Shown here piece after piece: positions 1-64,000 of a stretch of DNA of 64,000 nt. The notes under the pieces were generated by a model. The model ran no database searches and was not told the DNA's origin. It worked only from the letters and a program-made list of their open reading frames with translations. The stretch's first letter is position 1. Every line of letters begins with the position of its first letter. This DNA comes from Blepharisma japonicum (Eukaryota; Ciliophora; Heterotrichea; Heterotrichida; Blepharismidae), in contig CATKHK010000076.1 in assembly GCA_949751835.1 (NCBI GenBank), positions 156,330 to 220,329 on the forward strand, given 5' to 3'. The position numbers were made by a program, and so were the translations under genes.

Positions 1-1737
1 TCGCAAATCAATATCATTAAGGCTTTGCTCAGGAAGCTGATAGATTAAAATATCTTTGCTCGAGCCTGCAATGTGGACCATGTTGTTGTTGACACCAATG
101 CTAAGACCGTCTGCTACATGACGATATTTAAATGTAGCTTCTATTGGAGTAAGAGATGAAGGGGTGTCTGCACGAGGCTCGTCAAATTGGACTAAAAGCT
201 GGTTTTCTAATAGAGCGATTATGGATTTTTTGTGCCAGGTCAAAGTTTTGATGTTGCTGATTAGCTCAACGAAGCCAACAACGCGGAATAAGGAATTAAT
301 GCTAGCCTCGATGAAATAGATTTGGTTGCTTTTATTGGATGAGCATGCAATCAGTCTTTGACTTGGACTAAATTGTACCCAGGTAATAGGATAATTGATA
401 AGCCTATGGAAAATAAGCAATCTCGGCACCATTCTGCTGAAAACGTCAAAAATTCTAATAGCGCCTAAGCTGCTGCCTATAGCCACTAAATTTCCAGCTA
501 AATTTGCATCAATTGAAGTATATTCAGAATCGCTAGGGCAGGAATACTGCATTAAATTTTCTCCAGTAACGACTTCTCATATCCTAAAATCTTCAGCAAT
601 CGTTGCACACTGTGTCGAATCCCCTAATCCTACAACCGATTTAACACAGCCAATATGAAATTGCCCTAAAACCTGTGGAGTAGCATTGATGAGTTTAGGT
701 TTCCTGACAGCTTCTTCATCCTCGTCTTCTTCTCCTAGATCATCTTCCTCTTCTTTGTCTTCGTCTTCATCTTCTACTTCGAATCCTGGCTCAGCTGGCT
801 GATGCAGTACTTGTATTTTTCCTTGTGCGCCAATCATGACTAGTTTAGACATATCTCCTGTGTATAATAGCTGAATGATATCTTGAGGATCTTCTAGTGG
901 CAGCTCCTTATGTGGCTTTAAATTTAAATTTTTTCCAAGCCTTGGATCGTTTTCTTCTTTTGGTATATAAATGTTCAGTCACTGTATTCTATTTTGTGAA
1001 GTAGCAATCACTAGATACCTATGGGTTAGCACCATTGATAAAATATTATACTCATACCTAACAATAGCCAAAGTTTCCTTTAAATTTGGCTTTATCACTA
1101 AAAGCTCTCCTGCATTAGTTGACAAATAAATATTCCCATACTTATCCCAAGTAGCATCTAGTGGGATAATTTCAGCTAATGAGTAAGTCTTAAGCGAGTA
1201 TCGGTTTCTTTCAAATAAATCTTCTTCTATCCCTGAAGGCAACTCATAGGAGTTATGGATTGTCAAAATTTTTACTTCATGCTTAAGAAGGATCAATATT
1301 GAATAATGAGCCATAATTTTGAGAGGCTCTCTTCCTAAATCAAGGCTTATAAGCTCTTTATCACCTTCCCAGACCTTTAAAGTGTAATCAGGGTAGTCAG
1401 CGACTGTTATTAGCTGGTCTCCAGTTTTATTAAATGCAAGTGCGGTGTACATAACTGCCGCGCCTGCATGGATTTTTCTAACTAGACTTTTATAGGGCCA
1501 TGAGTAAATTGCAACGCAAGGGTTGGCTCCTTCTTCTCCGACAGCTATAAGGTTGGCTCTAGAACTTGCCGCGCATGTTGTGATTCCGAGAGACTCATGC
1601 CATATGAAATCTTTTCTGTTGGAAGAGATGTTTCATAAAACCACGCTGTTGGCAGCCATGTAAGCGATGATCTCTTTGTCGACTGTGCTTACTGGACCGC
1701 AGTTACAGGATAAGCAAGACTGGAGCTCAAGACTCAT
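1..1737 (-). CDS. WD-repeat ciliary protein, CFAP43/CFAP44-like (3' end beyond window)
   Basis: The frame is open from the ATG at 1737 to the left edge (579 codons) if UGA is read as Trp; no UAA or UAG occurs in frame. The N-terminal half has WD40-like blades, for example a segment reading AVGEEGANPCVAIYSW and another ending TLKVWE, and a very acidic loop lies near residues 320-345. The 'GEEG-NP-V-IY' blade and the overall order resemble CFAP43/CFAP44, tether proteins of axonemal inner-arm dynein (f/I1). That is family knowledge; choosing between 43 and 44, or another ciliary WD protein such as CFAP57, is not possible here. The C-terminus is missing because of the window edge. It is transcribed divergently from the BET gene across about 290 bp. 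Confidence 0.62.
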
Positions 1738-2028
1738 TTTTATTTTTTGATTCAAAGAAGGATAAGAATTGGGGTGAAAAAGGAAAATTTTACATTATAA
1801 GAAGAATAGGAGAAGGAAGGGAAGAGTTAGCTTAGATTTTATAAAAGGGATGGGAGTTTTGTGCTATTTGTCATGTTGATTGTTAAAATGGAAATGTCTT
1901 AGCTATTTAATCTGATCTTATCTAGAATATACGCATATATAAAGAGTTATTATGAATTAATCAAAATTAATATATTCGGCTGCTGATAACCCCAAGCTAA
2001 AAAATCCAAAATATGAGGCCATTATAAT
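1738..2028. other. Divergent intergenic region
   Basis: AT-rich 291-bp spacer between two genes transcribed away from each other, so it should contain both promoters. I see no recognisable motif beyond TA-rich runs. Confidence 0.4.
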
Positions 2029-3321
2029 ATGGAGTTGACAAGCTCTCAACTTTCGGCAATAAATGCCAAACTCCCAGCTGGCTTCAAAATTAACCCTCTA
2101 GTCAAAAAAGAGTCGAAAAATAAGCATAGAAAATCAGAGCTTGAAAACTTAGATTTTAATAATATTTATATTCCTAGAGAAAAGGAATTGCGTCCAACTA
2201 GGGTAAAGCGCCAAGTATCAAATGACGGTTTTGACACGATGCCCAAACAAAGTGAACCTTTCAAGAAAATATATAAAATATTGCAATCTATTAAGAGACA
2301 TGACTATTCTGAGCCTTTTCTAGAGCCAGTAAACCCTAAGCTTGTCCCCGATTATCACTCAGTAATCAAAGAGCCTATGGATTTAAGTACTGTTGAAAAA
2401 AAACTACGCGCTGGTGAATATGAGAACGGCTATCAATTTGCAATGGACATGCGCTTAATTTGGAGCAATTCTTTTCAATATAACGCCAAAAACTCTGACC
2501 TCTACGCCATGACTATGGAACTCAGCTCCCATTTTGAAAGCATCATGAAAGGGAACGAAAATCTGATGCTCGCTGACAAGCAAGACGTCATGCAAGATTT
2601 GTATCAAAAAATAGAAAAACTCTCCAAAGGAATGCGAGAAATCCAAGCTAACAAAGCAAATCCTCAAGCAGCGTCCACGTCATCTGTAGCAGTAGTAAAA
2701 ATGCCAGTCAAGCCACAAATAGAAAAACCTATGACTTTGCATGAGAAAAAAACCCTTTGCACAAATATAAAAAAACTGGACCCGAAATATTTGAAAGGAG
2801 TTTTAGATATCGTTCAAGAATGCATGAACGTCCAAGGCGAAGAGCTAGAGTTTGATATCGACAAATTGCCTTCTAATGTGTGTAGAGAGCTAGAAAAATA
2901 TGTAAAACAGTGTTTGACAAATGCAGGGAGGGCCCAGTCCAAAAAGAAAACCAAGCCTATTAATATTGACGGCATGAAGTCAATTCAAGAAATGACGTCA
3001 TCAAGGCTTAAAGACTTAGATCAACAATTAGAGCAGCTTTCTCAGAATAAAAAGCCTGATAATCTTCCTCCACAGCCAGCTGCACCCGCTGGAGATTCCA
3101 GCTCTGAAAGTTCATCGTCAAGTAGCAGTGAAGACGAAGACGAGCTGCCGGTACCCACCAATAACGAAGTGCAGTCTCAGCAGCTGCTCCAAAATCCATA
3201 TAATCAGCCGGTTCAGCCTACGTGGAATATGTTTGGGAATGGCATGGATGCCTTCCAAGATTTCAGTGTAGGCGGGTTTGGAAGTATATATGATTTTGAT
3301 AAGAATGACATATTCAAATAA
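2029..3321 (+). CDS. BET-family bromodomain protein
   Basis: 430 residues, no intron, stop TAA. One bromodomain at about residues 75-175 carries the 'VKEPMDLSTVEKKL' type ZA loop (here IKEPMDLSTVEKKL) and the acetyl-lysine-binding Asn in 'FQYNAKNSDLY'. An NET (extraterminal) domain follows at about 235-305 ('KKLDPKYLKGVLDIVQE', 'ELEFDIDKLP'). A Ser/acidic run lies near 360-375. Bromodomain plus NET defines the BET family, which reads acetylated histones and recruits transcription machinery. Animal BET proteins have two bromodomains; a single one is usual in plants and protists. The role is inferred from the family. Confidence 0.92.
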   Translation: MELTSSQLSAINAKLPAGFKINPLVKKESKNKHRKSELENLDFNNIYIPREKELRPTRVKRQVSNDGFDTMPKQSEPFKKIYKILQSIKRHDYSEPFLEPVNPKLVPDYHSVIKEPMDLSTVEKKLRAGEYENGYQFAMDMRLIWSNSFQYNAKNSDLYAMTMELSSHFESIMKGNENLMLADKQDVMQDLYQKIEKLSKGMREIQANKANPQAASTSSVAVVKMPVKPQIEKPMTLHEKKTLCTNIKKLDPKYLKGVLDIVQECMNVQGEELEFDIDKLPSNVCRELEKYVKQCLTNAGRAQSKKKTKPINIDGMKSIQEMTSSRLKDLDQQLEQLSQNKKPDNLPPQPAAPAGDSSSESSSSSSSEDEDELPVPTNNEVQSQQLLQNPYNQPVQPTWNMFGNGMDAFQDFSVGGFGSIYDFDKNDIFK

Positions 3322-3506
3322 ACTTTAATCGTAGACTAATATAAAATTAGTCATATGTGACTATTAAATTCATTCATATAAAATAGTCATTTTCAGCCAA
3401 ATTTTAATAAATGTGCGCCGAGGCTCACAATTTGATGTAAATATTATGTTTTAGAGGAAGAATAATGCTAAAGAGCTCTAAATAATGAATTATAAATAGT
3501 GGAAAT

Positions 3507-5678
3507 ATGTCAGAAAACCCTATTTTTGACACGTTCAATCATGCTCTGAAATCTAAGACAATAACAGAAGCTATTGGGCATCTTCGAGAAGCAGAAGCCT
3601 TATTAGATTCTTCGCTAGGCTCTATAGACTTAAAAGTAATAGCGTGCCTCAAAAAAATCGTGCTTCACTTTGATTTCCAGATTGTCAGATTCGCTGCTAA
3701 ACTCTACAATAAAATTTGTAGTTTGGCGCCTAGAAATGACCCTCATTTGTTATTAGATCTCTCAAATGATATTTTTTTGCTTTGTGAGAACTTAAAAGGC
3801 ACAGAAATCGCTGAAGAATTAGAGGCTGGGGTTAAAGAAATTTTAGTTCATTTAATTCAACATGGAGGTTTAGAAAAGGAACAGCTTGAAGTAGTCCAGC
3901 AGCTGCTTGATAAAAAAACAGCTGTTAACTATGAAGAAGCATTAAAGCCTGTAATTCAAGATATCCAGGATAAAAATATTTTCGCAATTAACAGGCTAAT
4001 GGATATGTTTAGTTCTATTCCTACACTTAAAGAACAATTTTTATGCTACGGCACTCAACTTGAGCCTGTCCTCGATGCTTTAGCTTTAAACGCAAATGAA
4101 GAATTGCTCAAAAAATTTTCACGGCTTCTCGAAAACTTTATTTTCAGAGTCCATTACAACGTAAAACTTGGAGGTTTTGAAGACGGATCATCATATAACC
4201 ATATCTACAAATGCTCTGATACTCGTCTTCTATATATTCACGACGACATATTTTACACTTCCCTTAAATTTTTACAGATGCTGCAATCATTTGATAAAGG
4301 CGATAACCTCACTTTAGGGGTCCTTATAAGAAGATTATGGGAAAATTACCCAAAGCACAGGCCGTCTATGTATGATCTTCTTATAGAGCACTTTAAAAAA
4401 TCTTCATCAGCAGTGGATGAAAATGTCAAAGGAAATTCTGCAAAGTTTTTATATGTGATTTTACATTCTATTGATGTGGATGGTGAATTTAAAGGAAGAT
4501 TGGAAACAGAAGCAGAAATTGAAAATTTATTTAAACATGTTAAATATGATGAAAAATCAATAGAAGGGGTTTTTGAAGCTGAAGAATCTGTAGAAATAGA
4601 CCACATTCAAGCACATATTGGGTTTCCGTTGAGTGTACAGATTCCAAGTGGGGAAAAGGTTCAGAGGGTGATTGAGGTTCAAGAGCCAAACTCTATTTTG
4701 GTTTGGGGGTTTGCGACTGAGTATTATGACATTTCTTATTCATTGTCAAGAGTAGACCTACCTCAGCCTCAAATTATTATTGAAGAAGAAAAAGTTAGCT
4801 GTGATCAAGCTCCTTGCTTAGGAGTCAGGCTGCTTCATTCTCCTGGGCTATACAGATTTATATGGAATAATGAATATTCTTGGTTTAGAGGTAAGCATTT
4901 GAGATTCAAAGTATCTTTAATCAAGCCAACCACAATTCCAAAAAATAATGTACAAGACCACAAAGAAATACAACAAGTCATCTCAATCACACATCCAGAT
5001 AAAATGGGAGACCTCTGCTACTCAACCCCTTCAATAGAAGTCTTAGAAATCGGAGTCCACATTTCCCAAAACCAACTATTAATACTTTCCCACAACATAA
5101 GAGAAGAATTTTCTTTCAGTGAAGACTCAGACCTTCACAGCCTTATTTCACAATTTATTGAAAAAGTCACTAAAAATTCCCCTGAGCTTTATCCAATCAA
5201 AAAAATCGGAATTGTTGAAAAATCAGCTAAAAAAAGAGAAGGACTAGAAACCTTAGGCGCTATAGCAGTTGCACGAGATGTAGATGCAGTTGCTTTATTT
5301 AGCGAACAAAGCTTGCATTCACACACACTAATTTCAGTAGTTAATGATGATGGACTTAGAAGCTGTGTTGTTCATAAAGGAAGAATTTTATTGTCAGAAG
5401 ATGGAGAATGCTTAGGTGATGCATCAAGATTGAATATTCAAGACCCAATAGCTGCTATTTCTACACTACTCTCTGTATTTGGGCCTGCTGTTGTAGTTAT
5501 TTCAGGGAAAAGTTTCATTGAGCATTTGGCTGCTCTTATTGAAAAAGTAAGACCTCTTGTACCTGCACATATATGGCAGAAATCAGTGATTAGGGAAAGC
5601 GTATATGCAAGCTCTGTGGCTGTTGAAGCAGCATCAAAATTGCATTACTTGCATTACCGCTATAAGTTTGCACTTTAA
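3507..5678 (+). CDS. GOLD-domain protein with helical N-terminal region
   Basis: 723 residues, no intron, stop TAA. The first 360 residues are predicted helical, armadillo/HEAT-like by pattern, with no named family recognised. Residues about 372-475 look like a GOLD beta-sandwich: 'VQIPSGEKVQRVIEVQEPNSILVWGF' type start and a 'GLYRFIWNNEYSWFRGKHLRFKV' type end (quoted only as landmarks), similar to the GOLD domains of SEC14-like and p24 proteins. The last 200 residues are unrecognised. GOLD domains usually mediate protein interaction in Golgi or vesicle traffic, so a membrane-traffic role is plausible but inferred. All Trp codons are UGG. Confidence 0.6.
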   Translation: MSENPIFDTFNHALKSKTITEAIGHLREAEALLDSSLGSIDLKVIACLKKIVLHFDFQIVRFAAKLYNKICSLAPRNDPHLLLDLSNDIFLLCENLKGTEIAEELEAGVKEILVHLIQHGGLEKEQLEVVQQLLDKKTAVNYEEALKPVIQDIQDKNIFAINRLMDMFSSIPTLKEQFLCYGTQLEPVLDALALNANEELLKKFSRLLENFIFRVHYNVKLGGFEDGSSYNHIYKCSDTRLLYIHDDIFYTSLKFLQMLQSFDKGDNLTLGVLIRRLWENYPKHRPSMYDLLIEHFKKSSSAVDENVKGNSAKFLYVILHSIDVDGEFKGRLETEAEIENLFKHVKYDEKSIEGVFEAEESVEIDHIQAHIGFPLSVQIPSGEKVQRVIEVQEPNSILVWGFATEYYDISYSLSRVDLPQPQIIIEEEKVSCDQAPCLGVRLLHSPGLYRFIWNNEYSWFRGKHLRFKVSLIKPTTIPKNNVQDHKEIQQVISITHPDKMGDLCYSTPSIEVLEIGVHISQNQLLILSHNIREEFSFSEDSDLHSLISQFIEKVTKNSPELYPIKKIGIVEKSAKKREGLETLGAIAVARDVDAVALFSEQSLHSHTLISVVNDDGLRSCVVHKGRILLSEDGECLGDASRLNIQDPIAAISTLLSVFGPAVVVISGKSFIEHLAALIEKVRPLVPAHIWQKSVIRESVYASSVAVEAASKLHYLHYRYKFAL

Positions 5679-5820
5679 TTTTCTATAAGGAGTAATAAGA
5701 CATTTAAGCAACTTATATTTTAATTATAATTACTATTTATTTCGGGTAATCGAGCAAATATTTCAGTTTTTTTATTGTTTTCTTTGTTTTGTCTTTATCA
5801 AGGCTTTTTCTACATTATTA

Positions 5821-7080
5821 TTACGCTTGTAGCTGTTCTTCAATCATGAGCTTAGATTGACTTACATATAACAGCATTGACTCTAGCGTTGATCCCTTTT
5901 GCTTTTTATTTTTTGTTTTCTTTCTTAAATGCTCAGCTTTATTTGAAACCATTTTATAAAGCATTTTCAGTGAAGATGTTAAGGTTCCTTCTCCCCCATC
6001 AGTCCTCATAAGAACAGTTTTCTTTTTGTCGATTTGTTCTTCGAAAAACATAACAGCAGAGTTTATCACAAATGGGATATCATTTATAGTCAACGGATTC
6101 ATTAATAGCTGCAGCAAATCTCCACAAGGTGTATGGAGCACTACTTATGTCTTACAGTTTTCACGATCTGCTGAAAGCATTGCTGCACAAATATAGTTTA
6201 GAAGTTCAAGCTCTTTATTGTTTATGCTGTGGCAGGCAAGCATTGCATCCCAAATTAAGAGGGTCTGGTTTAATGTAAATTCGCGGCTTATTAGGCATCT
6301 AAGTCACCTGACAAAGAAAAGCTGAGGATCGTATTTGCATTTTTGTATATGTAAATATAGTTCTTGGTCTGTTACACTTAATATTCGATGAAAAATATAA
6401 TGGCTTCTTCTCACCATTTCTGGGGTTTCTCTTAATATCGATCTATCATAGCATGCAGCATCATCTAACGTATTTCCTATTTTTGATTGTTCAGTTTCAT
6501 GAACAAACAGTTCTTCTATATTAAGTTCCATTATTTTACTAAAAATTCAATAGCAATCAGCTTCTATATACTCTCAACTTGCCAATCCATCTTCACTTTC
6601 TGGCTCATTTAAAAGAGCATACATAATGACTGCACAAATTTCATTCATTCCTTGGTTATAACCTATAGAATGAGTCATGCTTCATACAAATAAAATATTT
6701 TCCAAAATATTTTTATTCTGCTCATCCTGAAATATCTGATATTTTTGAAATGTCCTATCCACGTCAATTCTTATTACTCTTCTTTCTTCTTGGTATTTAA
6801 AATGTGTAAATCAAGGACTCTAATTATAAAATACATCTGAGTTTGTGGAGAGAGGGTTATTTAGAGTGCCTGCTTGCTTGAGGTTTATAGAAGGGGTAAG
6901 GGCTAATTTCATGTGATTGTAGTCTTCGCGGAGTTTTGCATTCGTAGAAAACCAGTCGTCATATGGGCCTTGGAGAATGCCAAGAAAGACTTTTCAAAGG
7001 ACAAAGCGGTTTTGGATGTTTCCATGCAGAACTGCTTCTTTTAGTTCACTAATTGAGAGTTTAGAATACCAAGCTGCCAT
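5821..7080 (-). CDS. TBC domain Rab GTPase-activating protein, TBC1D5-like
   Basis: Start ATG at 7080; two 15-nt introns (6820-6834 and 6141-6155) must be removed to keep the frame, giving 409 residues. The TBC domain spans about residues 25-290. The arginine finger is in 'IRIDVDRTF' (R104) and the glutamine finger in 'IGYNQGMNE' (Q138), so it should be catalytically competent. The opening 'WKVFLGIL' and the insert before the Arg finger match TBC1D5, a GAP for Rab7 linked to retromer and autophagy; the exact Rab is not knowable here. Several Trp are UGA, including those in 'LWKVFL', 'SPWFTHF' and 'DCYWIF'. Stop TAA. Confidence 0.85.
6141..6155 (-). other. 15-nt intron
   Basis: On the minus strand it reads GTAAGACATAAGTAG. 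Retention would put UAA in frame; removal joins 'DREN' to 'LLHTP'. A at position 10. Confidence 0.88.
6820..6834 (-). other. 15-nt intron
   Basis: On the minus strand it reads GTATTTTATAATTAG, phase 0, with an in-frame TAG if retained. Removal gives 'STNSDSPWFTHF', which fits TBC1D5-type proteins. A at position 10. Confidence 0.88.
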
Positions 7081-7324
7081 ATGTATCTGTTAAATATTAA
7101 AAAGGCTCTATCAAATTGGCCATTAAAATTAAACTTGAGCTATTACAGCAATTTCTACAAGCTCAATGAATTATTTTTGCATTTATATTTTTGAATTAGA
7201 ATATTAATTCTAAAAAAAGATCAAAAAGCTACATTCAATAATCCCAAGAAGTAACTATTTAATCAAGAAAATTATTTCAAATAAAACATGTAGCGAAACT
7301 TTAAGCTAACTAACTTTAATTTAT

Positions 7325-8392
7325 TTATTCTAATCGTTTATAATTTACCATAGGCTTGGCAGTATTGGTAAATTTCTTAACATTGAAACCTTCTTTATAC
7401 TTGACTTTAGATCCCATGGGAGCTAATGCTGTATAAGTAAAAGGCTTGTCTTTCAAATTCTGAACTTGAGAATCTTCAACAGAATCAGCCTCAGCACTTT
7501 TTACACTTTCAGCTTTTTTTAGCTTTATTTCTTGTTTCGCGAAGCTCTCTTGCAGATTCTTCCTTCTATTATGCATATCAAGGTAATTATTGTCTTTATC
7601 TTCATGTGGCCCTGAAAAGCTGTTTCTTAAGCTTTGAGATTTAGTAAGTGCAGGCTTAAAAGTGCACGGGGTGATTTCTGAAACTTGCCTATCCCATCTC
7701 TGCTCTTTAAGTTTTTCTTCTCGTTTTTGCACCCATTTAATATTTTTCATATAGGTATCTAGCTTCTCTTTACTATTCTCTTCAGTCTGGAGAAAATCCC
7801 TTCTCAACGTTTCTGCTTGGCTGACTCCCATTGTATTGCACACTTTTCCATTCATCGGAGCCCTTAAATTTATATATTGCTCAGATGCTTGCCCAGATTG
7901 CAAGTCAATATGGCATCTTGGTGAAAGAGTTTGAGGGCTCTGCTGCTGGCAATGAAGGGTTTGAGCCCTTATATAGGTTTCTTGAAGGTCTTTGAATCCT
8001 TTGCTAGGCAAAGTGTCAGATTTTTTAGGAGGAAAAATAATTTCGGTTGGTGGAGGAAGGCGCTTTGATTCAAGGTCGTCGTTTTTGAGGTATTTCATAG
8101 CGCTTCTTGAAAAGGATTTGTTTGGTTGAGCTTGACTGTCGCCTTTAGAAGCGTTTGAAATTGGGGTTGCTTCTCTATAGTTGTTGGAGTCTGAATTTGC
8201 TGCTTTTTCAGCTTCAATTTTTGCAATCTCATTTGCAACTTTTCTGCTTACATCGTTGATTTTGGGGATGCCAGTGACCTCTTTCATTTCATCTAGCAAT
8301 TTTTGAGCTTGAAGCATTTTAAGTTTTTCTTGTGTTTTGCGCTTTTTTTGCATCATTTCTTCAAACCTATCATTCCACTTCTGCTCATTCAT
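7325..8392 (-). CDS. Hypothetical coiled-coil protein
   Basis: 355 residues, no intron, stop TAA. The N-terminal 90 residues and residues about 205-300 are Lys/Glu-rich and likely coiled coil ('MMQKKRKTQEKLKMLQAQK'). A 'CTFKPALTKS' motif near residue 243 resembles the 'TFKP' repeats of some cytoskeletal or ciliary protist proteins. I do not recognise a family, and a cytoskeletal role is only a guess. It lies in the same direction as the next small gene, 299 bp downstream of it. Confidence 0.75.
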   Translation of the reverse strand: MNEQKWNDRFEEMMQKKRKTQEKLKMLQAQKLLDEMKEVTGIPKINDVSRKVANEIAKIEAEKAANSDSNNYREATPISNASKGDSQAQPNKSFSRSAMKYLKNDDLESKRLPPPTEIIFPPKKSDTLPSKGFKDLQETYIRAQTLHCQQQSPQTLSPRCHIDLQSGQASEQYINLRAPMNGKVCNTMGVSQAETLRRDFLQTEENSKEKLDTYMKNIKWVQKREEKLKEQRWDRQVSEITPCTFKPALTKSQSLRNSFSGPHEDKDNNYLDMHNRRKNLQESFAKQEIKLKKAESVKSAEADSVEDSQVQNLKDKPFTYTALAPMGSKVKYKEGFNVKKFTNTAKPMVNYKRLE

Positions 8393-8691
8393 TTTTATTA
8401 ATATAAGCAGAATTAGTTATCTTAAATGCTGAATTTTTCAATTTATTTTATAAGAAGATGATAAATTCCTAGATAAATATTTTATAAATATTTAATCATA
8501 TTTATCATCATCTATCCTTTTAATTTGGTAAATAAAACAATAGAAAATTTTTCGTAATTAAAATTAAGTTAAAAGAATAATTAAAACCATTACTGGACTC
8601 TACATTAATCTTTTTTCATATCTTTCTTTGTTGTTTGAGATAGAACCTCAAATGCTAAATCTTTTAATTCTTGGATATAACTGAATAATAA

Positions 8692-9195
8692 TTACGCATC
8701 ATCTTCATTGATTTCGTTTATTTTTATTATATTTTTGATCTTCTTTAGCGTGCTAAATGGTAATAATTCTTTTAGTTTAGAAGAGGTACTGGGTTCTGAA
8801 GGGAAAAAATTTGGATTTAGTATCGACGTTTTATGGTTAAAATTCAAATTTTCTTGGGTTTCTTGTTTGTATAGTTTTCAACGTAAAGAAGGGGTTATAC
8901 TGTTATAGAAATTGTCAAAGTCTTCTTGTGCTTTTATAATTGGTCCTTTAAATCTTAAAGACTCTTTTGTTAGAGAGCCCAAACGGCATTTTGAGTCATA
9001 TTGATTTCTTGTGCTTGAAGAGTTTCTATCTGTATGGCATGATATATAATTTACCCCTTTATTAGATGTAAATCCTCTAGAAGAGGCTGGATTTGAAACT
9101 CCTTTTAAATCAAGCTTCAAAATCAATTCTTTATCAGAAATGCATGGCCTATTACCCTTTGTCCTTGAAAAATTGGGGTTGAGCTTATCTGACAT
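8692..9195 (-). CDS. Hypothetical small basic protein
   Basis: 167 residues when one UGA (at the 'SLRWKLYKQE' position) is read as Trp; stop TAA at 8692. Rich in Ser, Lys and Asn with no transmembrane segment or known domain. It starts 100 bp from the divergently transcribed Nudix gene. Function unknown; composition suggests a largely disordered protein. Confidence 0.6.
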
Positions 9196-9295
9196 AATTT
9201 ATAAAGGATTTTTGAAATTCTGCATATCCAGAGCGCAGCTACACAATAAATTTGCAAATTACATTTTACAATAAATAAGCAAAAATATATAATTA

Positions 9296-10303
9296 ATGCC
9301 ATTACACAGATTCCTAAAGCTCGCAGAAAAGCTTGCAGCGGACTCTATCAAAGAAAACGATTATATTGGCCGCAGAGCAAGCATAGCTGCTATTTTTAAA
9401 ATTGTTCCAAAAATTCCGACTAGTTTTATCCCACCGAATACTCAAAATTTCCAAATTACAAATAAAGATCAACTGAGGCAATATTTTGAAAGCCAACCTT
9501 GGGTAAATGATGGAGACTTGCAATTATTGTTTATTAAAAGAACTCAGCATCCTAAAGATAAACATTCAGGACAAGTTGCATTTCCAGGTGGAAAAGTTGA
9601 AAAAGGGGAAACTCCATATCAAGCTGCGGTCCGAGAAACCTTTGAAGAAATAGGTCTAGACTTGTCGGATCAAAATAAGTTTGCCTATGTTGGGGCTATG
9701 AAAGAAATTTTCCCCTATTATCATCGAAATATGCTACTTGGTCTTTATGGTATATAATATTTAGTATTCATCCAGCTTACTCCAGAAAACCATCAAATTA
9801 ATCTCAGCCCCAATGAAGTTCATTCCTATCGGTGGGTATCTTTTGATAATTTCACCCACAAATACAAAGGTAAAGCTTATTTAGAAATATATAAACCTAT
9901 AGAATTTTCTAAAAATATTACACTCATAAAATCAATTGGGCTTCAAATAAACGTCAATGGCCACACAGCAGGTGTTTTACTACCTCATACACCTAATATT
10001 GACTCATATACTTATAATGATAAAAATCCTCCAGATCGTACCACAGAGTATCATCTATGAGGAATCACTTTTCGAAGAGTAAAAAGTCTAGTATTTCTAC
10101 TCCCTGAAGAAGAAAGAAACACAACTATAAGAGACTGGAGTTACTTTAACGTAAAAGGACCATATAAAATTATGAATAAACTGCTCTTATATGATGAGCT
10201 CAATTTTAGAGACACAGCAAGTAAAATGATTTATTTAAAGCCTATTTTAAGCGCTTGTGGATTATCTATACCTTTGTTCTTTTTTATAAGAAGCAAGTTA
10301 TAA
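9296..10303 (+). CDS. Nudix hydrolase, CoA diphosphatase (NUDT7/8) type
   Basis: 330 residues after removal of a 15-nt intron at 9750-9764. A complete Nudix box lies at about residues 98-121 (GKVEKGE...REtFEEIGL pattern: G-x5-E-x7-R-E-U-x-E-E-x-G-U), giving the Mg-binding Glu residues. Just before it, 'HSGQVAFPGG' is the signature of the CoA-pyrophosphatase subgroup, whose members split CoA or acyl-CoA into phosphopantetheine and 3',5'-ADP. The C-terminus has a hydrophobic stretch ('ILSACGLSIPLFFFI') followed by RSKL, suggesting a membrane tail; the SKL-like end could alternatively be a peroxisomal PTS1 signal, common in NUDT7. Stop TAA at 10301-10303. Confidence 0.88.
9750..9764 (+). other. 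15-nt intron
   Basis: GTATATAATATTTAG. Retention gives an in-frame UAA directly after 'GLYGI'; removal restores 'LLGLYVFIQLTPE'. A at position 10. Confidence 0.9.
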
Positions 10304-10386
10304 TTAATAAAAATCATATGACTCTTATTAATTTTATATAAAAAATATATTAATTCCAATTTTTATGCCAAAAAAGAAATCAAGAA

Positions 10387-12102
10387 TTAATTATGTACAA
10401 ACTCATAGTTGCTTTCTTTGTTTGGGTTTATTAGTCTTATAACAGGCATGAGCTCATCTTCATTGCTCATTTCAGAGGTTTTTGTGTCTTTTTTAATCAA
10501 TCTGCGCTTACTTGTGTTAGTCTTTTTCTTATTTTCATTATTTGTTTCCTTATCAAAATTTCCATACAAGTCATTTGATGTCAAAATAAAATTTTTTCTA
10601 AAATATTCTTCATCAAAAGAAGACTCAGAACTGTCACTTGAATCGTCAGATAGATCACAAGTTTTCATCAATTTCATCAAATTATTTGTAGTTTTATTAT
10701 TGCAGGTATTTTGAAAATTTACATCTTCTTTTTGTATTTTTGTATTTTCAACTGTTTTATTGAATCTGTCAATATTTTCAATTTTATCTCGATCCGTTAT
10801 AGATTTTCTTTTAAGCCTTGATGGTGACTTAGATGATCTAGACGATCCTTGTTTAGTTGTTATTAGCATAGGAGTTTTATTTCTAGACTGAAATTTATCC
10901 AATGTTTTCGAAAAATTTTTTATATTTGGCTTTACTGAAGAAGATCTTCCATAAACTTTTTTCAGTTTTTTTTCCTTATCACCCATTTTGGTTTGGCTTG
11001 AAGAGAATTCTGTATTTTTAATAAAAATATTTTGGACCATATTTGCAGGATAGCGATCATAATAGCTATCTTTAATATTTTGCAAGATAGGAGAACTAAA
11101 AGGCATTAATTTTTCTGCAATTTCTAGGGATTTATAATGCCATTTTTTGGACTCTGAAAATTTAGTTTCTGAATTTTCTTGCTTATTAAGAAATCATAAC
11201 TCATTTGATATGAAAAAATATGAGATGACAAGCAAACAAATTTTATCATATAAACTCTCTTTTGAAATTTCCGCAATTAGATTAGAAGAGGATTTAAGGT
11301 CTCTATAAGTTAAAGACCTTGCAGATATAACTTCTTCAATTTTTAAATAAAACACTTTTTCTCCGATATTTTGAATACTAGCAGCTGATTTAATGTTTAG
11401 CTTTAGCATTTTTACATTTTGCTGCTGTCTTTGTTCTTTTTCAGCTACTATTTGGTTTAAACAAGCTACTATAGGATAATTTTTATCAATAATCTCTCTG
11501 TATTTTTCTTCAATATAAGTATTAGAACTCCCAAAGTAGTTTTTTATATTGTTATGAATTCTTGCCTTTTTAAGTCTCAAAATAAAACTTGTACAAAGTT
11601 TAAAACAATCTTGAAGAATTTCATAAATATTTCCAGCAGCCCTTCTTGCATAAAGGAGAGCTATTTCATGCCTTGATAATTGAGAAGAAAGAGCAGACAG
11701 ATTAAGATTTGATTTGCATAGGTAGGTTTCCTTTTTTATTTTATCGCTAACTTGAGTTTCAAGAGTTTGGATTCGATTATTGGAATTTTGAATTTTCTTA
11801 GAATTCCTATTAAGGAGACAATTTTCCAGATAGCCTACACATTCTTCAAGACTTCCTAAATTCTGATAGCAAACTGCTATATTATGTAAAACCATAACAG
11901 CTACATCTGGATCCACATATCCTTTTTTATTTACAACTGCCTCTATCATTTCCTCACATTTAATCAACCCTCTTAAAGCTTCATCAAATTGCCCATTCAT
12001 GATGCACTTAAATGCCTCATCAGTTAGTTCAAATATATATTTCGGAACATCCACTTCAATGATATTTCTATCAGCCGTAGTGCTTTCGCACGCTGAATCC
12101 AT
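10387..12102 (-). CDS. TPR-like N-terminal protein with Ser/Lys-rich tail, unknown function
   Basis: Two open stretches in one frame are joined by a UGA-Trp codon at 11194-11196, giving 571 residues; stop TAA. The first half contains helical pairs typical of TPR repeats ('ALRGLIKCEEMIEAV', 'VLHNIAVCYQNLGSLEECVGYLENCL', 'ALLYARRAAGNIYEI'). The second half is disordered and basic with Ser-Asp runs. TPR-first proteins with long tails are common in ciliates and usually act as scaffolds; no specific role can be given. Its start lies only 18 bp from the divergent gene at 12121. Confidence 0.75.
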
Positions 12103-12120
12103 ATTACAATTTTTAACATA

Positions 12121-12792
12121 ATGAATTTATCCCATTTAGTTATATTTGGACTATTGTTTATAGCATCGAATTGTCAGGACTGCTTTACATTTACTTGTGA
12201 TACTCTGGATGATCTTGTATGCGCCATTATATATGGTAGTGAGCTTACAGCTACTCTTAATGATAAAGGATGCTCCTATTTGGCATGCAATCATACATAT
12301 GTGGAAGATGCTGCCGTGAAAAGCAAAGAAACAGGAGAAACAATGAATTTACCATGTTTTGAAGAAACAAGCACAGTAAATAACAAGATTCAATTGGATT
12401 ATTATGTGAAGTGTGAAACAAGAGAGTCGAATAAAGATTTAGTTAATGGAACCTATCCGAAAGTATGCAATACCACAGATGACTGTATGCTTAAAGATGA
12501 CAGCTATGGAGATTGTGTATGCGGAATGGATGGAAATAAGTATTGCTATGCTGATAAGAGCTCTGAGGTGTATGATGATTTTTGAACTGTGTGCTCAAAT
12601 CATGATGGGGAGATGTATTATAGAGATATGCTGTTGTGAAATTATACGGTGCTTAACTATATTACTTTGTACTCAGCTCCTTTTTGTGCTGAAAATTTGT
12701 TTCCGGAGTACATTCTGAATCTTAATTTTATTGTGGACTCTTCAATTATCCAAACTCTAGGTTTTTTAAGCTTATTACTTGATTTATTATAA
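12121..12792 (+). CDS. Secreted or GPI-anchored Cys-rich protein
   Basis: 223 residues reading two UGA as Trp; stop TAA at 12790. Residues 1-18 are a typical signal peptide ('LVIFGLLFIASNC'). The mature part has over a dozen Cys and several N-glycosylation sequons, implying a disulfide-bonded extracellular protein. The last 15 residues are hydrophobic ('IQTLGFLSLLLDLL') after a polar region, as in a GPI-anchor signal. Family not recognised; a ciliate surface antigen-like role is only a guess. Confidence 0.72.
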
Positions 12793-12873
12793 TTTTCATT
12801 AATTATATATTTGAAATAAATTCAGCTAACTATCTTAATCAATAATAATTTATAATTTAGATTAAATAAATTC

Positions 12874-13155
12874 TTATTTAGGAATAAATTTCTCTGCAAA
12901 TTCCTGTAATTGAGGGATTGAATGTATGCCTGCAATTTCTTTAGCAAAACTAGGATCAACGCTGAATTTGGATCTAAGGCATAATGACATTACTAACTCA
13001 GCACCATCAAATTCATCTAGCCCTAACTCTGCAAATGTTGACTGAGGCTTTATATTGCTTTCTGGCACCTGGTTTTTCTCAATAAGTATGTTTTTAATCA
13101 TTGGAAATAACTCTGCTTTCGTCACGAAAGACCTGAAAAGTCGAAATCCCAACAT
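12874..13155 (-). CDS. Mitochondrial acyl-carrier-protein-like protein lacking the phosphopantetheine Ser
   Basis: 93 residues, stop TAA. The N-terminus (MLGFRLFRSF) looks like a short mitochondrial presequence. The rest aligns by eye with ACP helices: 'STFAELGLDEFDGAELVMSLCLRSKF' against the usual 'LGADSLD..EL...LEEEF'. The Ser that carries 4'-phosphopantetheine is replaced by Glu (E48), so it probably cannot be a normal holo-ACP. Mitochondrial ACP (NDUFAB1) also serves as a structural subunit of complex I and binds LYR proteins; a structural-only paralog is the simplest inference. Another window-external ACP would be needed for fatty-acid synthesis. Confidence 0.8.
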   Translation of the reverse strand: MLGFRLFRSFVTKAELFPMIKNILIEKNQVPESNIKPQSTFAELGLDEFDGAELVMSLCLRSKFSVDPSFAKEIAGIHSIPQLQEFAEKFIPK

Positions 13156-13294
13156 ATATTTTGTTAATATTTGCGATAAATGGTTAAAGGTAAGCTAATT
13201 TATTTGCGAATCGAGATAAATTATTTAAAAATTCATTAAGACGAATGCCAAAGCCAATTTATCATAATTTATTAGCTGAATAATATAACTTAAA

Positions 13295-14095
13295 ATGCCA
13301 TTAGCTGTCCACCTAGCAGGGCTGATCCGCATCAACTCCGAAAAAATCTCTAACATTCTTATGCGAATCCTAGGACCCATCCTTATAGTTGCTCTATTTC
13401 TCCTAGTCGGAACAGTGACATATTCATATTTCAATGATGTGCTCCCACGAATATCACCCTATTATGGAATCTGGCAATCCCTTATTCTAACCTCCATAGG
13501 CTTATGATTTTTATTCAATATCCTATTCAACTATATTATGTGTGTAATAATTGGCCCTGGAAACCCGGAAGACTTTCCTGGGTTTCCCAAATGTAAATAT
13601 TGCAAGACAGCTAAACCACCCCGAGCACATCATTGCTCAATCTGCAAAAAATGTGTTCTGAAGATGGATCATCATTGTCCTTGGATTCATAACTGCATGG
13701 GACATAAAAACCATAGATATTTTTTGCTGTTTTTGACTTATATTACTTTAGGGTGCTTATTTTATGTAGGAGCTAGCTATCCTTGTTTAGGAGCAAGGCC
13801 AAGAATTGCAACTTTACAGCTGTCGTTTGTGCTTTCTGCTGTTTTTTCGGTGGTTATAGCTGGGTTTGGAGGGTGGCATTGGTTCTTGGCGTTGAGAGGA
13901 AGGACAACTATTGAGCTTTTTGGAATTATTGGAGCACCTGAACTTAAAAGGATTTATGATTTTTCAAGAGGAAGCTGGAGGAAAAATCTTGAAACAGTTT
14001 TTGGTACCCAAAGCTTACTTATAAGCTTAATGCCAAGGATGTCAAAGCTGCCATTTGATGGAGCTTATTGGCCAGATACGATTCACAGTATTTAG
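13295..14095 (+). CDS. DHHC-type protein S-palmitoyltransferase
   Basis: 266 residues, one UGA-Trp near residue 72 ('IGLWFLFN'), stop TAG. The Cys-rich DHHC domain lies at about 90-142, with zinc-binding Cys/His and the catalytic '[20 protein letters not shown]' sequence. Four hydrophobic segments flank it in the usual 2+2 topology (about 25-48, 60-85, 145-165, 175-198), and the 'TTIE' motif follows TM4. It attaches palmitate to Cys of membrane-associated proteins. Substrates unknown. The same-strand NOP2 gene starts 118 bp downstream. Confidence 0.92.
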
Positions 14096-14213
14096 ATTTT
14101 TGAGATATTTAGCATCATATAAATTATCATTATTTATTTATCAAAGCTTAAATATTTTGGTAGCTTTAAGAAATGCATAAATTAGTCTTTTTAATAATTC
14201 CATATTAATTTCA

Positions 14214-15998
14214 ATGAGTGAAGAGATATCTGTCCATGTATCCGAAGGAAATGACACACACATGAAGTCAGATCTTGGATTAGTTCACATGAAAATTCAA
14301 GAGCTTGTTCAAACTCTCGTTCGATATAAAGATGAACCCAGAGAAAAAACACGATCTGAATATCTCGATGAACTTGTGGACAATATCATCATTTATTATG
14401 AGTACAATCGAGACCTCGCTACCTACCTCGCATCATTTTTCCCACCAGCTGAGCTTGTTGAATTCTTAGAAGCTAACCAAACCCCACGTCCTATGGTAAT
14501 CCGCACAAATACATTGAAAACAAAGAGAAGAGAACTTGCCCAATCACTGATACAAAAAGGTGTAAATCTTGATCCAGTAGGCGAATGGAGTAAGGTTGGA
14601 CTGAAAATTATCGAAAGTCAAGTCCCAATAGGAGCAACTACTGAGTATTTGGCTGGTCATTATATGCTTCAGTCAGCTAGTTCATTTCTACCTGTGATGG
14701 CCTTGGCACCTAAACCAGGAGAAAGAATACTTGATATGTGTGCTGCTCCAGGAGGAAAAACAACACACATTGGTCAGCTGATGAAAAATACAGGCGTTTT
14801 AGTCGCTAATGAGATGAATAAGGACAGACTTTTATCAATAAAAGGAAACATCCACAGGCTTGGAATAACAAACTGTATTATCACAAACTATGATGGAAGA
14901 AAACTTGGAAAAGTTTTAAACGGATTTGACAGAGTATTATTAGATGCTCCATGCTCTGGGCTTGGAGTTATATGGAAAGACCAATCAGTAAAAGCAATGA
15001 GAACAACTGAAGATATCAAGAAAAATTCCCACATACAAAAAGAGCTATTATTAGAAGCAATTGATGTAGTAAACGCTAGATCAAGCACAGGAGGATACAT
15101 TGTGTATTCAACTTGCTCAATTTCTATCGAAGAAAACGAAGAAGTGATCAGCTATGCCTTGAAAAATCGCCATGTAAAAATTGTTGATACTGGGCTTACT
15201 ATTGGAGAGCCTGGGCTTCCAAAATTCAAAGGAAAAATATTCCATCCATCAATGACTAAATGTAAAAGAATTTACCCTCACGTTTACAATATGGAAGGGT
15301 TCTTCGTGTGCAAACTAAAGAAATATGATAATGAAATACCACAAGAAGCCAGCAAGCCACATAGTGGAGAAAAAAGAGAAAAAGCCAAAAAACAAAAGAA
15401 AGAGGACAGCGATATGGAGGTTGAAGAGGAAAAAGAAGAAATTGAAGAGGAAAATGAGCAATGGAGTCCGGAAAAGAAGCAGAAAGAAAAAGAAAAAAAA
15501 GATGCAAAAAGGAAAAAATTGATGGAAAATACATATGAGAATGAAGAGTTAGAAAACTTGATACATGATCTTAAAGAAACGAGTAAGAAAGAAAAAAGAA
15601 ATAAAAAAGAGAAAAAAGAAAAAAAAGAAAAAAAGCATGAAAAAGAGATTAAAGAAGAAAAATCAGAGGAGCAGAGCTTTGGGGATCTTGATATTAATAT
15701 TGCAGACAAAAATGCTGAAAAGAAATCAAAAAAGAACAAAAGCGAGACAAAAGAAAGTAAAAAAACAAAAGAGGAGCTAACAAAGCCAAAGAAAAAAAAT
15801 TCTATTGAAAAAGAGCAAGAAGAAATTTCAGAGGAAGAGGTAGTTGAAAAGAAAAAGACAAAGAAAGGCAAAGCTAAAGCTGCAAAAACACATGAAGACG
15901 AAGAAGATGCTGAAAATGAAGAATCTCTGCCTGTTAAGAGAAAACACAAAGAAGACTCATCAAAACTGAAAAAGAAGAGAAAGTCTGAAGATAGTTAA
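14214..15998 (+). CDS. NOP2: NOP2/NSUN1 rRNA cytosine-5 methyltransferase
   Basis: 594 residues, no intron, stop TAA. The NOL1/NOP2/Sun domain covers about 45-370: SAM-binding 'LDMCAAPGGKTTHIG' (near 172), 'DAPCSGLG' with one catalytic-motif Cys (near 245) and 'YSTCSI' with the second (near 300). The sequence 'RTNTLKTKRRELAQ' and the ending 'MEGFFVCKLKK' match NOP2, which makes m5C in the large-subunit rRNA and is needed for 60S assembly in the nucleolus. Residues 375-594 form a Lys/Glu-rich tail like nucleolar tails; in yeast and human the acidic/basic extension is mainly N-terminal, so the placement is different here. Confidence 0.92.
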   Translation: MSEEISVHVSEGNDTHMKSDLGLVHMKIQELVQTLVRYKDEPREKTRSEYLDELVDNIIIYYEYNRDLATYLASFFPPAELVEFLEANQTPRPMVIRTNTLKTKRRELAQSLIQKGVNLDPVGEWSKVGLKIIESQVPIGATTEYLAGHYMLQSASSFLPVMALAPKPGERILDMCAAPGGKTTHIGQLMKNTGVLVANEMNKDRLLSIKGNIHRLGITNCIITNYDGRKLGKVLNGFDRVLLDAPCSGLGVIWKDQSVKAMRTTEDIKKNSHIQKELLLEAIDVVNARSSTGGYIVYSTCSISIEENEEVISYALKNRHVKIVDTGLTIGEPGLPKFKGKIFHPSMTKCKRIYPHVYNMEGFFVCKLKKYDNEIPQEASKPHSGEKREKAKKQKKEDSDMEVEEEKEEIEEENEQWSPEKKQKEKEKKDAKRKKLMENTYENEELENLIHDLKETSKKEKRNKKEKKEKKEKKHEKEIKEEKSEEQSFGDLDINIADKNAEKKSKKNKSETKESKKTKEELTKPKKKNSIEKEQEEISEEEVVEKKKTKKGKAKAAKTHEDEEDAENEESLPVKRKHKEDSSKLKKKRKSEDS

Positions 15999-16575
15999 AT
16001 TATAATCCTATCTATCCTTTTTTTACAATAATTGAAAACTCATAAATATGGATATCACTTCATTCTCAATTATTTGAAACACAAACTATATAGTAATCAA
16101 ATTCTAAGATAAAAGAGTTTCATTTCTAAAGAATATGAAATAAAAAGGCCATTTAAATTATAATTAAAAGATTACTACTATTTTGATTTAATTAATTCTC
16201 CTAATCGCTAACTCTCGCTTATGTAATTACTAATAGATTTTTTGGTTATTATTAAAGAGACATTATTGTTTAATTCAGTTTGCTAATGAATTTATATTAA
16301 GTTAATATCAAGTTACAAAAAAAGGCTAAAATTAAGGCATATATTTATTTAAAAAACTATCAAAGATTATCTTAGACGCTAAATATATAACATATATTAT
16401 TTTAATGGATAAATAATAAGATTTCGAGTCTTAAAAAATTCAAAAATATGATAATACTTTTTGGTTTAAAAGTACTTAAGAACTGCTTTATAAAGGATAA
16501 ATAATTGTTTAAATTCTAATATCAAATTTTCATATTTTTCTCTTGAGGATATAAACTGCTAATTACATCAAGCAC
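15999..16575. other. AT-rich intergenic region
   Basis: 577 bp between NOP2 and the first Kelch gene. I see no open frame, RNA gene or repeat in it. Confidence 0.5.
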
Positions 16576-19500
16576 ATGGCAATGGTTATTCTATTTCTTA
16601 TTATCTCAGCGATAATAGCAATTTCAGCTATCGAAGAAAGAAAAATACCTGAAACGGGCTGCCCTCCAACAGCAAGATCATTACCATCATCAGTATTCGA
16701 TAATAATGCAAACAAACTTATATTATTTGGTGGGGCTTCAGCTGAAAACGTTTATTATAATGATGTATGAACCTTCAATTTTAACAATAATCAATGAAAA
16801 GAATTATACCCTACATCGTCAAAAGTTCCAGACGCAAGAATTGAATCAGCATCATTTTTTAATGAAGCACAGAATTCACTAATAATTATGGCTGGCAAAA
16901 CCTCACTTGGAGCAATATCTGACATTTGAAGCTTTGATTTAGATTTATTAGTTTGGAAGGAGTTAGAGCTGCAAAACTGCAAATTAAATTCACTTTCGTC
17001 AGTAACATATGATACTTTTAAATGAAAAGGTAGTATTTATTTTGTGATTTTTGGGGGAGCTGTGGACTCTGGATTTTCAAATTTAATTTATTTGTAAGAG
17101 ATATTGTAGGATTGATTCAGGTAGTTTAAATTGTACCATAATGCCAAACACTGGGGATGGGCCTATTTCTACTCATAGTGCAAAAATTACATTTTATAAT
17201 GAAAAACTATATGTATGAGGTGGACTTTCAACTGAATATGTATATGATAATAATCTTTATATATATGACTTGAAAAACCAAGCCTGAGCAAAAAGAACTT
17301 TTAATGAATCTCCCATTGGAAGAATGTGGCATTACATAGGAATATATTCTGAATTTTTGTATATTTTTCCAGGATTTAATTATAATTATGATGTTGAGAT
17401 AAATGATATTTGAAAAATCAGCTTAAACGATTTAAATAAATGAATAGAAATTGATTTTGCTATAGAAAAAAGAACTCAGCTAAGAAGCCAATCTGGAAAT
17501 ATTTTTATTAACTCAACTTTATTCCAATACAGTGGATCAAGTTATACAAATGACTTAATTTATATTAATATTTCTTATGAAAAACCAACTTTTTCAACAT
17601 TGACTTCAAATTGAGTTTCACCCCCTCCAAGGATGAGATTTGCAATGGAACAAATAAATAATAAAATTGCGATATTTGGAGGTCAAGGCAGAAATGGCAA
17701 GTTGTAACATTAAATATAGGTTAAGTGATTTTTGAGTATACAATATTGATACTAATGTATGAGAGCAAGAAAATCCTTTATATGAGCCATCTGCAAGATT
17801 TGGGCATGCTTCTACTGGGATTGGCTATGGAATGGTCATTTTTGGAGGAGAAGATGCAACTGGATTGCTCAATGATTTTTATATTTATTCTGTAACTTCT
17901 AAGAGCTGATCTCAAATCATTACTAATACAGGTGAAAGCCCTTTGCCTGTAAAAGGCGCATGCATAGATGCTGCAATTCCTTATATATTTCTATATGGCG
18001 GAGTAACAGGCTCAGGCCTTGGTAATATTTTATATGAATATGATATAACAATTTTAGGATGAGTCCAAAAAATCACTTTAGGCGAAACGATCCCTCCTTT
18101 AGCATGACACCAATGCTATGCTGATCATGAGGATAATGACTTCTTGTTTTATGTTTTCATGGGAGAAACAGATAATAATCAGCCGAATAAAAGTATATAT
18201 CGATACAGTTTAAACAAAAACTCATGGGAAGTCGTTCAAACTATTGATTATCTACAATTTTCTTTAAGTGAGGCATCAAACATAATTCTATCAACTTCAT
18301 TTATAATCACTATTGGAGGAGAATTTAAAAATATTTTTTCATCAAATACTGCTATTTTTCTTAATGGACAAAATTTTACACTTGTATCAACACTCGGCTT
18401 AAGCACAAACATATTTAGCCACCAATCAATTTACATGAAAAATGCTATATACATATTTGCTGGTGCTAGGACAAGTTCATTTCGAATAAACCAAATTCCT
18501 ACATCAGATTTTATTAAATTATCAATAGATAATGGCCCTTGCAGTGACGGAACCTATAAATCAGGCTCAGAGTGTTTGTGATGCCCTATAGGAACTTGAT
18601 CAGATGATTCAAGCATAGATGAATGCAACCCATGCCCAATAGGAACATCAAATGCATACCTAGGAGGAGCAAGCAAGTTTGTATGCGCTCCTTGTGAGCT
18701 AGGGACTTATAATGATATTCCTGGGTCTGGAATGTGCAAAAAATGCCCTGCAGGTATGACATGTCCTGTTGGATCTACAGAGCCAATTATTTTACTACAT
18801 AATGATGATGAAAAGACATACCAACCTGACCAGTACTCACCTGAGCTAAGTGTAATTCAAAAAGTCACTCAGTGGCTTGGCATTGGACTTGGGTTATTTT
18901 TGATCTTTTGGGTATATATTTTGGCTTGAAGTAGTAAAAATTTTGAAAAATTCATGAAATTTGATATATATAATGATAAACATAATGAAGAAGGCAAACC
19001 TATGTACCTTAAACGAACAAGCATTGGAGGGTTTTTCTCAGTTTTAGCATTTATTGGAGCAATATATGTTTTTACTTTATCTACTCTTGAGTACTGATAC
19101 AATAATGTGGCTGAATCAAAGACTTTACTTCCGTATGAAACTCTTCTAAAGCAAGCTGAAGAATTTAACAGTGATATCACAATTATAGTTGGAGCTTATA
19201 ATTATGGTGGCTCATGCATTACAGGCAGTGATTGTAATAATTATATATCATGATATCAATACAATATTATCAGCGACTCGGCTATAGTAGAATGCTATAA
19301 AGAGCAAAGAAATTGCTTTTTGCGAGCAACATTCACTTCATGCAAGCTTGGTACTGGAGCTCTTTTTTACATATCTTTTGCTGAGTCAACAAGCTATGCA
19401 AGCTATATATATGCAAATGTAACAGCAGATTCTTCAATTCCTAATCAAAAAAGTTCTCACGATCTTTATCTTTCCCCTCCTACTGGCCAGGTTTTTATAG

Positions 19501-20060
19501 GTTCAACTCCTTCATACCTGCATTTTAATATGATTCCATCAGTAATAGTTATTTAGCTATTTATCTCAGAGGTTTCTAAATGAAAAACGAATCAAACTGG
19601 ATTTTTAGTATCATCAAGCCAAGAGCCAACCCAAGGATTTAGTGCATCAATTAATCAAATGAGTTTAACTAGAACACTTGGGATTGTGGTGACTTTAGAT
19701 ATAGATACTGTTGGTGTTTTAACAATAAGAAACCTTAATAACACATTTTTATTTTTTATTAGTACCTTGATGGGTTCTATTAGTGGAATTATAAGTGCAG
19801 GTGGATTTCTTATGGAAAAAGTTGAAGATAACATTAAAAAAATTCGTGAAAAACAAAGACTCAAAATAAATCATGATAAAATTAGCAGGGGGAATATTAG
19901 AATACAAAATAATTTTCCATTTAATATTAGAAGACTTAATTTGATAAATTGCAACTTGAGAGAAGAAATGAATACAGCTAAGGAACTCAGTGAAGATGCT
20001 ATAGAGTTTCAAGAGCTTCGTTATTGAGAAAAATTGCATTTGAATAAAACTGTAAATTAA
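16576..20060 (+). CDS. Kelch-repeat, Cys-rich (GCC2/GCC3-like), multi-TM surface protein, copy 1
   Basis: About 1145 residues after removing introns at 17094-17109 (16 nt), 17704-17719 (16 nt) and 19542-19556 (15 nt), with many UGA-Trp. A signal peptide (residues 1-19) is followed by Kelch-type repeats to about 650, marked by 'LILFGG', 'VYYNDVW', 'FGHASTGIGYGMVIFGGE' and Trp about every 50 residues. A Cys-rich region (about 655-735) carries 'CP.GT' motifs as in the GCC2/GCC3 (ephrin-receptor-like) domain. TM segments lie near 752-772, 806-828 and 1040-1062, with a second extracellular-looking domain between the last two. Function unknown; the layout suggests a cell-surface or sorting receptor. 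Tandem partner of the next gene. Confidence 0.85.
17094..17109 (+). other. 16-nt intron
   Basis: GTAAGAGATATTGTAG. Being 16 nt it shifts the frame if kept; removal joins 'FSNLIYL' to 'IDSGSLNCTIMPN', and the paralog has an intron at the same site. Confidence 0.88.
17704..17719 (+). other. 16-nt intron
   Basis: GTAACATTAAATATAG. Removal joins 'GRNGKL' to 'LSDFWVYN'. The paralog intron at the same site is 15 nt. Confidence 0.85.
19542..19556 (+). other. 15-nt intron
   Basis: GTAATAGTTATTTAG, phase 0, in-frame TAG if retained. Same site as the intron at 23418-23432 in the paralog. Confidence 0.88.
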
Positions 20061-20446
20061 AAGAATTATTGGTAGCAAAGTAAATAGCTAATATATCACA
20101 CAATAATTGAAGCCAATTTTTGAAAAATATACATATTAAAATTAAAAATTTTTTATGGCTCCTGTTTTCAGCGTTTTGATCTCGCTCACAAAGTATATCG
20201 TTTTTGCAGTTAAGTAAGATTTCATATCAAAAGCAATGTTGCCTCTTTTGAGATGGATAGCAACTATTATAATTATTCACTGTTATAAATTTAATCATTT
20301 CAATAAATATGAAAAATAAAAAAAACCTGATGCTATTATCAAAAACTTAAATATATTTAGCTAGAAACATGACTAAGCTGCTTTAATTTTTATCAAATAA
20401 AGTCTACAATATGTAATTAATAATTCATACGATCACAGATATTATA
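20061..20446. other. Intergenic region between tandem paralogs
   Basis: 386 bp, AT-rich; nothing recognisable. It should hold the promoter of copy 2. Confidence 0.5.
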
Positions 20447-23400
20447 ATGCATACTTTAAATAGTATTTTATTTCTTGTAGCTTTTCAACAAATTTTTGCT
20501 TTACCCACAACTCGAATCCCAGAAACAGATACCCCTCCAGATTCCAGAATTTCAGCAGCTTCCACATACATTTACACAGAAAACAGTATAATTATATTTG
20601 GAGGCTCAACTGATAAAAGAGTATATAAAAATGATCTTTGAAGCTTTAATTTATCGTCTCATATATGAAAACAACTTAATCCTGTATCATCAATTTTACC
20701 TGATCCTAGAATTGGGTCGTTGCTCTTTTTCAGCAAAGAAAGAAATAGTCTCATTTTAATTGCAGGAAAAACCACAAGTGGTTCTATTGCTGATGTTTGA
20801 AGTTATAATTTAGAGTATTCTGAATGAGAAAAAATAAGTTTGAATGGGACAAAGTTGAATGCTTTATTTGATGCAGCTTCAGATATTTTCGAATGAAATG
20901 GTAATTTTTATTATGGGATATTTGGAGGTGTTACTGAAAAAAAATCACAAAATTCTTTATATTTGTAACATTTATATCAGAATTGATGCAAATTCTCTGA
21001 ATTGCACTATTATGCCAAATAATGGAGATAGTCCTATATCAACAGCAGGTTCAAGAATGTCATTTTATGGAAATTCTTTATATGTTTGAGGAGGATATGC
21101 TTTTGGGGTTGGCTATGATCCTAACTTATACCAATATAATTTAGCCTCACAAAAGTGAATTAAATATAATTTTTCCTCAACTCCGACTGGAAGATCATGA
21201 CATCACACAGCTGTCGTTTCTGGCTATTTTTATATAACCCCAGGATTTAATTATGTAAAAGCTACAAACCTCCAAGATATTTGGAAAATAAACTTAGCGA
21301 CCTTGTCTGGATGACAAGAAGTTGAGTTTTCTAAAGGCACAAAAAAAGAAATTCCTTGCGAATCTGCAATAATATTGATTAATTCAACTATCTATCAATT
21401 CAGCGGCTCATCATTTCAGAATGACCTCCTATATATTGATTTATCTATAGACAATCCGAAATATAAAACACTTTCTCCTATTTGAAATTCTCCAGCAGCA
21501 AGAATAAGGTTTTCTATGCATGCAGTAAACAATTATTTAGCTGTATGAGGTGGAATAGGCGTAAACGATGAACTGTAAATTATATATAGATATAATGACT
21601 TATGGCTATTTGATATAGAAAATGAGAAGTGGGAACTGCAGAGTATTGATAATCCACCATCTGCAAGATCAGGGCATGCAAGTGTTGGGATCGGATATGG
21701 GATGATCATGTTTGGAGGGGAAAGCATTGCTGGGCTGCTTAATGATTTTTATATTTTTTCTATAGCTACAGGCACATGGCAAGAAGCAGTTAAAAATTCA
21801 GACACAGTCCCATCACCCACAAAAGGTGCTTGCATGGCTTTTACACCTCCTTATGTCTTCCTATTCGGAGGTTTAACTGATTCAGGGATAACTAATGATT
21901 TTTGAGTATACGATATTACAGTTTTATTATGAACATCATTATCACCAACAGGAGTCGAAGTCCCTCCATTAGTTTGGCATAAATGCTATACAATAGAAAA
22001 AGATGACGATATCGAATTTTATGCAATTATGGGAGAAACTGATGAATATCAGCTTAATCAAAACGTTTATAAATACAGCATAAGTACTAATCAATGAGAG
22101 TTAGTTAAAGATTTGAATTTTATTTCAGGATCAGTAAGCGAGTCTTCAATCGTGCTACTTTCTAAACATTTGATGATTTTAGGAGGAGAGCTTCAAGGGA
22201 CATATTCAACTGGCTCTGTTATTTTTTTGAATTTGGAAACTTATACAATTGATAAATATTATGTATTAGACTTCAATATATTTGGACATCAAACTGTTTA
22301 TGTTAAAAATGATTTATATATATTTGGAGGAGGTGTTTCCAAGACAAATATTATAAATTTGCTGCCTTCTGCATCTTTGTATAAAATTGAAATTAAAAGT
22401 ACTATAGATAGTCCTTGCAGCAGAGGAACATATTTTTCGGAAAATAATTGTATATGATGTTCGCCAGGGACATATAATGAAAATATAAATTCAACTGAAT
22501 GCTTGGAGTGCCCGTTTGGGACTCAAAACTCTTATACTGGGTCTGCAGCGAGCATATTTTGCCTTCCTTGCCCTTATGGAACTTACTCAAACACAAATGG
22601 AACCGGAATGTGCAAAAAATGCCCCGGAGATAAAATATGTAATGTCGGCAGCATAGAGCCAGCTAACCCAGTTTTTTATTCTCCAAAATCATCAAGTCAG
22701 CCAGATGATTTTGACCCAAAATATGGTTTAATTCAAGAGTACACAGCCTATAGTGGCATTTTTTTTGCAGTTATATTAAGCACTTTCCTTTTAGCAATAG
22801 GCATAAAAAAACAGTTCAGAGAGTCTGTTGCCCGTTGAGATTTATACGACGATAAGCACAATGAAGATGACCAGCCCATGTGATCAAGAAAAACAAGTAT
22901 TGGAGGAGTTTTTTCAATAATTTCCCTTATAATTGCTGCTTATCTCGTTTCCATCTCCTTTGTACAGTATCGTTGGAATAACATAGTAGAATCAAAATCC
23001 TTAATTCCAATTGAAAATTTAAGGAAACAAGCTGGAAGAATTAAAAGTGATTTGTTAATTGTAATTGGGATTTATAATTACGGAGGAACCTGTGTTGAAA
23101 ATGATTCTTGCAATGAAAACATAGGTTTTAGCTTTGAACATATTCAAGGAGATTTTAGTAAAATTAAGTGTATTAAGCAGAATAAAAACTGCTTTGTGGA
23201 AATTACTTGCAATTCATGCTCGCTTGGCACTGGGGCTTATCTTTATTTGCTGCTAGCAGAGACAACTAGCTATTGCAGCTATTTTTCCACAAATATATCG
23301 ACAGGGTCTTCTATACCTGGAGAGAAAAGCTCTATGAGTCTTTATGTGTCTCCTCCGAAAGATGAAGTTTTTATAGGAAATAATCCATCATATGTACATT

Positions 23401-23975
23401 TTGATATGACTCCATCTGTAATTGCTATTTAGCTTTTTATTTCTCAATCAAGCTCTTGGCCTACAAATCAGACAGGATTTATGGTTTCAGTTAGTGAAAA
23501 TTATACGCCAGGAGATAGTTCGACAGTTTATAAAATGATATTGACAAGATCATTAAAAATTGTCATCAATTTGGATGTCAATACAATTGGTTTGCTTACT
23601 GTACGAAGCATAAACACTACATTTTTACTGTTTATAAGTGCTTTAATAGGCTCTATTAGCGGAATAATTGACATGGGAGGTTTTTTTATGCAAAAATTAG
23701 AAAAAGGAGCCAAAAACGTTTCAGAGAGGTCGAAAAATCAACAGAAAACAAAAAAGCTGATTGATGTAGCTAAAAAAATGGAACTTAATTTTAAGACAAA
23801 TTACACTTTGAGCGATAGTGAAATATCAAACCAAGCTTACAGTAAGGATGGGAAAAATATTATTCCTGATGAGTTGCAATATCTAAACGCAAATAAATTG
23901 AGAGCTAATTTACCGACAAATAATTCAAATCCAAATATATGATCAATTTCAAGCAGTGACCCGAGCAAAATTTAG
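20447..23975 (+). CDS. Kelch-repeat, Cys-rich (GCC2/GCC3-like), multi-TM surface protein, copy 2
   Basis: About 1160 residues after removing introns at 20965-20980 (16 nt), 21575-21589 (15 nt) and 23418-23432 (15 nt); stop TAG. Same architecture as copy 1: signal peptide, Kelch-type repeats, Cys-rich 'CPFGTQNSYTG', 'CPYGTYSN' region, then TM near 755-775, 808-830 and 1040-1062, and a cytoplasmic tail. Shared landmarks include 'YNDKHNE'/'YDDKHNED', 'KTSIGGVFS' and 'GSISGII'. The two copies have clearly diverged, so the duplication is not very recent. Function unknown. Most Trp are UGA, so standard-code calling would break this gene into about ten pieces. Confidence 0.85.
20965..20980 (+). other. 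16-nt intron ending CAG
   Basis: GTAACATTTATATCAG. Removal joins 'NSLYL' to 'IDANSLNCTIMPN'. A 3' CAG instead of the usual TAG. Confidence 0.82.
21575..21589 (+). other. 15-nt intron
   Basis: GTAAATTATATATAG. Removal joins 'VNDEL' to 'YNDLWLFD'; in-frame UAA if retained. A at position 10. Confidence 0.87.
23418..23432 (+). other. 15-nt intron
   Basis: GTAATTGCTATTTAG, phase 0, TAG in frame if retained; removal gives 'DMTPSLFISQSS'. Shared with copy 1. Confidence 0.88.
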
Positions 23976-24134
23976 GAGAATTTAAAAAGAATTTTGAGAA
24001 TAATATAATCCGATTTTAAGTTAGATTGTTTTTAATAAAATCTCTTATTAAATATCTGAATTTTAATGTCATACTTTTCATAGTTATTGGTACTAGCAAT
24101 ATAATTAATTATAATTTCTATTTAATAATTATTT

Positions 24135-24758
24135 CTATTTATCATCTCTTTTCAACCCCCCAGGTCTCTCATGTGCTCTATAAATATGCCCCTTCAAATT
24201 TTGTTTCGATCTTAATTTCCCACATTGTGGACAAGGTATAAATCTAAGATTAAAATGCACGAAAATATGCTTTCTATAATAAAGACTGCAATAAGGTTTC
24301 TTACATAAATCACAAATTACAGTACTTTTATCTTCAAAATAATCTATTTTTGATCCAATTGCTTTATACTCATTTTCATATATTTTAAAATAATCCTTGA
24401 CCATATCTTTGGTTAATTTATGATAAATCCTCAAATGAATAATAAGTTTTGAATATTCCTTATTTCCACAGAGAAAACAAATGGTATCTTCATCATCTAG
24501 AGGTCTGTTGCTGGGCTCATTTAAGAGATTAAAAAGGTTTCTGGAAATAGAAAGCTGGGATAATACAGTTGGATCTTTTATGTATCATTCGTTGATTAGA
24601 AATGGAATCGATTTTCTGAATTTCGATGTGTTGAGATAAATCATGCAATCTTTGAGATTTTTTGAGTCGAATTGAAGGTGATCTGGCCGTGGCTTATATC
24701 AGTTTGTAAGCAAGCAGTATTCAATAACATCGCCTGGGTCATAATAGCTTGTTGTCAT
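24135..24758 (-). CDS. C2H2 zinc-finger protein
   Basis: 207 residues reading UGA as Trp at 'LTNWYKPRP' and 'INEWYIKD'; stop TAG. Three Cys2His2-like units are visible: 'CFLCGNKEYSKLIIHLRIYH', 'CDLCKKPY...RKHIFVH' and 'CPQCGKLRSKQNLKGHIYRAH'; the last is the most canonical. The N-terminal 90 residues are not recognised. Nucleic-acid binding is likely from the finger type, but the target is unknown. It converges on the Kelch copy 2 gene with 159 bp between the stops. Confidence 0.78.
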
Positions 24759-24969
24759 TATTGAACTTTATGGGGCTTGAAATAAACATAAATTTTCATA
24801 ATTTTATAATTATCTATTTTAAATATTTTAAAATATTGCAAGCTTTGAAAAATTCCTTACTCTATGCATGAATAATTGACTTTCGAATAGCTAATAAGTT
24901 ATAAATTAGTTCTATTCATTAGAAATCTCAAAAATTAACTATCTAATTTCACAAATTAATTATCAGAGT

Positions 24970-25227
24970 TTAGAATTCACGGTTTTCTGTTATATTGCCC
25001 TCCTCCTTTTTTTCTATTGCTTGTTTAATTTCCTCTCTCAACGAATCAACCCGTTTTTCTCTATTTTCCAATTTATCATTTGCTTTATTGACCCATGCTT
25101 CCAATTCCACAACTCTCAGCCTAAAAGCTTCATTTTGGTCCACTATTTCTCCTAACGCATCTTGCAGTGCCTGAATATGCTCTTGTTTTGCTTCGCACGC
25201 TTCACAAGCTTCTTTCCTTTCTTCCAT
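24970..25227 (-). CDS. Small coiled-coil protein
   Basis: 85 residues, stop TAA. Nearly all helical with heptad spacing (Leu/Val at a/d in 'ALQDALGEIVDQNEAFRLRV') and a Cys pair at the N-terminus ('CEACEAK'). No family recognised. A standard ATG and an open frame in AT-rich DNA support it, but the short length leaves doubt. Confidence 0.55.
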   Translation of the reverse strand: MEERKEACEACEAKQEHIQALQDALGEIVDQNEAFRLRVVELEAWVNKANDKLENREKRVDSLREEIKQAIEKKEEGNITENREF

Positions 25228-25274
25228 TTAAAAATTGCATGTAAAAAATTTATATTTAAGCCACTTCTAATTTA

Positions 25275-27011
25275 TTAAAATGCAAATTGATGGAAATTAA
25301 TCTCATCTTCAATTTGCTTCATAACACCAAGAGCTACTTCATCTCTATAAGGCAAACTTGCCACGTGTACGCCAATAGGCAACCCAGACGAATTTTTTGT
25401 GATTATTTTAGCTCCTTTTGTGACCAAATCATTGACCTTGCTTATATACTCAGTTTCATTTTCCTTTACAATCCCTACTGGTATCACTCCTGCAGGATAT
25501 CCTAATAAATTCCAAACAGTGCTGTATATTAAAGAAGATGCAACTTTAAAACCTTGAGCATGTGGGGTAGCTACAGTTCCATAAGCAGGGCTGATTACTG
25601 CATCTAGCTGCAGTGATTGTCAATAATTTGTAAATTCTTGGACATAGTCATTAATTTCTCTAAAAAGTGCAATATATTCAGCAGGAGTGAGATTTTGGTT
25701 TATATTCAATAAATCGTATAGTCTTTGGTTATTGGTCATCTGTAAAATTTGCATAATAATTTTCTTGATCCATGGGTGCTCCACCAAGAAAAACCCTGGT
25801 TTATAAAACTTTGCCGGCTCTTCTCCTTGCATTGCATCTAGCAGGACTTGACTTCCACACGCAGAAACATTTCTCATATAAAGATTTAGCGCTTTTTTTG
25901 AATTAGGAAAATGAAATTCCACTAAGGTATGTCCAAGTTTCTTAAGGGCGTCTCTGCACTCTCTAACCCCTCTTCTTACAGCTGGGCAGCATTCAAAATT
26001 GTCTAAATCAAAATAATACCCAATCCTCAAGCTCCTACTTTTATATGCATTTGTATACATTTCTTGATTAAATGCAAGTGGACATAGTGCAAAATCTTTT
26101 GCAAAATATTTTTCTTGCCACCAAGCTTTAAGGACAAGTTCCATATCTTTCACACATCGTGCCATAGGGCCTGAAACACTTTTTACTACAAAAATATAAG
26201 GGTTTATGCCAGAAGGATGAGAGACCATAACATTTTTAGTAGAAACTCTGCCAGCTGTAGTTTTAAAGCCATAAACTCCACAGAATGAGGAAGGTATCCT
26301 AATAGAGCCGCCTATATCACTTCCGATTCCAAGTGGAGAAGCTCTGCAAGCTAGTAGTCCGCCTTCTCCTCCAGAGCTTCCTCCAGTTGAAAATTCAGGG
26401 TTTCATGGGTTATCAGCTCTTCCATAAATATCATTATCAGTTTCCATCCACATTAAAGCTTGAGGAATATTAGATCTTGCAAAAGGAATAGCCCCTTCTT
26501 CTTTTAATATTTCTAATAAATAGCAGTCTTCAGTGTCCATTTTGTTGAGCTTGCATGCAAGCCCTGCTGTACTGCAGCATCCTTTTTGGGAAAAAATATC
26601 TTTGAGACTGATAGGAACCCCATGGAGCATTCCGCAGGATTCTGGGTTTTCTTTTAGCTGCTGGTCGCGCTGATAGGCAAGCTCTAAGGCTGCTTCAAAG
26701 GGCTCTTCAGTTGTGAGTCCAAATTTTCGGCCTAGGGTGTAAGCTCTGTAAATATAAGTGGATGTAGCTTCTACAGCTGTGACTTTGCCGGATTTTATAG
26801 CATCTGCAAGCTCATAAGCGTGAAGGGAAAGAATATAATCTTGCTTGGATTTTTCGACTTCAGGGAGAGTGATTGTTTTAGAGTCTCTTTCAGCTCGCTT
26901 TTGTTGGGCTCTTTTGTGATGGCGATATGCAATTGTTTTTCGGCGAATAAAAGAGAATAATTTGATAGAGGCAAAACCTATAACTATAGCAATGATAATC
27001 TTTTTCGCCAT
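25275..27011 (-). CDS. Fatty-acid amide hydrolase (FAAH1-like amidase)
   Basis: 578 residues from the ATG at 27011; two UGA-Trp; stop TAA. The amidase-signature triad is complete: K137 ('PISLKD'), S212 ('GGSSGGEGGLL') and S236 ('GSDIGGSIRIP'). The K-S-S spacing (75 and 24) equals that of rat FAAH (142, 217, 241). An N-terminal membrane segment (about 5-22, 'IIIAIVIGFASIKLFSFI') also matches FAAH1. It should hydrolyse fatty-acid amides such as anandamide or oleamide at an internal membrane. No intron. A longer frame upstream would need a TTG start, so I took the first ATG. Confidence 0.93.
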
Positions 27012-27437
27012 TATAATAGAACACAAATTTAATAGCTCTTGCTGAATTTACAATGACTATATTATAAATCTTGAAATAGCTTTAGGGTTTGTTTTTAAAT
27101 CAATATTAAAGTTTATAAAATGAGTGTATATTAAATTAATTTTACATAATAAAGCTTGCTTTCCTATATTTAAATTTGAAAATAAACCCTTACCAGCATC
27201 GTATTCTAATCATCACTTTTTAACTGACATATAGCTTTATCGCCACTTTTAAATATTTTTCTATTTAATAGAGTCATAATATCATATTTATTTGCAATAA
27301 ATTTAAAAACAACAGCATCTGTTAATACCTAATTTGATATTTTTTCTCTAGATCAAATACAACTCATTACTAGCCTAAATTTAAACAAAATATTTCTGAT
27401 AGGTTAATCTAGAATTTCTTTATAATTTATATTTTAA
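27012..27437. other. Divergent intergenic region
   Basis: 426 bp of AT-rich DNA between the amidase and MORN genes, which are transcribed apart; it should hold both promoters. No element recognised. Confidence 0.45.
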
Positions 27438-28745
27438 ATGGGAAACATAAACTGCTCACAGTTTTGCCAAAACACTGAAAGGAGCACAGAACTTGACCTA
27501 AAGCGCTCGATTGTCCAATCATTTGCTCCCCCGAAAAAAAGCATCGAAACTCAACAGCTATTTAAGAAGACCGAAGTTAAGCCTCAACAAGCACACCAAA
27601 TCAATCAGCAATCAGAATCAACGATCCCAGAATCCAAAGATGAAAGCTTTGATATAAATTTAAAGCAAGAGCATGAGAATTTAGCCCGAAAAATTCAAAA
27701 TACCTGGAGAATCTATTATAATGTCAAGCAATATCTGCAATTCAAAAACTACAGACGACCAAATCATGACTACTTTTCTTATGAGTACAACAAAGAAACT
27801 GTGTCTCCAGCAGCTGGAGTATTAAAAAGGAAAAAGAAAAAGACTTATATATATGATAGCGGAGCCACTTATAAAGGTGACTGGGTAGGTGGGTTTAGAG
27901 ATGGGTATGGCATCATGAATTGGGTCGATGGATCAAAATATGAAGGAGAATGAAGCTATGGGTACCCATTTGGAGCTGGAACATTCATATATAAAGGTGA
28001 AGACATCTATGAAGGCGAGTGGATAAGTCCTTACGCCTATGCAAGATCAAAAAACAATTCTTCTCCTGATGGTTATTGTAAGAAATAATTAGTGTGACTG
28101 TACAAAAAGTGTAAAGAAGCCAAAAGCGGCCCGAGATACTCTGATGCCCACTTAAAAAAGCTTAAAAATATTGAAAAAAATTACCAACAATTATTAGAAA
28201 TTTTACAAGAGCACAAGGAGTTTGTTGAAACATTATTTGATGACAAATTTAGCAGAAAGTTTAAAGAAAAGACGTATCCAGGGAATTTGAAGTATTTTGG
28301 TGAGCTTAAGGGAAATGTTAGAGAAGGGAGAGGGAGGTGTATATGGGATAACGGAGACACATATGCAGGACTATGGTTAAATGATAAACAAAATGGGATA
28401 GGAAGAAACCTTTGGGTTGATGGAACTGTGTACACAGGAGGATATAAAGATAACTTAAAGGAAGGGGTTGGAGAATATACGTGAATTGATGGGACTAAAT
28501 ATGTTGGGGAGTGAAAAAATAATGTTTTCCATGGATTGGGAAAATATTCCTGGACTGATGGACGAGAATATCTTGGAGAATGGGAAAATGGAAAGAAAAC
28601 TGGATTTGGAGTGTTTACTTGGGCGGATGGTAAAAAATATGCTGGAGAATGGAAAGATGGAAAAAAGCATGGGCTAGGATACTCGGTTAATGATAATGGA
28701 AAAGCAACAAAAGATGAGTGGGATAGTGGAAAAATTGTTAAGTAA
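27438..28745 (+). CDS. MORN-repeat protein with IQ motif and N-myristoylation signal
   Basis: 430 residues after a 15-nt intron (28078-28092), with UGA-Trp inside MORN units. The N-terminus 'MGNINCSQF' fits N-myristoylation at G2 plus palmitoylation at C6. An IQ motif lies near 77-95 ('ARKIQNTWRIYYNVKQYLQF'), a calmodulin/centrin-binding helix. MORN repeats run at about 130-180 and 265-415 ('Y.GEW..G..HG.G' pattern). MORN proteins bind lipid membranes and organise cortex or ciliary structures in protists. A role at the ciliate cortex with Ca/calmodulin control is inferred. Stop TAA. Confidence 0.87.
28078..28092 (+). other. 15-nt intron
   Basis: GTAAGAAATAATTAG. Retention gives in-frame UAA; removal gives 'DGYLWLYKKCKE'. 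A at position 10. Confidence 0.87.
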
Positions 28746-28836
28746 ACTAAATATATCAATATGACCTAATCTAATTCTAGAGATAAAATATTAATTAGAT
28801 TTTAGAGTTTTTTAAAAATAGCAGCCATCTTTATAA

Positions 28837-29634
28837 ATGGGGGACCAAGAAACCCTTTACATAATTGAGTCAATCGTCGATAAAAAATTTTCGACAAGCC
28901 TCAATTGTTGAACCTACCAAATCAAATGGGAAGGTTTTTCCCCTGAAGAAAACACTTGGGAGCCTGAAGAAAACTTAAGATCTGTGCCTGGACTTCTAGA
29001 CCGATTTAATGCAGAATGAGAAAAAAAAGAAGACAAACTTAAGGAACAACAAAAGAAAAAGCTTGAAAGACTCGCAAAACAACGACAAAGGCGCCAAGAA
29101 AAGCGCAAAGCTGAAACTCCAGGGAAAACCCAAACTACACTAGACGAAGGAGAGCCTAGAAAGCGAAAAAAGGCTGATCCCCCAAAAGACCTAAAAGAGC
29201 TTGTTAACAATTCTCCTCCAGATTCTCCTGACAAAAGCGAAGGCTCAAAATCCCCAATCCAAAATGAAAACTCCAGCCAAGACGAAAATCAGAAAAACCC
29301 CCGAGAAGAAGAAAAAGCAGAATTTGAAGAAGAATTAAATATGCCAAAAAATGACGAAAATGAAAATAAAAATCCAGAAGAAAATATCAAAAAAACCAAA
29401 GCATTTACATATAAGTTTGATATGGAAATTGATAAAGGCGACTTGAGCAATTCTGAGCCTGCTAAAATTTTGGGGTGCAGGAAGCTGTCAGGGAACGTTT
29501 ATTATGCAGTGCTATTTAAAGTAAGAGAAGATGGGACTATCCCTTCTATATCATTGATACCTCATAAAGAAATGGTCTCTGGTGCACCAAAGATGCTAAG
29601 TGATTATTTGTTAGAAAATTTAATTGCTTCTTAA
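28837..29634 (+). CDS. HP1-like protein (chromodomain plus chromoshadow domain)
   Basis: 265 residues, UGA-Trp inside the chromodomain ('NCWTYQIKW') and linker; stop TAA. The chromodomain is at about 5-58: 'LYIIESIVDKK', 'QIKWEGFSPEENTWEPEENL', with Y/W/F at the three methyl-lysine cage positions. A Lys/Glu/Pro-rich hinge follows. The C-terminal 60 residues ('PAKILGCRKLSGNVYYAVLFKV...MLSDYLLENLI') match a chromoshadow domain, which dimerises. This is the HP1 architecture: it binds H3K9me or H3K27me. In Tetrahymena, chromodomain proteins of this kind (Pdd1, Hhp1) act in heterochromatin and DNA elimination; whether this one does is unknown. Confidence 0.87.
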
Positions 29635-29745
29635 TATTTTAATAAAAATAAATTGTATTTATAAGTGGATTTAATTATACTGTTTTTGCTTTCAGTTATA
29701 AACTAAGGAAATAAATTAAATAAATAGTCTCATAATTTATTGAAA

Positions 29746-30591
29746 ATGGTATCAATTCTAAAATTATCAACTCTTTTTTACATCTCGTATGTTATTGCTC
29801 AAACTCAATATTTTGACTACTATTACAATGGAAACGACTGACCAGGAACCTGCCAAACAGGATATTTTCAATCTCCTATTGATCTTAGCAAAGAAATCGC
29901 TATCTCAATTCCTTTCAGATCTGATCTCTCAATCCAAATTTATCTCAGCTATATAAAACTAAGTATCCAAGGCTATTTCAACAACTACTCTTACATATTA
30001 AGAGGATCATGGGGATATGGAATTACAACAAACTCAACGAATGACGCTAATCTCGCCAAGGCAGTTCAGATTGAATTTCACTCTCCAGCTGAGCATACAC
30101 TGAATGACCAAGTTTATGACTTAGAAATGCAAATTTTACATTATGATACTTCTCTTATCCCTTATAAATTCTCAATACTATATTCTTTAGATACCTCAAT
30201 TAAAGGAAATACCCCATTTTTCTCTCAAGTCCTTAAATCAGCTGATCAGCCTGCAAGTATAGGCCTGATGGATGCTTTTGGGGATATACAAGTTATTGAT
30301 AACTTTTATTTTTATGTTGGCTCAAATAATATACCTCCATGCACTGAAGGGACTAGATGGATAGTTTGGTCAAAGCCTCAACCAATAAGCCAAAAAGATC
30401 TGGATTTTTTTGAGAGTAAATGGTCTAAAAATAAATCATTTGCGAATGGCAATGGAAACAATAGGCTTGCAAACGATCAAAATGGAAGATCTGTGTTCTT
30501 TTATACAGGAACAGATAAAAAGCAAGAAAGTTACAGTAGTTATCTACAAATCAGCTCACTTTTATTTATTTTTATAATTAATCTATATTAG
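29746..30591 (+). CDS. Secreted alpha-carbonic-anhydrase-related protein, zinc ligands missing
   Basis: 281 residues, UGA-Trp in 'NGNDWPGTC'; stop TAG. Signal peptide at 1-18; C-terminal hydrophobic end (about 265-281) resembles a GPI signal. Alpha-CA landmarks: 'FQSPIDL', 'EFHSPAEHTLNDQVYDLEMQILH' and 'PPCTEGTRWIVWSKP'. Of the three zinc His, only H112 (H96 equivalent) remains; E110 stands at the H94 position and Q129 at H119. The gatekeeper T199 site is Asn. It is therefore probably a non-catalytic CA-related protein, perhaps an extracellular binding module. Its end overlaps the convergent ankyrin gene by 14 nt. Confidence 0.82.
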
Positions 30592-31555
30592 TCCTTCACA
30601 GAAAATCTGTTTTATTTGACTTCGATGTCGATAATCCACTAAATGAAGGCGCTGATGACTTTCTATATAGTGGCATTAAACTTTGATTTGACGACTTTTC
30701 TTTAACACTCACCATAAGTTGGTGGCTGCTCATATATTTATCGTATATTAAATTACACTTGTTTCTGATCATTCTATCAACTGATGGAATATCTGATGAA
30801 AATTTTCTGCTTGAATTCAAATTGTTATGTGCAAATTTACTAAAAGCAAATCGGTCCAGCTTTGGAGAATGGAATGACTGGACTTCAATTCCAACAGAGT
30901 CAGCCCATAAAGTCTGGTTATATCGGCTGATACAATTTGAATGGCAGCTATGCCGAACAGGTTCATGCTGCTTAGGTCGCAAAGGTGTAAAGAAAGCAGG
31001 GGTATGTTTATTTTGATAGGAAGCAAGGTAGCCGATTACCCTTTCTAATTTTCATGATAATTCCCCAGTTGTTTTTTCTTGAGATTTTTGGCAGAGAGAT
31101 AAAGCTGTTTGTTTGGTTTTATTAGGCAGGTTTATAGGAAACTGTAAATCTTCAACTAAGTAGCGTAAAATATGGTATTGCCCTGCTAAGGATGCAATGT
31201 GGAGGACTGTGTTTCCGTTGTAGTCAAAACCTACCACATTTGCATCAGCTTCTTCTACTAAATAACGTACGATGTCTAAATGGCCCATGCCACAGCTAAC
31301 CATAACAGGAGTTCTCTGATAAGAGTCAATTGCATTTATGTCTGCGCCTGCAGTTACTAACTCTTGTAAAATATCAAGATAGCCGTACTCTGCAGCAAAA
31401 TGAATAGGATATGTTCTGCTAATTAAAATTTCTCCTTCTGAATTTTTTACATGCAAAACTGCACTGTGTGGAAATCCACAGTTAAAAATTTCTCGTATTT
31501 TAGTTTTGTCGCAGCTTTGGAATGCGTCTACAAGCTCTTCGGCCCATTTCTTCAT
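30578..31555 (-). CDS. Ankyrin-repeat protein
   Basis: 325 residues, joined across UGA-Trp codons at about 31052 and 30596; stop TAA at 30578. The first 165 residues contain four to five ankyrin repeats ('FAAEYGYLDILQELVTAGADINAID', 'TPVMVSCGMGHLDIVRYLVEEADANV', 'TVLHIASLAGQYHILRYLVE' as landmarks). The second half is Ser/Lys-rich and not recognised. Ankyrin repeats bind other proteins; the partner is unknown. The 3' end overlaps the carbonic-anhydrase-like gene on the other strand. Confidence 0.82.
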
Positions 31556-31664
31556 GAATCTTTATATATATAAGAGAGTTTTACCATAAATAGACAAAAA
31601 TGGGAAGTTATGGGCTAGTTAAATCGTATTTATAATTGGTTTAGTAAATACCGCTAATATTAAA

Positions 31665-32513
31665 CTAATTTAGCATTCCTCTTCTTTGGTTTTCTCTAAT
31701 CGCTCTATCAACTATATCATTATCATGTGAGAAATCTGTAAATACAATATTTACATAATTCTTCCATTCACTCTCAAACCATTTTCTCAAATTGGGTTTT
31801 AGTTTTTCTGCAAGCATCTTACAAGTAGATAGTTTTGGAGTTAGCACACATTGGCACAACCAAAGTTCTTGCTTGGGATATATTTTCTTCTTCAGGAATT
31901 TTTTTAGCTGTTTAATATCAGATGTATCAGGCCATGAGTGGCATTTGTTAAGTGATTCTCCAAAGAGTTGATTTCCAAACTCATGCTTATCAGTCAGGAC
32001 CATTACTCTTTTGTCTAATTCTAATAGCTCGATTACTGTTAATTCTGCTTCATCTTTTAAAATCATTACATCTGAGAGAATACCAAAGTATTGATTAAGC
32101 TCATCAAAAGCGTTTTTTTTGAATTTTCGAAAGTGGCTGAAATCCAAGATGATTATTTCTTTGGGACTTCTTGATAGAAACTGAGTTACTGCATCTAGCA
32201 ATGCTAATATAGAAACGTCACAATCGTATTTTCCATGATGAAATCATAGATGATCTTGGCCTTTATCGGTCCTATATTCAAGCCTACAGTCAAAATAGCG
32301 TATTCCTGCATTAAGCTGCTTAAGGAAAGATTTTGACTGGCACTTCACCCAAGGTGAAACAATTACATTTGAAGATCGGTAAGCCCCAGAATTGTGAGAG
32401 CCTGGAATAAAAAGTTCACGTAGTTTCTTGCAGGCTATATAGCAGAGGTTTTGCTCCATTCAATAGGATTTTGGAGGCCTTTCATTATCCTTGGAGATTT
32501 CATCTGAATTCAT
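31665..32513 (-). CDS. PI-PLC X-domain protein (PLCXD type)
   Basis: 282 residues, start ATG at 32513, UGA-Trp in 'KSYWMEQN' and 'DHLWFHHGKY'; stop TAG. The X catalytic domain is the only domain: 'FIPGSHNSGAY' carries the first catalytic His and 'FHHGKY' the second, with 'RYFDCRLEY' giving metal/substrate-side residues. There is no EF hand, Y domain or C2, as in PLCXD proteins and bacterial PI-PLCs. It probably cleaves phosphatidylinositol or a GPI-like lipid. 'IIILDFSHF' is the usual core strand. Confidence 0.85.
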
Positions 32514-32557
32514 TTATCATATTTTTAAAAATTAATTTACCAATATATACAAAAAAA

Positions 32558-33130
32558 CTATCTTAAAAGCATTAAAGTTTTTTCATTCAGATTTTGCAGT
32601 TTTTTATTGTTTCTGTCAGTTATTTCATGCACAACATCAAGTTTCTTATTCTGTCTATCAAGAGCGTCAGAAATGGCATTTGCTGAAATCAGAGTATTTG
32701 CAACGGATTGGCTAATTTCATCAAGGAGTTCATCTTCTCTTTCATTATATCCCATCTCTTTTCTCGGCTGAGCCATTAGTACTGGCTCTTGGTTTCTTAA
32801 ATTTCTATTATTTTGCTGAGGGATGATCTCGTTATTCGGGTATTGAATTTCTGGTTCCTTTTCTTTCGAATTTTTAGAGAACCAGCCTTTTACTCTGCCC
32901 ATGAAGCTTCCCATACTTTTGACGATTTTTCCAGATTTGTCTAAATTTGAAGATATTGTATTTGACTTGTTGCCGATTCTGTCAATTTGCTGCTCTTGTA
33001 TGTAAAGTTCTTTACTGGTCGCATTGCCGATTTCTTCGGTTTCTTTTGCAACTCGTAGGATATTTCCTAGAGTTTCGAGATTTTTTTGCTCTGCTTGTTG
33101 TAGCTGTTCTCGAGCTAGTCGATTGTTCAT
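32558..33130 (-). CDS. SNAP-25/SNAP-29-like Qb-Qc SNARE
   Basis: 190 residues, stop TAG. Two SNARE helices are visible: about 15-75 with zero-layer Gln in 'LYIQEQQIDRIGN', and about 130-188 with Gln in 'LDRQNKKLDVVHEIT'. The linker has no Cys cluster, so it is not palmitoylated like SNAP-25; SNAP-29 and plant SNAP33 are similar in this. It should supply two helices to a four-helix SNARE bundle in membrane fusion. Compartment unknown. Confidence 0.85.
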   Translation of the reverse strand: MNNRLAREQLQQAEQKNLETLGNILRVAKETEEIGNATSKELYIQEQQIDRIGNKSNTISSNLDKSGKIVKSMGSFMGRVKGWFSKNSKEKEPEIQYPNNEIIPQQNNRNLRNQEPVLMAQPRKEMGYNEREDELLDEISQSVANTLISANAISDALDRQNKKLDVVHEITDRNNKKLQNLNEKTLMLLR

Positions 33131-33342
33131 ATCAGATTAGAATAAATTATATCTAACAATTCAAAATATGGATCACATTTATTTCAGCCTAATATATAGC
33201 ATAATTCAAAAAAGAATTATATCTTTGCTAATTAATATTAATAAAAAGCATATAATTTGCTTTTTTGCTATTGCAATCTAAATATTGCTATTGGGATAAG
33301 GATTTTATTATTACTTGCATTAATTTTTATCACCAATTATTA

Positions 33343-35880
33343 TTACCTTATGGTTCTCTCTATTGCTTCTCTTAAAAATTGAAACTTATCAGTCAAATCT
33401 CTGCATTCATGTTTTTCCTTTTTCTTGACTTCCTTTATTCTTTTATTTAATATATGAATTATTTCTTGGCTTGACCTTAGTATTTCTCCTCTCAACCTTG
33501 AAACTCCTGTGCTTTTCAGCATTCATTCGTCAAATTTTATTTCAATTTTCCACTTATCTCCTTTAATTGCTACAAATGGCTTAATTTCTAATTTAATTTC
33601 TGGATCAATTAAAGGGTAGACAATGACTCCATTATAAGCAATAAACACTTTTGAGGTATTTGTAAGTCCCATCCCAATGGTATCATAAGAGCCAAACCTC
33701 GGTCCAGTTTGCACTTTTAATGCATTTAAATAAATCCATCCTGTGCTTCCACTATATGAAATTCCTGTTCCATCAAGCCCTATAATGATATCTTCAAGAG
33801 ACCCTGCTTTATATATTTTTACCTCAAAATAAGCATGGATATCTTGATTTGTTGACTGTGCCAAAGATATAGAATGCTCGGTAGTTATATGAATTTCTCC
33901 ATTTCCTTCAAAAATATTAGATTCTTGATTGCTGTCATTTTGCAGCTTAAAAGCAAATTTTTGGCTGTATTTAGGAAGGATAAAGCGGATTCCACCTAAT
34001 TCATAATCTTTATGCTCATCGTCTTTGCAATTGCATCTAGTAATTTCTTGGTAATAATGCAAAAACATTTGACTTTTGCTGTGATCTTTATGCTTTATTG
34101 CATGACAAACGGTGCATAATGCAACGTTTTGGCATTCAGAGCAGGTCAGTATTAATGGGTTTTTTGCTTTAAAAGATAACTTTTCGAACTTTGAGTGGCT
34201 TATACAGGCCCCTCTGTTATAATGATCTTGGATTTGGTCATCAAAAATAAGTGTTTCTATTAAAATATCTATAATGATATCAAGCAAGTCAATAGAAATT
34301 CCTTTTGCTCTGTGAAATTTAGACTTTGCAGAAATCATTTTATTAATAAAATTCAAGGTTTTATGACAGTGCTCTATTCTAAAATGATAAGGCACCTCGC
34401 TAAGCCTCTGCATAGCTTTGAGTTTTAATGTTTCCAATGAAGCTGTAGTTTTTGAAGTATTATAAGCTTTTTCTATAAGGTTTATTGCATTTGGTCCATA
34501 ATAAGGTAAAGTTGAGTCCAAAAAATCATGCAGTTCACCCCCACCACCTCTGGAATCTACTTCAAATGCCGTATCTAAAAATCCATTATCATCAAAAATT
34601 TGAAGCAAAGTCAATGTATTTTTTTTTAAAAATTTACTGGAAAAATTGGAAAGTAAATTAATATTCGCTAAAAAAATCATAGGAGATTGAACTAAGGAAT
34701 AAAACCCTGACTTTACGAGCCAATTTTTTAACTTTTTACTTTCAATTTTTCTATATAAAGTGACAAGTAAAGGTGTAATAAGGTGGTTTGAGTATAAAGT
34801 TAAGCAGAGATTGATGCTAGTTTTGATGAAAGTGCAAACTGTCTCTTTTTCTTTTAGATATAAAGCGACTTCTGAAGTATTTTCAAGCGAAAGCTCTAAG
34901 ATTCTTCTGGTGCATTTTTCTTTGGTGGAGTCAAGTTCAAAAGATAGTCCGGACAAAAGGACAGGCATTTCACCGACTTGGATTTTCTGCATTAAAGATT
35001 GGTCATTGTCAAATAAATATTTTCAAGAATTAATATATGGGTCTTGGAAAATAGATTGTGAGCTATCACCTTTTAGGCATTTTGCAAGAAGAGAAACTAA
35101 GGCATTGTCCTTAAACCTTAGAGGTAAATCAGGATTAGAACTCCCTTCTATTTCTTGATATGAGATTTCGCTAAGATTTTTCTGTCCAATTAAATTATAC
35201 AAAGAAACCCCAGCTCCCCAAATTTTATATTTAAGCTGCTTTTTTTTGATTTCTGGATAATAAAGATGCAAAAACTTTGAAGACTTACTTGGTGTATTTG
35301 ATGTAACAGCAACCTTTATTTTATATGAAAGAAATCCTTCCTCTTCATAATCTCTATAAATATAAATAGTGTTTGGCATAAGATTGCCTATTAAGACTCC
35401 TTTATTATGTGATTCTTCAATCAGTTCTATAATTTTTAAAAATATAGAAATACAAAACTCTTTAGACAACTTCTCTAGTAAATTCAGCTCATCAACAAGC
35501 TCTCTAAAATACTCTATAGTGAACCCATCCAACATTTCCAATACACAAATTACGATCCATGAGTTTCTCTCCTTGTATTCGAATACATCGACTATCTGTA
35601 CTAAGTTGAGACTTTCAGTATGCTCGCGGATAATCTTAAGATTAAGGTGAATTAATTTCAGATCTTCATATGAAGAACAAGTAAAAATTTTTATGTGAAA
35701 AATGTTTCCATCTAGATCTTTTGCTATAAAATTATTGATTCAGTGCACAAATGAATGAGTTAGGATATATTCGTTTTGGGAAAAAGGATTAGGAATTATT
35801 ATTTCTTCTTCAAGTGGAGCGTAAAGTTTTTGGCACTTTTGGCTCTCAAGTTCTATCCAGATACGATTAATTGTCTCCAT
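33343..35880 (-). CDS. Pseudokinase-like / Cys-His zinc / SPRY-domain protein
   Basis: 845 residues using UGA-Trp to bridge 35023 and 33523; stop TAA. Residues about 25-290 keep kinase secondary-structure cues ('FHIKIF' at the VAIK site), but the catalytic loop reads 'LIGNLMPNTIYI', so Asp and Lys of HRDLKxxN are lost: a pseudokinase. A helical middle follows. Near 530-570 'CSECQNVALCTVCHAIKHKDHS' is a UBR- or B-box-like zinc site. Residues about 590-790 look like SPRY ('GIGLTNTSKVFIAYNG', using family landmarks). SPRY and B-box together suggest a ubiquitin-ligase-adaptor role (TRIM-like) but no RING is seen. A short coiled coil ends the protein. Confidence 0.72.
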
Positions 35881-36203
35881 ATTTGCAACTGATACTCATT
35901 CAGGTTTTAAAATGGGATATTCCAGCAATTTGTCTTAAATAGTCAATGATTATATCTTATTTTTTAAGTTTTGAATAAATTTAGCTTATTACTATAGCGC
36001 AATGGTTTGAGATAAATCGCATGAAAAAATGTATATGAGAAAAATAGACAAGGCGGCTTTAGTAACTAATAATTCGGAATTAAGATAAAAAATTCGTCTC
36101 TATTCAGAAATTATCATAAAAAATAGTAAAAATAATAATTTAGCAATATCTGAATTTAATCAGCATCCCTATTATGAAATACATCAAAATTATGTTAGAA
36201 TAA
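35881..36203. other. Divergent intergenic region
   Basis: 323 bp between the pseudokinase gene and the AP-4 gene, which are transcribed apart. No element recognised. Confidence 0.4.
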
Positions 36204-37481
36204 ATGCTTTCTCAGCTTTTTATTCTTTCAGCAAGAGGTGATACAATAATTACCCGTGATTTCCGAGGCGATCTCGCCCGTGGAACCAATGAAATTTTCT
36301 TCAGGAAAGCAAAGTTTTGGAAAGGCGATCCACCTCCAGCATTCAACATTGAAGGAATTAACTTTCTCCACATAAAGAGAAATGGGCTTTACCTCGTTGT
36401 TACGACCCTTCACAACGTATCCCCATCATATGCATTTGACTTACTCTACAGGCTAGTCACAGTAATTAAAGACTTCTGTGGAATTTTGACTGAAGAAAGT
36501 ATAAGGAAAAATTTTGTGCTGGTATATGAGATAATAGATGAAATAATTGATTATGGGTATCCTCAGAGTACTTCAGCTGAGCAAGTCAGGCCTTTTATAG
36601 TGAATGATCCAGTTGCAATAGATCAGTCTACGTCTTTACTTAAGTCAAACCCTTTTTCTAATACAGTCCCTCATATTGCAGCTCAGAAGCCACTTTCGAA
36701 GAAGCAAAAGAATGAGATCTTTGTGGATATTTTGGAAAAAGTATCCGTGCTGTTCAACTCGAATGGGTATATATTGAATTCGTCAATAGATGGATGCATA
36801 CAGATGAAATCATATTTATATGGAAATCCTCAGCTCAGGCTAGCACTAAATGAAGATTTGGTTATTGGAAGAGGAAGCGGGAATTATGGAAGTGTTGTTC
36901 TTGATGATTGCAATTTCCACGAATGCGTAAATTCAAGTGAATTTAATGAATTCAAGATTCTGACAATTAATCCTCCTGATGGAGAATTCATTGCAATGAA
37001 CTACAGAATCAGAGGAGACTACCAGACCCCGTTCGGGATTTTCCCATTCTTGGAAACCGTGACACCTTATAAAGTGGAGATCTTGATTAAAATTAAATCA
37101 TGCTTTCCAGAGAGCCAATTCGGGTCAAATGTATCAGTGAAATTTAATCTACCTAAGACGACAACATCAGTTATGTTTGAAATGCCAAAAGGACTCAGCG
37201 GGCAGCAATCAGAATATAGAGACCAAGAAAAGCTAGCTGAATGAAATATTAAAAAATTCCCTGGAAACGCTGAGCACGCTATCAAGGCAAAAATCAGCTT
37301 AAGTGCTCCTGCGTCATCAAAAGAAATCGGTCCTATTTCAATGCAATTTGAAATCCCCATGTATAACGCATCTAACATGCAAGTGAAATATTTAAGAATA
37401 GCAGACCAAGGAAAAGTCCCTACCCCATACAGATGGGTAAGATATGTCACCCAAGCCAGTTCATATGTGTGTAGAGTTTAA
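36204..37481 (+). CDS. AP4M1: AP-4 complex mu subunit
   Basis: 425 residues with one UGA-Trp (about residue 347); stop TAA. The start 'MLSQLFILSARGDTIITRDFRGD' and 'GLYLVVTTLHNVSPSYAFDLLYRL', 'VLVYEIIDEIIDYGYPQSTSAE' match the longin-like N-terminal domain of AP mu chains, and the 'QFFILS.KGD..I..DFRGD' form points to AP-4 rather than AP-1/2. The mu-homology domain follows from about 170 and ends 'TPYRWVRYVTQASSYVCRV'. AP-4 sorts cargo at the trans-Golgi without clathrin; the mu chain binds tyrosine-based signals. AP-4 has been lost in many lineages, so its presence is informative. Confidence 0.85.
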
Positions 37482-37697
37482 ACTTTTAAGCATAACAGGG
37501 TAAAATACTAAAATTATAATTTTAAGCGTTATTTAGCAAAGCTGTACAATATATTAAAGGTTCTAAATCACTGAGTACTCTTGCTAAATCCTCAAATAAT
37601 TGCATTATTCCTTCAAAAATCCGTTACATTTCTCGCGATTTATTCATCAGATTTTTCATACATCATGGCAGTTATACGATAACTTATAATAAATAAC

Positions 37698-39866
37698 ATG
37701 GGGTGTGGAGGATCAAAAAACGAAGCAAAAGCTCCAACTACTGGGTCAGGCAGTTCAGCTCAAGTAAAGCCTTCAGCAAATCAGACTTCAGCTGAAGACC
37801 ATGATTTGATGATTGAAATCAGTGGGACAAGAACTGACAAAAAAGGTAACCAAGTCTCAATTTATGACAGATCAGAGCAGCGCCCTGAAGACAACCAACA
37901 AATGGTCGGGCTCTTTGAAATGGAAGCAGCTGGAGCAGGAGAACAAGCTTTAGCTGTCAAACCATGGCTTGGAGCAATTAAAGCGCCTTCTAACGCACCA
38001 GCGTTCCAAAATCAGCCACCAAACATCAATATGAGGCTTGAGTATGCCTATGGGTACAGATGCTTTGATTCAAGACAAAACTTGTTCTATACCAACAACC
38101 CAAACCAAGTTGTCTATATGACAGCTGCCCTGGGCGTCGTCCTTGATAAATCTAACAACACCCAAAAATTCTTTGGGGCTGGAAATGTAAGGCAAGCTAA
38201 TGGTCATAGTGACGATATAACAGCCCTTGCAGTCACCACAAACAGAGATTTGGTCGCTACTGGAGAAGTTGGCCAAAATCCTAAAATTTGTGTTTGGAGT
38301 GTCAGCAATCCAGAAGCTGGCCCAAGGATTGACGTAAAACTGGGAAGAGGCCGCAGAGCTGTCAGCTGCTTAGGCTTCAGCTTTGATGGGCGATATTTAG
38401 CAGCATGTGACATGCATAATGATCACTATGTCAGTGTATGGGAAGTTTCGAGTGGCCGAAAAGTCGCTGAACAAAATGGAGGACCAGACAAAATTTTAGA
38501 CGTCTGCTGGAGCAAAACTGAGCTGAAATTCTGCACTGCTGGAATTAAACATATTTATTTCTGGACATTAGATAATGGCGCTTTAACCAAAAATAAAGGG
38601 TTGTTCGGCTCACAAGGGGAAGCTACTAATATGACTTCTGCTCAATGGTTCGGAGATGGCACAGCTGTCACTGGTGGCCAAAATGGCATGCTTTATCATT
38701 GGCAGGACAAAGAACTCAGAAAAACTGTCCAAGTCCATGGACCAAACCAATGCATCCACGCTCTTTCTATAATAAACGACACTGTCATTACAGGAGGCAA
38801 AGACAACAAAATCATCATCCTCGACAAAAATTTCCAGAAAACCAAAGAAATCATTGCTGGGTCTTGTCCAAAATCCCTTGATATGAGTGGAAGCAACATT
38901 TTGGCAGGGTTAAGAGATGGCTCAATAAAAGAATTCAGTTCAAGCGGAAGCGCCACAGTCCTGATGGAATCTCATGCTGATGGAGAAATCTGGGGAATTG
39001 CCAATGACCCAAGCAATAATAACGTCATTGTGACTGTAGGAGATGACAATAAAGTAAAAGCTTGGGACACTGCTCAAAGAAAATGCATTTCTTCAGGAAC
39101 TCTTGACAACGCAAGAGGAGCTGAGCGTAAAGCAGGCGCAGGAGCTAGTACCTTGGCAACAACAACTCCAAACCAACAAGGACGTGGCATTGCCATTCAC
39201 CCTCAAAATGGGCATGTAGCTGTAACTCATAATGATGGAAAAGTGACCATCAGGCAAGGAACAAGAGCTTTGGACACTGTTTTATTCACCTTAAAAGACC
39301 CTAAAGAATGGAGTGAAGCTATCAGATACAGCCCAGATGGCAGCAAACTTGCAGTGGGGTCTCATGATAATGCAATCTACATATACAATGTAGCCCAGAA
39401 TTATAAGCTGATCCATAAGCTTAACAAGCATTCCTCATACATCACTGCAATTGACTGGAGCGTTGACGGAAGTGCTATGCATTCTACTTGTGGAGCTTAT
39501 GAGCTACTTTTCTGGGACATTACTACAGGCCAGCAAGTGCCAGATGGCTGCACTAGGTACCAGGACGAAAATTGGGCAACTTGGAGCACTCATTTTGGAT
39601 GGCCAGTTCAAGGCATTTTTGGAGGGGTTATAGATTATACCCATGTGAATAGAGTTGACAGAAGCCATAATGGAGAAATGGTTGCTGTAGGGAATGACTG
39701 GGGATTGGTAGAAATATTTGGGTTCCCGAATAATGCTGGAGCAAAGTCACAAGCGTTTAGAGGACACTCGGAGCATGTGATGAATGTGAAGTGGAGCCAT
39801 GATGACAGACGCATTTTTAGCGCTGGTGGGTATGACCAAACTATAATGCAGTGGTTAAGAGCATAA
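37698..39866 (+). CDS. EML/EMAP-like WD40 protein with N-myristoylation signal
   Basis: 722 residues, no intron, stop TAA; all Trp codons are UGG. The N-terminus 'MGCGGSKNE' suggests N-myristoylation (G2) and palmitoylation (C3). A HELP-like stretch precedes tandem beta-propellers: 'FFGAGNVRQANGHSDDITALAV' and 'ATGEVGQNPKICVWSV' are typical EML landmarks. WD repeats run to 'HVMNVKWSHDDRRIFSAGGYDQTIMQW'. EML proteins bind microtubules. A membrane-anchored form would fit the ciliate cortex, but that is inferred. UGG-only Trp, shared with the other long genes here, may mark high expression. Confidence 0.88.
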   Translation: MGCGGSKNEAKAPTTGSGSSAQVKPSANQTSAEDHDLMIEISGTRTDKKGNQVSIYDRSEQRPEDNQQMVGLFEMEAAGAGEQALAVKPWLGAIKAPSNAPAFQNQPPNINMRLEYAYGYRCFDSRQNLFYTNNPNQVVYMTAALGVVLDKSNNTQKFFGAGNVRQANGHSDDITALAVTTNRDLVATGEVGQNPKICVWSVSNPEAGPRIDVKLGRGRRAVSCLGFSFDGRYLAACDMHNDHYVSVWEVSSGRKVAEQNGGPDKILDVCWSKTELKFCTAGIKHIYFWTLDNGALTKNKGLFGSQGEATNMTSAQWFGDGTAVTGGQNGMLYHWQDKELRKTVQVHGPNQCIHALSIINDTVITGGKDNKIIILDKNFQKTKEIIAGSCPKSLDMSGSNILAGLRDGSIKEFSSSGSATVLMESHADGEIWGIANDPSNNNVIVTVGDDNKVKAWDTAQRKCISSGTLDNARGAERKAGAGASTLATTTPNQQGRGIAIHPQNGHVAVTHNDGKVTIRQGTRALDTVLFTLKDPKEWSEAIRYSPDGSKLAVGSHDNAIYIYNVAQNYKLIHKLNKHSSYITAIDWSVDGSAMHSTCGAYELLFWDITTGQQVPDGCTRYQDENWATWSTHFGWPVQGIFGGVIDYTHVNRVDRSHNGEMVAVGNDWGLVEIFGFPNNAGAKSQAFRGHSEHVMNVKWSHDDRRIFSAGGYDQTIMQWLRA

Positions 39867-39925
39867 AGTTAACCGATTTCTGAACTAATTAGCTTAAATA
39901 ATAGATTTTGATATAGTAAGAGTTA

Positions 39926-40585
39926 TTAAGGATATGAAAAAAGGCTTCCGTATCGAGACGTTCGGAGCATTGGTTTGCTTTGAAAATATTTAGGCTTGAT
40001 GTTTTGGGCATAAAGATGATAATCATCTATTGGAGGAACGCTAAAGCTACCTCCATGGGTTTTGCTTGGTTCCCATCTTGGTCCAAAGGTAACTACTTTT
40101 GGTTTCATTTCTTCTTCACGGCGATGCTCAACTTCTTTTTCAAACTTCACAATATTAGTTTGAATTAACTGTTTCCCTGAATTAGTAAGCAAGCTTGATT
40201 TTGGATGTCCAAATTCGTCTCCATTGTTATTTGTCAATTTAAATGGGACTTCAGGATACTTATAAGACCTTGGAATAAAATGAGCTGTATGATAAAGCTC
40301 AGTTGCAGTCAGATCAGAAGTAGGTAAATAAGTAGCAGTTTTACTGTCAAATGCTTCTGGGGTGCATCGTTCTCCTAGCTTAAAGACAGGTCTTGATTTT
40401 GGATTTATGGTGAACTTGTCTTCTTTCTGTTTTTTTAAGAATTTCTCACGCTTTTTTTCTTCAATTTTCTTAGCTTTGGATTCTTCTTTTTTCTGCTGGT
40501 GTTTTCGGCGAGATTCTTGAAGCTGCTCAACATAGTGTTTTAGCCTCTCTTCTGGAGGAAGTGCCATAATCTCTTGGTCATTCAT
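39926..40585 (-). CDS. Hypothetical Lys/Glu-rich protein
   Basis: 219 residues, stop TAA. The N-terminal third is a charged helix ('QLQESRRKHQQKKEESKAKK'). The rest is Pro/Phe/Tyr-containing with 'PKVVTFGPRWEPSKTHGGSF' and no known domain. It resembles small cytoskeleton-associated proteins of ciliates in composition only. It converges on the EML-like gene, 59 bp apart. Confidence 0.7.
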   Translation of the reverse strand: MNDQEIMALPPEERLKHYVEQLQESRRKHQQKKEESKAKKIEEKKREKFLKKQKEDKFTINPKSRPVFKLGERCTPEAFDSKTATYLPTSDLTATELYHTAHFIPRSYKYPEVPFKLTNNNGDEFGHPKSSLLTNSGKQLIQTNIVKFEKEVEHRREEEMKPKVVTFGPRWEPSKTHGGSFSVPPIDDYHLYAQNIKPKYFQSKPMLRTSRYGSLFSYP

Positions 40586-40674
40586 TGTAAAATGTTTAAA
40601 AATATATGAAATTTCTATTTATAACTGACGTGAGTTTCCATAAAAATCAACAATTTTAGATAATAAATTATTTA

Positions 40675-41282
40675 TTAGCCTAATAAAGAATTGACGACAG
40701 CTTCTTCATCCCATCCTGCACTTTCTAAAGCTTTTCTTACCACTTCTTCTTCAAAACCCATTTCCATTAGTCTCTGAATTTGCTCTCTATGGACCTGCTC
40801 GATGTCCTTTGCATATTCTTGAGTCCACTGTCTTGCTGTTCTTGCCCATTCTTGAGGGTGATTTTTATATTGGCTTGCAACAACAGCATCTTGAGGGTCG
40901 TCAGGCTCTGGAGCACACAATAAAGCTTGCAAACTGAGTAAGGCAGTTCTAATGGTCAAGGCCGGGCTTCATTCATCCTTAAGGATGTCTAAGCAGATAG
41001 CTCCAGTCTGAGATGAAATGTTTGGATGCCAAATTTTGGTATCGAACTTCATTTTTGGTGGCTTGTAAGGATAATCTGGAGGAATGGTGATGTCTACGAT
41101 AAAGGTTCCGCCGCTATAAGGTGTGTCTGGCTACTGATATAAAATCTTACTGGTCCTTTGATTATTCCTTTTAAATGATGCATATCATTACCAACCATGT
41201 GAGCTGATACAATGCTCTGAGTGCCTGGGGCGCTCAGCTTGAAAAGCTCTTCGAACTCTTTCTGAAGCCTTCTAGATTCCAT
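40675..41282 (-). CDS. Ubiquitin-conjugating E2 enzyme with UBA domain, UBE2K-like
   Basis: 195 residues after a 20-nt intron (41131-41150). UBC fold: '[18 protein letters not shown]', '[12 protein letters not shown]', '[24 protein letters not shown]' with catalytic C90, and '[21 protein letters not shown]'. A UBA domain follows at about 150-195 ('[30 protein letters not shown]'). This E2+UBA layout is UBE2K (E2-25K, yeast Ubc1), which builds K48-linked chains. 'LKDEW' uses UGA for Trp. Stop TAA. Confidence 0.93.
41131..41150 (-). other. 20-nt intron with tandem acceptors
   Basis: On the minus strand GTAAGATTTTATATCAGTAG. Only a 20-nt excision restores '[10 protein letters not shown]'. A CAG three nt earlier would leave an in-frame UAG. 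Confidence 0.8.
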
Positions 41283-43026
41283 TTATTATAATGAAATGGT
41301 CTTGATTTGTGCTGTAAGAAATAAAATACGCACATATTGCAATGCAAATCAACAGTTAAAATAGTCAGGAAAAATCAAAGAATTTTGAGACTAGCGAAAA
41401 TTAAGCGATAGAAATCTGAGAAAATTGTTCAATATTTATACTTTTCTATGATTTTTTAAAATAAAAGGCTCAAAACACAAAATTATTTGAAAACAAAAAA
41501 TAATGTAAATTAAGCTGAGCTCTCTCGATTAATTTCATTATTAAAAGGCTCATATAACTTCCAAGGGTAATTGGGAAAAGAATCATAACCTTTCTTAAGA
41601 AGTTCAGAAGATAAGGGAAAAGCAAAGAAGCAGGCAAAAATTAGAAAAATTAAAAGAAGCTAAAAATTAGAAGAAGATAATAAAGGGAGATATAAAAACA
41701 ATAAATCAAAAATTAAGAAAATAAAAAACAAGTTGATGATATGAACCAAACTATGCCAAGCCATTAATGGCATTTTCAAATGCAATGAAACGTGAAATTG
41801 ACATTGCATACAGAAAATATAATTGACAAAAAGCAAAGAACTTTCAAAAAATTTAAACAAATTTCTTAAATCTAAAAACGCTAATGAAGTGAGCCAAAAA
41901 ATTATTGGCCAAATAAAATAAATTTTTTGGTAAAACAAAGAATTAATATTTTGTACAATAAGATTTTGCTTAAAAAAGGATAAATCTCTCGATCTTTTTC
42001 AAAAAGAATGATATATGAAAAACAATCAAGTAGCATAGATGTATTACCTTGATATTAGTGATATTTTAGCTTATAATTCTGGAAATCATATAAGAAATTC
42101 CTCATTTGAAATTTCATCATATTAGTGTTAATAACTTTTGGTGTAAAATTATTTTCTTTAATATAGTTGGGGTGCTCTTTCCAAACTTTTAAATCCTCAT
42201 ATTTTATCAAAAATTTTATTTCCTTGTTTTGTTTACATCTACAGCCAAAGATTTATTGCTGTAGATACCTATAATAGATTCTAGTTTAAAGCAAAGACAA
42301 ACAGTAACAAATGATCTGAAGTTGATTAGCTTGACGTTAACAAATGCAAATCTGGTCAAAAAAAACCTACGGAGAAAGAAGGGTTCGAACTATTTAAACC
42401 AAATTAAAGTTAATAAAGCGCTTAATGGTCTAACTCTTTTCTTATTTTAGGTTTAGGATAAACTGAACTACAAATAATTTATTGGACTCTAATGCAAGGA
42501 ACTAAAGATCAAAGATTACTAATATGTTTTTATGGCGTGCATTTGACAATATGCTAGGCCGTTAAATTTCAAAATAATTATAAATAAATAACTAAATTTA
42601 CTGAAATTCCTTCTTTTAATTTGTGGTAATTAAAAAAATTTTCGACGAATATGCTTCTTTTGTGTAAAGTATGAAAAAAGCAGAAATCTAGGCTTCTCTT
42701 TACTTAATTGACTGACAAGCTCATGAGGATGCATAATGTCTTAATAATTCAGGTCGCATACTCAAAGATGAAAAATTTTCAGAATTACAGGGTTGACTGA
42801 CTTGTAGAATCTAAGACAAAAGTGTTAAATAATTTTAGCTGTTGCTGGATATCTATCTAAAAAATCTAATTATTGAAAATTAAGCCCAAAAGTCCAAGCA
42901 ATAAAACGCCCACTCTCATCTATTGCAAATGGCCAGGGTTATTTAAGCTTCAAAAATATCTATTTGGCAAAATTAAATTCTCAAATAGTGTTTAATTTTC
43001 TTATACAAATTATTAATACCCCAAAA
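41283..43026. other. AT-rich region without recognisable genes
   Basis: 1.7 kb. Open frames here are short and of low-complexity composition (Phe/Leu/Ile-rich on the minus strand near 41660-41938), so I do not call them. A 'GGTTCGAAC' string near 42384 recalls a tRNA T-loop but has no pairing stem. Confidence 0.45.
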
Positions 43027-43239
43027 TTAAGGTTTATAGTAACAGCAAACAATAGCTTTAATTAAAAAAATTCTTATATAATTAAAGCGATTCCCATCTC
43101 TTAAATTTTTTTGTTTGCTAAAATTAGCTTCCAAGACTCTAAACTTTAAAGAGAAATTGCCTTTTCCAAGCTTACAAACTTTTATCAAAATTTTAACTTT
43201 TAATTTGGTTTCTTCTTCAGCCAAAGATTTGTGACCCAT
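43027..43239 (-). CDS. Possible small basic protein
   Basis: 70 codons from an ATG, stop TAA, divergent to the glutaryl-CoA dehydrogenase gene 52 bp away. Lys/Arg-rich start and a hydrophobic C-terminus ending in a Cys pair; no family. The short length and AT-rich setting make it doubtful. Confidence 0.25.
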   Translation of the reverse strand: MGHKSLAEEETKLKVKILIKVCKLGKGNFSLKFRVLEANFSKQKNLRDGNRFNYIRIFLIKAIVCCYYKP

Positions 43240-43291
43240 AGTTAAAATTTAACATTAAATTCCCATCATTGTTTTAAACTGTCCATATTTT

Positions 43292-44491
43292 ATGTACAAT
43301 TTTAATCCAGCCATGATTCGATCGATAAGAAGAGTAGCTCAAAGAAGCATCTCCTTTTCATGGGAAGATCCTTTAAATCTTGAAAGTTTATTAACGGATG
43401 AAGAAAAATTAATAAGAGATAGCGCCCGAAATTTTGCTCAGCAAAAACTAAAGCCTAAAATCTTACAAGATTTTAGAAATGAATCTGGAGAAAGAGATAT
43501 AATTAAACTCCTTGGCGAACAAGGATTTTTTTCTGATGAGCCCATTGGCAATGTTGCTTATGGACTTATTAATAAAGAACTAGACGCTGTAGACAGTGGC
43601 TACAGAACTTCTTTAAGTGTCCAAAATGGACTTGTGTTATTCCCACTAAGGAGTTATGCTAAAAATTCCATTAAAGAAAAATATGTCCCAAAGTTGGAGT
43701 CTGGGGATTATGTGGGCTGCTTTTGTTTGACAGAAGCCAACCATGGGTCTAACCCTGAGGCTATGGAAACAAGAGTTCAAAAAAAAGGCTCAAAATACGT
43801 AATAAATGGCTCGAAAATATGAATCTCTAATGCTCCTCTTGCTGATGTCTTTATAGTTTGGGGAAAAGACCAAACAGGAGATGTTATCGGCTTTGTGGTA
43901 GAAAAAGATACTCCAGGGCTCTCAGTAACAAAAATCCAAGGAAAGCTGTCTTTAAGAGCAAGCTCTACAGGTATAGTAAGTTTTCACGATGTTGAGGTAG
44001 ATGAAGAAAACATGCTACAAGTAAGAGGGATGAAAGGGCCATTATCATGCCTAGGAGAAGCTAGATTTGGGATCGCTTGGTCTTCATTTGGAGCTGCTGA
44101 AGCTTGCTATAAAATCGCAAGAAACTATACATTGGAACGAAAACAGTTTGGGAGACCTTTAGCCCAAACCCAATTAGTCCAGAAAAAATTAGCTGATATG
44201 GCTACTGAAATTTCTCTAGGATTATTAGCTGCGTATCATGTTTCTAAATTAAAGGATGAAGGCAAAGTAACACCTCAGATGGTATCTATTTTGAAAAGAA
44301 ATGCTTGCCAAAAGTCGTTACAGATAGCCAGAGAAGCTAGAGATATGCTAGGAGGGAATGGAATTGTTGATGAGTATGATGTTTTAAGGCATGCTATGAA
44401 TCTTGAAGCAGTCAATACTTATGAAGGAACTGCAGATATACATGCACTTATCATTGGAAAAGGAATTACAGGTTTGCAAGCATTTTCTTAA
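43292..44491 (+). CDS. GCDH: Glutaryl-CoA dehydrogenase (mitochondrial)
   Basis: 399 residues, one UGA-Trp ('NGSKIWISNAP'); stop TAA. The first 20 residues are Arg/Ser-rich, a likely mitochondrial presequence. Acyl-CoA-dehydrogenase landmarks: '[16 protein letters not shown]', '[14 protein letters not shown]', '[25 protein letters not shown]', '[36 protein letters not shown]'. The last, with the catalytic Glu (about 378) in 'NTYEGT', is nearly diagnostic of GCDH, which oxidises and decarboxylates glutaryl-CoA to crotonyl-CoA in Lys/Trp catabolism. Confidence 0.93.
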
Positions 44492-44568
44492 TTATCTTAA
44501 TTAAATCCTTTTAAACCTAAAAACTTCTCACTCTTAAATAAAAACTCATATTGTGGTGAAATAATAAA

Positions 44569-45123
44569 ATGAGAGCACTCTTTCTCGCATTTTTGATTGG
44601 AACTGTCTTTGATATCAACCCAGGCTTCTCAGCAAGAAGAGCCAGAGCTGAATCAACAAGCCCAAATGATCTTGAAATCCACCAAATAATTTCAGGCTTA
44701 CTTGAAGGTCTCCCAACAGAAGCTCAATACCCAGAAATCAGAGATTGCATATCAAATACAGATAAAATTTCTGAAAATTTCTCCTTGGCTATATCTAGCT
44801 ATAAAGCATCCACTGCAGAATCTGCAATCCAAAGCCTTAAATACCTTGGTGCAGCTTTAAATGAACTCCCAAGATTCCTTGATTGCAACCCAGTAGAAAG
44901 AGACTTATCAAGGGTGTATCACTCTTTAAATGTATTCCAAAACCCTCTAACCTTTAGTTTTGTTGAAAATAAAAGCATTGAAGTCAATGAAAGAGAAATC
45001 CACTGGTATCTTGACCAAGCTATGAAATTCTTTGAAGCCAAAAGATGGAAAGATTTCGGGTTTTATCTTGGAACTTGTCTAGGCAAGGTTGGAGGGTCAG
45101 GAATACAAGTAATTGGATATTAA
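44569..45123 (+). CDS. Hypothetical secreted protein
   Basis: 184 residues, stop TAA. Signal peptide-like start ('MRALFLAFLIGTVFDI'), then a helical domain with several Cys and pairs of 'NPLTFSFVENKSIEVNEREI' type. The pattern 'IRDCISNTDKISENFSLAISSYKASTAESAIQSLKYLGAALNELPRFLDC' recalls small helical ciliate proteins of unknown role. Family not recognised. Confidence 0.65.
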   Translation: MRALFLAFLIGTVFDINPGFSARRARAESTSPNDLEIHQIISGLLEGLPTEAQYPEIRDCISNTDKISENFSLAISSYKASTAESAIQSLKYLGAALNELPRFLDCNPVERDLSRVYHSLNVFQNPLTFSFVENKSIEVNEREIHWYLDQAMKFFEAKRWKDFGFYLGTCLGKVGGSGIQVIGY

Positions 45124-45274
45124 ACTTATTTCTCAAATATTCCTATTCTTAAATTATCACGCTTATAAAATGCGAAATTTAAAAATTTTTTAAATTTCTT
45201 ATAAGTGCTATTCAAAGAAATATAGACGATATATATGATATAAATGCATAACAACCACCAGGTGAATAATAATA

Positions 45275-48200
45275 ATGTTTCCATTATGGCTGATTGCAGT
45301 CTTTAGTCTTTCTTCTGCTCAGAATGAAATAGACATTCTAGACGGTATGACTGTGACTAACAATGTTACGAGTATAGCTGGTGGATCCAAAATATACAAG
45401 TTCCATATTTCTAGCGTTATCCCAGATGAAGATCTCGCAATCTCTCTTACCACCTTTTCAGATTGGTCAGACCCAGACATGTACGTAAAAAAAGACGCAA
45501 AGCCAACTACGACAGATTTTGACTGGGCTAGTGTCGCCTTTGGAATGGGCTCAATTTTGATTTCATCTTCAGAGCTGTCAAATAGCACAGATTACCTCAT
45601 TCTGGTGTCATGCTATACTTATTGCAGATATGCTCTTACAGTGGCCTATACAAGTGAAATTTTCCTGATTCCAGGATTGCCAATGTCAGGAAATCTTACA
45701 GCAGGTCGGCAAGCCGTATATAAAATTATGACGGAAAATTATTGGAGTTTCCTAGAAATTGCGGCCTCAGCGACTTTTGGGGAATTCCAGCTTTTTGTAA
45801 ACAAAGGGGACATTGATCCGACTGCAGACAATTCTTTGCCAATAGAGCACAACTGGCATTCAGGTCAAGATTTTTATGTCGAAAATCCTAAAAATGATGA
45901 AATATATAGGGCAGCAATTGTGGCACTTACTGATGTCCAATATACCATAACAGCAACTTCTCCAAGCAACAATATACAAGCTTTGCAAGCATCAGTTCCA
46001 GTCAGAGGGTCTGTAGGAGGTGGACAATGTAACGCATATGTTATTGCAGTCGACGATCCAAATGAGACTTTAGTCATAAATTTAACTCCATTTTCAGGCG
46101 ATGCTGATATATATGTAAGTGCTGGGAAGGTTCCTTCTATAACTGAATTTGATTTTGCAGCAAGAAAGTATGGGAACGATACTCTTGTTATAGACAAAGA
46201 AATGAGACAGTCTATAGGAAGCCCAACTGGATTTTATTATATTTCCATATGTGGGTTTATGGACTCTACCTATTCATTGACTGTGTCTATCAATAAAAAT
46301 AGCTTTACTCCTTTGACTGCTGGAGTCCCAGAGACTGGCTATGTGAATTATCTTGATATAGATTTATTCTACTTTGAGCTACAAATTAATAAAAATTATA
46401 ACATTACTGTGCAGGTCACAGCTTTAGAAGGAAATCCTGATTTATATGCAAAGCTTTGTACAAGCGGTGATATTTATGACTGTGTGTTTATAAAAGAAGA
46501 TATTACTAATCCAGGGCTGGATATTCATTATTCAAACCATTCTACTGGAAGTGATACTATTAATATCGCTCATAGGTCGAACAAATGCTCAAAGGCAGAA
46601 ACGTGTAAGTATGTTATTGGGGTCGCAGGGGCAAGTGTTCAGACTAGCTTTTTTACGGTAGTTGCGTTGCTTGATCTTAGCTCAGAGCTGAGACTTCAAG
46701 ATGGAAGGCCTACGTCGGGGAGTATACAAGGGTCGGGGTATAAATATTTTGTGTATGATGTCTTTAATATTACAGCGACTCAGATTGATTTTTCATTGAC
46801 ACCAATAATAGGGAATCCTGATTTGTATGTGTCTACTACTGGCAAGCCAAATATTACTTATTTTGAAAAGTCATCAAATAAAGCTGCAACTGAAATTGAC
46901 TCAGTTTCATATGTCAGAGGTGAAGACGGCAAAGAAGATTTAATAGGATCTTATCACGTCGCTGTGTATTCTGCATCTACAACCACATTTTCAATTGTTG
47001 CTAAAGAAACGCTTCCAATCAAAAACACCACAATCCAACTCTACCCAGGCCATCCTCAAAAAGACACTGTATATAATGTAACTGATGGAGACTACCGAAT
47101 TTATTACTTCACAGCTCATTATACAGCCGAAACCAAGCAACCTTTCAGAATTACCCTTACCCCAATCACAGGAAAATACTCAATTTATGCTGCTAACTCA
47201 CTTGCAAACTTAGATTGGAACACTGAAATATTTTTCTATAACTGGAGAAGCGACTCTAATTCTACTGATATAACTAATACCATTACAATAGACACAAATG
47301 ATCCAGCCTATCTTTTGACCACAACTTACTTAGTTTTAGTCATTGCTGAGCAGTTCTCTGACGATTCAGCTACTTATTCAATTGTTTACTCAATCGGAGA
47401 TGGAGTAGTGATATTATCTGAAGACATTCCATATAATGGCCAAGTTGAAGAAAAGAAATACGACTATTACAGATTCCCTGTTTTCTATAACCATGAAGAC
47501 ATTACTATTACAGTCACGGCTTTAACTGGGGATCCAGATCTCTATATTACTGCTAGCCCTGAAAAACCACAACCTTCTAAATCTGATAATGAATTTCGTT
47601 CAAATAACTTCGGAAGCGAAGTCCTCACAATTACATGGGGAGATATTCAGCCTAAGTGTCCAACCCTTCCAGACCAATACACCCACGGCAGTCCTACTAA
47701 TTGTAACCTTTATATTGCTGTTTATGGATTTTCTGCTTCAACTTACACAATTAAGATTCATCCTCGTAGGAATCTTCCTTCTCCTCTTATGATAGGAACC
47801 CCAGAAATCCATCAGGTAAATAAAACTCAAGAGGATTATTACTATGTGACTATCAATGCATTTCTTCCATTATCAGTGACTTCTCAGCCTCTTCAAGGTG
47901 ACCCTGATCTCTTTATGAACATTTTCGACGTTATAAAGGCCGGGTATGACTTAACCAAATGGCAGCTTCCTACAAGGACAAATTCGAGCTATTGGTCACA
48001 ATCTACAGTTATGACTGACGAAATTGATATTTCCTCTGGAGATTTGTTAATTGTTTGCCCTAGTGGAAATTGTATAGCACTTATAGGAGTTTATTGCTTT
48101 AGTGATTCTTGTATGTACAGCTTAAATGTGCAGCAAGAAGAAATTACAATTATTTATGAAAATGTTCCGACATATGGGTATGCTGACCAAAATCAATATG

Positions 48201-50476
48201 TGTATTATTCATATTATTGTGATAAAGATGACACTGATTTCTTGATTACTGTAACCCCTCTTAGCAACGGAGATCCTGATTTATTTATCTCAATGGGAAG
48301 AGCTGCAAAGCCAACTCGTGAAAGATTTGACTGGGCTTCACAAAATTGGTCAGGAGAATCGTTGCTTATTAGCAAAGACAGCCCTTTTTTTAATGATAAA
48401 CTAACCATGAGAGGCACATATATAATTGGAGTTTTAGGTGTGATTTCAGGCTCTTTTACATTGACAGTAAACAACCATATAATTCCTGTCACCAGGCTAT
48501 ATTCGGGTATTCCTCAACAAGGGAGACTTGCAAAAAATTCAGCTGCTTATTATTCTTTCTTTAATACGTTAATGGTTGATATCGTTATAAGCCTAGTCCC
48601 TACAACTGGCACTCCAACCCTTCTAGCAAGCTACGATTATGGATTTGGAGAAGAATTCTTTGAGCAGCTGCCTTCATTAGACCATTACACTTGGTCCTCA
48701 ATTACTGCAAATAATAGATACGTCATTTATATTCCTGCTAGTGATCCATATTTTTGCACATACTGCAATATCCTAATTGCTGTAAATACAACAGACTCTA
48801 ACTGCACCTACAGTATTACTGCAAATAATAACCAAACTTTTACTGTTTTACAAAATGGGATTCCTTTCAGATCTAACATTATGCCTCAAAGGTGGCAGTT
48901 TTATTCCTTTGAAATCACAGAGAGAACAGACTTTGACATTTTGTTTACATCCTTCAGTGGTGACATTGATGCTTATGTGTCTACTAATAAGTCAGTTAAT
49001 TACGAAAATTCTCAATGGTTTGCATTTTCTAGCCAAAAAATTGACTTTATTGGAATCAAAACAAGTGACACGAATTTCATCGTAGGGACATATTATATTG
49101 GAATTAACACTTATTTAGAAGCCACTTATTCAGTGATGGTTCATACAAGAAATACATATGCTACTCTTGTCGATGGCTGGCCAGTCACATATGGACTTGA
49201 ATACAGCAGAAGCCAAAAGGTCTATTTCCAGTTTGGAAACCACTTTTATTTCACCGGACCAGTTTTCTGCACGTTGACTCCTTTAAGTCCTGACTTTTGG
49301 CCAAGAGTTTATGCAGATTTCCAGCCGTCAGGTCAGCGTAAAGATTTCCCTAACCAATTTGGTTCAAAATACAAATTTGAAATGGAACAATATGATCCTT
49401 TGTATGACGAATTACAAATGAGTTTCCACGAGACTGGATTTGGCAGTCTAAATATCGCTGTTTATGGAAGCGAACATGGAGTTCATTCAGAAGTCGATTT
49501 TGGACAATTTGACCTATATTGCTCAGCTAGCATGGAAATGGTTACATTAAAGGTAGGAACAGACAGATATGACTATTTATCAAGCCCTATCACAAGGAAA
49601 AGATTTGAGCTTACTGTCAACGAAAAAGGGAAGCTTGACGTATATGTAATCCCATGTGAAGGAAAACTAAAGCTTGAAATTTCTTCTAATTGGACCTTAA
49701 TAAGTCAAGAAGCCCCTGACGTATATGTAGGAAGTCTAACTGACGGCAGAATCCAAGGAAGCATAAATAACGCACTCGGGACTTATTATGTCACAGTTTC
49801 CCTTGTAGAAACTCTTAAAAATGCAACCTTTCAAATGACAACCATTTTCACAAAAGCAGGAGATCAAGCACCAAAAAATCTAGCCCCAGGTCATGATGGG
49901 CTTTTGAAATGGGAAAGAAAAGATGGGAAAAAAATAAAAGTCATATGGAGTCCTATTGAATATGAAGGAGGCAGACCATATGAAACTCCAAAATCTGTGG
50001 AGTATCATGTAATATTTACAGATGATGAGGATGTACAAATGATGACAGCTTGTGGGATGCATACTGCTGCTAATGCAGGACGAGCTAAATATGTAGGCTC
50101 TTTGTATGGAAGTGAGGCTAATGAGCTTGAAGTGGATCTGCCAAGTAATATTGGGTTTATTAATGTGATTGCAGTGGCTCAAGGAGCTAAAAATATGATG
50201 CTAGGGTTAGTGGTTTATGATCCTACACAAATAGTGCTAACTAGGAGAAGGAATCATGGGATTGGCCAAATCATTTTCTGGGGAGCTGCGCTAATTCTGT
50301 TAGGGTCTGTGTTTACAGCTATTTACTTTTATAGGAAGTTCAAGAAGGTCAAGCAAGAATTGCAGTATGAGATGACGGATGTGAGAAATGTGGCATCAGT
50401 TTCGTCAGGAAGTATTGAGGTGTCTGCTTTATCAACAAGAAATAGACAATATAGTCCTTTGGTCCAAGAGTCATAA
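45275..50476 (+). CDS. Giant type-I surface protein with about 12 PPC-like repeats
   Basis: 1733 residues, no intron, stop TAA; all Trp are UGG. Signal peptide at 1-15. Roughly twelve units of about 120 residues follow, each marked by 'GDPDLYI'-like cores (SDPDMYV, SGDADIYV, EGNPDLYA, IGNPDLYV, TGDPDLYI, QGDPDLFM, NGDPDLFI, SGDIDAYV) and a closing 'G.Y.I.V....A.Y.I' strand, typical of bacterial pre-peptidase C-terminal (PPC) beta-sandwiches. A fibronectin-like domain lies near 1530-1640, one TM near 1665-1687, then a short cytoplasmic tail. Many N-glycosylation sequons. Role unknown: adhesion or surface coat is the simplest guess. Confidence 0.85.
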   Translation: MFPLWLIAVFSLSSAQNEIDILDGMTVTNNVTSIAGGSKIYKFHISSVIPDEDLAISLTTFSDWSDPDMYVKKDAKPTTTDFDWASVAFGMGSILISSSELSNSTDYLILVSCYTYCRYALTVAYTSEIFLIPGLPMSGNLTAGRQAVYKIMTENYWSFLEIAASATFGEFQLFVNKGDIDPTADNSLPIEHNWHSGQDFYVENPKNDEIYRAAIVALTDVQYTITATSPSNNIQALQASVPVRGSVGGGQCNAYVIAVDDPNETLVINLTPFSGDADIYVSAGKVPSITEFDFAARKYGNDTLVIDKEMRQSIGSPTGFYYISICGFMDSTYSLTVSINKNSFTPLTAGVPETGYVNYLDIDLFYFELQINKNYNITVQVTALEGNPDLYAKLCTSGDIYDCVFIKEDITNPGLDIHYSNHSTGSDTINIAHRSNKCSKAETCKYVIGVAGASVQTSFFTVVALLDLSSELRLQDGRPTSGSIQGSGYKYFVYDVFNITATQIDFSLTPIIGNPDLYVSTTGKPNITYFEKSSNKAATEIDSVSYVRGEDGKEDLIGSYHVAVYSASTTTFSIVAKETLPIKNTTIQLYPGHPQKDTVYNVTDGDYRIYYFTAHYTAETKQPFRITLTPITGKYSIYAANSLANLDWNTEIFFYNWRSDSNSTDITNTITIDTNDPAYLLTTTYLVLVIAEQFSDDSATYSIVYSIGDGVVILSEDIPYNGQVEEKKYDYYRFPVFYNHEDITITVTALTGDPDLYITASPEKPQPSKSDNEFRSNNFGSEVLTITWGDIQPKCPTLPDQYTHGSPTNCNLYIAVYGFSASTYTIKIHPRRNLPSPLMIGTPEIHQVNKTQEDYYYVTINAFLPLSVTSQPLQGDPDLFMNIFDVIKAGYDLTKWQLPTRTNSSYWSQSTVMTDEIDISSGDLLIVCPSGNCIALIGVYCFSDSCMYSLNVQQEEITIIYENVPTYGYADQNQYVYYSYYCDKDDTDFLITVTPLSNGDPDLFISMGRAAKPTRERFDWASQNWSGESLLISKDSPFFNDKLTMRGTYIIGVLGVISGSFTLTVNNHIIPVTRLYSGIPQQGRLAKNSAAYYSFFNTLMVDIVISLVPTTGTPTLLASYDYGFGEEFFEQLPSLDHYTWSSITANNRYVIYIPASDPYFCTYCNILIAVNTTDSNCTYSITANNNQTFTVLQNGIPFRSNIMPQRWQFYSFEITERTDFDILFTSFSGDIDAYVSTNKSVNYENSQWFAFSSQKIDFIGIKTSDTNFIVGTYYIGINTYLEATYSVMVHTRNTYATLVDGWPVTYGLEYSRSQKVYFQFGNHFYFTGPVFCTLTPLSPDFWPRVYADFQPSGQRKDFPNQFGSKYKFEMEQYDPLYDELQMSFHETGFGSLNIAVYGSEHGVHSEVDFGQFDLYCSASMEMVTLKVGTDRYDYLSSPITRKRFELTVNEKGKLDVYVIPCEGKLKLEISSNWTLISQEAPDVYVGSLTDGRIQGSINNALGTYYVTVSLVETLKNATFQMTTIFTKAGDQAPKNLAPGHDGLLKWERKDGKKIKVIWSPIEYEGGRPYETPKSVEYHVIFTDDEDVQMMTACGMHTAANAGRAKYVGSLYGSEANELEVDLPSNIGFINVIAVAQGAKNMMLGLVVYDPTQIVLTRRRNHGIGQIIFWGAALILLGSVFTAIYFYRKFKKVKQELQYEMTDVRNVASVSSGSIEVSALSTRNRQYSPLVQES

Positions 50477-50576
50477 TAAAAAATCATTAATTAGATGAAT
50501 TCGACTATTTAATTTTTTTAATTATTTTATATTACTTATATAATACTAAATAATTACAATAAATTTATTTATCAAA

Positions 50577-51695
50577 TTAAAATCTATGCCTTCCCATCCC
50601 AATATTCCCTAGATTTCCAATAGGCCTTGATATTAAATTCGCTCCAGCCTGTCTTAAATTCTCTCCATTTGTTTTTCCCCTTCCAAATGACATTGGAGAT
50701 ATTCTGCTCTCATTAATCTGATTCATGCTTTCCAATTTTATAAACGATCTTTCATTAACAGGACTTTCATTATTTGATGCAAGCTTACTAGGCCTCACTG
50801 GGCTTAAACTGTCCATTCTCATAGTAGGTGATGGCGGGCTTTTAATTATTCCAAAAAACGGATGCTGCAAGCATTGCTCGGCATTGGGTCTTAATGATGA
50901 GTCTCATACTAATAAAGACTCAATAAAATTAATTGCATCTGGAGAAGCATTTGGGATAATATTTTGTATAGGAATTTTTACGTATTGAGGAAAACTGTAA
51001 TTCATTAGTGCAGCTAGTCGTTGGCCTTCAACTCAGTCAGTAGGAGTTCCAAGGACAGAGCATATACGGTTAAGCTGATCAGCTTCATTTGTACCAGGAA
51101 ATAGAGGCCTCATAAGATAAAGCTCTGCCATTATGCAGCCAACTGCAAATAAATCTACTTGAAAATTATATCTTCTGCTATGAAGCAATATTTCTGGAGC
51201 TCTATATCAGCGAGTCGCTACATAATCTGTATATGGAGGTTGACTTCTGATTTCTCTTGCCAGCCCAAAATCAGCGATTTTATACGTGCCTTCGTTCACC
51301 AAAATATTATCAGGCTTCATATCTCTATGAAAAAATCCTTTTCTATGTAGCTCAGATAATCCATTAAGAACTTGTAAAATGAGATCCTTTATCTGCGATT
51401 CTGTCATCGGTGAAGAAAATTCATTCATCATCTGTATTATGTTTTTCTCACAGTATTCAAACACAAGATGAAGCTCGTCATTAGCGCGGATAACTTCTTT
51501 AAGTCTCACTATGTTTGGATGTGTAATTTTTCTGAGGACTTTTATTTCTCTTAACTCAAGACACTCTTCTCAGCTATAAAATTTCTTTTTCATCTTCTTA
51601 ATAGCAACTATTTCTCCAGTATCTTTTATTACAGCTTTGCTTACACAACCATATGTGCCGTCGCCGAGGTTTTTAATCACTTTGTACCTCTCCAT
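50577..51695 (-). CDS. MAK/ICK/RCK-family protein kinase
   Basis: 372 residues with several UGA-Trp (including 'ATRWYRAPE', 'PTDWVEGQ' and 'LLVWDSS'); stop TAA. Kinase domain 4-285: 'LGDGTYGCV', 'VAIKKMKKK', '[10 protein letters not shown]', 'DFGLAREI' and a 'TDY' activation motif ('[17 protein letters not shown]'). TDY and the '[23 protein letters not shown]' insert match MAK/ICK kinases, which control cilium length in protists and animals. The C-terminal 85 residues are Ser/Pro/Arg-rich, disordered and probably regulatory. Confidence 0.9.
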
Positions 51696-52275
51696 GATAT
51701 TTTAAAAATAGGATAATTTGGAGCATAAAATGAGCGATATTATAATGTAATCCTTTGTGATGATATTTATGGGAGTAAAAATCAATACGAATATTTAATA
51801 AATAATAAGGAAACAAGATATATTGAGGTAAAAAAATTAAAATTTATTAAAGCTAAGATGTAAATGAAAAGTTGAGAAGAGATTATTAATTGATTGGGAA
51901 TTAGAAGGCAAAGGCTAATTTTTCATATGATATATTCAATAATTAGATCGCAATATAATTGAAGTTTTTCAAAAAGATAGATTATTAATTTAATACTAAC
52001 CATTGTTATAATTGTTTTCCTCTAAAATAGGCATATATTATTACGACGGTGACTAAAATGTGAGTCGGAAATTTATAATTTTAAAAAATTGAGGTAAATT
52101 GCAATTTTAGAACAAGATTAAAATTGATAAAAGCGGTTTATAGTTTCAATATTATATTTTGAATTATCTGTGTTTTACTAATAAAAGCATATAAGCAACT
52201 TTAATTTGTTATAGGTAAATAATAATTATAGCTGACATTGCATAGCTATAAAAATATTGTAATCAATCTTTAACC

Positions 52276-52319
52276 GATTTCCTTATTAAAAATTAACGGA
52301 ATTTATAAACATTTAAAAC
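52276..52319 (+). repeat. 44-bp module, copy 1
   Basis: Begins GATTTCCTTATTAAA and contains AACGGAATTTATAAAC; identical over all 44 bp to copy 2. Flanks are only loosely similar. Confidence 0.9.
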
Positions 52320-53025
52320 AAGCCTATCATTTACAAGAGCACTTATGCCAAATAATCATCAATAGAAACAACAAAGTATTTCTCTATATTTATGCAAAAA
52401 CAATACATTATAAGTCATTGAATTCTAGAAAAATCACAACTGAACACAATGGCTTATAATTTGCATTTATGAAAGCAAAACAGGTATTCAACATAATGTT
52501 GATTCTGGTATTCAAAAGCCTTTACATTTAAATATCTGATTCAAATATCAGTTAGATACAAATTGCCATAAATTATTATCATATCGAAAAAGAAAATTTT
52601 CAATCTTAAATTAATTGTGTCGCTTTCTATTTTGAACTTGTATTTTCATAATAAAATGATCATAAGAAATGTTGCATCATAATTGACTAGGAGAATTAGC
52701 TATAATAAAGAAGTAAAAAAGACTCAGAAAAATATAAAATGGCTTATCCTTTTTTATTATACTATTATGCTCACAAAATAATTCCCTGTTTTAATATAAA
52801 ACATCTTAGATATGTTTGCGAATTGGGATAAGCAAAAATAGTACAATCCTCTTTAATTTTGTGGAAGATATTATCATAGAAGCTTCATCAAATATATTTA
52901 AAGACTGAAAAAAACTTCTTTACGAAAACAGATTTTGCGAAATTGAAGCAATTTTAAAGGAATTTAAATAAAATATATCAAAAAAGAAAAAGCTATAATA
53001 TATATATTTATATAGAGATAGATGT

Positions 53026-53330
53026 AGAGCTTATAGCAGGATTTTCCTAGCGCTAATTGCAATCTATATTTGGCCAGAGTTTATGCCTGAAGATCTTATT
53101 TGAAAGTTTAAAAAGATTGACACCAAATCAGAAAGGAAGAAAGAAATTCTTTTCAATTACTGCTGAAGTTTATTGAGCTAATTATATAAATTTATATTAT
53201 CAATTGGAAAATGTTGAACATGGTACTGGCTTAGAGCCTGAAGAGGTTGCACATAGCTTAAAAAGAGCTTTCATCAAGTCACCTAATCTTGGAACATGAT
53301 TGCTTTTATGCATATTACTTTAAAATAGAG
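53026..53330 (+). pseudogene. Decayed coding remnant in repeat unit 1
   Basis: Read with UGA as Trp, the plus strand shows frame-broken pieces such as 'YIWPEFMPEDLIWKFKKID' and, one frame away, 'NVEHGTGLEPEEVAHSLKRA', each ending at UAA. A related piece lies near 54510-54700 in unit 2 ('IQIYGW', 'LIPED', 'NRIRKKRRIRS'). I cannot name the family. Confidence 0.35.
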
Positions 53331-53735
53331 CGAATTAATCTGTTCATCTTGCTAATTAGCCACAGCTGAACTTTATTAATGGTTTCTCTTAATCTTTCAA
53401 TTAACACTCCATCATTCTTGGATTTCAAGTGACTTTTTATGTAACCAACTTTGCTCTCTACAAATGCAAATTGGGGTACATATGGAACGTTGAAAATAAC
53501 TCTCATAGCAAGAAAAATGTATAAATTTAGATTTTCAGGTGTCTTAGTGCCACGATGTGCAGGAATTATTGCTTTAAGATCAATAATTTTAAAAATTAAC
53601 AATTCGAAAACTCTGCTCAGCTCATTCAAAACTAAATTAAATGGATAAGTTAGTTTATAGCTTCGATTTCATTTTTTGCATAACTCATTTTTACCTATAT
53701 AAGGGTAGAATCAAGTTTAATTTGTTAAATAGCAA
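53315..53735 (-). mobile_element. Transposase C-terminal fragment, Tc1/mariner (IS630-like) type
   Basis: Reading the minus strand with UGA as Trp gives about 140 codons, beginning after a UAA and ending at UAA (53315). It contains 'PAHRGTKTPENLN' and then 'VPYVPQFAFVESKVGYIKSH', which fits the DDE transposase pattern 'DN.PIHRS...LPPYSP.LNPIE..W..LK'. The Glu of 'FVESK' sits at the third catalytic position; the Asp expected before the His is Ile ('AIIPAH'). The N-terminal DNA-binding and first catalytic parts are missing, so this is a remnant. It sits directly before module copy 2. Confidence 0.55.
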
Positions 53736-53799
53736 ATAAAAATTTACAACTAATATTGCATAATACAAAATTATTTTAATTAATAAAAATCATTTAACA

Positions 53800-53843
53800 G
53801 ATTTCCTTATTAAAAATTAACGGAATTTATAAACATTTAAAAC
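53800..53843 (+). repeat. 44-bp module, copy 2
   Basis: Identical to copy 1 across 44 bp. The preceding 100 bp also share patches with copy 1 (for example TTTAATTTGTTA and ATTGCATA). Confidence 0.9.
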
Positions 53844-54957
53844 AAAACTTATCAGTTTCAGCAGCATTTAAGCCAAATTATAAATAAAAGACGATACAGA
53901 ATATTTAAAACGAATTGTACAAAAGCCATGCATTACAAGGATATTGCAATTTATAAAAATTGCTCAACTGATATAGTGGCTTACAATTTGCATCTTCGGT
54001 GGTATAATCGCACTCAATCTAAACTTGACTATGATACTCAAATTGCTGCACCTTTAAAATCTAATTCACTAATCTGTAATAAACAAATTGCCACAAATTA
54101 TTTTTAATTTGGAAAAGAAAATCAAATTAAAATTAATTGAGTTGTTTTCTGCTTTTGAACGTTTATATTTGAATACTGAAAATGATCATTAAAAATTTAG
54201 AGTCATAGTTTAATAAGAGAGTGAACTAATGAAACACAGGAATGGCTCAGAAAAAAATTAAATGGCTTAATTTTGCAGGTATAATAGAATAATAAAAAAA
54301 AAATTTCACTTTTTTATTAAAAGAATGTTGAATAAATTTGTAGAGATTGGAGAAAAATATCCGGTAAGCAAAAGATGCATTACTTACTATATTTTTGTAA
54401 AAAAATACGACTATGGAGGTGCAGTGAAACAAAAGTTTTATAGACTGGATTGCAGCATACTTACTTAAGCAGATTTCACCAAATTGAATAAATTTTGCAA
54501 AAGCTGCTCAAATGAAAGTAAAACATAGATGCTTCTATAGAGTAGATGGAGAGATGCTGCAAATTTCCCTGAAGCCGATTCAAATCTACGGGTGATAAAA
54601 GTTGATTCCTGAAGATTAAATGTTCGAGCATTGAGAAGATTGAAATCGCATAAGAAAAAAAAGAAGAATAAGATCTTTTTAATTGCTAAAGCTTATTGAA
54701 ACGCTTTTATAAAATTGGATATTGCTATGTAAAAATTTAAAATTCAAAGTTTTGAATGAAAAAAATCAAAATAGTTATAAGACTAATATAATTTTAAATA
54801 ATATATAACAAATAATTTTAGAAAAGATAAAGGAGATAATATTTTTGATATTTTATTTATAAATGATATGATTTTGCTAAAGATAAAAATGCACAACAAA
54901 CATTGCAGTGTATAAAATTTAAATAAGTTTGAATCAATAAAAATGGCATCTTTAATC

Positions 54958-55001
54958 GATTTCATAATTAAAATTTAACGGAATTTATAAACATTTAAAA
55001 C
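54958..55001 (+). repeat. 44-bp module, copy 3
   Basis: Matches copies 1 and 2 except in the first third; the core AACGGAATTTATAAAC and the following ATTTAAAAC are unchanged. Confidence 0.88.
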
Positions 55002-56274
55002 AAAATATATTAATTCCAGCAATACAGAGGCGAAAAAAATTGTATATGATGCATGAAATCATTGTTCATCAATTGAATCAAAATATTACATTGTAGAGGA
55101 ATTATAGTTTATAAAAATTACACATTGATGCAATGGTTTCCAATCAGCAAAATATACTCAAGATGATTTTATACTCGATGTTAAAACTTATTTCCGTTAA
55201 AAAATCTTATTCAAATATCTATAAGAAACAACTTACCTGAAATATATCTTAAATTATAAAAGATAATTCCTTCCTATGATAATTGAAATGATTTCTATTT
55301 TGAACGTTTTTCATTATAATAATGAAGTGCTGCTTAAAAATTAGCATTAAAATTTTGCAAGTAGATGAGAAATAAATACGACTCACTAATCTTTAAATTG
55401 GTAAATATTTTTTATTAGACTGCTTTACTTACAAAAAATTAACCTGCTTTATTTAAAGTGCATTGAACACATTCCAAATCAACTAAAAGCATACCAAAAA
55501 TTAATCTCTGCCACTCGCTTTAGTTTTGTGGAAGATAATATAATTTATCTAAAGTAAAACTCTTGAAAGTTATATACAGCCTCGCCACCACCTTACACAA
55601 GCATATATAGCTAAACCGAAGAAATTTTAAGAAATTAACATAGACATCGATGAAAATAAACTATCCACTGCAAAATTCTAGTCTAACTGATTAAAAATAG
55701 ATAAAGCAGTTTGTATTTAAATATTTACTTAAGGAACTATCCAACTTTAAGTTTTTTCAATTCGAAAAAACTTATATTGACTGAAATTTCAAAGATTATC
55801 TGTTTTGAAGGAACTTGAAGAAAGAAAAATTTTTCTCTGATGGATTAGTTTAAATTCATAAGTCTGCAAGGACCTAATTATTTTTTTGAGCCATATAATT
55901 AATACTTCCAAAGCAATTTGAGCTTCCAGAGGATAAAGATAAAAGAGAAAATAAATGTCACATATTTATAAATTATTTTTAGATTGGCTTTTCAATAGAT
56001 GATAATTCTAAAAGCTTAAATAAGATTTCAAGGGAATAAATAAACTGAACTAAATACCCATGATCATACTATTACTAAGTAAATGCATATAAATATTACA
56101 ATTTTTATATAAACCAATTTGCACATAATCTTAAATGAATGTGGTTTATAAATTAATAGTTTTATTTTCTCAAAATTACATATAGTTAACTATTAATTTT
56201 TCACCTTAAATTCAACTAAACTGCTGCTTTATGTAGTCTAAAATTGATGGGGTAATAAATTTTCATTTTAAATT

Positions 56275-56318
56275 GATTTTACTATTAAAAATTAACGGAA
56301 TTTATAAACATTTAAAAC
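56275..56318 (+). repeat. 44-bp module, copy 4
   Basis: Same core and length as the other copies; the first 10 bp differ slightly (GATTTTACTATTAAA). Confidence 0.88.
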
Positions 56319-56454
56319 TAAAAAACTGAAAGGAAGTACAAAATAAGTCAGCATTGCACTTATGGACTTTTAAATACAATTACTGCACAATCGAAGAAAT
56401 TGATAAAGCAATTCAATTGTAACGATTGCAAATGGAATAAACAAAACTACTCTT

Positions 56455-56640
56455 AGACAGCATACGCTTGTGTGGGAAAATTCTCAAATTTCTAAGCAGC
56501 AGCCTGTGTGCTAGGCCTCTAGCTTCAATTATTCAAGTTATCACTTGCTATATCTACCCACAATAATCGCACAGGTAAATATAACGGGCATCCAAGAAAA
56601 AGAGACTAGGTTCTCCCCGGCCTCTTTATGCATATACTAA
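56455..56640. ncRNA. Candidate structured RNA (GC-richer island)
   Basis: A stretch of about 185 bp clearly richer in G and C than its surroundings and without a sensible open frame. It can form a perfect 5-bp hairpin at GCTAGGCCTCTAGC (about 56510-56523) and a longer near-palindromic stem between AAAGAGAC and GCCTCTTT (about 56600-56628). GC islands in AT-rich genomes often mark RNA genes. I could not match it to a tRNA, U1-U6, SRP, RNase P or telomerase RNA, and the strand is unknown. Confidence 0.3.
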
Positions 56641-57894
56641 TAGTACTTGATCAGTTAATAGTGTAAATGCAAGAGCAATGCTCAAAAATACTTTATATTG
56701 TGAAGCCAATTTTTTTGCTTAAGTTAAGAATTTATTATTTTAATTTGAAGGCTTATTGTCTTTTGAAAAAAAATTATATTTTGACGACCCTTAGCTCAAA
56801 CTCAAGATTAACTAGACTTACACTTTGATTTTTATAGAATAATATGCAGTCCATTATTATTAAGATATTATTACAGCACAATGACTTAAAAGAAAACATA
56901 GCCAATCGAAAATATTTGCTTTTGACTTAAGAGAATCGAATTGGTATGCGACTAAAACAGTATTAAATGAACTAAAAGGTTATTAGAATTGTTTGGATAG
57001 GAATTGCTATAGAATTTTTCTTTGTGCTTATAAGAAAAAAGTCCATCAAAATTAAGAAAGCTTTTAAAGAATCTATATGCGAGCTTCATCTTCATATAAA
57101 GAAAGAAATAATTTTTATAATCCAAACCTATTCTAACTATTAAAATCTACCTTGAACTCTGAAAATAAGACCTTTGCAAGAAAAAGATTATGATACCTGC
57201 GCTCAATGTGATTATACATATTCAGAAAAAGAATTATTTAGAAAACACCTCTGGAATTATTAAAGGAAGAAAATCGAATAGCTTCATGAAAAAGAATTGC
57301 GCAGGTTTAAATATTGAGTAAACATAATTTAAGTTCAAAACGTGGAGTATAAAAGACTTTAATATAATATTGACTATGAAAGAAAATAGATCTGGATAGA
57401 GCACGCTCTATTATGATCAATAAATGGGAATACTTTAATTCTCAGGAATGAATCCAATCTTCAGAAATTGGTAGGATTTAATTATATCAAGCTTTATGAT
57501 GCTTATGGGTTATAACATATAAGTTTTTAAGTGCGCTTTATATAAAAATAATATAAATAATTAAGTTATACTTTCAATTTAAAAAAAATTCTATCTTATG
57601 AATTTTATTATGAAGCAAATGCATCATGATCAATTTAGCAAAAGATATTATTAAGTGATTAGAATAGAAAAACTTAATATAATGCACTATTAATTTTTTT
57701 TTATTAATGTAATTCATAATTTATTATATTATGAGCTATCCAATGAATTTGCATACACTAAAATTAACACTTCCTTTAAAAATAAAGTTAAAATTCTATG
57801 CAAAAAATTAATCTATATAAATAAGATAATTCATAATAGTATTATTTTAATTTAAGAATTATAAGCTAATCTTTATTAAGAAATCAGATAATTT

Positions 57895-58749
57895 TTATAG
57901 CTCAACTATTTCTTTCTTATTTAAATTGAACTTAAAGTATTTTCTGTTAGTTCTAAATAAGCTTCCAATATATACCCACCTATTATTATATGTTCAACTA
58001 GCATGAGGATGATAATTGGCCATTAAGTCTATTATTGGCTTTCAAGAATACTCATCTCCATATTCGCTTTCATAAATAAACCCTGCACACTCAATCAATA
58101 CTAATTTTCCAGGATTAACCAAGATCTTTCCTTTTTGACTTGCGAATTTATTGTAAGGCAAAATTGAAAAAGAGTCTAAATCAATTGAATATAAGAAAAT
58201 ATTTTTACTAAAAAATCCACAAATCAAAATATTCCCATTAAACACAATACTTTTGCAAAAAATATCAGGCTTTGGCATCTGAGTTAATTTAATTCAGCAA
58301 TTTTTATCCAAATCATATCTTTCTGACAGATTCAAACTATCTCCTTCATCATTATATCCTCCAAAGCAATATACGCTTCTGTCGAAATAAATAGCTGAAG
58401 AGAAGCGGACTGGATTTCCTGATGGCATAACTCGAACTCTATAGTTTTTATCAACTATCAAAGTAATCCCAGAAACTGGATTATATCTACCAAAACAAAA
58501 TAGCTCACCATCTGGAAGTTGAGCAACAGCTGTTCCATCATCTAATTGCTCTGAAGTATCTAGGGTAATTATGTCTTCTTTTTCACATTCAGTATTATAA
58601 ACATGTAGATAAGTTCTTTCGGAATTATAACTAGAGAGGTAAAGATTTTTACAAGTTTGCTTTGCTTTGATATTGAGTTCTTGTAGGTTTGATGAGCTAA
58701 CTTGAGGTTTTAGCAAGCTTATTTGATTTTGGGGCTTGGATTCCATCAT
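57895..58749 (-). CDS. Kelch-repeat protein, copy A
   Basis: 284 residues with UGA-Trp ('KNCWIKLT', 'DEYSWKPI', 'HASWTYNN'); stop TAA at 57895. Kelch-type blades: 'FSSAIYFDRSVYCFGGYNDEG', 'SIVFNGNILICGFFSKNIFLYS'. The protein is a short propeller with no other domain. It is a paralog of the gene at 59190-60056 (same order of 'KPQNQISLL'/'RTQNQINSL', 'VYNTECEKED'/'IYNTKSEKED', 'QMPKPD'/'PMPKVD'). Either adjacent Met could start it. Role unknown; similar short Kelch proteins may be E3 substrate adaptors. Confidence 0.82.
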
Positions 58750-59189
58750 ATTGATTATTAACCGTTTAATCTCTTTTAAATTAATGTATAGATATAATAG
58801 TTGATTTGATTTTGAGTTCTGGATTCCATATTATTAAAAATTATTAATTGAGATTAGTTGATGGCCTGAAGTTTAAGGTAAGGGTTAAATATATTCAATT
58901 ATTTATTTGAGGTAAATAAGTTGTCAAATCATTTCTACAGGCCATGGAATTCCTGAGCATAAATAATACTTTAATGCTGAAATCCTTTCCTTAAAGCTAT
59001 AATAAAAGCCAAAAAGGCTTTCGTTAATATTAAAACCCAAAAATGTAGTTTAAAAATAATTCCATAATTCTAATTAATAAATGGATAAAAAGTCTCTCAA
59101 ATTCTTTTATTATCTAGTACTAACAAATTCATATATCAGCTTTAAAAAATTATAGGAAATATCCTGCTTGTTATTTATTTTTAAAATTT
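58750..59189. other. Spacer with duplicated gene start
   Basis: 440 bp between the two Kelch paralogs. Around 58790-58835 it repeats the start region of copy B on the minus strand (ATG at 58829 and the first ten codons). The rest is AT-rich and unrecognised. Confidence 0.6.
58782..58835 (-). pseudogene. Orphan 5' fragment of a Kelch gene
   Basis: From the ATG at 58829 the reading 'MESRTQNQIN' equals the start of copy B, with identical DNA for about 38 bp including upstream bases, then diverges and stops at UAA after about 16 codons. It lies upstream of copy A. Confidence 0.7.
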
Positions 59190-60056
59190 TTACCTCTTAA
59201 TTTTCACTTCCTTAACAAAACAGAGTAATTTTTCGTCTAGGTTAAATTTAAAATATCTTTTGTGAGGATATTGAAGGATTCCAATATTTATCCATCCTTT
59301 ATTATATGAGTAATATACTTGGGAATATGCGCATGCTAATGTATTTGCTATTTGTTTCCAAGTATACACATCTCCAACTTCACTTTCATAAATTAACTCT
59401 CCACGGACAATAAGTAATAATTTCTCTTCTGCGTGGACCAAAATTTTTAAGGCATAACCATGAAATTCATAAGGCAAAATTGAGAACGAGTCAATATCAA
59501 TTGAATATAGAAAAAGATTTTTATTTACATACCCAGAAATCAAAATATTCCTATTAAATACAATGCTACTTGAAACACTGTCAACCTTTGGCATTGGAGT
59601 TAATTTAATTCATCTATTTGTATCCAGATCTATTCTTAATGATAGAGTCAAATAATTCCCCATATAATCAAATCCTCCAAAACAATAAATATTTCTGTCA
59701 AAATAAGCAGCCGAGGAATAGCTGCAAGGACTTTTAGATGACAATAGCTGAGTTTTAAAATTCTTATCAACTATAAAAGCACCACAAGCAAGATAAGATC
59801 CTGCAGAACAAAATATCTCGCCATTTGGAATTGGAGCAATACACGATATATTTTCTAATGATCTTGGAGTATCAAGTATTACTTCGTCTTCTTTTTCACT
59901 TTTAGTGTTATATATATGCAAAATAATTCTCTGAGTATTATTATCATTGTTTATAAGATAAAGATATTGGTTTTGGGTGTATGCTACTTCGACATTGGAT
60001 CCTTTTAGAGAATAAGAATTAAGAGAGTTGATTTGATTTTGAGTTCTGGATTCCAT
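59190..60056 (-). CDS. Kelch-repeat protein, copy B
   Basis: 288 residues with one UGA-Trp joining 59610 and 59594 ('TNRWINLTPMPK'); stop TAA. Blades include 'YSSAAYFDRNIYCFGGFDYMGN' and 'SIVFNRNILISGYVNKNLFLYSIDIDSFSILPY'. The last motif is almost shared with copy A ('FLYSIDLDSFSILPY'), so the two are tandem duplicates. No catalytic residues; probably a protein-binding propeller. It starts 51 bp downstream of the end of the broken USP gene on the same strand. Confidence 0.84.
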
Positions 60057-60106
60057 ATTATTAGAGTATCTATTAAATTTGTTATTTTATCCTAAATAAA
60101 TGTTCA

Positions 60107-62052
60107 TTAACTGTTTTGCATATGGTTTTCTTTAACTATAGTTTCCAAATTTCCTTGAGCATTTGTTGGGATTATTAAAAAGCTCTGATATTCGTCAAGC
60201 AAATGAGTCTCTACTTTGCAGGAATAACAATATTGATTTTGCTTGATAAAATTGGAAAAAATATTATTATTTGGGATAGCCTCGTCTAAGGAAGAAGCAA
60301 TTATTTGAAAAATTTCTTTGGAATCCTGCTGTGAAAATGAGCTTATCTATGTGGAAATTACATGCGGGAACTCTTTACCTATTTCGAATATAAATTTTTC
60401 TAGAGAAGATGCTAAACTTGTTGTTTAGTTGATTTATTTCTAACTTTTTCTGATAAGTTTGAGAGCTTTTCAAGCATAGAAAAATTCGAAGCATTTTGAA
60501 TTGTTTCTACAAAGCAGTTGGTGCTGGCTAAAATTTGTAATAAAGAATTCATATAGCAGCTGCTCCCTATATTAGGCAATCCTTGCTTTCTATACTGAAA
60601 AATTGGTGATGAATTTTTGCTTAAGCTTTCTTTAGGAGTTTTAACTTCTTCAAAAGCAGTATTCTTATTTTTAATTTGATCAATATTTTCAGTAGGATTT
60701 ATAATGGTTGGAGCTATCATGATACTTTCCTTTAAATTTTCAACTATTAAAACATTTCTTTTTAATTCTTTCATAAATCATGGAGTATTTTGTGAAGAAC
60801 TATAGCTCTCACTTGAATCAATTTTTGTTTCTTCAATCGTTTTATCATCTAAATTTTGCTTACTGTTAATTTCTTTTTTGCCATGCTCTGATTTTTTAAT
60901 TATTTGATCCTTTTCTTCAATTATATCTTTTAAATCCTGATTTTCTTTTTTGTATTTCTCTACTTTTCTGGCTTGATCTTTGGATGTTAACTCTAATTCC
61001 TCGATTTTCTGCTTTTGTTGTCTGATTGTGTTTTTTAAATTGTCAATTTGAGTTTGATGCACAACTTTTATGCCAAAATCATTTTCTTTATTGCTAAGGC
61101 ACAAATCTTCTTGGGAATATTGGCAGGAGAAATCTTGAAATATAGGTCTTTCTTTTGCTGATAATTTCGTATTTGATTCATTAGTTTCAGATACCAATTC
61201 GACACAGGTAGCAGGCTTATTAAGAAGATTTAGAATCATTGAAGTATTTACTATCAAAATTTGGTTATTAATAGCGTTATCTTCCTTCTTTTGCTCCTCT
61301 ATACTATAGTTTTTTAATTTTTTAGCTGGAGAAATTTCCTTTTTATTCTTTTTGTTAGGTTGATTTTTATTAATTACTGTATCGTTATTTTTTATATTTT
61401 TACCTGCGTTTTTATTTTCAATCTTTATTCACTGTTTTTACTATTGCAAAATAAGCAATCTATATTTTGCAGTTCATTGAAATTAATGCTTTGGGAATTA
61501 AACTTATTACCTTTTGCATAGCAAAGAATAGTATCAGATCAGTTTCAATTTTTATTCTTGCACGTGCAGCTTAAATTCCTCCATTGGTCCTGAATAAAAC
61601 AAAAGCAAAGATTTGCTTTCCCTGAAAACACTGCTGAAAGTCTTCAGTTAGTATTTTTTATAGTAAGATTTGTTTGATATTTCCAAAACCCTCTAATTTG
61701 GCAAAAAAAGCTATAGTTTTTTTGTTAATTTGGTTTTCATCGATGACTTTTTTATTTGGTATTGATAAATATTTTATAGAATTTTTTGTTGACAAAGAAT
61801 TTTCATTATTTTTAAATAGTAGATGAAGTTCATTTAGCCATACTTGCAGGCTGCTTTGGGAAACTGGATTATCAAATTTGCTTAAATCGATAGAAGGTAT
61901 CTGGCATTGTGCTGCATCTTCAAGCCATAATTTTAATTGAATCCTGTAGTTGTATTTGGATTGAGAAATTGATTTTGATTAATTGCTTGAAAAATATAAA
62001 ATGCTGAAACTATTGGCCAGTTCTGACAAAAAGAGATGACTGAAGACTCCAT
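60107..62052 (-). pseudogene. Broken ubiquitin-specific protease (USP) gene
   Basis: The USP Cys box is visible ('GLPNIGSSCYMNSLLQIL'), preceded by a Lys/Glu coiled coil, and 'SFSQQDSKEIFQIIASSLDE' and 'CYSCKVET' follow, joined by a 15-nt intron (60347-60361). Between the Cys box and the QQD box the frame shifts (UAG at about 60423) and no GT-AG removal repairs it. The His box is absent: the frame ends at TAA (60107) soon after 'FLIIPTN'. Upstream, 61260-62052, three partial frames with Cys pairs ('CLFCN', 'CTCKN') do not join by a standard intron. Likely a decaying paralog of the next gene; an unusual intron structure is the alternative. Confidence 0.6.
60347..60361 (-). other. 15-nt intron in broken USP gene
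   Basis: On the minus strand GTAATTTCCACATAG, phase 0, in-frame TAG if retained; removal gives 'EFPHISSFSQQDS'. A at position 10. Confidence 0.75.
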
Positions 62053-62593
62053 TTTAAATTCTATAAATTTTTACTTTCTATAATTTTAGTTATTATGAAG
62101 TGATTTAGGCCAACTTATATACTGATTTAATATTTTTATACAAAATTTTATTAATATTCTCTAAACTTGTAAGCAAATAAGCTTATATATGCTATTAAAA
62201 AACAGAGAATATGTTTAATAATTATTTTTCTTATAAAATGCAAGATAAAGATTATTCCAATCAGGATCATTTTTACATAAAATTTGGATAATTAATCAGG
62301 CTAATAATAAATTGATAATTTAAATACTGTCAAAAGTTCAAATCCTATTCCTTTATCTTTACTTGAGTAAGTTAGAATTATACTATGATAAAATATTTTC
62401 TCAATTTTAATAACAATTAATGCACATTATGCAATTATATGTATCATGGTTATAAATGATAAGACAAGTATTATTGCATCTTAGGGATCATTTTGGATTT
62501 ATAGCTTCTTTTTATCTCTTGCTTTATTTCTAAATAATTTAAGTATAATTTAAATTTACTACAATTATTCTATAATCAGCCTTTTAAGATTTA
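62053..62593. other. AT-rich intergenic region
   Basis: 541 bp between the two USP genes. A stretch near 62225-62275 resembles the start of the next gene's 3' end (TTATAAAATGCAAGAT... ATTCCAATCAGG, compare 62606-62640), which suggests an old duplication of that end. Confidence 0.55.
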
Positions 62594-64000
62594 CTAATAT
62601 TTCTTATAGAATGCAAGATTAAGTCTATTCCAATCAGGCTCATTTTTGCTGACTCTTGAATCATCATATTTCTCCCATTCATTTTCACTATTCTTAGTGA
62701 ATGCTATGAAATGAAACCCATAATAGCATATTACTCCGAAAATTTGGTAAGTTTCTTCTCCAATCTTCAACTCTTCTGCGAGTTCAATATCATGCTTGCA
62801 ATTTGGTATATAAATTGCTAAAATATTTGGTCAATCAACACTTTCAGTTTCCAGTGTTATATCTCTCAATTCTCCACATTCATCGCAAATTAATTTATTT
62901 GTCCCATAAAAATAGTTCTTTTCTCCGACTATCTTGTTTAAAAATTCTCTGATATTGTTTTGACAATTTTCCGGAATATATATAAAACTTGAAAGCTCAT
63001 TTGTTAATGATTTATGTTTGCGGGTGCATGTAAATATTTGCCTTTTTATTACAGTAAAAAGATTTGCATCTTTAGCTCTATCTGATATGATGGCAAACAG
63101 CTCTTTTGAATCATTTGGAGCTATTCATTCATACTAAATAAATAATACTATTGGATATTCTACTGAAATTATATCTTTAAATTGATTGATATGTGGTATT
63201 ATTTGACTCTCTGTAGCGTTAATGTTCATTAATGATGTAACTGTATATAGACTCTGTAATAACTGATCGCCACTAATGCTGCCTATATATTTTTTAAATT
63301 CAGAAATACTTGCTAATATTTGTATAACAGAATTCATATAGCAGGTATTTCCTATATTTTTTAAGCCAGATTTGCTATAAACTTGAGATCTAGCTGGCAA
63401 AGTTTTAACCTGAGTGCTTCTAAGCGGGTTTTTTATTTGCTGATGATTATGAGGATCGATACTACGTCTTGGTGGCTGAGTCTCTGTTTGGGAAGTTAAT
63501 GATGCATTTATCCGAAGTGCTGCTTGAGGTTCATTTGAACTAATAAAAGATTGTCTGAAAATTTCTGACTTATATTTTTTTATTTCTTCCTCGATTATTT
63601 TTAACTTTTTACTAGCTAATTCCTGGCATCTCGCGAGTTCAGCTATTTCCTTTTTATTAATATTGCTGTTATTTGATATATTTTCAATGCCATCATTAAC
63701 TCTCAAAAATCTTGTATTTAAATTAGCACTTTGAGTGCAAAGCTTTTCGATATCAGATTTATTAGTCTTGGATAACTTATCAATAGCATTAATCTGATTC
63801 CCTATTTCTTCAATAGAACTATTGAGCTCCACTTTTTTCGTATCAAGCTCCTTTTTGACAGAGCTAGACATTAAATGAAAATTAGAATTTAATTCATTTT
63901 TAATACTCTTGATCTCTTTATCGGTATATTCTTTTAAGCTGTTTTCAATTTCAGTAAGATTAGTTCGTTTTGCATATTCGACTTTTAAAATTTCAATGAT
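62594..64000 (-). CDS. Ubiquitin-specific protease (5' end beyond window)
   Basis: 463 residues visible after a 15-nt intron (63134-63148); the frame is open to the right edge, so the start is outside. A coiled coil (about 1-150) precedes the USP domain: Cys box 'LKNIGNTCYMNSVIQIL' (Cys about 218), 'PNDSKELFAII', a zinc pair 'CDECGE', and the His box 'CYYGFHFIAF' with 'KYDDSRVS' supplying His and Asp. Catalytic residues look complete. It removes ubiquitin from proteins; substrates unknown. Short compared with most USPs because the finger region is small. Stop TAG. Confidence 0.85.
63134..63148 (-). other. 15-nt intron
   Basis: On the minus strand GTATTATTTATTTAG, phase 0, in-frame TAG if retained; removal gives 'EYPIYEWIAPNDSKE'. 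A at position 10. Confidence 0.87.

Follow-up and report, generated by a model that had tools for sequence, protein, structure and literature searches.

Long noncoding and siRNA-producing loci of other ciliates form noncoding, AT-rich, locus-specific arrays, and the product sequences of nematode 21U-RNAs are not known to be conserved. According to three reports, C. elegans has more than 15,000 piRNA (21U-RNA) loci with the Ruby motif, which yield precursors of about 28 nt, and these loci are clustered, each with an upstream motif that recruits the polymerase (PMC4015492, PMC6436959, PMC7917550). The array of Blepharisma japonicum described here is like the ciliate loci in being noncoding, AT-rich and locus-specific, and like the Ruby-motif loci in being clustered, each unit having a motif upstream that would recruit a polymerase. 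C. elegans, however, has more than 15,000 such loci and the array 17, with skewed DNA that extends over a few hundred bases. Here a conserved motif is followed by seven unlinked downstream groups, and the products are putative, as is the likeness to the Ruby-motif loci. The snRNA-type promoters of the same genome are also like the array motif in that their upstream element is AT-rich and partly TATA-like. In the literature searched, which included parts of two Blepharisma papers, we found no description of a 44-bp start motif common to such loci.

For Blepharisma stoltei, the genome report gives UGA as a tryptophan codon, CCCTAACA as the telomere unit, an AT content of 66% and a somatic genome of 41 Mb, and describes this genome as gene-dense with short intergenic regions (PMC9942806). 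The window, that is, the whole stretch of 64,000 nucleotides analysed here at the right end of contig C76, has a mean AT content of about 67%, and the tryptophans of a protein kinase gene at 50580-51701 (-), including one in ATRWYRAPE, are read from TGA. On these features and the telomere-like tandem repeat described below, the genome is taken to be a somatic one of Blepharisma. The preliminary description reported four copies of a 44-bp motif, the first two of them identical over 44 bp, within units that keep patches of similarity. The copies are indeed found on the + strand at 52276-52319 (copy 1, with a 25-base core at 52295-52319), 53800-53843 (copy 2, identical to copy 1), 54958-55001 (copy 3) and 56275-56318 (copy 4), with spacings of 1524, 1158 and 1317 bp, and the similarity of their surroundings is patchy, chiefly among copies 1-3. 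A 16-base core has four exact matches in the window; with up to three mismatches it has five against 1.55 expected, a number reached in none of 100 shuffles, the fifth being a match with three mismatches at 56030.

The observation is real and larger than first noted. In the genome searched (45.2 Mb in 224 contigs), 17 copies are present at three places, namely four on C76 (+), 11 on C63 (+, 6121 to 30781) and two on C54 (-, 262617 and 263314); the core is found beyond the window, and its flanks are not equally conserved. The 25-mer occurs exactly at six or more places, and with up to three mismatches at 18 or more, against one for a reversed-pattern control. One of these 18 places, on C23, is an isolated match with three mismatches that is not returned by the 24-base pattern, and it is judged to be a chance match. 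The 24-base pattern with up to three mismatches is found at 17 places at least, every one with zero to two mismatches (reversed control, seven), and the C54 copies keep this core with one and two mismatches. Such genome-wide repeat counts are minimum values, and strongly diverged copies elsewhere may be missed. A position-weight matrix gives the 17 copies scores of 26.5-65.4, with no other site in 182,142 bases exceeding 10, and a 65-position sequence model gives them 37.9-56.7 bits and the next best match 12.7 in 201,061 bases of fetched DNA; both were trained on the same 17 copies, whose own scores are high by construction, and it is the gap to the next match that matters. The 27-base motif has no exact match in viral_contigs or in genome_contigs, the latter being bacterial and archaeal and of little weight.

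Conservation is sharply limited to the block. ATAA and ATTTAAA are invariant in all 17 copies, beside a nearly invariant AACGG; the TATA-like TTATAAA is altered in three of the 17, and variable sites within the block include +7 (A/T) and -13/-12. Mean pairwise identity is 0.93 at 0 to +20, 0.78 at -20 to 0, 0.62 at +20 to +40 and 0.36-0.51 in all other 20-base bins from -160 to +240, as computed without a shuffled control. Over the 136 pairs, the right edge of ungapped similarity has a median of +24 (interquartile range 22.75-27, 10th-90th percentile 20.5-32.5), and the left edge is looser (median -15.5, 10th-90th percentile -25.5 to -4). The flanks of the close pairs 63i/63k and 76b/63a are still related from about -150 to +350. 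BLAST of the region +60 to +330 alone (E <=0.001, single linkage) divides the 17 units, which are paralogs and not independent, into seven downstream families. Looser alignments anchored at the motif cross these families, as with 63e/63k (63% over 404 columns); the family count depends on the method, and such cross-family identities are also reached by gapped alignment of shuffled flanks. Gap-permissive pairwise flank identity is 0.69 against 0.70 for shuffled flanks, and because shuffled flanks equal them, gapped flank identities with their binomial values, as well as absolute values of the pairwise profile, prove little. Some columns of this profile fall to 0.00 through alignment slippage (63g/63h, 76d/63b).

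Base composition changes at the motif. Averaged over the units in 100-bp bins, AT skew on the motif strand is about +0.02 for the three bins just before the motif and +0.15 to +0.16 for the three that follow it; as far as about +700 it then lies at +0.07 to +0.13, beyond that at +0.02 to +0.05, and farther upstream at +0.03 to +0.09, with +0.07 to +0.09 at -500 to -300. All 17 units have positive AT skew in the 300 bp downstream. Their mean step at the motif, 0.133, is reached in none of 5000 random-shift sets, and by four of 301 common shifts (-40, -30, -10 and 0). Calculated per family, the AT-skew step is 0.141 and positive in all seven families (equalled in one of 5000 random-shift sets), and the GC step is 0.053 and positive in six of the seven (two of 5000). 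A negative AT-skew step occurs in a single unit of the 17, 76c (copy 3; -0.067), because the 300 bp upstream of this copy are also A-rich, and a negative GC step in two, 63e and 63j. Coding-strand AT skew is positive in all 13 hand-picked long ORFs of the window, with a mean of 0.14 and a range of 0.017-0.355. In the simplest reading of the skew step, the DNA downstream of the motif would be transcribed on the motif strand.

We lean slightly towards reading the 44-bp block as a conserved core promoter, and the array as a set of noncoding transcripts that evolve fast. From each copy, an A-rich noncoding transcript, perhaps 300-700 nt in length, would start along the motif strand; duplication of units, most of it in tandem, would have led to about 17 of them, and selection would hold the promoter while the transcribed sequence drifts, leaving seven downstream groups unlinked by BLAST. 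On the + strand of the window, the A-rich 300 bp after copy 1 (52322..52621) would be the first part of such a transcript, and those after copies 2 (53846..54145), 3 (55004..55303) and 4 (56321..56620) would likewise belong to proposed noncoding transcripts, all of presumed extent. A regulatory site was among the functions suggested in the preliminary description, and it gains support from the sharp block in 17 copies and from the compositional step at the motif. Here we infer transcription itself, the polymerase used and the transcript ends; selection may act on transcription as such, or on small RNAs processed from its product. If the promoter reading is true, the array would be a compact example from nature in which promoters are conserved and their products drift freely, within a kind of genome described as gene-dense (PMC9942806), its core promoter type would be distinct from the snRNA element, and it would offer a ready test of whether transcription itself, not RNA sequence, can be selected. 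That the array is an independently evolved ciliate counterpart of nematode piRNA clusters, with the promoter alone conserved and a different RNA from each unit, seems unlikely; selection would then act on having many diverse transcripts and not on any one sequence, and the transcripts might serve, for instance, as precursors of small RNAs or as antisense RNA to the Kelch genes nearby.

Protein-coding and structured products were also considered. No convincing ORF is present in +27..+427: in 16 of the 17 units, 11 or more of 200 shuffles match the longest ORF (11 for 76b, 17 for 63a), the exception being 63h with 80 aa, reached by one of 200, and downstream of copy 2 the longest ORF has 59 aa and is reached by 11 of 200. 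A protein-coding family or conserved frame is rejected on these mostly shuffle-level ORFs and on the 1-nt indels by which close unit pairs differ. A stop-free frame can be read by eye through most of the core; the core as a coding exon is rejected, since 63k has TAA at the core end and the indels lie downstream in close pairs. A structured noncoding RNA is rejected as well, with no consistent fold in the ten units folded out of 17 (150 nt per unit, z from -2.10 to +2.00, two below -2) or in four aligned units, whose consensus fold of -4.2 kcal/mol has an unfavourable covariation term (+0.75) and a compensatory change in two of 30 pairs. Rfam has no match in the window at gathering score. A 9-mer scan, in which words with fewer than two G/C were skipped and no shuffled control was used, found no second motif shared by more than eight of the 17 units. 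No clear terminator is seen among the 17 units: a T4 run occurs in 12 of them in the 40-bp windows from +320 and +340, four upstream windows also reach 12, and there are 44 T4 runs in +27..+327 against 48.2 (sd 4.8) predicted by composition.

Six snRNA genes of this genome (three for U2 and one each for U4, U5 and U6; L047-L052) have in common a TCCCWTAA located 55-61 bp upstream of the RNA match, as counted by eye, and this is likely an snRNA promoter element of the genome. The array motif does not contain TCCCWTAA and is rejected as this element. The array regions contain TCCCWTAA twice, at 51774 of the window (-) and at C63:21896 (+), the second site lying 97 bp past the start of the 63g core, and the 65-position sequence model (R1) matches none of the six snRNA loci at E up to 10.

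The block might instead be a protein-binding DNA site other than a promoter, such as a replication-origin element, an insulator or a site for nuclear organisation, which is kept in tandem and has the skew as a by-product. This explanation is doubtful, yet it agrees with a sharp block in low-GC DNA with few long ORFs and with the single orientation of the copies within each cluster, and TAACGGAA resembles a Myb site. The one-sided skew step, which fades within hundreds of bases, is more like transcription than replication, however; the skew rises from near zero at the motif without a change of sign, and no telomere link appears among the matches listed. On the last two points, the earlier suggestion of a replication or amplification site is unsupported, and neither the telomere nor the skew result excludes a replication origin. 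C54, C63 and C76 have no perfect telomere-repeat match among the matches listed, in which tandem CCCTAACA lies at the very start of C36, C47, C69, C78, C80 and C89, near the start of C11 and otherwise at high contig coordinates; the fetched stretches, including the right end of C76 and the left end of C63, contain no perfect telomere-repeat match either, and the contigs may be incomplete. On these matches, a subtelomeric repeat has no support as a reading. The preliminary description also offered selection or gene conversion as the cause of conservation. Repeated short conversion events between units could homogenise a functionless block, and window copies 1 and 2 and the C63 copy at 6121 are in fact identical over 44 bp (0 mismatches) with different flanks. 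Such concerted evolution is nevertheless quite unlikely: selection on the site fits better than gene conversion because most of the 136 pairs have a similar right edge, the C54 copies keep their core on another contig, and conversion leaves the composition step unexplained.

Tandem duplication might instead have spread a mobile element or a decayed gene family, the block being its terminus or its internal promoter. Such a mobile origin is suggested by a decayed gene fragment inside unit 1, P0002 (53318..53716, -), a frame of 133 codons with TGA read as tryptophan, which has interrupted relatives on four other contigs (C24:10239, C135:48389, C126:92042 and C55:317133). The motif is absent, however, from the 8-10 kb read at each of the relatives on C126, C135 and C55, and none of the sites listed by the genome-wide pattern search is on these three contigs or C24. 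Unit 1 matches motif-bearing units and, at the border of the P0002 fragment, C126, C135 and C55. Pieces of two further units (1001 and 511 bp) match motif-bearing units exclusively, and no motif-less relatives were found. P0002 is probably an insertion and not part of the motif system, and a mobile origin is very unlikely. The terminal motif of a mobile element proposed at first does not agree with copies that are confined to three places, on one strand per cluster, and a transposon terminal repeat is rejected, as the 17 copies include neither dispersed copies nor inverted terminal pairs. It is hardly credible that one ancestral repeat left the units as neutral relics, in which the block decayed least by chance; units of the first family and 63i/63k do align over much of their length, but the 17 copies of the block scarcely vary, against seven downstream groups unlinked by BLAST, a comparison made without a fitted substitution model. 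P0002 itself has no Pfam match and belongs to a dispersed gene family with eight matched stretches on five contigs, including that of the window; six of the eight have an internal TAA or TAG, from decay or tiny introns. We take it to be reminiscent of the C-terminus of a Tc1/mariner transposase.

Some motifs of C63 are separated by a TPR gene (20755-21435, +) and Kelch genes (22345-23364 and 24256-25148, -); in the window, Kelch genes (57898-58830 and 59193-60086, -) follow copy 4; and the C54 pair has a RAP-domain gene (+) on one side and a CoA-transferase gene (-) on the other. Antisense control of the Kelch genes by the putative motif-strand transcripts is possible, because transcription on the motif strand would run towards their 3' ends. 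The right end of C76 and the left end of C63 may adjoin, as suggested by open minus-strand frames at both ends (window 63137-64000 and L035:3-1151), by paralogous Kelch genes on the two sides (52% identity) and by the + orientation of all 15 motifs of the two contigs. The two end frames match weakly (30% over 69 residues, E 0.008, coiled-coil-like). Most of the 17 copies lie in two clusters, or in one if C76 and C63 adjoin, as they may. Within the stretch of the C63 array that lacks motifs (8882 to 16651), two frames at L036:1051-2079 (-) and about L036:3037-3905 (-), of which the one tested has no Pfam match, are paralogous, with 41-67% identity in pieces. Two frames of the window, 60415-61437 (-) and 63137-64000 (-), have the start of a ubiquitin hydrolase (UCH) domain, and the former may be a fragment.
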